Virus record (IMG/VR): IMGVR_UViG_3300046694_000626
Location: 1-32,933 of that record
Length of the DNA: 32,933 bases
Direction: 5' to 3' (one strand)
From: a virus
Shown: one piece after another, positions 1 to 32,933 of the stretch
Position numbering within the stretch: the stretch's first letter is position 1
Layout of the letters: every line of letters begins with the position of its first letter
The notes under the pieces: generated by a model
Database searches by the model: none
What the model was told of the DNA's origin: nothing
What the model saw: only the letters and a program-made list of their open reading frames with translations
Program-made: the position numbers and the translations under genes

Positions 1-1335
1 ATGAGTTTGCCAAATGAGTTTCAGTGGCGTTATGCTTTTCATTTTACGCTGGGCGACAATCTTGAGTCTATCCTGAAGCAGGGCATTCTATGTACGAATG
101 CAAAAAAAGCCTTAGGTATCAGCCATCAAAATGTAGCTGATGAAGGGATTCAGTTGAGACGAAGCCAGATGCATGTTCCCTGTTCCCCAGGAAAAGTGGT
201 GCATGATTTCGTCCCATTCTATTTCTCAAAAAAAACATCTATGCAGCTAAATATAATAAACAAAAAAAATATCGACCAACAACTTCTTATTTATTTCGCC
301 ATCCCAATAAAAATCATGGAAAGCTTAGATGGTGTAGTTTTTTCCGACGCGTCAGCAAATACTACGATACCTCCAAATTTTTATAATAAATTGCAAGCGG
401 ACAAACTCGAAACTTTAAACTGGCCAGCTATTGACGACAAAAAATGGGGCTGCCCAAGCGAGGCATATCGCCAACAAAAAATGGCCGAACTATTAATCCC
501 CAACAAAATCAACATAAGTCAGATCGAATACATAGTTGTTTGGAATGAAGGCATAAAGAAAGAAGTAGAGAGAATTTTCAAAGAGAACGGAGTATCTCCT
601 CCACAAATAAAGTTTGACACCGACCACTATTATGTAAATTTTTACGATGGCGACCGCCAATCAATTGTAACCGGACCACTTTTGCTTATACACAAATACA
701 AATCAACCATTGAGGAAATATGCAACACGCCAGCTCAATCGACAAAGTTCAACAATGTGAAAGAAGCCCTAGGTGCAATCAATCTTGATTTCTCTGCGAT
801 AAAAGAGCTCGCTGACATAGACGGCTTGAAAGCTAGTTACGGCCCTCACTCAGATGAGGTTGGTACCCATAGTAAAAAAGTCGCCAGCAACGTAATAAAA
901 CATAGCGAATATACTAAACTAAGTGAAGCAGACAAAAACATTGTAATGCTATCTGCATTTCTTCACGACATAGGGAAGGGTCCAAAATCGCGTTGGCCAA
1001 CTGAAGGTATGACAAAAGCAGACAATGATCACGCTGTTAAGTCACTCCCCATGCTAAAACGAATTCTCACAGAAGACATAGGTGGGCTTGATAGAGAAAC
1101 TATTCGGAAAATTGTTATGCTAGTCACCTACGATGACCTTATAGGCGATATTGTGGCTAAGGGCAGAGATGAGAAGCAGCTATTTAGTGTGATAGAATCT
1201 GAAAATGATCTCAATATGTTGGTGGCCTTGGGCAAAGCGGACATGCTGTCTATTAACAGTCAATGGCCGTCTATCCACCATGGGAAAATTGAGTTACTTA
1301 AAGGTAACGCGATTAAGTCATTAACGGAGGCGTGA
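1..1335 (+). CDS. darT: DarT-type DNA ADP-ribosyltransferase toxin fused to HD phosphohydrolase domain
   Basis: The 444-aa protein has two parts. Residues 1-200 resemble the DarT/DUF4433 family, which ADP-ribosylates thymidine in single-stranded DNA: AFHFT (H14) followed by an ILKQGIL helix, RR at 53-54, VPFYFS at 71-76, and RQQKMAELLIP at 157-167 with E163 in the place of the family's catalytic Glu. Residues about 255-430 form an HD domain with the full metal-ligand set H290, H322-D323 (LHDIGKG), H344 and D413. Ordinary DarT proteins are only about 200 aa, so the HD half is an addition. One base separates its stop from the macro-domain gene, the usual toxin-antitoxin order for DarTG. The window begins at the ATG, so the promoter and ribosome site cannot be seen. 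Family assignment is by motif; the role of the HD domain is unknown. Confidence 0.8.
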   Translation: MSLPNEFQWRYAFHFTLGDNLESILKQGILCTNAKKALGISHQNVADEGIQLRRSQMHVPCSPGKVVHDFVPFYFSKKTSMQLNIINKKNIDQQLLIYFAIPIKIMESLDGVVFSDASANTTIPPNFYNKLQADKLETLNWPAIDDKKWGCPSEAYRQQKMAELLIPNKINISQIEYIVVWNEGIKKEVERIFKENGVSPPQIKFDTDHYYVNFYDGDRQSIVTGPLLLIHKYKSTIEEICNTPAQSTKFNNVKEALGAINLDFSAIKELADIDGLKASYGPHSDEVGTHSKKVASNVIKHSEYTKLSEADKNIVMLSAFLHDIGKGPKSRWPTEGMTKADNDHAVKSLPMLKRILTEDIGGLDRETIRKIVMLVTYDDLIGDIVAKGRDEKQLFSVIESENDLNMLVALGKADMLSINSQWPSIHHGKIELLKGNAIKSLTEA

Positions 1336-1336
1336 T

Positions 1337-2497
1337 ATGTTGGAGTTTGTAAAAGGTGATTTTTTCGACTTCGATGCTGACATCAGAATAAACACTGTAA
1401 ATTGTGTCGGAGTGATGGGTGCAGGGGTCGCCCTAGCGTTTAAGAAAAAGTACCCAGACATGTTTAAGGAATACGTAAAGCATTGCAAGGAAGGTACAAT
1501 CAGACCTGGACACCCATCGATCTGGAAGTCGAACGACATGTTCTCCAAAGGTGTACAAGTGATAAATTTTCCGACCAAAGATCACTGGCGAAACCCTTCC
1601 GAATACAGTTACATCGTATCTGGATTGAAGTGGCTTTCTGAATATTTAAGCAATAAAGGTGACGTAACCGTTACGCTTCCCGCGCTCGGGTGTGGTCATG
1701 GAGGGCTTGACTGGAGTATCGTGAAAGACTTAATAAAAGAGCATTTAGGAAACTCTCAAAGCAAGATTCTTGTCTTTGAGCCATTCAGCTCAAAGAACGC
1801 GGGGAAACCAAGTTCTCTACCTGATGAAAAATTTCATGAACTTCTAAGCAGCAACATCAGAACCATCAGTGCCGGCTCGCAAAACTATCCGCCTCGCTTG
1901 CGCCGTTACACAGAGAAAGATATTTATCTTTTCGGCCAAACCAAATCGATAGATACATACGACATAGCTATCGTATCAAGCTCCGTGCCAAGCGAAGCGG
2001 AGAGAAAGGCTATCACCTTGGTAATTGAGCATTCAATAAAACAAAATTTCAGCATATTGTTTGGCGCTTCAGCAACAGATAAAAATTTTGCACTTAAGGC
2101 AGCAACCAAAGGCATCAAGACAGGTGTATTTCTTCCATCTGGGATTATTATTTCTGCAAAAAAAATATTGAAGACAAGCACGAAAAATATGCTAAATTTA
2201 CTTTCCATCGGAGATCCATACGAGCCGTTCGATAAAAAGGCATATATGCCTTCTGTAATAAGCAGAATATATTTATCCAATGCGGTAATTTTCACCACTG
2301 ACAAGCTTGCTTGGATTTCAAAGCACAAAAAACCTTTGCAAGACTCAGGTGCTGAATTTTTTTATATAAAATACGACAATTTTTCTGCTGAAGACGAGAT
2401 CGGAATCAGCAATCTTAATCCTAAACCAATAAGTATCACCGACATATCGAGTATTTTTTCTTTTCACATACTCCCCCTCACCAACAAATATTCCTAA
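1337..2497 (+). CDS. darG: Macro-domain antitoxin (DarG type) with C-terminal DprA/SLOG-like domain
   Basis: Residues 1-150 are a macro domain: FVKGDFF at 4-10, INTVNCVGVMGAGVA at 18-32 (N19, N22, GAG loop), NFPTKDHWR at 77-85 with K81 where DarG and TARG1 carry their catalytic Lys, and PALGCGHGGLDW at 115-126. Proteins of this type remove ADP-ribose from thymidine in DNA and so neutralise DarT. Residues about 175-340 do not look like the usual DarG tail. They resemble a DprA-like Rossmann (SLOG) domain: NYPPRLRRYTEKDIYLFG, then a strand YDIAIVSSSVPS, a helix, SILFGASATDKNFALKAA and GIKTGVFLPSG. SLOG folds bind nucleotides or DNA. The SD GGAG (1326-1329) lies inside the end of darT, indicating coupled translation. 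The macro call is strong; the SLOG call is by pattern only. Confidence 0.8.
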   Translation: MLEFVKGDFFDFDADIRINTVNCVGVMGAGVALAFKKKYPDMFKEYVKHCKEGTIRPGHPSIWKSNDMFSKGVQVINFPTKDHWRNPSEYSYIVSGLKWLSEYLSNKGDVTVTLPALGCGHGGLDWSIVKDLIKEHLGNSQSKILVFEPFSSKNAGKPSSLPDEKFHELLSSNIRTISAGSQNYPPRLRRYTEKDIYLFGQTKSIDTYDIAIVSSSVPSEAERKAITLVIEHSIKQNFSILFGASATDKNFALKAATKGIKTGVFLPSGIIISAKKILKTSTKNMLNLLSIGDPYEPFDKKAYMPSVISRIYLSNAVIFTTDKLAWISKHKKPLQDSGAEFFYIKYDNFSAEDEIGISNLNPKPISITDISSIFSFHILPLTNKYS

Positions 2498-2567
2498 ATA
2501 GTATCTAGGGCGCGGGGTGGGGATTTATTGGTGAGTACGTCTCAGATAACCAACTCTTGGTAAATTA
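2498..2567. other. Candidate cos region between cargo operon and portal gene
   Basis: This 70-bp gap lies just beyond the 3' end of the leftward portal gene, where P2 and phiCTX carry their cohesive-end site. It contains a sharp GC-rich tract, GGGCGCGGGGTGGGGA (about 2508-2523), between AT-rich flanks. The tract broadly resembles the GC-rich cohesive-end sequence of P2-type phages but is not identical. Placement is inferred from gene order; the exact cut positions cannot be read from this sequence alone. Confidence 0.4.
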
Positions 2568-3605
2568 CTATGCAGGGAAATTCGATATCCCCCAATCGAT
2601 TTCGTAAGGCTTAAATCGTAATAACTCCTCCCCCACCCAGTCATTCAGTTGCATCATCCGCGTCTGAATCGGCTCCAACTCATTCGCCGCATAGATCTGC
2701 GCTGCCTCCCGAATCGATCCAAACCCGCCCGCGTTCTGCGGAACGATGCCCATCAACTGCGGAGGAATCCGCAGACTCGCCAACACATCATCCCGCGTCT
2801 GATTCTTGATCGAGTTGAATTCATCTTTCGCCGCCACCTCGCTGACCGGGATCAGTTGAATCCCGTCCTTCTTGCCGGTCGGCGAGTAAACAAACAAATT
2901 CCGGAAATTCCCCGGCCCTTTCGATTCCTTCAACGCCTTGCGCAATGCATCGATATCCGCCTCGGTCTGAGCCGCATCCGTCATGTACAGAATGAAACCG
3001 GCATGACTGCCGTTCTCGTAATACTTGCGCCTAAACAACGTCGCCGACTTGTTCAACAGCGCCGACTGCAACGCGCTGATCCACTCCGGTAGCCCATAAA
3101 TCTCCTGATGCAGATCCGCCTCACGCAAATGAAAAATTCTATCCGGCTCAAACGCGTGCTCATCCTTCCACCCCCGCACCTGGTAATACTGCCCATCTGG
3201 CCCGGCGCGCATGTACTTGGCCAACGGCGTTTCCAGTTTGCGTACCCCGCCCAACTGCGAGCGACGCCCCTCAAGATAGCCATTGCCCAGGCACAGGAAA
3301 TCCAAAGCAAACTGCTCAAACGAAGCCCGCGACAACAACGGATGCGGGATAAACGTCTTGCTCAACAAATTGCGCTTAAACATCAACCCCGAATGCAGAT
3401 GCACACTCGCCCCCACCGACCGAGCCAACCCATCCAGCGAAAGCGGCGGCTCATACCACCGTCCGTTAAACCAGCACTCCAGATAATCGAAAACCTCCCG
3501 CCCACCCAGCACCGGCGTCGGCTCGCCGAAGGAAAAAACCTGCGTCCCGGCGCCGGTAGCGGGTGCAGTGGCGGGCAAAATCTGATTGGCCATTTGTTCA
3601 GTCAT
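2568..3605 (-). CDS. Q: Phage portal protein (P2 gpQ family)
   Basis: This 345-aa protein has the usual length and pattern of the P2 gpQ / PBSX-type portal, which forms the dodecameric ring at the capsid vertex through which DNA enters and to which the neck attaches. Recognisable stretches are the N-terminal PTPVLGGREVFDYLE region, the central HLREADLHQEIYGLPEWISA and the C-terminal DDVLASLRIPPQLMGIVPQN. It follows terminase P on the minus strand with a TGATG stop/start overlap, as in P2. Its 3' end faces the presumed cos. No truncation is seen. Confidence 0.95.
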   Translation of the reverse strand: MTEQMANQILPATAPATGAGTQVFSFGEPTPVLGGREVFDYLECWFNGRWYEPPLSLDGLARSVGASVHLHSGLMFKRNLLSKTFIPHPLLSRASFEQFALDFLCLGNGYLEGRRSQLGGVRKLETPLAKYMRAGPDGQYYQVRGWKDEHAFEPDRIFHLREADLHQEIYGLPEWISALQSALLNKSATLFRRKYYENGSHAGFILYMTDAAQTEADIDALRKALKESKGPGNFRNLFVYSPTGKKDGIQLIPVSEVAAKDEFNSIKNQTRDDVLASLRIPPQLMGIVPQNAGGFGSIREAAQIYAANELEPIQTRMMQLNDWVGEELLRFKPYEIDWGISNFPA

Positions 3606-5389
3606 CAGTAAATCTCCATGCGCCCGGTGTTGGCAGTGGTCTGCCCCTCAAGCGGTTCGTTGTGCAGTGCGTGAAAGAGCGCCCAGGCCAGGTCGGCGTG
3701 GCCGGTGTTGTCGTTGCGGCCGGCGGTGTAGGTGTACTGACGTCCGCCGGCGGTGTAGGTGTACTGACGTCCGCCGGCGGTGACGGTTTTGCGGATCGCC
3801 ATCAGCGACTGGGCCATGTCGGTCCAGCCGGCATCGAATTCGATCCGGCCCTTGTGGATCACGTCATAGGCCTTGAGTACCAGGCGGGTTTTGACTTCGG
3901 GCGAGTAGCTGAAGGTGGTCACCGCCGGGAAGAACTGGCGCACCAGCTGGGCCACGCCGCTGCCCAGACCTGTCACGTCGATCCCGATGTAAGTCACCCA
4001 GTAGCGGTCGCAGACGCTCTTGATGAACGCGGCCTGCGCGGCGAAGTCCATGCCTCGGAACTGGTGACGCTCGAGGATGCGGAACTTGCCGCCCGGAACC
4101 AGTGGCGGCGCGACCACGACCATGCCGGAGCAGTCGCCAGTCTCAGCCGGGTCGTAGCCGATCCAAACCTGACGGTCGCCGAACGGGCGCATGGCGAAGG
4201 GCTTGTAGTCCTCGGCCCACTCGACCCAGCTGTCCACCATGCAAGACTGCAAAAGGGTCAGCGGAAAGATGCTCGCGCCGTCGTCGACGAACTCACACAT
4301 AAGCAGGTTGGCGAACGCTTCGGGGCTGTACTCACGGCGGAGTTCTTCGATGTCGAACAGGTCACAACCGCCCCGCTCCGCGTCGAGGATCGTGACGATC
4401 TGCCGCCACAATCGATCCTCACAGAACCGGCCCTGCTGGAGCGCTCCGTGGGACACGTCCACCTTCGTGTGCTGGGCGGCCGGCTTGCCCTTGTTGAAGC
4501 GCTCGCCCGTCCAGAAGGTGTACGCCTCGTGGGCCATGCTCGACGGCGTGGAAAAGTAGGTCTTGCGCCACTTCTTGTGCATCGCCATGCCCGAGGCGAC
4601 CTTGTTCAGTTCCTCGAACTTGAACGTCCAGAAGAACTCATCGAAGTAGAAATTGCCGTGATAGCCCTGGGCGGTACGTGCGTTAGTACCGAGGAAAAAC
4701 AGCTCGGCACCATTAGGCAAAACGATGGGATCGCCAGTCAGCTCGACGCCGATAATTTCGCGGCAGAACGCCTGAATGTAGCCCCGGAACAGATAGGCCT
4801 GGTTCTTCGAGGCCGATAGGAAAATCTGGTTGCGTCCGGTCTCGAGCGCATCAATGAACGCCTCACGGGCAAAGTAGTAAGTCGCGCCGATCTGCCTGCT
4901 TTTGAGGATGACGCGCGTGCGCTGATTGCCAGCCCGGTACCAGTCTTTCTGATAGTCGAAACAGCCATCGATGAAAGCCTCGCGCAGCAGCTCGACCTGG
5001 TCTTCATCAATCTCGTTTTTGACCGCTTTCTTCTTCGGCTCGGCGTTGCGCTTGGCCAGGTTCGGATTGAGGTCGGTTTCGGTACCGCCACCTTGAAAGC
5101 GCTGAATTCGCGCCTGCCGCTCCAGTTGGCGGTGCAGGAGATCAATCTCTTTGAAATCGCCGCCGCTTTTCCCTTCCTTAAGGATCAGTTGCACCAACCG
5201 CGCTTCCAGTGCGCCGCCAATACGTTCGACGTTGTCCGCCCGGTCCCACTCATCGCGGGCCTTCCAGCTGTGTAGCGTCTTTTCCTTTTCGCCCGTTGCC
5301 TCGGCAATCTCGCAGACACGCCACCCCATCCAGTACAGAAACTTGGATTGGCGGCGGGGATCGATGGGCAATAGTGTGGTCGTAGTCAT
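3605..5389 (-). CDS. P: Terminase large (ATPase) subunit, P2 gpP family
   Basis: A 594-aa packaging motor subunit that translocates DNA into the prohead and cuts cos. Residues about 15-50 form a helix-turn-helix-like head (GWRVCEIAEATGEKEKTLHSW). The ATPase has a Walker A-like KSRQIGAT at 163-170 and Walker B NFYFDE at 246-251. The RNase H-like nuclease has acidic residues at D413 (WIGYDPAE), D471 (YIGIDVTG) and D566 (TGHADLAW). The gene is divergent from O. One oddity is the nine-residue unit TAGGRQYTY repeated at 537-545 and 546-554, caused by a tandem 27-bp duplication just before the last nuclease acid. The frame stays open and no key residue is lost. Confidence 0.95.
   Translation of the reverse strand: MTTTTLLPIDPRRQSKFLYWMGWRVCEIAEATGEKEKTLHSWKARDEWDRADNVERIGGALEARLVQLILKEGKSGGDFKEIDLLHRQLERQARIQRFQGGGTETDLNPNLAKRNAEPKKKAVKNEIDEDQVELLREAFIDGCFDYQKDWYRAGNQRTRVILKSRQIGATYYFAREAFIDALETGRNQIFLSASKNQAYLFRGYIQAFCREIIGVELTGDPIVLPNGAELFFLGTNARTAQGYHGNFYFDEFFWTFKFEELNKVASGMAMHKKWRKTYFSTPSSMAHEAYTFWTGERFNKGKPAAQHTKVDVSHGALQQGRFCEDRLWRQIVTILDAERGGCDLFDIEELRREYSPEAFANLLMCEFVDDGASIFPLTLLQSCMVDSWVEWAEDYKPFAMRPFGDRQVWIGYDPAETGDCSGMVVVAPPLVPGGKFRILERHQFRGMDFAAQAAFIKSVCDRYWVTYIGIDVTGLGSGVAQLVRQFFPAVTTFSYSPEVKTRLVLKAYDVIHKGRIEFDAGWTDMAQSLMAIRKTVTAGGRQYTYTAGGRQYTYTAGRNDNTGHADLAWALFHALHNEPLEGQTTANTGRMEIY
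3721..3774 (-). repeat. P: In-frame 27-bp tandem duplication within terminase P
   Basis: Two identical 27-bp units lie at 3721-3747 and 3748-3774, with a partial third copy that runs to about 3782. Twenty-seven bases are nine codons, so the frame is kept and the protein gains one extra TAGGRQYTY unit. The segment sits in the beta-hairpin region between the second and third nuclease acids. The exact identity of the copies suggests recent slippage or an assembly artefact. Confidence 0.85.
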
Positions 5390-5436
5390 GGCCGCGATGC
5401 TGCCGCCCGCGACCGCGACTCAATAGCACCGCCCCT

Positions 5437-5455
5437 TGTAGCCCCCGCCCTTACA
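5437..5455. promoter_or_regulatory. Putative late-activator site upstream of O (TGTAR-N9-YTACA)
   Basis: The sequence TGTAGCCCCCGCCCTTACA is an interrupted palindrome lying in the divergent P-O gap, 104 bp before the O start. Matching 19-bp elements occur upstream of V and FI. P2-family late promoters are activated by Ogr/Delta zinc-finger proteins at TGT...ACA dyads placed upstream of the -35 region, so this is the natural candidate. Its symmetry means it could also serve the leftward P-Q operon, but the space to the P start is short. Confidence 0.5.
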
Positions 5456-5558
5456 GTCCCTCCTCGTTGCCGCGACTCGCGCGCGTCACGACCATGCCCT
5501 TCATCGCAACGCACTGCTAACCCAACAGCAGGCGCCCCAAGCATTGAGGTTTCCCAAC

Positions 5559-6389
5559 ATGAAGAAATTCCGCAGCAACTGGTTCCGCGTCGCCGTCGAG
5601 GGCGCTACCTCGGACAAGCGCACCATCAAGCGCAATTGGCTGGAACAGGCGGCGAAGAACTTCAACCCATCCACTTACGGCGCACGGATCTGGCTAGAGC
5701 ATTTCCGCAGTCTGTTACCGGACAGCCCTTTCAAGGCCTACGGCGATGTTCTGGCGGTGAGAACCGAGGAAGTAGACATCAACGGCCAAAAGAAACTGGC
5801 CCTGTTCGCCCAGGTCGAGCCGACGGCTGACCTGATCGCCATGAACAAAGCGAAACAAAAAATCTACACCTCCATCGAAATCGACGACAGCTTCGCCGAT
5901 ACCGGTGAGGCGTACATCGTGGGTCTGGGCGTGACCGATTCACCGGCCAGCCTTGGCACCGACGTCTTGTCGTTCTCGGCCCAGAAACCGGAGGTCAGCC
6001 CGTTCAAGGATCGCCACTACTCCGCGACTTCGATGTTCACCGAGGCGCTGGAAACAGAGCTGACGTTCGAGGAATTCGAAGAAAAACCGAGCATCGGCGC
6101 TCACCTACTCAGCACGGTGAGAAACCTGCTCGGCGGCAAGCAGAGCAAGGATGACAACGAGTTCACTCAAATCAGCCAAGCCGTCGAAACCGTCGCCGAA
6201 CACGTCAAAGATCTGCCCGCCCAAATGGCAGCCGCGAAGAAGTTTTCGACAAGCCAGCAAACCCGGCTGGATCAACTGAGCAAAGACTTCACCGAACTGA
6301 AGACCCAGCTTTCCACCACCCAGGATCCCAACCAGAAGACGCGCCCTCCGGTAACCGGCGGCGACAACTCGGTAGTGACTGACTGCTGA
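5559..6389 (+). CDS. O: Capsid scaffolding protein and protease (P2 gpO family)
   Basis: A 276-aa scaffold that also carries the protease activity used in capsid maturation in P2. The candidate catalytic triad is visible: D19 (ATSDKR), H48 (LEHFR) and S105 (YTSIEID), close to the spacing reported for P2 gpO. The C-terminal third (about 190-260) is charged and Gln-rich with coiled-coil character, as expected of the scaffold part. The start at 5559 is chosen because GAGG at 5546-5549 lies nine bases upstream; an in-frame TTG at 5544 is less likely. It heads the rightward capsid operon O-N-M-L. Confidence 0.93.
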   Translation: MKKFRSNWFRVAVEGATSDKRTIKRNWLEQAAKNFNPSTYGARIWLEHFRSLLPDSPFKAYGDVLAVRTEEVDINGQKKLALFAQVEPTADLIAMNKAKQKIYTSIEIDDSFADTGEAYIVGLGVTDSPASLGTDVLSFSAQKPEVSPFKDRHYSATSMFTEALETELTFEEFEEKPSIGAHLLSTVRNLLGGKQSKDDNEFTQISQAVETVAEHVKDLPAQMAAAKKFSTSQQTRLDQLSKDFTELKTQLSTTQDPNQKTRPPVTGGDNSVVTDC

Positions 6390-6421
6390 AAGTCAGCCCC
6401 GCTTAACCAAGGACGACCATC

Positions 6422-7429
6422 ATGCGCAACGACACACGCGTTCTCTTTAACGCGTACCTGCAACAGCTCGCCCAACTGCACGGTGTGAGCGACGTCACCA
6501 CCAAATTCACCGCCGCGCCGAGCGTTGCCCAGACGCTGGAAACCCGCATTCAGGAATCAAGTGCGTTCCTCAGCTCGATCAACATCTACGGCGTATCTGA
6601 GCAGTCTGGCGAGAAGATCGGCATCGGAATCGACGGCACTATTGCCAGCACCACCGACACTACAGTAAAGGATCGCGAACCCCGTGACCCGAGCAGCCTG
6701 GACAACCGCGGGTACACCTGCACCCAAACCAACTTTGACACCGGACTGCGTTACCAAAAGCTTGATCAGTGGGCGAAGTTCAAAGACTTCCAGGCGCGCA
6801 TCCGTGACGCAATCATCAAAGTTCAGGCGCTCAACCGGATCATGATCGGCTGGAACGGCACCAGCCGCGCCGCCACTTCAAACCCCGCCACCAACCCGCT
6901 GCTGCAGGACGTCAACATCGGCTGGCTGCAAAAAATGCGCGTAGAGAACGAAGCCCGCGTCATGGCCGAAGTTGTGGCAGGCAGTGGCAAGATCGAGATC
7001 GGCGCCGGCAAGGACTTCGAAAACATCGACGCCTTGGTTGTCAGCATGGTCAACGAATTCATCGACCCCTGGTATCAGGAAGACACCGATCTGGTTGTCA
7101 TCTGCGGCCGTCAGCTGTTGGCCGACAAATACTTCCCGATCATCAACAAAACTCAAGCGCCGACCGAAATGCTCGCTGCTGACATCGTCACCAGCCAAAA
7201 GCGCTTGGGCAATCTGCCGGCTGTGCGCGTACCGCACTTCCCGGCCAACGGCCTGCTGGTAACTCGCCTCGACAACCTGTCGATCTATTGGCAGGAAGGT
7301 ACCCGCCGCCGCACCGTCGTTGACAACGCCAAACGCGACCGCATCGAGAACTTCGAGTCGGTCAACGAAAGCTATGTGATCGAAGACCTGGGCTGTGCGG
7401 CCATGGCCGAAAACATCACCCTGAGCTGA
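6422..7429 (+). CDS. N: Major capsid protein (P2 gpN family)
   Basis: A 335-aa HK97-fold coat protein. The N-terminal RNDTRVLFNAYLQQLAQLHG and the central DLVVICGRQLLADKYFPIIN are typical of gpN. In P2 the first residues are removed by gpO. An AAGGA ribosome site lies about eight bases before the ATG. It sits between O and M in the canonical capsid order and no disruption is visible. Confidence 0.96.
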   Translation: MRNDTRVLFNAYLQQLAQLHGVSDVTTKFTAAPSVAQTLETRIQESSAFLSSINIYGVSEQSGEKIGIGIDGTIASTTDTTVKDREPRDPSSLDNRGYTCTQTNFDTGLRYQKLDQWAKFKDFQARIRDAIIKVQALNRIMIGWNGTSRAATSNPATNPLLQDVNIGWLQKMRVENEARVMAEVVAGSGKIEIGAGKDFENIDALVVSMVNEFIDPWYQEDTDLVVICGRQLLADKYFPIINKTQAPTEMLAADIVTSQKRLGNLPAVRVPHFPANGLLVTRLDNLSIYWQEGTRRRTVVDNAKRDRIENFESVNESYVIEDLGCAAMAENITLS

Positions 7430-7439
7430 GGCGGACACC

Positions 7440-8138
7440 ATGACCAACCCCTGCCGTCGCCATTTTGTTCGCGTCAGTGCCGCCATCGAAGCGGCAGCGG
7501 CCAATCCCACTCAAACGATGGCCGGCGCCACTGCTTACGAGCATCAGCTCAATCAACTTCTGCAAGACCGTCTGCGTCTGAAACAGGTGCAATCCAATCA
7601 AGGCAAAGCCGAACTCAAACGTCAGTTGCTGCCCGATTACATCCCCTACGTGCTAGGCGTGCTTGAGGGCGGCAAAGGCGCACAAGATGAAGTGCTGACC
7701 ACGATCATGGTCTGGCGCATCGACGCCGAAGACTTCAGCGGCGCCCTCGACATTGCCGACTACGTGCTCAAACACAAATTGATCATGCCTGACCGATTCG
7801 AACGCACCACCGGCTGTCTGGTCGCGGAAGAAGTCGCCACCGTCGCGCTCAAGGCGCTGAAAGTCGGCGAATCGTTCGAACTGGCAATTCTGCAACGCAC
7901 CGCTGAACTTACCGACGCCGAGGACATGCCCGATCAGGCCCGCGCCAAGCTGTTCCTCGCCATGGGGCGCGTAACGCTGGAAGGCATTACCGATGAGAAG
8001 CCCGGGCAACCCGGTCAGGTAAAGGCCGGCATCGACCTGCTGAAAAAAGCCATCGACCTGCACGACGCCTGCGGTGGCAAAAAGGATCTTGAGCGGGCCG
8101 AACGCCTGCTCAACAAACTCGCTGCCACTGGCAGCTAA
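7440..8138 (+). CDS. M: Terminase small (endonuclease) subunit, P2 gpM family
   Basis: A 232-aa protein matching the P2 gpM family by position, length and pattern (QVQSNQGKAELKRQLLPDYIPYVLGVLEGG and VLTTIMVWRIDAEDFSGALDIADYVLKH are conserved regions, given here in short form as QGKAELKRQLLPDY and MVWRIDAEDF). It works with gpP to recognise and cut cos. The ATG follows the capsid gene stop by ten bases. The C-terminal 30 residues form a helical segment that likely contacts gpP. Confidence 0.92.
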   Translation: MTNPCRRHFVRVSAAIEAAAANPTQTMAGATAYEHQLNQLLQDRLRLKQVQSNQGKAELKRQLLPDYIPYVLGVLEGGKGAQDEVLTTIMVWRIDAEDFSGALDIADYVLKHKLIMPDRFERTTGCLVAEEVATVALKALKVGESFELAILQRTAELTDAEDMPDQARAKLFLAMGRVTLEGITDEKPGQPGQVKAGIDLLKKAIDLHDACGGKKDLERAERLLNKLAATGS

Positions 8139-8242
8139 CCGAGCGTCCCCACGCACCCCGCCGGCTCGGGGCGGATCGGCCAGACCGCTCCTCCTGAACG
8201 TGAAGCCCTGACCACCGGCGATTTACATCAGAGGGCAAATTC

Positions 8243-8707
8243 ATGAGCGGATTCGTAGCGGGCGGCAACACGTCTCCCAGTGGCCACATCAATGCCGACC
8301 CCTTCTGGCCGTCGATCGATCTGGACGACGTACGCGGAACATTGCGCATCGACTCGAGCGTCACGCCAATCCGACTTGAAACGGCGACTATCGCCGCTTC
8401 CATCAGTGTGAACCGTGAGTTCGCCACATGGCGCCGCGCCAAACAGGCCGAAGGGTACGCCACCCTCGTAGACATACCGGCAGAAAAAATTGAGGGGAAG
8501 TCAGAACTGGTTCACCTCTACCAACGGGCGATCTATGCAGCGACCGGCGCCGAAATCTGCGAGCGCTACCGCTCGTACGACAGCACCAATAGCGGCAATC
8601 AGAACGCCGACGACCTGACCCCAAGCATCGACGAATTGCGCCGGGACCAACGCTGGGCCGTGCGCGATTTCCTCGGCCTCGGCCGCACCACTGTGGAGTT
8701 GATCTGA
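8243..8707 (+). CDS. L: Head completion/stabilisation protein (P2 gpL family)
   Basis: A 154-aa head-completion protein that stabilises DNA-filled heads and forms part of the neck. Recognisable stretches are the short Gly/Ser-rich N-terminus (MSGFVAGG), FWPSIDLDDVRGTLRID, and the C-terminal DQRWAVRDFLG. A GAGGG motif (8230-8234) precedes the ATG by eight bases. It overlaps the tail gene X by TGATG. A 104-bp gap separates it from M. Confidence 0.92.
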   Translation: MSGFVAGGNTSPSGHINADPFWPSIDLDDVRGTLRIDSSVTPIRLETATIAASISVNREFATWRRAKQAEGYATLVDIPAEKIEGKSELVHLYQRAIYAATGAEICERYRSYDSTNSGNQNADDLTPSIDELRRDQRWAVRDFLGLGRTTVELI

Positions 8708-8919
8708 TGGCCGTTAGCATCCGCGCTCAGCAAAGCGATACCGTCGATGTGCTGTGCTGGCGTCACTACGGCCGCACCGCCGGTGTGACGGAAGCAGTAC
8801 TCGAAGCCAATCCCGGACTCGCCGAACACGGCCCGACCTTGCCGCAAGGCCTTTTGGTGCAAATGCCCGAAGCCCAAAGAGCCGCGCCGCAACGGCAAAC
8901 GGTGAACCTATGGCACTGA
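8707..8919 (+). CDS. X: Tail protein X (LysM-like, P2 gpX family)
   Basis: A 70-aa small tail protein. The body resembles a LysM-like fold: QSDTVDVLCWRHYGRTAGVTE, then LEANPGLAEHGPTLPQGLLVQMP (conserved core NPGLAEHGPTLPQG). gpX is needed for tail assembly, near the tail end that joins the head. Translation is coupled to L through a TGATG overlap. Confidence 0.93.
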   Translation: MAVSIRAQQSDTVDVLCWRHYGRTAGVTEAVLEANPGLAEHGPTLPQGLLVQMPEAQRAAPQRQTVNLWH

Positions 8920-8973
8920 ACCGCCCGCACCGCGCTCTTGAACCCAACCACTCTGGATCATGGATTGAAACGC

Positions 8974-9288
8974 ATGACTGACCGTCCCGACACTTGGGCC
9001 TGGCTTGCCGCTTGGCTAGAACAGAACTGGCCCGCTATTTACTCGGGCCTGCTGGCCGTGGTCATCGCAAGCCTGCGCGTGATCTACGGTGGCGGCACTC
9101 TGCGCCGGATGCTGATTGAGGCGCCGTTCTGCGGTGCGCTCGCCCTGTCCGCAAGTCATGGGCTGGCATTGCTGGGGATACCGATCTCTGCAGCACCTTT
9201 CTTCGGAGGTGTGATCGGCCTTCTGGGTGTTGAAGGCACCCGCGCTGCGGCCAAGAAGTTTTTCACCAACAAGGTAGAGCGGACATGA
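8974..9288 (+). CDS. Phage holin with three predicted transmembrane helices
   Basis: A 104-aa inner-membrane protein with three hydrophobic segments at about 20-38, 47-69 and 73-87 and a basic C-terminus (KKFFTNKVERT), the layout of a class I holin. It occupies the place of P2 Y. Holins form the timed membrane lesion that releases endolysin. The start at 8974 is chosen because the longer in-frame reading begins at a TTG without a ribosome site. The endolysin gene that should follow is absent, so this holin has no visible partner in the window. Confidence 0.85.
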   Translation: MTDRPDTWAWLAAWLEQNWPAIYSGLLAVVIASLRVIYGGGTLRRMLIEAPFCGALALSASHGLALLGIPISAAPFFGGVIGLLGVEGTRAAAKKFFTNKVERT

Positions 9289-9317
9289 TTCACCAACATC
9301 ATCAGGCCCAGCCATGA
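9285..9317 (+). other. Ten-codon remnant ORF at the site of the missing lysis genes
   Basis: An ATG overlapping the holin stop (ATGA at 9285-9288) opens a reading frame of only ten codons, MIHQHHQAQP, that ends within the R start codon. In related phages a lysozyme-type gene begins about here and is followed by spanin genes. The tiny frame could be the residue of that gene after deletion, or chance. R lacks a good ribosome site, which fits a deletion that removed its natural leader. Confidence 0.35.
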
Positions 9318-9790
9318 ACAAACCCGACAGCCTGAAAGCCCACCTGCTCGCCACCGTGGCCGAACTCAAGCATAACCCCGACAGACTGTTGATATTCATC
9401 GACAACGGCAAGATCCGTTGCACGGCCGCGCAAACACTTTCGTTCGAATACAGCTTCGATCTGCAAGTCATCCTCACTGATTTCGCCGGTCATCCCGACA
9501 GCGTCATGTTGCCGCTGCTGGGTTGGCTGAGCGTTCACCAGTCCGAACTGCTGGAGAACCTGAACAAGGCCGCTGATGGCATTCAGTTCGAGGCTGATAT
9601 TCTCGATAACAGCAAAGTGGATATGAGCCTGACGCTGCCGCTGACGGAGCGTGTAGTGGTGGGCAAAGATGAGAAAGGCGACACCACCATTCGTCATCCC
9701 GGCGAGCCGCAGCGGCCTGCTGACTTTCTTGATCCGAACTGGATACCAGGTGCGCAGGGTACTGGTAGTGAGTGGGTGCTGCCAAAATGA
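9314..9790 (+). CDS. R: Tail completion protein R (P2 gpR family)
   Basis: A 158-aa tail completion protein of the P2 gpR family, acting with gpS to finish the tail so that it joins the head. Recognisable parts are the N-terminal MNKPDSLKAHLLATV, the central FEYSFDLQVILTDFAGHPD and LPLLGWLSVHQSELL, and the C-terminal FLDPNWIPG. It follows the holin after only 25 bp and precedes S with a four-base ATGA overlap. The upstream sequence has only a weak CAGG as ribosome site. Confidence 0.93.
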   Translation: MNKPDSLKAHLLATVAELKHNPDRLLIFIDNGKIRCTAAQTLSFEYSFDLQVILTDFAGHPDSVMLPLLGWLSVHQSELLENLNKAADGIQFEADILDNSKVDMSLTLPLTERVVVGKDEKGDTTIRHPGEPQRPADFLDPNWIPGAQGTGSEWVLPK

Positions 9791-10248
9791 CCCATCGATT
9801 GGAAACGTTGGAGGACTGGGCGGCAGGGTTGATTGGGCAGCTCGAACCGGCGTCATGCAATAAGTTGGCTCGGCGCGTTGGCCAGGCATTATGTCGAAGC
9901 CAGCAGCAACGAATCATTGCCCAGCAGAACCCAGATGGCAGTAAATATGCGCCGCGCAAGCAAAGGAACTTGAGAGGCAAACAAGGCAGGGTAAGACGCA
10001 AAGTGAAGATGTTTCAGAAGCTGCGCACAGCGACTTTCCTTAGAATGCACGGTAACGACAAGGCCATCAGTTTGGGTTTTACCGGGCGGGTCGCACGCAT
10101 TGCCCGGGTTCACCAATACGGTCTTAGGGATAGACCAGAACCTAATGCCCGAGATGCTAGATACGAAATGAGGGAGCTACTTGGATTTACAGGGGCCGAC
10201 CTCGATACGATACGGGAAGGTCTATTTAACTATCTCAGAGGCACTTAA
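9787..10248 (+). CDS. S: Phage virion morphogenesis / tail completion protein S (P2 gpS family)
   Basis: A 153-aa protein of the P2 gpS family, which acts at the tail terminus with gpR. The diagnostic central block is RNLRGKQGRVRRKVKMF, LRTATFLRM, GFTGRVARIARVHQYG and the C-terminal LLGFTGADLDTIREGL. The start is the ATG in the ATGA overlap with R; an in-frame codon 15 bases upstream is inside R and unlikely. A second, broken copy of the C-terminal half lies about 1 kb downstream. Confidence 0.93.
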   Translation: MTHRLETLEDWAAGLIGQLEPASCNKLARRVGQALCRSQQQRIIAQQNPDGSKYAPRKQRNLRGKQGRVRRKVKMFQKLRTATFLRMHGNDKAISLGFTGRVARIARVHQYGLRDRPEPNARDARYEMRELLGFTGADLDTIREGLFNYLRGT

Positions 10249-10291
10249 TGCGCCAATATTTTTCACCGTTTTTTAAAGGACTGAATTGGAC

Positions 10292-10834
10292 ATGACAAAA
10301 AAACAAAAAGCCATGCTACTTGTGATTTTTCTAGTTGGCTGTTTCGCTCTTATCTACGGAACACCAAAGCTCTTGAGTTCAGAATATGCCGAGCTTGGAT
10401 TCTTATGCACCGTCATGGGGATAACGATTGTATTCATCACCTTACTGGAAATTGAACAGGATCGATTCATTAAGGGAATGTGGCTCATTGCGCTAGCCGT
10501 TCTTTACCCAATTTTTTATCCGCAATATCTAAAACTTTGGATGCACCCACTACTAGTACCCGAAGATATTGGTAAACAAATAGAACTACTCAACCAGGTG
10601 ATTTTGCTTGCTTGCTCAGGAGCTGGCGGCAGCATAATCGCAAACCACGCCGATACAAATACTCGCGAATATCGCGCAAAGATAAGTACTGTGCCGCAAC
10701 CCATAGATAACACTGAAAAAATTGAACAGCTGATACAGTACTCAAAAGATTTGAATAGAAAATTCAACTTCTTGATTCTGGCTTGCGTTGCTGTGTTTCT
10801 TACCGTTGCCATCGGCACTTTTATCGCGAAATGA
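10292..10834 (+). CDS. Cargo membrane protein with four predicted transmembrane helices
   Basis: A 180-aa protein not recognised as a known family. Hydrophobic segments lie at about 7-23 (MLLVIFLVGCFALIYG), 31-51, 54-75 and 155-176 (LILACVAVFLTVAIGTFIA). A soluble charged stretch with helical, coiled-coil-like content (EKIEQLIQYSKDLNRKFN) lies between the third and fourth. AAAGGA at 10275-10280 serves either the TTG at 10286 or the ATG at 10292; the ATG is chosen. The gene is AT-rich, sits alone between S and a dead copy of V, and has no structural counterpart in P2, so it is a cargo gene. Membrane proteins in such places often block superinfection, but that is inference. Confidence 0.7.
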   Translation: MTKKQKAMLLVIFLVGCFALIYGTPKLLSSEYAELGFLCTVMGITIVFITLLEIEQDRFIKGMWLIALAVLYPIFYPQYLKLWMHPLLVPEDIGKQIELLNQVILLACSGAGGSIIANHADTNTREYRAKISTVPQPIDNTEKIEQLIQYSKDLNRKFNFLILACVAVFLTVAIGTFIAK

Positions 10835-10859
10835 CTCATTCCACGTAACTGAGTAAATG

Positions 10860-10878
10860 TGTACGACGCTTGCTTACC
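10860..10878 (+). promoter_or_regulatory. Decayed late-activator site before V'
   Basis: The sequence TGTACGACGCTTGCTTACC keeps most of the TGTAR-N9-YTACA pattern but has lost the final A and the symmetry. It starts 66 bp before the V' start codon, almost exactly as far as the intact site starts before V (65 bp). This shows that V' was copied with its promoter region. Confidence 0.45.
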
Positions 10879-10925
10879 AGCACCAGAGACTGCACCTACA
10901 AGAAAATGGCGCCAATATCGGCGCC

Positions 10926-11091
10926 ATGAACGACTTAGCCACCCTCACCGACCTGATAGAAAACCTCATCCGCCTCGGCACTATCGCTACCGTCCAGATG
11001 AAGCTCCCGCGCCTGCAGGTCAACCCCGGCACCCTCACCACCCGCTGACTCCATGGGTCACCGGGCGCGCAGGCGGCGATCGCGAATGGAA
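10926..11091 (+). pseudogene. V' : truncated, frameshifted duplicate of baseplate gene V
   Basis: The first 55 codons match the start of V at 12615 closely (MNDLATLTDLIENLIRLG against MNDLATLARLIENLIRLG). A one-base shift after the LTT codons changes frame: the V frame stops at 11048, and the similarity resumes as LTPWVTGRAGGDREWN in another frame. The copy then breaks off at GGAA (11088-11091), where it is joined directly to S-like sequence. Eight-base inverted arms ATGGCGCC / GGCGCCAT (10906-10913 and 10920-10927) surround the V' start. No functional product is expected. Confidence 0.8.
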
Positions 11092-11366
11092 TCTGCGAGG
11101 CAAGCAAGGCCGAACGAAGCGGAAGGTGCAGATGATTCATAAGCTGCGCACGGCAAGTTTATGAAACTACGGGGTGACGGTAATGCCGTTTCGGTAGGAT
11201 TCACTGGAAGGGTTGCTCGTATCGGGAGAGTTCCCCAGTTCGGCTTGAAAGATCGTGCCGAACCGGGAGCACCTGAAATTACACATGAGCAAAGAGCAGT
11301 TTTAGGATTTAGTGACTCTAACTTAGATCTTATCAGAGTTAGCCTTCTTACTTTTCTTGCAAGAAA
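11088..11366 (+). pseudogene. S' : truncated, frameshifted duplicate of tail gene S (3' half)
   Basis: From the GGAA junction the sequence encodes LRGKQGRTKRKVQMIHKLRT, matching residues of S from about 60 on. A one-base shift at about 11160 is followed by GDGNAVSVGFTGRVARIGRV, PQFGLKDRAEPGAPE and LGFSDSNLDLIRVSLLTFL, the C-terminal half of S, in the next frame. The divergence from S (about 60% at the protein level by eye) shows it came from another related phage rather than from recent duplication. It ends where the minus-strand HEPN gene ends. Confidence 0.8.
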
Positions 11367-11367
11367 A

Positions 11368-11901
11368 TTATTTCTCAAACGGGAAACTGCCAAAAATATT
11401 ATAAGCCAGCCGATAAATATCTGTATAACCATGAACCCTAGCTAGTTGCGGAGCCCAGTAGCGACCATGCGCCATCCAGTTCCTAAACGCTAAGGCCCCC
11501 TTGAGTTCCCTTACGTAGTTAGTGGAACTAGGGGCGTGTCGTTTCCAAGCATCCAGCAAATCTTCAAAACCTACCCTATTTTTATTTCGCCTATAGATTT
11601 TTATGAAAGCACGACTAAGTTCATCCTTGAGCTTCTTGTCAACTCTAACGAGGTAATCTAATCGAAAGCTTGCTTCCAACGCAGCCAAGATGGTCAAGCA
11701 TACTGTCACCTCAAACTCACGCCGTGCGTTCGCATATTCTAAATCTATTTGCTCCGGTGTGGAAAAGGCGTACCTTGCTAAAAAAGAAGCTCCATTCTCG
11801 CTGTAGTAGGAAGCTGTAGCCGAATTCATAAGGTCAAAATGGTGAGCTATATCTAGCAGATCGAGATTCAGCCCGGACGGATTGAAGTCGATTCTCTTCA
11901 T
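11368..11901 (-). CDS. HEPN-type putative RNase toxin
   Basis: A 177-aa, mostly helical protein. Near the end lies RNWMAHGRYW (140-149), in which R140 and H145 form the R-x4-H catalytic signature of HEPN ribonucleases. An earlier helix carries LEASFRLDY (75-83), a conserved Glu/Arg-bearing helix in many HEPN proteins. HEPN toxins cut RNA and are common in toxin-antitoxin, abortive-infection and CRISPR systems. Translation is coupled to the upstream partner by an ATGA overlap (11898-11901). It is AT-rich and inserted on the minus strand between S' and V, against the late genes. The family is called from the motif only; a precise subfamily is not recognised. Confidence 0.65.
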   Translation of the reverse strand: MKRIDFNPSGLNLDLLDIAHHFDLMNSATASYYSENGASFLARYAFSTPEQIDLEYANARREFEVTVCLTILAALEASFRLDYLVRVDKKLKDELSRAFIKIYRRNKNRVGFEDLLDAWKRHAPSSTNYVRELKGALAFRNWMAHGRYWAPQLARVHGYTDIYRLAYNIFGSFPFEK

Positions 11902-12440
11902 GCAGCTAGTTCCATCAACAATGACAGAAAATTGTTCTCGGTGAGTTCCGTGTATGTATAAGGTGGCTTATTGGAGACAATCTTCCACTCCCATGGCAAC
12001 TCGGATTTTTCAGACTCAAGATGTTTTATCGGAGGTGTTGCCTGACTACCAATAGTCACTCTGAAGTTTATTTTTGGTCCGTCTCCCCTGACCAAGGCAA
12101 GCATCCCAGTTCCGGCCGGCCCCAATACATCAACCCGCCCTTTGGAACCTATCAACATTGTACCAACCGGAGCAATAATGTATTTAGCATTTCCCACCAT
12201 CAGAACGCCCTTATTGACTCTGTAGGCACCCAGAAGCTCCTCATGCAAAGTAGTTGGCACCAATTTAAGATTAATATTTCCTGACTCCTTATAAGGAAGG
12301 ACATAGTTTTCGATCGCTGCATAAAGCAAATCGAGGGCAACCTGCCACTCTTGAATTTCAGTTTCAGGATCGAAAGTCGGCGTCTCACTTTCATTTGAAT
12401 GTTTCGCTACAAAATCTTCAAAACTCTTATTCTTCGCCAT
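11898..12440 (-). CDS. Unknown partner of the HEPN protein, candidate antitoxin or sensor
   Basis: A 180-aa protein that I do not recognise. The N-terminus is acidic and polar (FDPETEIQEWQVALDLLYAA, 24-43), followed by a predicted beta-rich body (LLGAYRVNKGVLMVGNAKY, APVGTMLIGSKGRVDVLGPA). The C-terminus ends in a short helix (NNFLSLLMELAA). An AGGTG ribosome site lies five bases before the ATG. It is the first gene of a two-gene operon and overlaps the HEPN gene by four bases, the usual order for antitoxin then toxin. A role as antitoxin, activator or phage sensor is inference from position alone. Confidence 0.6.
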   Translation of the reverse strand: MAKNKSFEDFVAKHSNESETPTFDPETEIQEWQVALDLLYAAIENYVLPYKESGNINLKLVPTTLHEELLGAYRVNKGVLMVGNAKYIIAPVGTMLIGSKGRVDVLGPAGTGMLALVRGDGPKINFRVTIGSQATPPIKHLESEKSELPWEWKIVSNKPPYTYTELTENNFLSLLMELAA

Positions 12441-12461
12441 AACAACACCTATAGATTTATT

Positions 12462-12509
12462 TACTGATACATACTGATGGCACTATACCCTAGTTACGGT
12501 CCTTCCAAA
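12462..12509 (-). promoter_or_regulatory. Putative promoter and direct-repeat operator of the HEPN operon
   Basis: Read on the minus strand, TTTGGA (12504-12509) and TATAGT (12482-12487) are 16 bp apart and resemble -35 and -10 boxes. Just downstream are two identical 7-bp repeats ATCAGTA (12472-12478 and 12462-12468) with 10-bp period, overlapping the expected start of transcription. Repeats on one face of the helix at that position suggest autoregulation. The boxes were found by eye. Confidence 0.4.
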
Positions 12510-12549
12510 AAAGGGTCGATATCATTCAGTTTAGGCTCATACGAAGGTT

Positions 12550-12568
12550 TGTAGAGCCCGACGCTACA
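12550..12568. promoter_or_regulatory. Putative late-activator site upstream of V (TGTAR-N9-YTACA)
   Basis: The sequence TGTAGAGCCCGACGCTACA has perfect 5-bp inverted ends (TGTAG / CTACA) around nine bases. It starts 65 bp before V, the first gene of the baseplate operon, and matches elements before O and FI. It is the expected type of site for an Ogr/Delta activator. Confidence 0.55.
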
Positions 12569-12614
12569 GGCCAAACGAGCTGCATCCCCACGTGCGCGAA
12601 GTCACCATTGCCCA

Positions 12615-13187
12615 ATGAACGACTTAGCCACCCTCGCCCGCCTCATCGAAAACCTCATCCGCCTCGGCATCATCGCTGCCGTCCAGATGAAGCCACCACG
12701 TGTGCAGGTCAAAACCGGAACCCTCACCACCGGCTGGCTCCCATGGGTCGCCGCCCGAGCCGGCGCTGACCGCGAATGGAACCCACCCACCGAAGGCGAG
12801 CAGATCATCCTTTTCAGCCCATCCGGCCAACTCGCCAACGGCATAGCCCTGACCGGCCTATTCAGCAACCACAACCCAGCCAACGGCGACCGCGAAGGCC
12901 TCCACCGCAGCACCTACCGCGATGGCACCGTCATCGAGTACGACAGCGTCGCGCACCACCTAAACGCCATGCTGGCCGAAGGCGGCACCACCAACCTAAC
13001 CAGCACGGGCGGCATCCACATCGTCGGGCCGATCACCCATGAGGGCGACTACAACCAAACCGGCAACCAGAACATCACCGGAAAAGTCACCGTATCCATG
13101 GACGTAGTCGCGGCCAACATCAGCCTGGTCAACCACCCACATGGCAACGTAATGCCCGGCAGCGCAAAAACGGGGAAACCGGAATGA
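12615..13187 (+). CDS. V: Baseplate assembly protein V (tail spike, P2 gpV family)
   Basis: A 190-aa protein forming the membrane-piercing spike at the tip of the tail. The N-terminal helix LARLIENLIRLGIIAAVQ leads into an OB-fold (VKTGTLTTGWLPWVAARAG, EGEQIILFSPSGQLANG). This is followed by a repetitive beta-helix (TSTGGIHIVGPITHEGDYNQ, GNQNITGKVTV) and the C-terminal NPHG-type turn NHPHGNVMPGSAKTGKPE. No ribosome site is visible before the ATG. It begins the V-W-J-I-H-G operon and overlaps W by ATGA. Confidence 0.95.
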   Translation: MNDLATLARLIENLIRLGIIAAVQMKPPRVQVKTGTLTTGWLPWVAARAGADREWNPPTEGEQIILFSPSGQLANGIALTGLFSNHNPANGDREGLHRSTYRDGTVIEYDSVAHHLNAMLAEGGTTNLTSTGGIHIVGPITHEGDYNQTGNQNITGKVTVSMDVVAANISLVNHPHGNVMPGSAKTGKPE

Positions 13188-13528
13188 ACCGAGAAACCGG
13201 TGCATCTCTAGGCCTGGTAGAACATATTACCCAGTCCATCACCGACATCCTGACCACCCGCATCGGCACCCTCGTCATGCGCCGCGAATACGGCAGTCTG
13301 TTACCCGAGCTGATTGATCAACCCTTTAACGACTTCACCCGCTTGCAGGTCTATGCCGCCGCCGTTATGGCGTTGATGCGCTGGGAAACTCGCATCAGCC
13401 TCAATCGAGTGCAATTTGTCGGGGCAAATCTGCAAGGCCAAGCGTCGCTGGATCTTGAGGGCAGCATCGTCGACAGCAACCAGCCGCTGAGCCTGAGCGT
13501 GCCCCTGCAACTGGGGGGTAGCGTTTGA
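13184..13528 (+). CDS. W: Baseplate assembly protein W (gp25-like, P2 gpW family)
   Basis: A 114-aa gp25-like wedge protein. Recognisable are EHITQSITDILTTRIGTLVM, RREYGSLLPELIDQPFND and MRWETRISLNRV. It joins sheath and baseplate. It overlaps V and J by four bases each. Although the family carries a name derived from T4 gp25 lysozyme similarity, no lysozyme activity is implied. Confidence 0.95.
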   Translation: MNRETGASLGLVEHITQSITDILTTRIGTLVMRREYGSLLPELIDQPFNDFTRLQVYAAAVMALMRWETRISLNRVQFVGANLQGQASLDLEGSIVDSNQPLSLSVPLQLGGSV

Positions 13529-14436
13529 ACACCTTCGTCGCCATCGACCTCGGCCAGCTCCCGGCGCCACAAGTCGTCGAACAGATCGACTACGAGCTAA
13601 TCCTCGCCGAGCGCAAGGCCTACGCCATCAGCCTCTGGCCGGTCGAGCATCAGGTCGAGATTACCGCCCGCCTCAACATGGAGTCGGAGCCGTTAACCAA
13701 GCTGCTTGAAGAAAACGCCTACCGCGAGATGATCTGGCGCCAGCGAGTCAACGAGGCATCCGCTGCCAATATGCTGGCCTTAGCCAAGGGCACGGACCTG
13801 GAACAGCTCGCCGCCAACTTCAACGTGAAACGGCTGGTCGTTCAGGTCGCGAGTCCGACAGCGACACCGCCAATGCCCAAATTGATGGAAGGTGACGACA
13901 GCTTAAGGGAGCGCGCCCAAATGGCCTGGGAAGGTCTCAGCACCGCCGGCCCGCGTAATAGCTACATCTTCCACGCCCGCTCCGCTGACGGCCAAGTCGC
14001 CGACGCAACCGCCGAAAGCCCGGCGCCGGCCGAAGCGGTCGTGACGGTGCAGTCAATTTTGGGAAATGGCACCGCATCGCAAGCATTGCTCGACAAGGTC
14101 AAGACCTACCTCAGCGACGACGACCGCCGGCCCGTCGCGGATCGCCTCACTGTTCAGAGCGCGAAGATCCTCAACTACCGGATTAAAGCCAAGCTCTTTC
14201 CGCTGACCAATGGGCCAGAAACCGAACTGATCATCGCTGCCGCCGAAGCGCGGCTCTTGCAATTCGTGCATCAGCGCCGCCGCTTGGCGCTGGAGATTTC
14301 CGAGTCCATCGTCCACGCCGCGCTGCATGTTGAGGGCGTGCGCAAAGTCGTACTGAAGGACTGGGTCGACATCGTCGCCACCAAGTACCAAGCGCCTTAC
14401 TGCACGCATGTCGAGCTATCGCTGGGGTATGAGTGA
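13525..14436 (+). CDS. J: Baseplate assembly protein J (P2 gpJ family)
   Basis: A 303-aa baseplate wedge protein. Recognisable parts are the N-terminal IDLGQLPAPQVVEQIDYE, the central RQRVNEASAANMLALAKGTDLE, the SPAPAEAVVTVQS strand and the C-terminal EGVRKVVLKDW. The start is a TTG that overlaps the W stop (TTGA at 13525-13528), with a run of G just upstream as ribosome site. It is followed by I with a one-base TGATG overlap. Confidence 0.94.
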   Translation: MNTFVAIDLGQLPAPQVVEQIDYELILAERKAYAISLWPVEHQVEITARLNMESEPLTKLLEENAYREMIWRQRVNEASAANMLALAKGTDLEQLAANFNVKRLVVQVASPTATPPMPKLMEGDDSLRERAQMAWEGLSTAGPRNSYIFHARSADGQVADATAESPAPAEAVVTVQSILGNGTASQALLDKVKTYLSDDDRRPVADRLTVQSAKILNYRIKAKLFPLTNGPETELIIAAAEARLLQFVHQRRRLALEISESIVHAALHVEGVRKVVLKDWVDIVATKYQAPYCTHVELSLGYE

Positions 14437-15059
14437 TGACCTACCAGCCACTGCTACCAGACAACTCAACACCACTGGAGCGCCAGGCCGCGCAGGCCTT
14501 GGCAGAAATCCAGCGCGTGCCAATTCCGTTGCGCACGCTCTACAACCCTGACCTGTGCCCCCTGCCCTTACTGCCGTATCTGGCCTGGGCGTTTTCCGTG
14601 GATCGCTGGGACAGCGAATGGTCAGAAGCCGCAAAACGTGCCGCCTGCCGCGCGGCGTACTACGTCCACTCGCACAAAGGCACCATCGGCGCCTTACGCC
14701 GCGTAGTCGAACCGCTGGGCTACCTGATCGAAATCGCTGAATGGTGGCAATCCGCTCCGCCGGGCACACCCGGCACCTTCACCCTACGCATCGGCGTTCT
14801 CGACGCCGGCATCAGCGAAGCGATGTACCAAGAGCTGGTGTGGCTCATCGACGACGCCAAACCCCTCACCCGGCACCTGACCGGCCTCGACATCATTCTT
14901 GAAACCCGACTCGACACGTTCGTTGGTGTCGCCGTTTACGACGGTGACGATATCGACGTGTACCCGTGGAACACCCCGGATATCGATGTATCAGTCCGGG
15001 GCTACAGCGGCGTGAGCCTTTACACCCTAGACGAACTGGATGTGTACCCCCATGGTTGA
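14436..15059 (+). CDS. I: Tail protein I (P2 gpI family)
   Basis: A 207-aa baseplate-edge protein to which the tail fibre attaches. The core LYNPDLCPLPLLPYLAWAFS, WDSEWSEAAKRAACRAA, HKGTIGALRRVVEPLGY is characteristic. The C-terminus holds repeated DIDVYPW / DIDVSVRGY / DELDVYP strands, likely the fibre-binding part. The ATG at 14436 overlaps the stop of J; a GTG one codon earlier is possible. Confidence 0.93.
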   Translation: MTYQPLLPDNSTPLERQAAQALAEIQRVPIPLRTLYNPDLCPLPLLPYLAWAFSVDRWDSEWSEAAKRAACRAAYYVHSHKGTIGALRRVVEPLGYLIEIAEWWQSAPPGTPGTFTLRIGVLDAGISEAMYQELVWLIDDAKPLTRHLTGLDIILETRLDTFVGVAVYDGDDIDVYPWNTPDIDVSVRGYSGVSLYTLDELDVYPHG

Positions 15060-16554
15060 TCAGAACTCTATTTTCGGCGGCATGCTGACGACGCTGGGCG
15101 CCGCCAAAAAAACCAACTGCGACGCCCTCGGCGTTCCGTGGCAGCCGAGCTATATGCTGATTGGTGACGCCAACGGCACCGACCCTGTGCCCAGTACGAC
15201 GCAAACCAAGCTGATCAATCAGCGATACCGCGCCCAACTCAACCAGCTGTACGTTTCACCGACTGACGAAAACGTCCTCATCGCCGAGCTGGTGCTTCCT
15301 CCGGATGTCGGTGGTTGGTGGATTCGCGAACTTGCACTCGAAGACGATGATGGCGTGTTTTCGGCCGTCGCCAACGTGGCGCCAAGCTACAAGCCGCTGC
15401 TCGGTCAGGGGTCCGGTCGTAACCAGGTGGTGCGGATGCACATCATCACCAGCGGCACGTCAAATATTCAGCTGAAGATTGATTCGTCGGTGGTGATGGC
15501 CACTCGTGACTACGTTGATCGCGCGGTCAGCGTCTGGCAGATTTTTACATACGTGTCGTTTTCTAAAAGCCTGAAGCCCAACGAACTGGGCATGGTTTTG
15601 ATTGATGCCAGCGTCGCACCGCTGACCGTTCAGCTTCCATCCGCCAACGCAGCCCTGGGTAATCGCGATGTGATCATTCATCGCAGGGACAACAGCACCC
15701 ACCGGCTCGTGGTGAAAGCAGCGGAGAAAGACGCTGTGAAATTTCACACTCATCTCAACCCCGCCGGCTACCCGTTTCTCGTATTGATGGGAGCCGGCGA
15801 TTGGTGGCATCTGCGCAGCGATGGCACCGGTAGTTGGTGGCCGGTCGGTCGCTTCGACAATACGCCTCTGGGTCGCCCGGCTTTTGAAACCACCACCGTG
15901 TTCAACCCCGGCGGTTACGTTGCTTTGAATGGTCAGTTGCTAAAGCGAAATGAATGGCCGTGGCTCTGGGATCACGCTCAGCAATCAGGAATGCTCTACC
16001 CAGAAAGAGAGCAGCGAATGGAAGGCGCATGGAGCACAGGTGACGGCAAGACAACGTTTCGCTCCCCTGAGGCGCGGGGTGAGTTTCTCAGGGTGCTCGA
16101 CCAAGGTCGCAATGTCGAAAAAACCACCGTCACCGGTACCGCCACAATGGGCAGTGCGGTCATTACAGAGGTTAGAGCCCAGACAACGCTCATATCAGGG
16201 ATGGCTTTCGAAGGCGGGAGTTTTCCGCGGGGAACCAAAATCATTGCGGTGAAGGATGGGGAAATCATCGTTTCAACCAAATCTGAATCCGAAGGCGCTG
16301 GCATCTGGAAAGTCGCGGGGCGAGTCGCTGGCTCATCGACGCCTGACGCTTTCGAACAGCATACACACTCCGTCTCACTGGGCCAGGGCACCGGCAACCT
16401 CGACTCGTTAGTCCCTGCTTCAGTCGCCCGCGGCAGTGCCGGCTTGCAGCACACCGTGTCGCAAAATTTTTCTCCGCCCTACATCGGCCGCGTAGGTAAC
16501 GCCGAAACTCGTCCACGAAACATTGCCTATCCCGGCTGTATTAAAGTGATTTGA
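15052..16554 (+). CDS. H: Tail fibre protein (P2 gpH-like)
   Basis: A 500-aa receptor-binding fibre. Residues 1-155 are the tail-collar fibre N-terminal domain that docks on the baseplate (NSIFGGMLTTLGAAKK, LVLPPDVGGWWIRELALEDD). The middle (about 175-270) is a beta-rich shaft. The C-terminal 200 residues are collar/tip-like (GYVALNGQLLKRNEWPWLWD and the ending RPRNIAYPGCIKVI), and contain EQHTHSVSLG, a His-bearing motif common in such tips. The start is the ATG inside the end of I (8-bp overlap); a GTG 12 bases upstream is less likely. The tip would set host range. Confidence 0.92.
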   Translation: MVDQNSIFGGMLTTLGAAKKTNCDALGVPWQPSYMLIGDANGTDPVPSTTQTKLINQRYRAQLNQLYVSPTDENVLIAELVLPPDVGGWWIRELALEDDDGVFSAVANVAPSYKPLLGQGSGRNQVVRMHIITSGTSNIQLKIDSSVVMATRDYVDRAVSVWQIFTYVSFSKSLKPNELGMVLIDASVAPLTVQLPSANAALGNRDVIIHRRDNSTHRLVVKAAEKDAVKFHTHLNPAGYPFLVLMGAGDWWHLRSDGTGSWWPVGRFDNTPLGRPAFETTTVFNPGGYVALNGQLLKRNEWPWLWDHAQQSGMLYPEREQRMEGAWSTGDGKTTFRSPEARGEFLRVLDQGRNVEKTTVTGTATMGSAVITEVRAQTTLISGMAFEGGSFPRGTKIIAVKDGEIIVSTKSESEGAGIWKVAGRVAGSSTPDAFEQHTHSVSLGQGTGNLDSLVPASVARGSAGLQHTVSQNFSPPYIGRVGNAETRPRNIAYPGCIKVI

Positions 16555-16561
16555 GGCTCCG

Positions 16562-17128
16562 ATGATTACTTATCTGATTGACGACGCCGGCGCCCTGTCG
16601 GGGCCGGTAACGTTTCCACCGATCCCCGGTTTCGGCCCGCAAGTGCCCGGTAATGCCGTGCTGCTTCCCAAAGCTCTCGCGCCTGCGAAGTCCGAACACA
16701 GCTGGGCCATGATCGATGGCAGCCCTCAACAGATTCGCGATCTGCGCGGATCCGTTTTTAGGACTGTCGATGGCAGCGAACTCGGTTGGTACGCGCTAGG
16801 AGATTTGCCGGAAGGCCTCACTCGCGAACCTCGGCCAGGCGAACATTTCATCTGGAAAAACGGCAAGTGGACGCTCGACAAATCAGCTCAGCGCGCCACT
16901 CAAACCCTGCAAGTTCTGGATCGTCGCGACGAGTTGCTACGCGAGGCACAGCTGCGCATTGCACCGCTGCAATACGCAGAAAAGCTCGGCAGCGCGACCG
17001 AGTCTGAAACTGAGGGACTAGTGACGTGGATGCGCTACAGCGTTGAACTCAACCGCATCGAACAGCAGGACCAGTTCCCCGACAAAATCGATTGGCCTGC
17101 GCTTCCTCATCATTATCGGCGCCGGTAA
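16562..17128 (+). CDS. G: Tail fibre assembly chaperone (P2 gpG-like)
   Basis: A 188-aa fibre assembly protein. The N-terminal part is a small beta domain (ITYLIDDAGALSGPVTFPPI, PAKSEHSWAMIDG) and the C-terminal part is the helical assembly region (RRDELLREAQLRIAPLQYAE, LVTWMRYSVELNRI). Such proteins help fibre trimerisation and are not in the virion. A GAGG site lies before the ATG, and only 7 bp separate it from H. Confidence 0.9.
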   Translation: MITYLIDDAGALSGPVTFPPIPGFGPQVPGNAVLLPKALAPAKSEHSWAMIDGSPQQIRDLRGSVFRTVDGSELGWYALGDLPEGLTREPRPGEHFIWKNGKWTLDKSAQRATQTLQVLDRRDELLREAQLRIAPLQYAEKLGSATESETEGLVTWMRYSVELNRIEQQDQFPDKIDWPALPHHYRRR

Positions 17129-17138
17129 AACCGCATGG

Positions 17139-17157
17139 TGTAACCACGCCACTTACA
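17139..17157. promoter_or_regulatory. Putative late-activator site upstream of FI (TGTAR-N9-YTACA)
   Basis: The sequence TGTAACCACGCCACTTACA lies in the only large gap (106 bp) between G and FI and starts 96 bp before FI. It matches the O-proximal site at 14 of 19 positions. P2 has a late promoter at this place, driving the FI-FII-E-T-U-D tail operon. Confidence 0.55.
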
Positions 17158-17234
17158 ACCCTCAACGCGCGACGTAATCATCCTCCAACGGCAACCTGTG
17201 CATCGACTTCACCCTCACCGCACAGGCCGCTTGC

Positions 17235-18404
17235 ATGTCCGATTATCTTCACGGCGTCCGGGTCATCGAACTCAACGATGGTACACGCCCGATCCGCACG
17301 ATCCCGACCGCCGTCATCGGCATGGTTTGCACCGCCGATGACGCGGATCCCGCGACCTTCCCACTGGACACGCCTGTGCTGATCAGCAGCGTACAGAGCG
17401 CCATCGGCAAGGCCGGTGAAAAAGGTACATTGGCCGTCAGCCTGCAAGCTATCGCCAACCAGACCAAGCCGTACGTCATCGTCGTGCGTGTGAAGGATGG
17501 CCAAGACGAAGCGGAAACAGCCAGCGCGTTGATCGGCACCACCACCGAGTCCGGCAAATACACCGGCATGAAAGCGCTGCTTGCCGCCAAATCTCGATTG
17601 GGTCTCGTGCCGCGCATTCTGGGCGTGCCCGGACTCGACTCATTGCCCGTGGCCACCGCCCTTACATCGCTCGCTCAGCAGCTGCGCGCATTCGCCTACG
17701 TCAGCGCCTGGGACTGCCAGACAAAAGAAGAGGCCGCTACCTACCGTCGCAACTTCGGAGCGCGAGAAGCCATGGTCATCTGGCCTGACTTCCTCAACTG
17801 GAACACCGCCACCAGCAAGACTAACAACGCGAGTGCAGTGGCCAATGCGCTAGGGCTGCGCGCCAAGATCGATCAGCAAACCGGCTGGCACAAAACATTA
17901 TCCAACGTCGCAGTGAATGGCGTTACCGGCATCAATGCCGACGTATTCTGGGATCTGCAAAACCCGGTCACTGACGCCAACTACCTCAATAGCCACGAAG
18001 TCACCACGCTGATCAACGAGGGCGGCTTTCGTTTCTGGGGCAGCCGCACCTGCAGCGACGACCCGCAGTTCGCTTTTGAAAATTACACCCGCACCGCGCA
18101 AGTCCTGGCCGACACCATGGCCGGCGCGCAGATGTGGGCGATGGACAAGCCCATGCACGCCTCATTGGTGCGCGACATGATCGAGGCAGTCAACGCCGAG
18201 TTCCGCACCAAGGTCGCGGCGGGTTATCTGGTCGGCGGAGGCTGCTGGTACCCCGAAGACATCAACACCAAAGACACTCTCAAGGCCGGCAAGCTCTGGC
18301 TGGATTACGACTACACCCCAATCCCGCCGCTGGAAGACCTGACACTGCGCCAACGCATCACCGATCGCTACCTCATCAACTTCGCCAGCCAGATCAACCG
18401 CTAA
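17235..18404 (+). CDS. FI: Tail sheath protein (P2 gpFI family)
   Basis: A 389-aa contractile sheath subunit. Recognisable are the N-terminal DYLHGVRVIELNDGTRPI and AVIGMVCTADDADP, the central RILGVPGLDS and FWGSRTCSDDP, and the C-terminal RITDRYLINFASQI. Length and motifs match the family. A weak AGG precedes the ATG by nine bases. It opens the tail tube and sheath operon. The G-FI gap, which holds an extra gene in P2 itself, has none here. Confidence 0.96.
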   Translation: MSDYLHGVRVIELNDGTRPIRTIPTAVIGMVCTADDADPATFPLDTPVLISSVQSAIGKAGEKGTLAVSLQAIANQTKPYVIVVRVKDGQDEAETASALIGTTTESGKYTGMKALLAAKSRLGLVPRILGVPGLDSLPVATALTSLAQQLRAFAYVSAWDCQTKEEAATYRRNFGAREAMVIWPDFLNWNTATSKTNNASAVANALGLRAKIDQQTGWHKTLSNVAVNGVTGINADVFWDLQNPVTDANYLNSHEVTTLINEGGFRFWGSRTCSDDPQFAFENYTRTAQVLADTMAGAQMWAMDKPMHASLVRDMIEAVNAEFRTKVAAGYLVGGGCWYPEDINTKDTLKAGKLWLDYDYTPIPPLEDLTLRQRITDRYLINFASQINR

Positions 18405-18419
18405 CCGGAGAACGGCGCC

Positions 18420-18935
18420 ATGGCCCTGCCACGCAAACTGAAAAACCTCAATCTGTTCAACGATGCCAATAGCTACGTCGGCGTGGTCAAGTCCGTCACC
18501 CTGCCGCCCCTCGGTCGCAAGATGGAGAGCTATCGCGGCGGTGGCATGAACGGCCCGGTCAAGGCTGATCTGGGTTTCTCCGACGACGGCATCCAGTTCG
18601 AATGGAGGACCGGCGGGCTGGACTTGATCGCTCTGCGCCAGTTCGGCGCAGTGAATGCCGCAGGTGTCGCCCTGCGTTTTGCCGGGGCCTTCCAGCAGGA
18701 CGATACCGGTGATGTAAGCGCCGTCGAGGTGGTCATGCGCGGCCGTCACGAGACCATCGAAATGGGCGACAACCAGCCCGGCGAAGACACCGAACACAGC
18801 ATCACCACCACCTGCACCTACTACAAGCTCATCGTCGATAACGAAGAAATCATCGAGATCGATCTGCTCAATTTCATCGAGAACGTGAACGGCGTGGACA
18901 TGCTCGAAAAGCAGCGCGCCGCGATGGGCCTTTAA
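18420..18935 (+). CDS. FII: Tail tube protein (P2 gpFII family)
   Basis: A 171-aa major tail tube subunit. Characteristic parts are ALPRKLKNLNLFNDANSYVG at the start, VTLPPLGRKMESYRGGGMNG, and the C-terminal EIIEIDLLNFIENVNGVDM. It assembles into the inner tube around the tape measure. It follows the sheath gene by 15 bp with a GGAG ribosome site. Confidence 0.96.
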   Translation: MALPRKLKNLNLFNDANSYVGVVKSVTLPPLGRKMESYRGGGMNGPVKADLGFSDDGIQFEWRTGGLDLIALRQFGAVNAAGVALRFAGAFQQDDTGDVSAVEVVMRGRHETIEMGDNQPGEDTEHSITTTCTYYKLIVDNEEIIEIDLLNFIENVNGVDMLEKQRAAMGL

Positions 18936-18962
18936 CCTTTTTCCTTCCCTTGGACACTCCCC

Positions 18963-19292
18963 ATGCAGAGCATCGAACAACCCGAGAACAACCCTGCGGT
19001 CGACGACAACACCGTCACACTCGACATGCCGATCACTCGCGGAAAAACCGCTATCAACACGCTGACACTGCGCAAACCCCAGTCGGGCGAACTGCGCGGC
19101 GTCCAATTGATTGAACTGCTGAACATGGACGTAGCCACCTTGATCAAAGTCCTGCCGCGCATTACTTCACCCAGCATTACCGCGCCGGAAGCCGCCGGCA
19201 TGGACCCGGCGGATCTGTTGGCCTGTGGCAGCAAGATTTCCGCTTTTTTGTTGCAGAAGTCGGTGAAGACGGATGCCTGCCTCGTTGTGTAG
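18963..19292 (+). CDS. E: Tail assembly protein E (P2 gpE, tail tape-measure chaperone)
   Basis: A 109-aa protein of the P2 gpE / tail assembly chaperone type, upstream of the tape measure. Typical parts are NTLTLRKPQSGELRGVQLI and LLNMDVATLIKVLPRIT. Near its end the heptamer TTTTTTG is read in the frame T-TTT-TTG, allowing a -1 shift into E'. In P2 the E and E+E' products chaperone tape-measure assembly. Confidence 0.93.
   Translation: MQSIEQPENNPAVDDNTVTLDMPITRGKTAINTLTLRKPQSGELRGVQLIELLNMDVATLIKVLPRITSPSITAPEAAGMDPADLLACGSKISAFLLQKSVKTDACLVV
19244..19250 (+). promoter_or_regulatory. Programmed -1 ribosomal frameshift site in gene E
   Basis: The heptamer T TTT TTG is placed so that the zero frame reads TTT TTG (codons 95-96 of E). 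A -1 slip continues from 19250 as GTT GCA GAA and stays open through the E' start at 19301 to its stop at 19420, giving an E+E' protein of about 152 aa. P2 uses the same type of T-run for the same pair of genes. Confidence 0.85.
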
Positions 19293-19300
19293 AGGACGCC

Positions 19301-19420
19301 ATGGCTGACTTGGCAGTGGTCTTTCATTGGGCACCAGCGGACATGGATTCGCTAGGCCTGCAAGAGTTGATGGAATGGCGCGAGCGCGCCAGGTTGCGGA
19401 GTGGCGACGATGGCGAATGA
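19301..19420 (+). CDS. E': GpE/E' family tail protein, made as E+E' frameshift extension
   Basis: A 39-codon frame, MADLAVVFHWAPADMDSL followed by GLQELMEWRERARLRSG, matching the small P2 GpE (E') family. In P2 it is made only as the end of the frameshifted E+E' protein, and here the -1 frame from 19250 is open without a stop through to this frame. An independent start at 19301 is also possible. It overlaps the tape-measure gene by 11 bp. Confidence 0.9.
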   Translation: MADLAVVFHWAPADMDSLGLQELMEWRERARLRSGDDGE

Positions 19421-21968
19421 TCTGAAGCTGCGCGTATTGCTGAGTGCCATCGATCAGGCCACTCGGCCACTCCGGGCTATCAACAACAGCAGCATCGGCG
19501 CCGCCCGCGCCTTGAAGGACGCTCGCGACAAGCTCAAGGAACTCAACTCACAGCAAAAGGAAGTCAGCGCCTGGCGCTCACAACGTGCGGCGGCCGAGAC
19601 GACGGCGCAGGCGCTGAATGCTGCACGCGACAAAGTCAAAACCCTGAGTCAGCAAATGGCCGCCACGGGGGCGCCGACCAAGGCGATGACACAAGACTTG
19701 CGCAACGCCATCCGTGAGGCACAGAAGCTCAAGCAGCAACACCAGCAAAACGGCGAGCAGCTACAGCGCCTTCGTACTCGGCTTCACGACGCGGGCATCA
19801 GCACCAAAAATCTTAGTCAGCACGAACGTCGGTTACGTGAGCAAACCGATGGGGCGAACCAAAGTATTCGTGAGCAAACCCGGCGGCTGGCGGCATTGGC
19901 TGCGCAACAACGAAGGCTGGCAGCGGCCCGCGCCACTCTGCAGAACCATCGGGATATCGCTAGCTCAATGCTTGGAAAAGGTGCCAGCGCAGCGGCGACC
20001 GGCGGCGCCGCTCTGTACGCTGGCGCCAGGATGATCATGCCCGGCATCGACTTCGACGCTAGCATGAGCAAAGTGCAAGCCATCACCCGGCTCGACCAGC
20101 ATTCTGTAGAGCTGTCGGACTTGCGCACTCAAGCACGTGGGCTGGGCAGTTCCACCCAATTCACTGCCGGTCAGGCCGCCGACGCTCAGGGTTTTCTCGG
20201 TATGGCCGGGTTCGAACCGAAAGCGATCAGAGCGGCAATGCCCGGCATGCTCGATCTGGCATCAGCCGGCGGCACCGAACTGGCCCATACCGCTGACATC
20301 GCTTCGAACATCCTCTCCGGACTCGGCATGAGCGCCGAGCACATGAACAAGCTCGGCGACGTTTTGGTCGGCACGTTTACGCGCTCCAACACCAATTTGC
20401 AGATGCTCGGTGAGACCATGAAGTATGCCGCGCCGATGGCTAGGACCTACGCAGTGGAGCTGGAAACCGCCGCCGCGATGGCGGGCAAATTGGGTGATGC
20501 AGGCCTGCAGGGCAGCATGGGTGGCACAGCGTTGAGTTCGATCATGAACCGCTTGGCAGCGCCGCCCAAAGCCGCCGCTAAAGCACTTCGTTTCTTGAAA
20601 ATCCGCACCGCTGATGCCCACGGTAATCTGCGGAAAATGCCGGAGATCCTCAAAGAGATTCACGAAAAAACCAAAGACCTGGGCACCGCGAAAAAAGGTG
20701 GACTGTTCAAAGCCATTGCCGGTGAAGAGGCCGTCAAAGGCATGGCCCAATTGGTGGATCAGGCGGGCAACGGCGAGCTGCAAAAACTGATTGTCAGCCT
20801 GCGTGAAAGCCAAGGGGAAGCCGCGCGCACCGCCAGTGTCATGGCTGAGAATTTGAAAGGCGATCTGACGACGCTGGGAAGTGCCTGGCAGGATCTTGGT
20901 ATCGAATTGCAGGATCAGCAGGATGGGCCGCTGCGGTCGCTGGTTCAATCGGTCACGGAGGTGGTTCGAGGTGTTAAAACATGGGCAGCGGTACATCCGA
21001 CACTTGCATCAGCGATCGTTAAAACCCTCGCGATCATTGCCGGGCTCGCGGTGGTGCTTGGCACCCTGATGATCGCGGTGGCCAGTGTCGTCCTGCCCTT
21101 CGTGGCCTTCCGGCTCATGCTCCTGAGCGTGGGCATTCGCCTGCCGGGCCTCATCAGTTTGTTGTGGCGTCTGGGCCGAAACGTGTTGCCGTTTGTAGGG
21201 AAGGCATTACTGCTCATCGGCCGGGCGCTGATGCTGAACCCAATCGGTCTGGCTATCACTGCCATTGCCGGTGCCGCCTATCTGCTCTACGAAAACTGGG
21301 ACGCTGTGAAGCTCTACTTCTCTGAAAGTTGGAAAGAGATCAAATCAGGTTTCAATGGTGGCACGACCGGCATCCTCAAGACCCTCATCAACTTCAACCC
21401 CTTGGGTTTGCTATATCAAGCCTTCGCTGCTGCCATGAAATACCTCGGCATTGAGTTGCCCGATCGTTTTACTGCATTCGGCGGGATGATCGTCGACGGA
21501 TTGATTAACGGCCTGAAGGCAGGCATCGGCGAGCTGAAGCATGTCATGGGCGATATAGGCGACTCGACCATTGGCTGGTTCAAGGAAAAGCTCGGCATCC
21601 ACAGCCCTTCCCGCGTTTTTGCCGAGTTGGGCGGGTTCACTATGGCGGGCCTGGCTCAGGGCTTGGCGCGTAATCAGCGTCATCCGATCAGTGTAATGGA
21701 CGGTTTGGCTCAGCGACTCAACGACACGGCCAAAGCGATCAGCGTTGTGCCTGTCGTGAGCAATCATTCGCTGAGTGTCGACAACCGATCACCACTCAAA
21801 CCGTCTACGCCTTCGACGCACGACAGCCACGACACCTACGAGATCAACATTCACCCTGTCCCGGGCATGGATCCGTTGGCAATTGGTCGTGCCGTGCGCG
21901 CCGAGATGACGCGCCTCCAGTACGAGAAAGAAGCCCGCCAACGCAGTCGTTTGGCCGACCTGGAGTAA
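19410..21968 (+). CDS. T: Tail tape measure protein (P2 gpT family)
   Basis: An 852-aa protein that sets tail length and is ejected with the DNA. Residues about 20-160 are a charged, Gln-rich coiled-coil region (RDKLKELNSQQKEVSAWRSQ). The following region (about 200-480) is the phage tail tape measure core (FDASMSKVQAITRLDQHSVE, TADIASNILSGLGMSAEHMN). Hydrophobic helices at about 540-580 and 595-625 probably cross the host membrane. The C-terminus carries the LGIHSPSRVFAELGGF motif usual for tape measures. The ATG at 19410 with GGAG at 19398-19401 is preferred to a GTG at 19401. Confidence 0.94.
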   Translation: MANDLKLRVLLSAIDQATRPLRAINNSSIGAARALKDARDKLKELNSQQKEVSAWRSQRAAAETTAQALNAARDKVKTLSQQMAATGAPTKAMTQDLRNAIREAQKLKQQHQQNGEQLQRLRTRLHDAGISTKNLSQHERRLREQTDGANQSIREQTRRLAALAAQQRRLAAARATLQNHRDIASSMLGKGASAAATGGAALYAGARMIMPGIDFDASMSKVQAITRLDQHSVELSDLRTQARGLGSSTQFTAGQAADAQGFLGMAGFEPKAIRAAMPGMLDLASAGGTELAHTADIASNILSGLGMSAEHMNKLGDVLVGTFTRSNTNLQMLGETMKYAAPMARTYAVELETAAAMAGKLGDAGLQGSMGGTALSSIMNRLAAPPKAAAKALRFLKIRTADAHGNLRKMPEILKEIHEKTKDLGTAKKGGLFKAIAGEEAVKGMAQLVDQAGNGELQKLIVSLRESQGEAARTASVMAENLKGDLTTLGSAWQDLGIELQDQQDGPLRSLVQSVTEVVRGVKTWAAVHPTLASAIVKTLAIIAGLAVVLGTLMIAVASVVLPFVAFRLMLLSVGIRLPGLISLLWRLGRNVLPFVGKALLLIGRALMLNPIGLAITAIAGAAYLLYENWDAVKLYFSESWKEIKSGFNGGTTGILKTLINFNPLGLLYQAFAAAMKYLGIELPDRFTAFGGMIVDGLINGLKAGIGELKHVMGDIGDSTIGWFKEKLGIHSPSRVFAELGGFTMAGLAQGLARNQRHPISVMDGLAQRLNDTAKAISVVPVVSNHSLSVDNRSPLKPSTPSTHDSHDTYEINIHPVPGMDPLAIGRAVRAEMTRLQYEKEARQRSRLADLE

Positions 21969-21973
21969 CGCCC

Positions 21974-22414
21974 ATGATGCTTGCCTTGGGCATGTTCGTC
22001 TTCAGCCTCTCCACTGCGGCCTACCAAGCGCTGCAACGCCAAACCGAATGGCGTCACGCGAGCAGTAACCGCGTCGGTGCCGCGCCGGCTCGGCAGTTTA
22101 TGGGGCGCGGCGACGACTCGATTACCCTGCCCGGTGTTATCCTGCCCGAACTGGCCGGCAGCGTCCTCAGCCTCGACGCGCTGCGCCTGATGGCCAACAC
22201 CGGCAAAGCCTGGCCCATGGTCGAAGGCAGTGGCCGGATCTACGGCCTATGGATCATCGAAAGTCTGAGCGAAACCAAGACCCTGTTTTTCCGTGACGGT
22301 ACTGCGCGACGTATCGAATTCACGTTGAGCCTAAAACGCATCGATGACGACCGCATCGATCTGATCGGCGCCGGAACCCGTGTGGGCATCAGCATCATGA
22401 GGGCGCTGATATGA
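21974..22414 (+). CDS. U: Tail protein U (P2 gpU family)
   Basis: A 146-aa tail protein of the P2 gpU family, needed in P2 for assembly of the tail tip. Recognisable are MLALGMFVFSLSTAAYQALQ, RQTEWRHASSNRVGAAPARQ and GDDSITLPGVILPELAG. The gene begins with two ATG codons in a row. It overlaps D by ATGA (22411-22414). Confidence 0.95.
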   Translation: MMLALGMFVFSLSTAAYQALQRQTEWRHASSNRVGAAPARQFMGRGDDSITLPGVILPELAGSVLSLDALRLMANTGKAWPMVEGSGRIYGLWIIESLSETKTLFFRDGTARRIEFTLSLKRIDDDRIDLIGAGTRVGISIMRALI

Positions 22415-23682
22415 TCGATACCGCCCTCTCCCGCGTCACCGGTTATCTGGACAAGGCCCTTTCACGCGTCCACCGGGAAGCGGCTTACCCAGTGCCAGCA
22501 TTTCGTATCACCGTGGACGGCAACGACATCGCTCAAATGATCAGCCCGCGCCTGATGAGCCTGGACCTCACCGACAATCGCGGCATTGAAGCCGATCAGC
22601 TCAGCATGACTCTCAGCGACCACGACGGCCTGCTCGCCATCCCGCCCACAGGCGCACTGATTCGCCTTTGGTTGGGCTGGAGCGATACAGGTTTAGTCGA
22701 CAAAGGCACCTATACCGTCGACGAAACCGAGCATTCAGGCGCGCCCGACGTGCTGACCATCCGGGCTCGATCCGCTGATCTGCGCAAGAGCCTGAAGACC
22801 AAGCGCGAACGCAGTTGGAGTAACACCACACTCGGCGACGTGCTGGGCGACGTTGCGTTGGGAAACGGCCTGACTGCGACCATCGCCGGCTCACTCCACG
22901 GGCTGCCCATCCTGCAACTCGACCAGGCCAATGAATCTGACGCCAACCTGGTCAGCCGAATCGGCGAGGAGTTCGATGCCGTCGTCACCTTCAAGGCTGG
23001 CTGCCTGTTGTGCCTGCCAGCCGGCGGCGGCGGCAAGACTGCCAGCGGTGCCGAACTGCCTCACATCACCCTGATCCGCTCGGACGGTGACCAGCACCGC
23101 TATCTGCAAGCCGACCGCGACAGCTACGACGGCGTACGCGCTTATTTCTTCGACGTGAACAGCGCCGGAAAACAGCAAGCCATCGCGGGTGGCGGCGACA
23201 CCGTCAAGGACCTGCGCCACACCTATAGCGATCGGCAATCCGCCCTACGCGCCGCGCGCGCGGAATTCAACCGACTGCAACGCGGCAGCGCGACGCTCAG
23301 TTACACGCTTGCCATAGGTCGACCCGACCTGATCCCGGAACTGACCTACTCGCTCGAAGGTGTGAAACCGGAGATCGAGCAAATCATCTGGCATGGCGGC
23401 AACGTGCAGCACTCCCTCAGCGCGGACAGCGGCTACATCGTGAACCTTGAGCTTGAAAGCAAGTTGCCGGAGGACACAGTCGAAGGATTGGCTGAAGACA
23501 GCGAAGAAGAATTTACTGGTGCTATCGCGTACTACCGAGACAAGAAAACCGGAGCGCAGAAGCCAGTAACGGTTGGCGATCAGCGCAAGCCAAAACGCTT
23601 GCGTTGGTTGTACGCCACGGAGAGCACCGCCAAACGTGCAGCGGATCGCGAATGGAAAAAACTTCAGAAGAACAAAACATGA
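22411..23682 (+). CDS. D: Late control protein D / tail hub (P2 gpD family)
   Basis: A 423-aa baseplate hub protein related to T4 gp27, the last structural gene of the tail operon. Recognisable stretches are FRITVDGNDIAQMISPRLMS, SLDLTDNRGIEADQLSMTLS, RLWLGWSDTG, RARSADLRKSLKTKRERSW and RVHREA near the start. It carries the spike gpV in the assembled tail. The C-terminus (about 360-423) is a basic, variable extension. The family name 'late control' is historical. Confidence 0.95.
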   Translation: MIDTALSRVTGYLDKALSRVHREAAYPVPAFRITVDGNDIAQMISPRLMSLDLTDNRGIEADQLSMTLSDHDGLLAIPPTGALIRLWLGWSDTGLVDKGTYTVDETEHSGAPDVLTIRARSADLRKSLKTKRERSWSNTTLGDVLGDVALGNGLTATIAGSLHGLPILQLDQANESDANLVSRIGEEFDAVVTFKAGCLLCLPAGGGGKTASGAELPHITLIRSDGDQHRYLQADRDSYDGVRAYFFDVNSAGKQQAIAGGGDTVKDLRHTYSDRQSALRAARAEFNRLQRGSATLSYTLAIGRPDLIPELTYSLEGVKPEIEQIIWHGGNVQHSLSADSGYIVNLELESKLPEDTVEGLAEDSEEEFTGAIAYYRDKKTGAQKPVTVGDQRKPKRLRWLYATESTAKRAADREWKKLQKNKT

Positions 23683-23700
23683 CCCATCAAGGACGATTAC

Positions 23701-23901
23701 ATGCTGGACATACGCTGCGGCCACTGCTGCCGCAAACTCGCCGCCGCCAGCGGCTTCACTGAATTACAAATCAAGTGCCCGCGATGCCGGACACTCAACC
23801 ACCTGAAGGCCCCGAGCCTCCCTCAAGCGTGCCGCGAGCATCCAGAACAACGAGTTGCTGAATGCCCCAACCCACCCTTGGCAGCCTGTTCGCAGGCATA
23901 G
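23701..23901 (+). CDS. com: Com-like zinc-finger translational activator
   Basis: A 66-aa protein with two CxxC pairs, C6-C9 and C26-C29 (IRCGHC and IKCPRCRTLNHLKA). This matches Com of phage Mu, an RNA-binding zinc finger that opens the mom message for translation. AAGGA lies about eight bases before the ATG. Its last 40 bp overlap the start of a DNA methyltransferase gene that has no good ribosome site of its own. The layout suggests the same logic: Com controls translation of a DNA-modification gene to delay it. That regulatory link is inference. Confidence 0.85.
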   Translation: MLDIRCGHCCRKLAAASGFTELQIKCPRCRTLNHLKAPSLPQACREHPEQRVAECPNPPLAACSQA

Positions 23902-24713
23902 GAGGCTTTGATGTCGGATTCGAAAACGCGGGATACCGCAGCGCCTGGCAAGTCGAAATCAACCCCATCAACCGGGCTGTGCTTGCCGACCGATTTCCCC
24001 ATGCACAGCAATTTGAAGACGTGCGCCACTGCGGCGCTCACAACCTCTGCTCCGTCGACGTCCTCACCGCAGGATTCCCCTGCCAGGACATCAGCATCGC
24101 CGGCGCCCGAGAAAGTAATCGAGACACCCGGGGACTACGCGGCGAGCGCAGCGGATTGTTTTGGGAAGTCATACGAATCCTCAAAGAAATTCAACCTCGC
24201 TGGGTGGTGCTTGAGAACGTCGTTAACCTGCTCGCTGTCAACGATAGCCACGACTTTGAAACAGTCATCCGGGCCCTTGCGGACTGCGGGTATGTGGGAT
24301 TTTGGCGAGTGCTTAATGCTCAATATTTCGGAGTCCCCCAGCAGCGTTGTCGAGTATTCCTGGTCGCAGGTTATCGACAAATGCCCCCCTTCGAGTTCCT
24401 GGCTGACGCCGCGCCAGTGGACGCAATACCTCCAGCGTCTCAATCGCAGCACTGGCCACGCCCCGCGGATGCCTGGGCTGCCAATACTTTACTCGCGGAC
24501 AGAGCCGCCTCTCAGATCGCTATGGGCTGTACCACTCTCGTCGCTCACACGAACGGATGGGATCAGATGGCTGAGCGGCAGCGAGCGGCTGAAGATGATG
24601 GGTTTTGCCTCGGACTGGATGCGGCCAACCTTGCAGAGGCTTTCGGTGCCGGAAATGCCGTTGTTACGCAGGTGGCGGAGTGGGTTGGGCGGAAATTGAT
24701 CCATATTGGTTGA
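23862..24713 (+). CDS. DNA cytosine-5 methyltransferase
   Basis: A 283-aa C5 methyltransferase. Motif I is LFAGIGGFD (9-17), binding S-adenosylmethionine. Motif IV is GFPCQDIS (71-78) with catalytic C74. Motif VI is LENVVN (117-122), motif VIII is QQRCRVFLVAG (160-170) and motif X is GAGNAV (262-267). The target-recognition stretch between VIII and X (about 180-250) is short. No restriction enzyme gene is adjacent, so it is an orphan, probably protecting phage DNA or altering host expression. It overlaps com by 40 bp. Its motifs are complete. Confidence 0.92.
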   Translation: MPQPTLGSLFAGIGGFDVGFENAGYRSAWQVEINPINRAVLADRFPHAQQFEDVRHCGAHNLCSVDVLTAGFPCQDISIAGARESNRDTRGLRGERSGLFWEVIRILKEIQPRWVVLENVVNLLAVNDSHDFETVIRALADCGYVGFWRVLNAQYFGVPQQRCRVFLVAGYRQMPPFEFLADAAPVDAIPPASQSQHWPRPADAWAANTLLADRAASQIAMGCTTLVAHTNGWDQMAERQRAAEDDGFCLGLDAANLAEAFGAGNAVVTQVAEWVGRKLIHIG

Positions 24714-24740
24714 TGACTCAGCGCCGTATTTCTCCAACCC

Positions 24741-24801
24741 CCGTACGGACAATATCCGTACGGTGGTTGACATAGTTATGTCGTACGGATATCATCCGTA
24801 C
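24741..24801 (+). promoter_or_regulatory. Promoter with paired palindromic operators of the toxin-antitoxin operon
   Basis: Two matching palindromes lie with centres 40 bp apart. Site 1 is CCGTACGGA-CAATA-TCCGTACGG (24741-24763). Site 2 is GTACGGA-TATCA-TCCGTAC (24783-24801). Both have GTACGGA arms and a 5-bp spacer. Between and across them is a near-consensus promoter: TTGACA (24767-24772), a 17-bp spacer, and TATCAT (24790-24795), the -10 box lying within site 2. A repressor bound at both sites would occlude the promoter. The ribbon-helix-helix antitoxin encoded downstream is the obvious binder. Confidence 0.75.
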
Positions 24802-24830
24802 CGCTAGCAAGAAAATAACAAGGATGAAAA

Positions 24831-24914
24831 ATGCAAGGATTAGAAACGCCCATATCAATGAGAGGAGTGGACATGGCGACTAAAAGGGCCAGCAAAGCCC
24901 AAATACGAAAATGA
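24831..24914 (+). CDS. Possible 27-codon leader peptide of the toxin-antitoxin operon
   Basis: The first ATG after the promoter has a good AAGGA ribosome site six bases upstream. It opens a 27-codon frame (MQGLETPISMRGVDMATKRA, then SKAQIRK). It ends about 50 bp before the antitoxin gene. It could be a leader peptide, a decayed antitoxin start, or chance. The product is basic at its end and is not recognised. Confidence 0.35.
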   Translation: MQGLETPISMRGVDMATKRASKAQIRK

Positions 24915-24962
24915 AACTAACTAAATTAAAAAGGAAAAAAACCTGTAAGAAACTTAGTAGGT

Positions 24963-25280
24963 ATGAAAATGACAACTTTAGATGAAACACTTAAATCAGC
25001 TAAAAGCGCACGACTTGAAATTAAAACAACAGATTTTGCAAAGGAATTCATAAAGAAAGCAGCATCACTTCAAGGCTTAGATATGACTTCTTTCATAATG
25101 GCATCCGCGTTTGAAAAAGCAGAAGCCGTGATTGAAAGCCACCGAAGGATAGAAGTTTCGGAAGAAGCTTTTAATAGAGTGCAACAAATCCTCCTAGAGG
25201 ATGAAACCGCGGCGCCGTCAGAAGCGCTACTTAGACTAATGAGAGGGAACCATGAAAACAGAAGAGACGCCGGCATGTGA
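24963..25280 (+). CDS. DUF1778 ribbon-helix-helix antitoxin (TacA-like)
   Basis: A 105-aa antitoxin of the DUF1778 family. An N-terminal ribbon-helix-helix DNA-binding part (SARLEIKTTDFAKEFIKKAA, SLQGLDMTSFIMASAFEKAE) is followed by an acidic C-terminal tail that would wrap the toxin (VSEEAFNRVQQILLEDE). It overlaps the GNAT gene by 29 bp. The first ATG is at 24963; a second at 24969 has better spacing from the TAGG at 24958-24961 and may be the true start. It likely represses its own promoter at the paired palindromes. Confidence 0.85.
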   Translation: MKMTTLDETLKSAKSARLEIKTTDFAKEFIKKAASLQGLDMTSFIMASAFEKAEAVIESHRRIEVSEEAFNRVQQILLEDETAAPSEALLRLMRGNHENRRDAGM

Positions 25281-25797
25281 AATTGACAGCAATTTGCTTG
25301 CCAATTTTGAAAAGTACAAATACACCAAGACGTTCAGTTGTGGAGTAGATGTCATCGACTCGTACTATAAGGGCAGCCTTAAGCGGGCTCTTAAAAGCGA
25401 GAACATTAACGCCATCGGTGCGATTTCGCCTACATTGGAAGTCGTTGGCTTCCTCACCATTACTATGTCGGATATTGACAAGGTGATGGCTCAGAATGGC
25501 ATCGACGACACCAATTTGCCGTCACGCGTACCCGTAATTCGGGTGATCATGTTCGGTGTCGATGGCAAATATCAAGGTTTTGGCATAGGCCAGAAAATCT
25601 TGTGGGAAGCCTTCAAGCAAGCGGCTCGGGTTCACAAGGAGATTCCGATTAAAGGGATTTACTTGGATGCAGCACCCAATGCCGTCTCATTTTATGAGGA
25701 GCTTGGATTTAAAATCATTGGTGAACCAGACATTAATCAAAGCACGCCAATGCTGATCGGAATCAAGGTGATCCTGCGGGCTATTGCAGCTTCGTAA
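25252..25797 (+). CDS. GNAT acetyltransferase toxin (TacT-like)
   Basis: A 181-aa GNAT-fold protein. The acetyl-CoA loop is KYQGFGIGQKI (106-116, Q/RxxGxG type), with Y148 in SFYEELGF (146-153) placed as the usual general acid. Proteins of this type paired with DUF1778 antitoxins acetylate the amino group of charged tRNA and stop translation. GAGGG at 25243-25247 is its ribosome site, within the antitoxin gene. The pair lies where related phages keep lysogeny control genes, so it may stabilise the prophage. Both genes are more AT-rich than the tail genes. Confidence 0.85.
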   Translation: MKTEETPACEIDSNLLANFEKYKYTKTFSCGVDVIDSYYKGSLKRALKSENINAIGAISPTLEVVGFLTITMSDIDKVMAQNGIDDTNLPSRVPVIRVIMFGVDGKYQGFGIGQKILWEAFKQAARVHKEIPIKGIYLDAAPNAVSFYEELGFKIIGEPDINQSTPMLIGIKVILRAIAAS

Positions 25798-26177
25798 CGT
25801 CAACACTTGATTACGGCTTGCCTATGTCATTATCAATGTAACTCTGTTGGCCAGAATTCCATTGATAGTGAAGCCAAGCAATATCTTCTGTGTGACCTTT
25901 CGTACCGAAAGGCTCACACAGACTTATTACATGCGGCTTTGCGCAATGCGGAGCATGCAGCGGGTACCCTTCATACGCGCACAATCGCGATGGGAGTCGC
26001 TTATCTCAGAGTCGTGTGTTAATACACGCTCGAACCTAGGGATCGTCGTCCGAATTCCATTGAACGCCCTCTCCCAGATCCCAGGCAACTTCCAATGCAG
26101 TTATCCCCCCCGTACAACTGAAATACCCTGCCGGAATCAACACAGCGAAGGTCCGCACTAGCCTCGTGCCTCAGAAG
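25798..26177. other. Intergenic stretch without a supported gene
   Basis: This 380-bp stretch holds a strong hairpin (25888-25921) but no convincing coding region. Two open frames of 71 and 104 codons lack ribosome sites and show no family pattern. In related phages a repressor gene lies hereabouts, but no helix-turn-helix protein was found on either strand. Confidence 0.6.
25888..25921. terminator. Strong hairpin downstream of the toxin-antitoxin operon
   Basis: CTGTGTGACCTTTCG and CGAAAGGCTCACACAG pair over 15 bp with one bulged C and a 3-base loop TAC. It lies about 90 bp after the GNAT stop. No U-run follows on either strand, so it is not a standard intrinsic terminator. It might be an RNA-stabilising 3' end or part of a small RNA. 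Confidence 0.4.
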
Positions 26178-26288
26178 CTAACCCCCGATCAGACGATAGG
26201 TTTCGTCGTAGCGTTCGATTGCATCGATGACGGTAGCGAGGTGAATTTCGTAGCGGCTGTTGACTTCGAAGGACAGGGAGTAGGGCAT
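26178..26288 (-). CDS. Small protein of 36 residues, unknown
   Basis: A minus-strand frame encoding MPYSLSFEVNSRYEIHLATV followed by IDAIERYDETYRLIGG. AAGGA lies about eight bases before its ATG, which supports translation. The sequence is acidic and amphipathic. It is divergent from the early genes, the place of a lysogeny regulator in related phages, but is too short for a repressor and shows no DNA-binding motif. It is not recognised. Confidence 0.5.
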   Translation of the reverse strand: MPYSLSFEVNSRYEIHLATVIDAIERYDETYRLIGG

Positions 26289-26355
26289 TAGAAAATCCTT
26301 TTCTGGATGCCTATGGCGGTGTGCCGTAGGGGAGTGTTCTTTAGCAAAATCCCCC

Positions 26356-26587
26356 ATGCATATTTGTAGGATTGCTCCTGCTCACTGGGTTTCGGAGCCT
26401 CAATGAAGCCTGCGGCTGGTCCGTCCGGGCTGAGTTCGAGATGACGCACGAGATGAGCCCGAGTGGCATGGCTAACCCTGCCGTGCAGCTCCCTTTGGCC
26501 AGCGTGGCGTTACGTCGCGCAGCCATGGAGCCCGAGGACAATCAACTGTCGTTGATTCCACTTCAAGGAATGGAGGCCGCACGATGA
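26356..26587 (+). pseudogene. ogr: Truncated ogr/Delta-type late transcription activator
   Basis: The frame ending at 26587 encodes LNEACGWSVRAEFEMTHEMS then PSGMANPAVQLPLASVALRR, the C-terminal half of an Ogr/Delta zinc-finger activator. An intact protein has about 29 residues before NEACGW carrying a CPxC pair and a YLQC strand. Here only about 15 codons lie between a possible original ATG (26356, MHIC in another frame) and that point, and three of the four zinc-binding Cys are gone. The remaining frame could start only at a TTG (26372) or an internal ATG (26441) without a ribosome site. A deletion with frameshift best explains this. Confidence 0.65.
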
Positions 26588-26838
26588 ACACCCTCCATTT
26601 TGCCCACGACTACCGCACCTGCATGCAGAACGCCGCTCACGCTTACCTGTTGCGGCATCGCGCTGAGTACCTGGCTGACTCAGATCGTTTGTTCAGCAGT
26701 GCCGAGCGTCATTTGATCGTTGGCCTGGAAGTACCGGCCAGCCTTGCCGCGAAGCTGGTGCATTTGGCCTGGACCGACATGCAATGCGCCCAGCATTCAG
26801 TTCGCACAGTCGGCGTCGGCGTCGGCAGCACGCACTAA
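26584..26838 (+). CDS. Conserved-looking phage hypothetical protein
   Basis: An 84-aa protein beginning MNTLHFAHDYRTCMQNAAHA, with a helical middle (RHLIVGLEVPASLAAKLVHL) and no known motif. AAGGAATGGAGG lies upstream (26568-26579), a strong ribosome site. It overlaps the ogr remnant by ATGA, the usual operon coupling, which shows the remnant was once translated. Function unknown; position suggests an early gene. Confidence 0.7.
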   Translation: MNTLHFAHDYRTCMQNAAHAYLLRHRAEYLADSDRLFSSAERHLIVGLEVPASLAAKLVHLAWTDMQCAQHSVRTVGVGVGSTH

Positions 26839-26863
26839 ACACCTCTCCCTTTAAACAATCGGC

Positions 26864-26882
26864 ATTCCCGCTCTGCGGGATG
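26864..26882 (+). other. Small hairpin between early genes
   Basis: ATTCCCGC and GCGGGATG face each other around a TCT loop, giving a short GC-rich stem with one non-paired position. It lies in the 77-bp gap before the next gene. No U-run follows, so attenuation is possible but not shown. Confidence 0.35.
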
Positions 26883-26915
26883 ACGGATGCGCTTTGCCTA
26901 AAAATCGAGGTTTTC

Positions 26916-27155
26916 ATGGAAGATAACGTCAGAATCAACAGCAACCTGACTCGCGTTGAAACGGAACTCCTACTCGACGCCATACGCTCGCAGTATGCCG
27001 AGCATTTCCAGACACACTGGTACGAAGAGCGTTTTAGCTCTATTCCAATTGATCGGCGCCACGATGCGCTGCTTGCGGCAATTCCAATGATGTCAGGCCT
27101 GCGGCATTTGATCGTGGCGCTCTCCCACGGGCTCGGGAGGACATTTCACCGGTGA
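26916..27155 (+). CDS. Early phage hypothetical protein upstream of the replication gene
   Basis: A 79-aa protein, MEDNVRINSNLTRVETELLL followed by a charged helical stretch and the ending GLRHLIVALSHGLGRTFHR. GAGG at 26907-26910 lies five bases before the ATG, so this start is preferred to a longer frame beginning at 26784 inside the preceding gene. It overlaps the replication gene by four bases (GTGA). It is not recognised; coupling suggests a role with replication. Confidence 0.7.
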   Translation: MEDNVRINSNLTRVETELLLDAIRSQYAEHFQTHWYEERFSSIPIDRRHDALLAAIPMMSGLRHLIVALSHGLGRTFHR

Positions 27156-29875
27156 GCGCGTTTGCCAGCAACCTGCATGCTGACGTGCTGCTGCGCCTCA
27201 AGGATGACTATGGGCTACAGCGCCGCCTGAGCATTGATTATCTGCGAGGCGGCAAATGCCCCGCATGTGGAAAAAAAGAACTCTACACGCGCTATTCAGA
27301 GCCTTGGTTGATCATCTGCGGGAGAGAAAGCAAATGCGCGCAGCAGTGGCACCTCAAAGATATCTACGAAGACTTGTTCGACGACTGGAGCAAGCGCGCG
27401 CCCTCCTCTGAGCAATTTCCCATGGCGACCGCTCGGGCTTACCTTGAGTTTGCCCGAGGCTTTCGGTTTGAACTGATTCAGGGCTGGTTCTCTCAGGACA
27501 CGTATTTCTCTGAGGCGTTGAATGCCGGCAGCGCCACGGTGCGGTTCACGCTGGAAAAGGGAGGTTACTGGGAGCGCCTGATCGATCGGCCGCATCGCTT
27601 CGGCAAGATGAAAGCGCGCTTCAAGCCCGGCGACAGTCCGCGTGGTGTTTGGTGGTGCCCGCCCTCTATCGAGCTGCTGGAGGTCAAAGAGCTGTGGATT
27701 GTCGAGGGCATTTTCGACGCGATCGCTCTGGTGCATAACTGCATCGCGGCAGTGTCCGCGATGTCGTCCAACCTTTTCCCTGAGGACTCATTGAAGGAGC
27801 TGGCGCGCCAGCGCGGCGGCAAGTTGCCCAAGCTGGTTTGGGCACTGGACAACGAACCGGGCGCGCACAAGTACACCAAGCGTTGGGTGCGCCAGGCTCG
27901 AGCCTTAGGTTACGAATGCGAGGCAGCGCAAATCCCGCAGACGGACAGCCGCAAGGTCGACTGGAACGATCTGCATCAGCGCTGGGCTTTCATCGATGAC
28001 GAAAACCAGCGCGCCGAGCAGATCAAAAAAGACGTGGCCATCGCCCGCTATCACGGCGCCTTACTGATCGCGGAAAGCGCCTCAGAGAAAGGTGTTTTGA
28101 TGTACGACTGGCGTGAGCGCCATGAATTTCACTTCGGCTTCGACAGCCGTTTGTACTGGTTCAAGATGGATCTGGAGAAGTTCAGCCGGGCGATGCATGC
28201 GCTGGAAACTTCCGACCTTCATGAAGACCAGCTACTCAGCGAAGGTCAGCGCCGGCAAAAAGCCCTGCGGCAATGTGGTGGTGTTGTCGAGATTGCCAAC
28301 TGCTATCCACAGGCCCTGTATTTTCAACGCAACGAAGTCACCGATGAATCCTGGTATTACTTTCGCGTCGACTTCCCCCACGACAGTGGCAGCGTCAAAA
28401 ACACTTTCACCGGCGGCCAGGTTGCCGCCGCCAGTGAGTTCAAAAAACGGCTGCTGGGGATGGCTGCCGGCGCGGTGTTCACCGGTAGCAGCAAGCAGCT
28501 CGACAAGATCATGAAGGATCAGCTGTTCGGCTTGAAGACCGTTGAGACAATCGACTTCGTCGGCTACAGCAAACTCCACAGCTGCTATGTGTTTGGCGAT
28601 CTCGCGGTACGCGGCGGCATCGTCAGTGTGGTGAACAAGGAAGACTTTTTCGAGTTCGGCAAGCTGCGGCTCAAGACGCTGCAAAAGTCGATCACCATGC
28701 ACATTCAGCGCGACAGCAAGCAGTATCGGACTGACTGGCTACCGATGCTTTGGCTGTGCTTCGGCGCAAAGGGGGTTGTCGCCCTCGCCTTCTGGTTTGG
28801 CTCCTTGTTCGCCGAGCAGATCCGCGCGAAGTACAAGTCGTTTCCATTCCTGGAGGTCACCGGTGAGGCCGGCGCCGGCAAGACCACGCTGCTGACTTTT
28901 TTGTGGAAGCTGCTCGGCCGCGAACATGAGGGTTTTGATCCGTCGAAATCGACGCGCGCCGGGCGTCAGCGGGCTATGGGCCAAGTCTCCAACATGCCGG
29001 TGGTGCTGATCGAGGGCGACCGGAATGAACCGGACAAGGCGCACGCAAAGGGTTTCGACTGGGACGAGCTTAAGGACTTTTACGGCGGCGGCACGCTCGG
29101 CACCAAGGGCATGAAAACCAGCGGGAACGAGACTTATGAGCCGCCGTTTCGCGGTGCGATTGCGATCAGTCAGAACGCCGATGTCAGCGCGTCGGAAGCG
29201 ATCCTTACGCGGATCATCAAATCGCATTTTGCGCGGCCGGAGGTCACGACTGAGAGCCGCGCGGCCGCTGACAATCTGAACCTAATTCCGGTTGAACAGT
29301 TAAGCCATTTTCTGCTGCTGGCCGTGCGCGCTGAGGCGCAGGTGATGACTCGGCTCGCCGAGCGCGTGCTCGTTCATGAGCGGCTATTGCGCGAACTCAA
29401 AGAAATTCGCGTGGAACGGATTATCAAGAACCACAGCCAGTTGATGGCTCTGGGGGATTGCCTGCGCCTGGTGTGCCCGCTCGATGAAAACCAGGTAGCC
29501 ATCACTCAACAAGCGCTGATGAGCATGGCGCTGGAGCGACAAGCCGCGATCAGCGCTGACCACCCCCTGGTTGCCGAGTTTTGGGAGGTTTTCGAGTACC
29601 TCGAAAGTCTCGGTGAAGGCCCGCAGGTCAATCACAGCATCGATCCGAAGCTCATTGCTATCAATCTCAACGAGTTCGCCGAACTGGCCAGTGTGCATCG
29701 GCAGAACTTGGGCGACCTCAAGACATTGCGCGGGCTCTTAGTGAATAGCCGTAGCCGTAAGTGGCAGGAAACCAACAAGCCGATTTACAGCGCGGTGCGT
29801 GCTGCGCAAGCCGCCAGCCATTCGATGCCCAAGAAGACTACGACGGTGCGCTGTTGGATTTTCCAGCGCGCCTAA
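27152..29875 (+). CDS. Toprim primase / superfamily 3-like helicase replication protein
   Basis: A 907-aa replication protein in place of the P2 rolling-circle protein A. A zinc-binding head has C36, C39, C56 and C62. The toprim domain has ELWIVEGIFDAIAL (180-193, E185 and D189) and WALDNEPG (230-237, D233). A middle region (300-520) of unknown fold follows. The ATPase has Walker A GEAGAGKTT (571-579) and NMPVVLIEGDR (about 618-628) as likely Walker B. Such proteins unwind DNA and make primers, so this phage probably replicates in theta or similar mode. GTG start, coupled to the upstream gene. Intact. Confidence 0.85.
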   Translation: MSAFASNLHADVLLRLKDDYGLQRRLSIDYLRGGKCPACGKKELYTRYSEPWLIICGRESKCAQQWHLKDIYEDLFDDWSKRAPSSEQFPMATARAYLEFARGFRFELIQGWFSQDTYFSEALNAGSATVRFTLEKGGYWERLIDRPHRFGKMKARFKPGDSPRGVWWCPPSIELLEVKELWIVEGIFDAIALVHNCIAAVSAMSSNLFPEDSLKELARQRGGKLPKLVWALDNEPGAHKYTKRWVRQARALGYECEAAQIPQTDSRKVDWNDLHQRWAFIDDENQRAEQIKKDVAIARYHGALLIAESASEKGVLMYDWRERHEFHFGFDSRLYWFKMDLEKFSRAMHALETSDLHEDQLLSEGQRRQKALRQCGGVVEIANCYPQALYFQRNEVTDESWYYFRVDFPHDSGSVKNTFTGGQVAAASEFKKRLLGMAAGAVFTGSSKQLDKIMKDQLFGLKTVETIDFVGYSKLHSCYVFGDLAVRGGIVSVVNKEDFFEFGKLRLKTLQKSITMHIQRDSKQYRTDWLPMLWLCFGAKGVVALAFWFGSLFAEQIRAKYKSFPFLEVTGEAGAGKTTLLTFLWKLLGREHEGFDPSKSTRAGRQRAMGQVSNMPVVLIEGDRNEPDKAHAKGFDWDELKDFYGGGTLGTKGMKTSGNETYEPPFRGAIAISQNADVSASEAILTRIIKSHFARPEVTTESRAAADNLNLIPVEQLSHFLLLAVRAEAQVMTRLAERVLVHERLLRELKEIRVERIIKNHSQLMALGDCLRLVCPLDENQVAITQQALMSMALERQAAISADHPLVAEFWEVFEYLESLGEGPQVNHSIDPKLIAINLNEFAELASVHRQNLGDLKTLRGLLVNSRSRKWQETNKPIYSAVRAAQAASHSMPKKTTTVRCWIFQRA

Positions 29876-29926
29876 TCCCCCTGCAATCAAAGGATCACCC
29901 GGTGCCACGGCGCTGGGATGTGCTCA

Positions 29927-30091
29927 ATGGAGAAACGTAATGCAGACGATGGATTTATGGCTTTCGCTCGCCTCGACGGTGAAGCGACATTTCAGCTTAC
30001 ACACATGCTCTTTCGTCGTTGGTGGGTGGGTGGGCGTTATGAAGGAAAGGAAAGCGTTCCCCTGGAGTTTGGATTTGAACGGCGTTTGTGA
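29927..30091 (+). CDS. Alternative 54-codon frame between replication gene and integrase
   Basis: This frame reads MEKRNADDGFMAFARLDGEA, then TFQLTHMLFRRWWVGGRYEG and a short acidic end. It looks like a folded, charged protein but overlaps the better supported 29940 frame, and its codon third positions are AT-rich. A 12-codon frame with a ribosome site (GTG at 29902, MPRRWDVLNGET) ends at 29940. These pieces may be parts of one gene split by a frameshift. Confidence 0.25.
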   Translation: MEKRNADDGFMAFARLDGEATFQLTHMLFRRWWVGGRYEGKESVPLEFGFERRL

Positions 30092-30248
30092 TCAGTGCGG
30101 GAAATCACGGGCGCATGGTGGCCATCAGCGGTGTAGCAAGGCGCGGCAGTTGGCGGCGGCACAGCGTCGAGTTGAGGAGGCCCGGACAGGAAAGCCCTCG
30201 ATTCGGAGACGGAGCGCTGGGTTGTATTGGTTGTTGCGTCAAGACTGA
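29940..30248 (+). CDS. Small zinc-ribbon-like phage protein
   Basis: A 102-aa frame whose second half carries GVCDQCGKSRAHGGHQRCSK, a C-x2-C...H...C pattern like a small zinc ribbon, and a basic end (RRVEEARTGKPSIRRRSAG). GGAGA at 29929-29933 lies six bases before the ATG, and TAATG links it to a tiny upstream frame. The real start could instead be the ATG at 30039 (MKERKAFPWSLDLNG), giving 69 aa. It precedes the integrase. Confidence 0.55.
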   Translation: MQTMDLWLSLASTVKRHFSLHTCSFVVGGWVGVMKERKAFPWSLDLNGVCDQCGKSRAHGGHQRCSKARQLAAAQRRVEEARTGKPSIRRRSAGLYWLLRQD

Positions 30249-30277
30249 GATCAGCACACACAGCACAGGAGGTGCAT

Positions 30278-31444
30278 ATGGCAGATGGCGTAGAGGCCCG
30301 CGGGAATTCCGTGCGGGTCTACTTTCGTTTCAATGGCGAGCTTTGCCGGGAGCGCATCCCGGGAGGCAACACAGCGGCCAACCGGGAGCATGCAGCGCGC
30401 CTGGTGAACATCATCGAATACGAGATTCAGGCTGGGACGTTCGATTACAGCCGGCACTTTCCCGACTCAGGCAAGCTGGTTGAAAACACTTTCGGTCACT
30501 ACCTGGATCTGTGGTTGAAGATCAAAAGCAACAGTGTTGCAGCAACGTCCTACCGAGGTTATGCCAACAAGGCGGAGGTGCATGTGCGGCCACGCTGGGG
30601 GAAGGTTCAAATCGACCAAATCGATCACCTGGACTTGCAGGAGTGGGTACAGGACACGCTTTCGAAACGACTCAAGAACAAGACCATTCGCGACATCATC
30701 TGCAATGTGCGGCAGGTGTTTCGGCTGTATCGCACCCGGAAAAAGGTCGCGCATGATCCTACGGAGGGACTGTTCGTGCGCCTGCCGGATCCTGAGGCGC
30801 CGGATCCGTTCACCCGAGCGGAGATCAAGCAGATCCTGGAAACGCCAACGTCACGCACTCAAGAGGTATTGATGGTGCAGTTCATGATTTGGGCGGGACC
30901 GCGGGTTTCAGAAACGATCGCGCTGGCTTGGGAGGATGTAGATCTGGAGCAAGGGACGGTGACGTTCCGCCGATCGAAGGTGCGCGGGGCTTATCGGGTG
31001 ACGAAGACTAGGCGGTCGACGCGGAGGGTTAGGCTGTTGGCACCGGCTTGGGATGCGTTGCGCAGGATCGATGCGATCAACAAAGTGAAAAGAACCGAGA
31101 CGGTCGAGATTGTTGAGCGAGATAACAAGACGGTTCGCAAGCACACGCTGCGCTTCGTTTTTGTGAACAGCAAAAGCGGATTGCCGCATGTGAGTGATTT
31201 TGTGGTCAGGGATCGGTTTTTTAAGACGCATTTGAATGCGGCTGGGGTTCGGTACCGAGGGCCGGGGCAGTGTCGGCATACGTATGCCAGTCAGTTACTG
31301 ACGACGGGGGTGGCTTCGATTGACTGGATTGCGGAGCAGATGGGGCATACGAATGGGAATATGATCCGGCAGCATTATGGGACTTGGATTAATGAAGATG
31401 GGCCGGATGTGATTGGAATTTTGGAGATTGCGCTAAAACTGTAA
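30278..31444 (+). CDS. int: Tyrosine-type site-specific integrase
   Basis: A 388-aa tyrosine recombinase that inserts and excises the phage. The N-terminal arm-binding domain (about 1-62, RVYFRFNGELCRERIPGG and AGTFDYSRHFP) is of the DUF3596 type, followed by a SAM-like core-binding domain (66-160). Catalytic residues are R209 (GPRVSE), K244, R333 (QCRHTYAS), H357 (MGHT) and nucleophile Y367 (HYGTW). The His usual three residues before R333 is G330 here. AGGAGG at 30267-30272 fixes the start at 30278. It reads towards the presumed attR. Confidence 0.93.
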   Translation: MADGVEARGNSVRVYFRFNGELCRERIPGGNTAANREHAARLVNIIEYEIQAGTFDYSRHFPDSGKLVENTFGHYLDLWLKIKSNSVAATSYRGYANKAEVHVRPRWGKVQIDQIDHLDLQEWVQDTLSKRLKNKTIRDIICNVRQVFRLYRTRKKVAHDPTEGLFVRLPDPEAPDPFTRAEIKQILETPTSRTQEVLMVQFMIWAGPRVSETIALAWEDVDLEQGTVTFRRSKVRGAYRVTKTRRSTRRVRLLAPAWDALRRIDAINKVKRTETVEIVERDNKTVRKHTLRFVFVNSKSGLPHVSDFVVRDRFFKTHLNAAGVRYRGPGQCRHTYASQLLTTGVASIDWIAEQMGHTNGNMIRQHYGTWINEDGPDVIGILEIALKL

Positions 31445-31530
31445 CCATTTTCGGTTTGTCCTTTATGGACGCGCGCCAAATATATTTTTATTACTCAGTA
31501 AAAAATAATGTAAATGCATCCACCATTTGG

Positions 31531-31589
31531 CTGGCAGGCCACAGCAACCCATAAACTTGTCTCCTACTTATAATTATCAGGCCTGCCAG
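31531..31589. repeat. 10-bp perfect inverted repeat downstream of int
   Basis: CTGGCAGGCC (31531-31540) and GGCCTGCCAG (31580-31589) are perfect inverted copies separated by 39 bp, in the AT-rich 157-bp gap between the convergent integrase and the 443-aa gene. This gap is where attR should lie. The repeat could bound it, bind a protein, or form a long-loop hairpin. A core att sequence cannot be defined without the left junction. Confidence 0.5.
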
Positions 31590-31601
31590 TATAATCATGC
31601 A

Positions 31602-32933
31602 TCAAATAATTAGAGTTTCATCCACATCTACTTGAAGGGCACTAAACAGAGCCTCACCCATCTCATGCTTATGAACAAGATGATGATGAACACCAGAAGC
31701 GGGTGAAGAAAAAGTACCTACCAACGCGTCACCCTCCCGTTTCAACAAATGATAAAGATCTGCTTTTTGATATACGTAGGTTCCCTCAGGAATTTTTGCT
31801 CTTCCTTGATCACCAAATATATACATTTCTGACGGCTTGAGCGATAGCGACCCCACCGGTATTTCTACAGTTAAGAGATCGACTTTACGGTCTGCGACTG
31901 CGCAATTAAACCCTTGATGTAGCTGAGCCATCACCGAAACAAAATAAGTATTAATTACGCTATTAGAACCTTCCCTAGTTACAGATGGCTGAAAAAAGAA
32001 TACCCCATCAAATCCATAGTCATTCTCATGCTCTTCCAACATTGATTCGCATGCTTCTTTTAAGACTGAAAGCTCGGTGGAGCTGTGCACCCTAACCCAG
32101 AGAATTCGGAAGTAATTATCAGCCAATGGCAATTGAGCCCGTAAATTTTCGCCTGCTTGAGTTAACTTATCTCTCGCATTTTTTAATGCATTACGATGTT
32201 GAGGACAATAAACCAATACGGCATGAGAATAGAACGATGAAGCGAAGGTCTCCTGAGAAGGCTCAAGCTCATAAAACCTCATCGTGCAACCTTTATAATT
32301 GTATGAATCGTATCTTTTGAGTTTATTGCGAACGAAATCTATCAGGTATTCAAAAGTACTTGCCTGGATGTACGAATCAGAAAACAAAACCAATCTAGCA
32401 CATACGCCCAATTTCCGAACTCTTTCAGCAAAAGCATCCTTTAGCAAATCGCTTAATCGATGAAATTCCGTCTCATGCAAAGACATCGCTTGACTTTTAA
32501 TTGATATGAAATACTTGAAGCCACTTGGAAAATCAACTACGAAATCATAACCTTTTTGATTTCCCGAGGCCGGAGCAACTTTTCCGGAGCGCGCCCTAAT
32601 AGATCCACAAGTCAAAATTTCGGTAATAAACCCATGAGAGTTTTCAATATTTGACTTAATTTTTTTAGCTGTCGTGACTAGCCACTTCCTATGTATTCTG
32701 GTCAGCTCTATAATGGTTTTTCCAAGTCCAAATAGCTCGTTGGTAGCCAACCAATCCTTTCGCTTCCAGAGCGTTTGAAGTCGGTGTCCATCCGCTCCCT
32801 CTAACCAAGCCCTACCAAAAAGATCTTCGACAGCAGCAATGCAATCCGTCGCAAACTCCACAGGTTTAAGTCCGGTGGAATCACGCAAATGCGATGTGTC
32901 CCGACCAAAACGATCCAGTGTGAACTCTCCCAT
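31602..32933 (-). CDS. Unrecognised 443-aa protein with possible PD-(D/E)xK-like nuclease core
   Basis: Not recognised. Residues about 30-100 are helical. Residues 100-150 read ITEILTCGSIRAR, then GYDFVVDF and KYFISIKSQ, a pattern resembling a restriction-endonuclease fold: E105, D130 or D134, and K146, though the usual E or Q two residues before the Lys is S144. The rest (160-443) is mixed alpha/beta without a known motif, ending in HHHLVHKHEMGEALFSA. AT-rich and convergent to int. The ATG is at the window edge, so the promoter is not seen. It may lie outside the prophage as a neighbouring accessory gene. Confidence 0.6.
   Translation of the reverse strand: MGEFTLDRFGRDTSHLRDSTGLKPVEFATDCIAAVEDLFGRAWLEGADGHRLQTLWKRKDWLATNELFGLGKTIIELTRIHRKWLVTTAKKIKSNIENSHGFITEILTCGSIRARSGKVAPASGNQKGYDFVVDFPSGFKYFISIKSQAMSLHETEFHRLSDLLKDAFAERVRKLGVCARLVLFSDSYIQASTFEYLIDFVRNKLKRYDSYNYKGCTMRFYELEPSQETFASSFYSHAVLVYCPQHRNALKNARDKLTQAGENLRAQLPLADNYFRILWVRVHSSTELSVLKEACESMLEEHENDYGFDGVFFFQPSVTREGSNSVINTYFVSVMAQLHQGFNCAVADRKVDLLTVEIPVGSLSLKPSEMYIFGDQGRAKIPEGTYVYQKADLYHLLKREGDALVGTFSSPASGVHHHLVHKHEMGEALFSALQVDVDETLII

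Follow-up and report, generated by a model that had tools for sequence, protein, structure and literature searches.

Loss of lysis genes from a lineage of Pseudomonas P2-like prophages with intact virion genes, and possible release by co-resident lysis cassettes

The analysis described here points to a lineage of Pseudomonas P2-like prophages that has lost its lysis module, in whole or in part, while keeping its virion genes intact, and the members of this lineage are probably released by lysis cassettes of other elements resident in the same cell. We give this reading a probability of about 55%. A stronger version, in which these elements are long-lived, complete tailed phages devoid of lysis enzymes that have passed through several stages of loss and escape via co-resident prophages or tailocins as 'lysis hitch-hikers', is put forward more tentatively, at somewhat less than even odds. 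It is commonly accepted that tailed phages need an endolysin for their release.

The stretch of DNA analyzed (the window) is a whole IMG/VR virus record of 32,933 bp. It has the gene order of P2-like phages (Peduoviridae), with terminase and portal genes divergent from O, N, M, L, X ... R, S, V, W, J, I, H, G, FI, FII, E, T, U and D, and is a Pseudomonas P2-like prophage. The capsid and terminase genes Q and P (minus strand) and O, N and M (plus strand) occupy positions 2568–8138 and have full-length matches to those of relatives (PF05929 for O). Gene X, encoding a tail protein (8707–8919, plus strand; PF05489), adjoins the lysis module on the left. Gene R, for tail terminator/completion (9314–9790, plus strand, with its ATG at 9314; PF06891, E=3e-49; PHROG 65), and gene S, for tail completion (9772–10248, plus strand; PF05069), are followed by the tail genes V, W, J, I, H, G, FI, FII, E, T, U and D (12615–23682, plus strand), which are intact as judged from Pfam and PHROG matches and their coverage. 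Endolysin and spanin genes between the holin gene and R, which are typical of P2-like phages rather than defining for them and vary within the window's group, are absent.

The window also contains several features unrelated to virion structure. At its left end (1–2497), a DarT-like ADP-ribosyltransferase fused to an HD domain is followed by a DarG-like macro-domain protein, the C-terminal part of which resembles DprA (DNA_processg_A) and ShosA, an unusual architecture for DarTG. Gene P carries a short in-frame tandem duplication (minus strand, about 3700–3800; TAGGRQYTY repeated) that is absent from the P genes of relatives. Between S and V, at positions 10857–11445, traces remain of an additional V start and an additional S end (a 132-bp repeat at 85% and a 76-bp repeat at 74%), left by the insertion or exchange of cargo genes in this slot. 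Two opposite-strand genes without a family match lie at 11368–12440 (minus strand); the first has an R-N-x3-H (HEPN-like) motif, recognized by eye, and is possibly a toxin or defense gene. A TacA-like antitoxin is paired with a GNAT acetyltransferase at 24963–25797, and a 443-aa gene, also without a family match, is found on the minus strand at 31602–32933; in the related element G420, this gene adjoins an integrase gene 99% identical to that of the window.

The holin-R interval and the search for lysis enzymes

The holin gene (8974–9288, plus strand; ATG at 8974, stop codon TGA at 9286–9288) encodes a 104-aa protein that matches the lambda-type holin family over its whole length and above curated cut-offs (TIGR01594, 96.1 bits versus 55.05; Pfam PF05106, E=6e-27, 94.4 bits versus 23.8; PHROG 126). 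Only 25 bp (bases 9289–9313) separate its stop codon from gene R, as the original prediction had it. The proposed comparison with close P2-like relatives bore out the unusual nature of this spacing, the full-lysis relatives having a holin-R interval of 1,578–1,581 bp in most cases, and of up to 2,462 bp where extra genes are present. This interval holds a muramidase-type endolysin (PHROG 1224), a small ORF, Rz and Rz1, the last of which ends in ...VDMxYQHQQAxP*, with its stop codon overlapping the ATG of R.

A ten-codon frame had also been predicted at the holin stop. The frame is real (9285–9317, plus strand) and begins one base before the stop codon rather than at it. It reads ATG ATT CAC CAA CAT CAT CAG GCC CAG CCA TGA (MIHQHHQAQP*), and its ATG overlaps the holin stop as its own stop overlaps the ATG of R. 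Each residue of the peptide has its counterpart in the C-terminus of Rz1 from full-length relatives (...VDM-IYQHQQAQP*), so the frame is better understood as a deletion scar carrying the 3' end of rz1 than as a chance ORF. It is, to judge from this match, a remnant of the lost outer-membrane spanin gene rz1/lysC. In the window, the end of the holin gene, AAGGTAGAGC, is joined exactly to the last stretch of rz1, GGACATGATTCACCAACATCATCAGGCCCAGCCATGAAC; the joint lies at 9278–9285 (plus strand), with the crossover near 9280/9281, such that holin codons up to about position 9280 are fused to the final rz1 codons. The predicted deletion of endolysin and spanins is thus visible in the joint itself, and the comparison indicates that a single deletion of about 1.55 kb, extending from the holin end to the last rz1 codons, took out the endolysin, the small ORF, Rz and Rz1 in an ancestor of this prophage. 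The possibility that the relic frame is a required coupling peptide was rejected, as the frame is broken by a TAA codon in one of the contigs sharing the joint (L032).

The absence of an endolysin, lysozyme, amidase or spanin, which had been noted from the open reading frames, was upheld throughout the window by searches against Pfam, NCBIfam and PHROGs and with the endolysin of relatives as a query. The window genes searched against these three collections, assigned and unassigned alike, yielded neither an endolysin nor a spanin, and no lysis enzyme was recovered by a PDB sequence search of three window genes lacking a family assignment. A six-frame search of the window with the relatives' endolysin gave no match, whereas the positive controls did. 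Two findings had been named as fatal to the original prediction, namely an endolysin among the unassigned genes and a plaque-forming relative with the same compact arrangement; the first did not turn up in the window, and the second was not found among isolated phages. A hidden endolysin in the window was rejected on the Pfam, NCBIfam, PHROG and PDB sequence results.

Spread of the deletion allele and repeated loss of lysis genes

The same joint is present in five further IMG/VR contigs, obtained from different metagenomes (L019, L029, L030, L032 and L082); when 2.9 million viral contigs were scanned for its pattern, only those five were retrieved. Given this identity of the joint, an assembly error or a private mutation was rejected as its source. 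A degraded compact copy is present in a P. baetica genome, and a junction-pattern scan of 399 Pseudomonas genomes yielded no intact compact or lysis-free element in isolates. A second match to the junction pattern, in a Bacteroidetes MAG, had no phage context in the stretch examined and is probably due to chance. The holins of five comparable compact elements group together as one clade (support 0.996), but R, S and the upstream flank of these elements are interspersed with those of full-lysis relatives, a pattern that indicates one deletion followed by recombination around the deletion allele. The 3' half of the holin alone recovers the compact clade (0.87) and the 5' half does not; part of the holin divergence may, therefore, have been imported. 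Pairwise dS among the compact holins ranges from 0.17 to 0.67, with a dN/dS of about 0.11 (0.08 in full relatives), and both halves of the gene behave alike. In a neutral simulation, equally few amino-acid changes were obtained in 0.04% of runs and a stop codon was gained in 58%. The sequence comparisons thus indicate that the deletion allele is old and is carried by several diverged elements, and that the holin stayed under purifying selection after the deletion.

The 80 loci most similar to the window's R were classified, together with the window (as L001), by their X-R interval; these are the nearest loci rather than a random sample, and the frequencies given below are not general ones. A full endolysin-Rz-Rz1 set was found at 56 loci with X in view, eight of which have another holin. 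Five loci have a holin and an endolysin without spanins (intervals of 883 and 887 bp, with two different joints), and five, including the window, have a holin only. In L031, X is joined into a truncated rz, a joint shared, together with a premature stop in X, by L225. Eight loci have no recognizable lysis gene, five of them with an X-R gap of 13 bp and three with unrelated genes instead, and L199 was identified by pattern as a sixth locus with the 13-bp gap. The spanin deletions themselves are of more than one kind: in L050, L076 and L221, the endolysin frame runs into an apparent rz1 tail, lengthening the endolysin C-terminus, and a different spanin-deletion joint is seen in L040, L048, L052 and L222.

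Of the testable loci, 9/68 lack the endolysin, 17/76 lack rz and 19/79 lack rz1, whereas none has lost or shortened any of the control genes N, M, L, X, S, V and W (complete in 52/52 to 80/80; Fisher p = 0.003 or less for endolysin loss versus L or S). Late-gene loss in this region is, thus, confined to the lysis genes. These genes were lost through at least five different joints, including those of elements with no lysis gene left, and the lysis module has been cut back repeatedly in this lineage, to a state without spanins, to the holin only, or to nothing, while the genes for capsid, tail and replication remained intact and under purifying selection. Nearly all of the reduced elements are metagenomic, and IMG/VR records can be fragments. 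A full reading of larger elements gave a similar picture: G001 (38.5 kb) has only a holin, with no endolysin found in the full element, and no holin, endolysin or spanins were found in the near-complete G420 (38.7 kb), G425 (47 kb) and G430 (39.2 kb). The integrase and right-hand 443-aa genes of G420 are 99% identical to those of the window, yet G420 has no holin. G275, at about 4.57–4.60 Mb on an assembled Pseudomonas chromosome, is a lysis-free element with an X-R gap of 28 bp and yet another joint.

In a tree based on M, L, V and W, the reduced elements form two groups, one comprising the window, L049, L030, L053 and L043 (99%), in which the holin-only and lysis-free states are interleaved, and the other comprising L048, L052, L051 and L074 (100%); all full-lysis elements fall outside both. 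The reduced elements also share a marker, com-dcm, in which a gene for a Mu Com-like zinc ribbon, a translational regulator, overlaps a short gene for a C5-cytosine methyltransferase (in the window, com of 66 aa and dcm of 283 aa at 23701–24713, plus strand; PF10122 and PF00145; PHROG 6417/13819). Its layout resembles the com-mom arrangement of Mu. It was found in 13/13 testable reduced-lysis P2-type elements versus 0/46 full-lysis records of at least 30 kb, 34 of which were classified by tblastn and 12 by interval length. With IMG/VR considered alone, the marker is present in 9/9 testable reduced-lysis records (Fisher 1.6e-10, a value that ignores shared descent). A search for dcm in the 399 Pseudomonas genomes, an independent set, identified the P2-type elements G275, G221, G244 and G206, all of which are reduced (two without spanins, one with nothing and one with a partly deleted X-rz fusion); phages of other types in Pseudomonas genomes also have com-dcm. 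As the lineage has its right arm in common, the association is explicable by shared ancestry or by recombination, and com-dcm is treated as a lineage marker and not as a cause of lysis-gene loss.

Proposed release in trans and alternative explanations

In the preferred reading, virions would still be made, and a co-resident, co-induced cassette, belonging to another prophage or to an R-tailocin, would provide the spanins together with the muralytic enzyme. The element's own holin, in the window's subclade, would open the membrane on its own timing and let the foreign cytoplasmic endolysin pass, and the lysis-free elements would have to wait for lysis by the donor. Possible donors are common in the host genus: in 59 sampled Pseudomonas genomes, a PF11860 endolysin was found in 19/59, a GH19 enzyme in 40/59 and either in 47/59. 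The four PF11860 loci inspected, which were the best matches, are flanked by P2-type genes, with X or L on one side and R on the other. Environmental Pseudomonas regularly have SOS-induced R-tailocins with a holin, endolysins and spanins (PMC7815802).

The original prediction had also allowed that the element might no longer lyse cells at all, and the simplest form of this idea is that of a defective or domesticated prophage, in which lysis loss is the first step of decay, there is no further spread and the holin and structural genes persist as remnants. Such loss has been proposed to mark prophage domestication (PMC11080155), and decayed members of the group are known, in the form of the P. 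baetica relic and of L031 and L225 with their interrupted X. Intact genes under purifying selection are, in addition, a sign of past rather than present function, and inactive elements could have their genes refreshed through recombination with functional phages. Decay is, however, difficult to reconcile with the state of the 19 structural genes tested, which show essentially no truncation in the five clade-A elements and are under strong purifying selection (dN/dS 0.03–0.18, dS 0.3 to >1), with the deep, supported clades formed by the reduced elements (dS 0.3–1), with the restriction of losses among neighboring late genes to those for lysis, or with the persistence of selection on the holin after the deletion. 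As loss recurred in a lineage with intact virion genes, an element that is simply dead is the weaker option, and we regard decay as unlikely.

A lysis system of the element's own, beyond the reach of homology, seems rather unlikely too. It might consist, for example, of a small lysis protein or of a muralytic enzyme of non-canonical type encoded in a variable slot, and such slots do hold unassigned membrane or secreted proteins, including that at 10292–10831 in the window and two membrane proteins after dcm in G420, as well as an M48 peptidase in G430. In the lysis-free G275 element, the S-V slot (L223, 14150–14755) encodes a secreted 201-aa protein whose His/Asp pattern resembles, by eye, that of LAS-type metallopeptidases; it has no Pfam, PHROG or PDB match and is a candidate alternative muralytic gene for the G275 element only. 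The com-dcm pair also marks the lineage; its two products, Com and the methyltransferase, have evident functions of a different kind. A search for a shared replacement among ORFs of at least 25 aa in seven reduced versus three full-lysis genomes found only com-dcm and its overlapping shadow frames to be common to all of the reduced ones and missing from the full-lysis ones, and the window protein at 10292–10831, absent from ten other records, was rejected as a lysis gene of the lineage. The holin, which is the only lysis gene conserved in the window's subclade, might instead have been repurposed for timed killing, membrane permeabilization or exclusion defense, with lysis irrelevant. This is very improbable, as its sequence remains that of an ordinary lambda-type holin and close relatives of the same clade (G420, G427 and G430) lack it, showing that it is not generally kept.

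Release by co-resident cassettes, if it occurs, would mean that lysis can be outsourced between elements sharing one cell, and that the co-induction of tailocins and prophages is a resource exploited by other elements. With the com-dcm marker and the graded series of module states (complete, spanins lost, holin alone, none), the model is open to direct testing in Pseudomonas isolates. No description of such a lineage was found in the open-access literature.

Comparison with known systems

The nearest systems with a complete module are P2-like Pseudomonas prophages (for example, L003, L004 and L007) with the order L-X-holin-...-R-S and with holin and R 80–97% identical to those of the window. 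The Citexvirus phages Dobby and Sirocco have the same gene order, with R about 70% identical and a different holin. All of these full-lysis relatives have an endolysin (PF11860 family, PHROG 1224), Rz and Rz1 between the holin and R, where the window has a 25-bp scar. The window does not resemble an R-tailocin, which has no capsid or terminase genes, because Q, P, O, N, M and L are full length. P4-type satellites would likewise need another element in the cell for release. P4 lacks capsid and tail genes. The window differs from such satellites, which have no structural genes of their own, in possessing the whole virion gene set and terminase, intact, with 19 structural genes present.

Lysis functions supplied by, or shared with, another element are known from three other systems. 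Colicin Ib in Salmonella is released by prophage lysis genes (PMC7374059); here too, a mobile element without a lysis gene of its own is freed in trans, which was demonstrated experimentally in that case and is proposed on genomic grounds for the window, and colicin Ib is a plasmid toxin whereas the window is a phage. In Listeria, phi10403S and the monocin are co-induced and their holin-endolysin pairs are redundant for lysis (PMC6872733); unlike the window, both keep a lysis pair, which was removed only experimentally. The R- and F-pyocins provide an example of two particle types released by one lysis cassette (PMC9810705), and differ from the window in forming adjacent clusters under one regulator and in producing headless particles.
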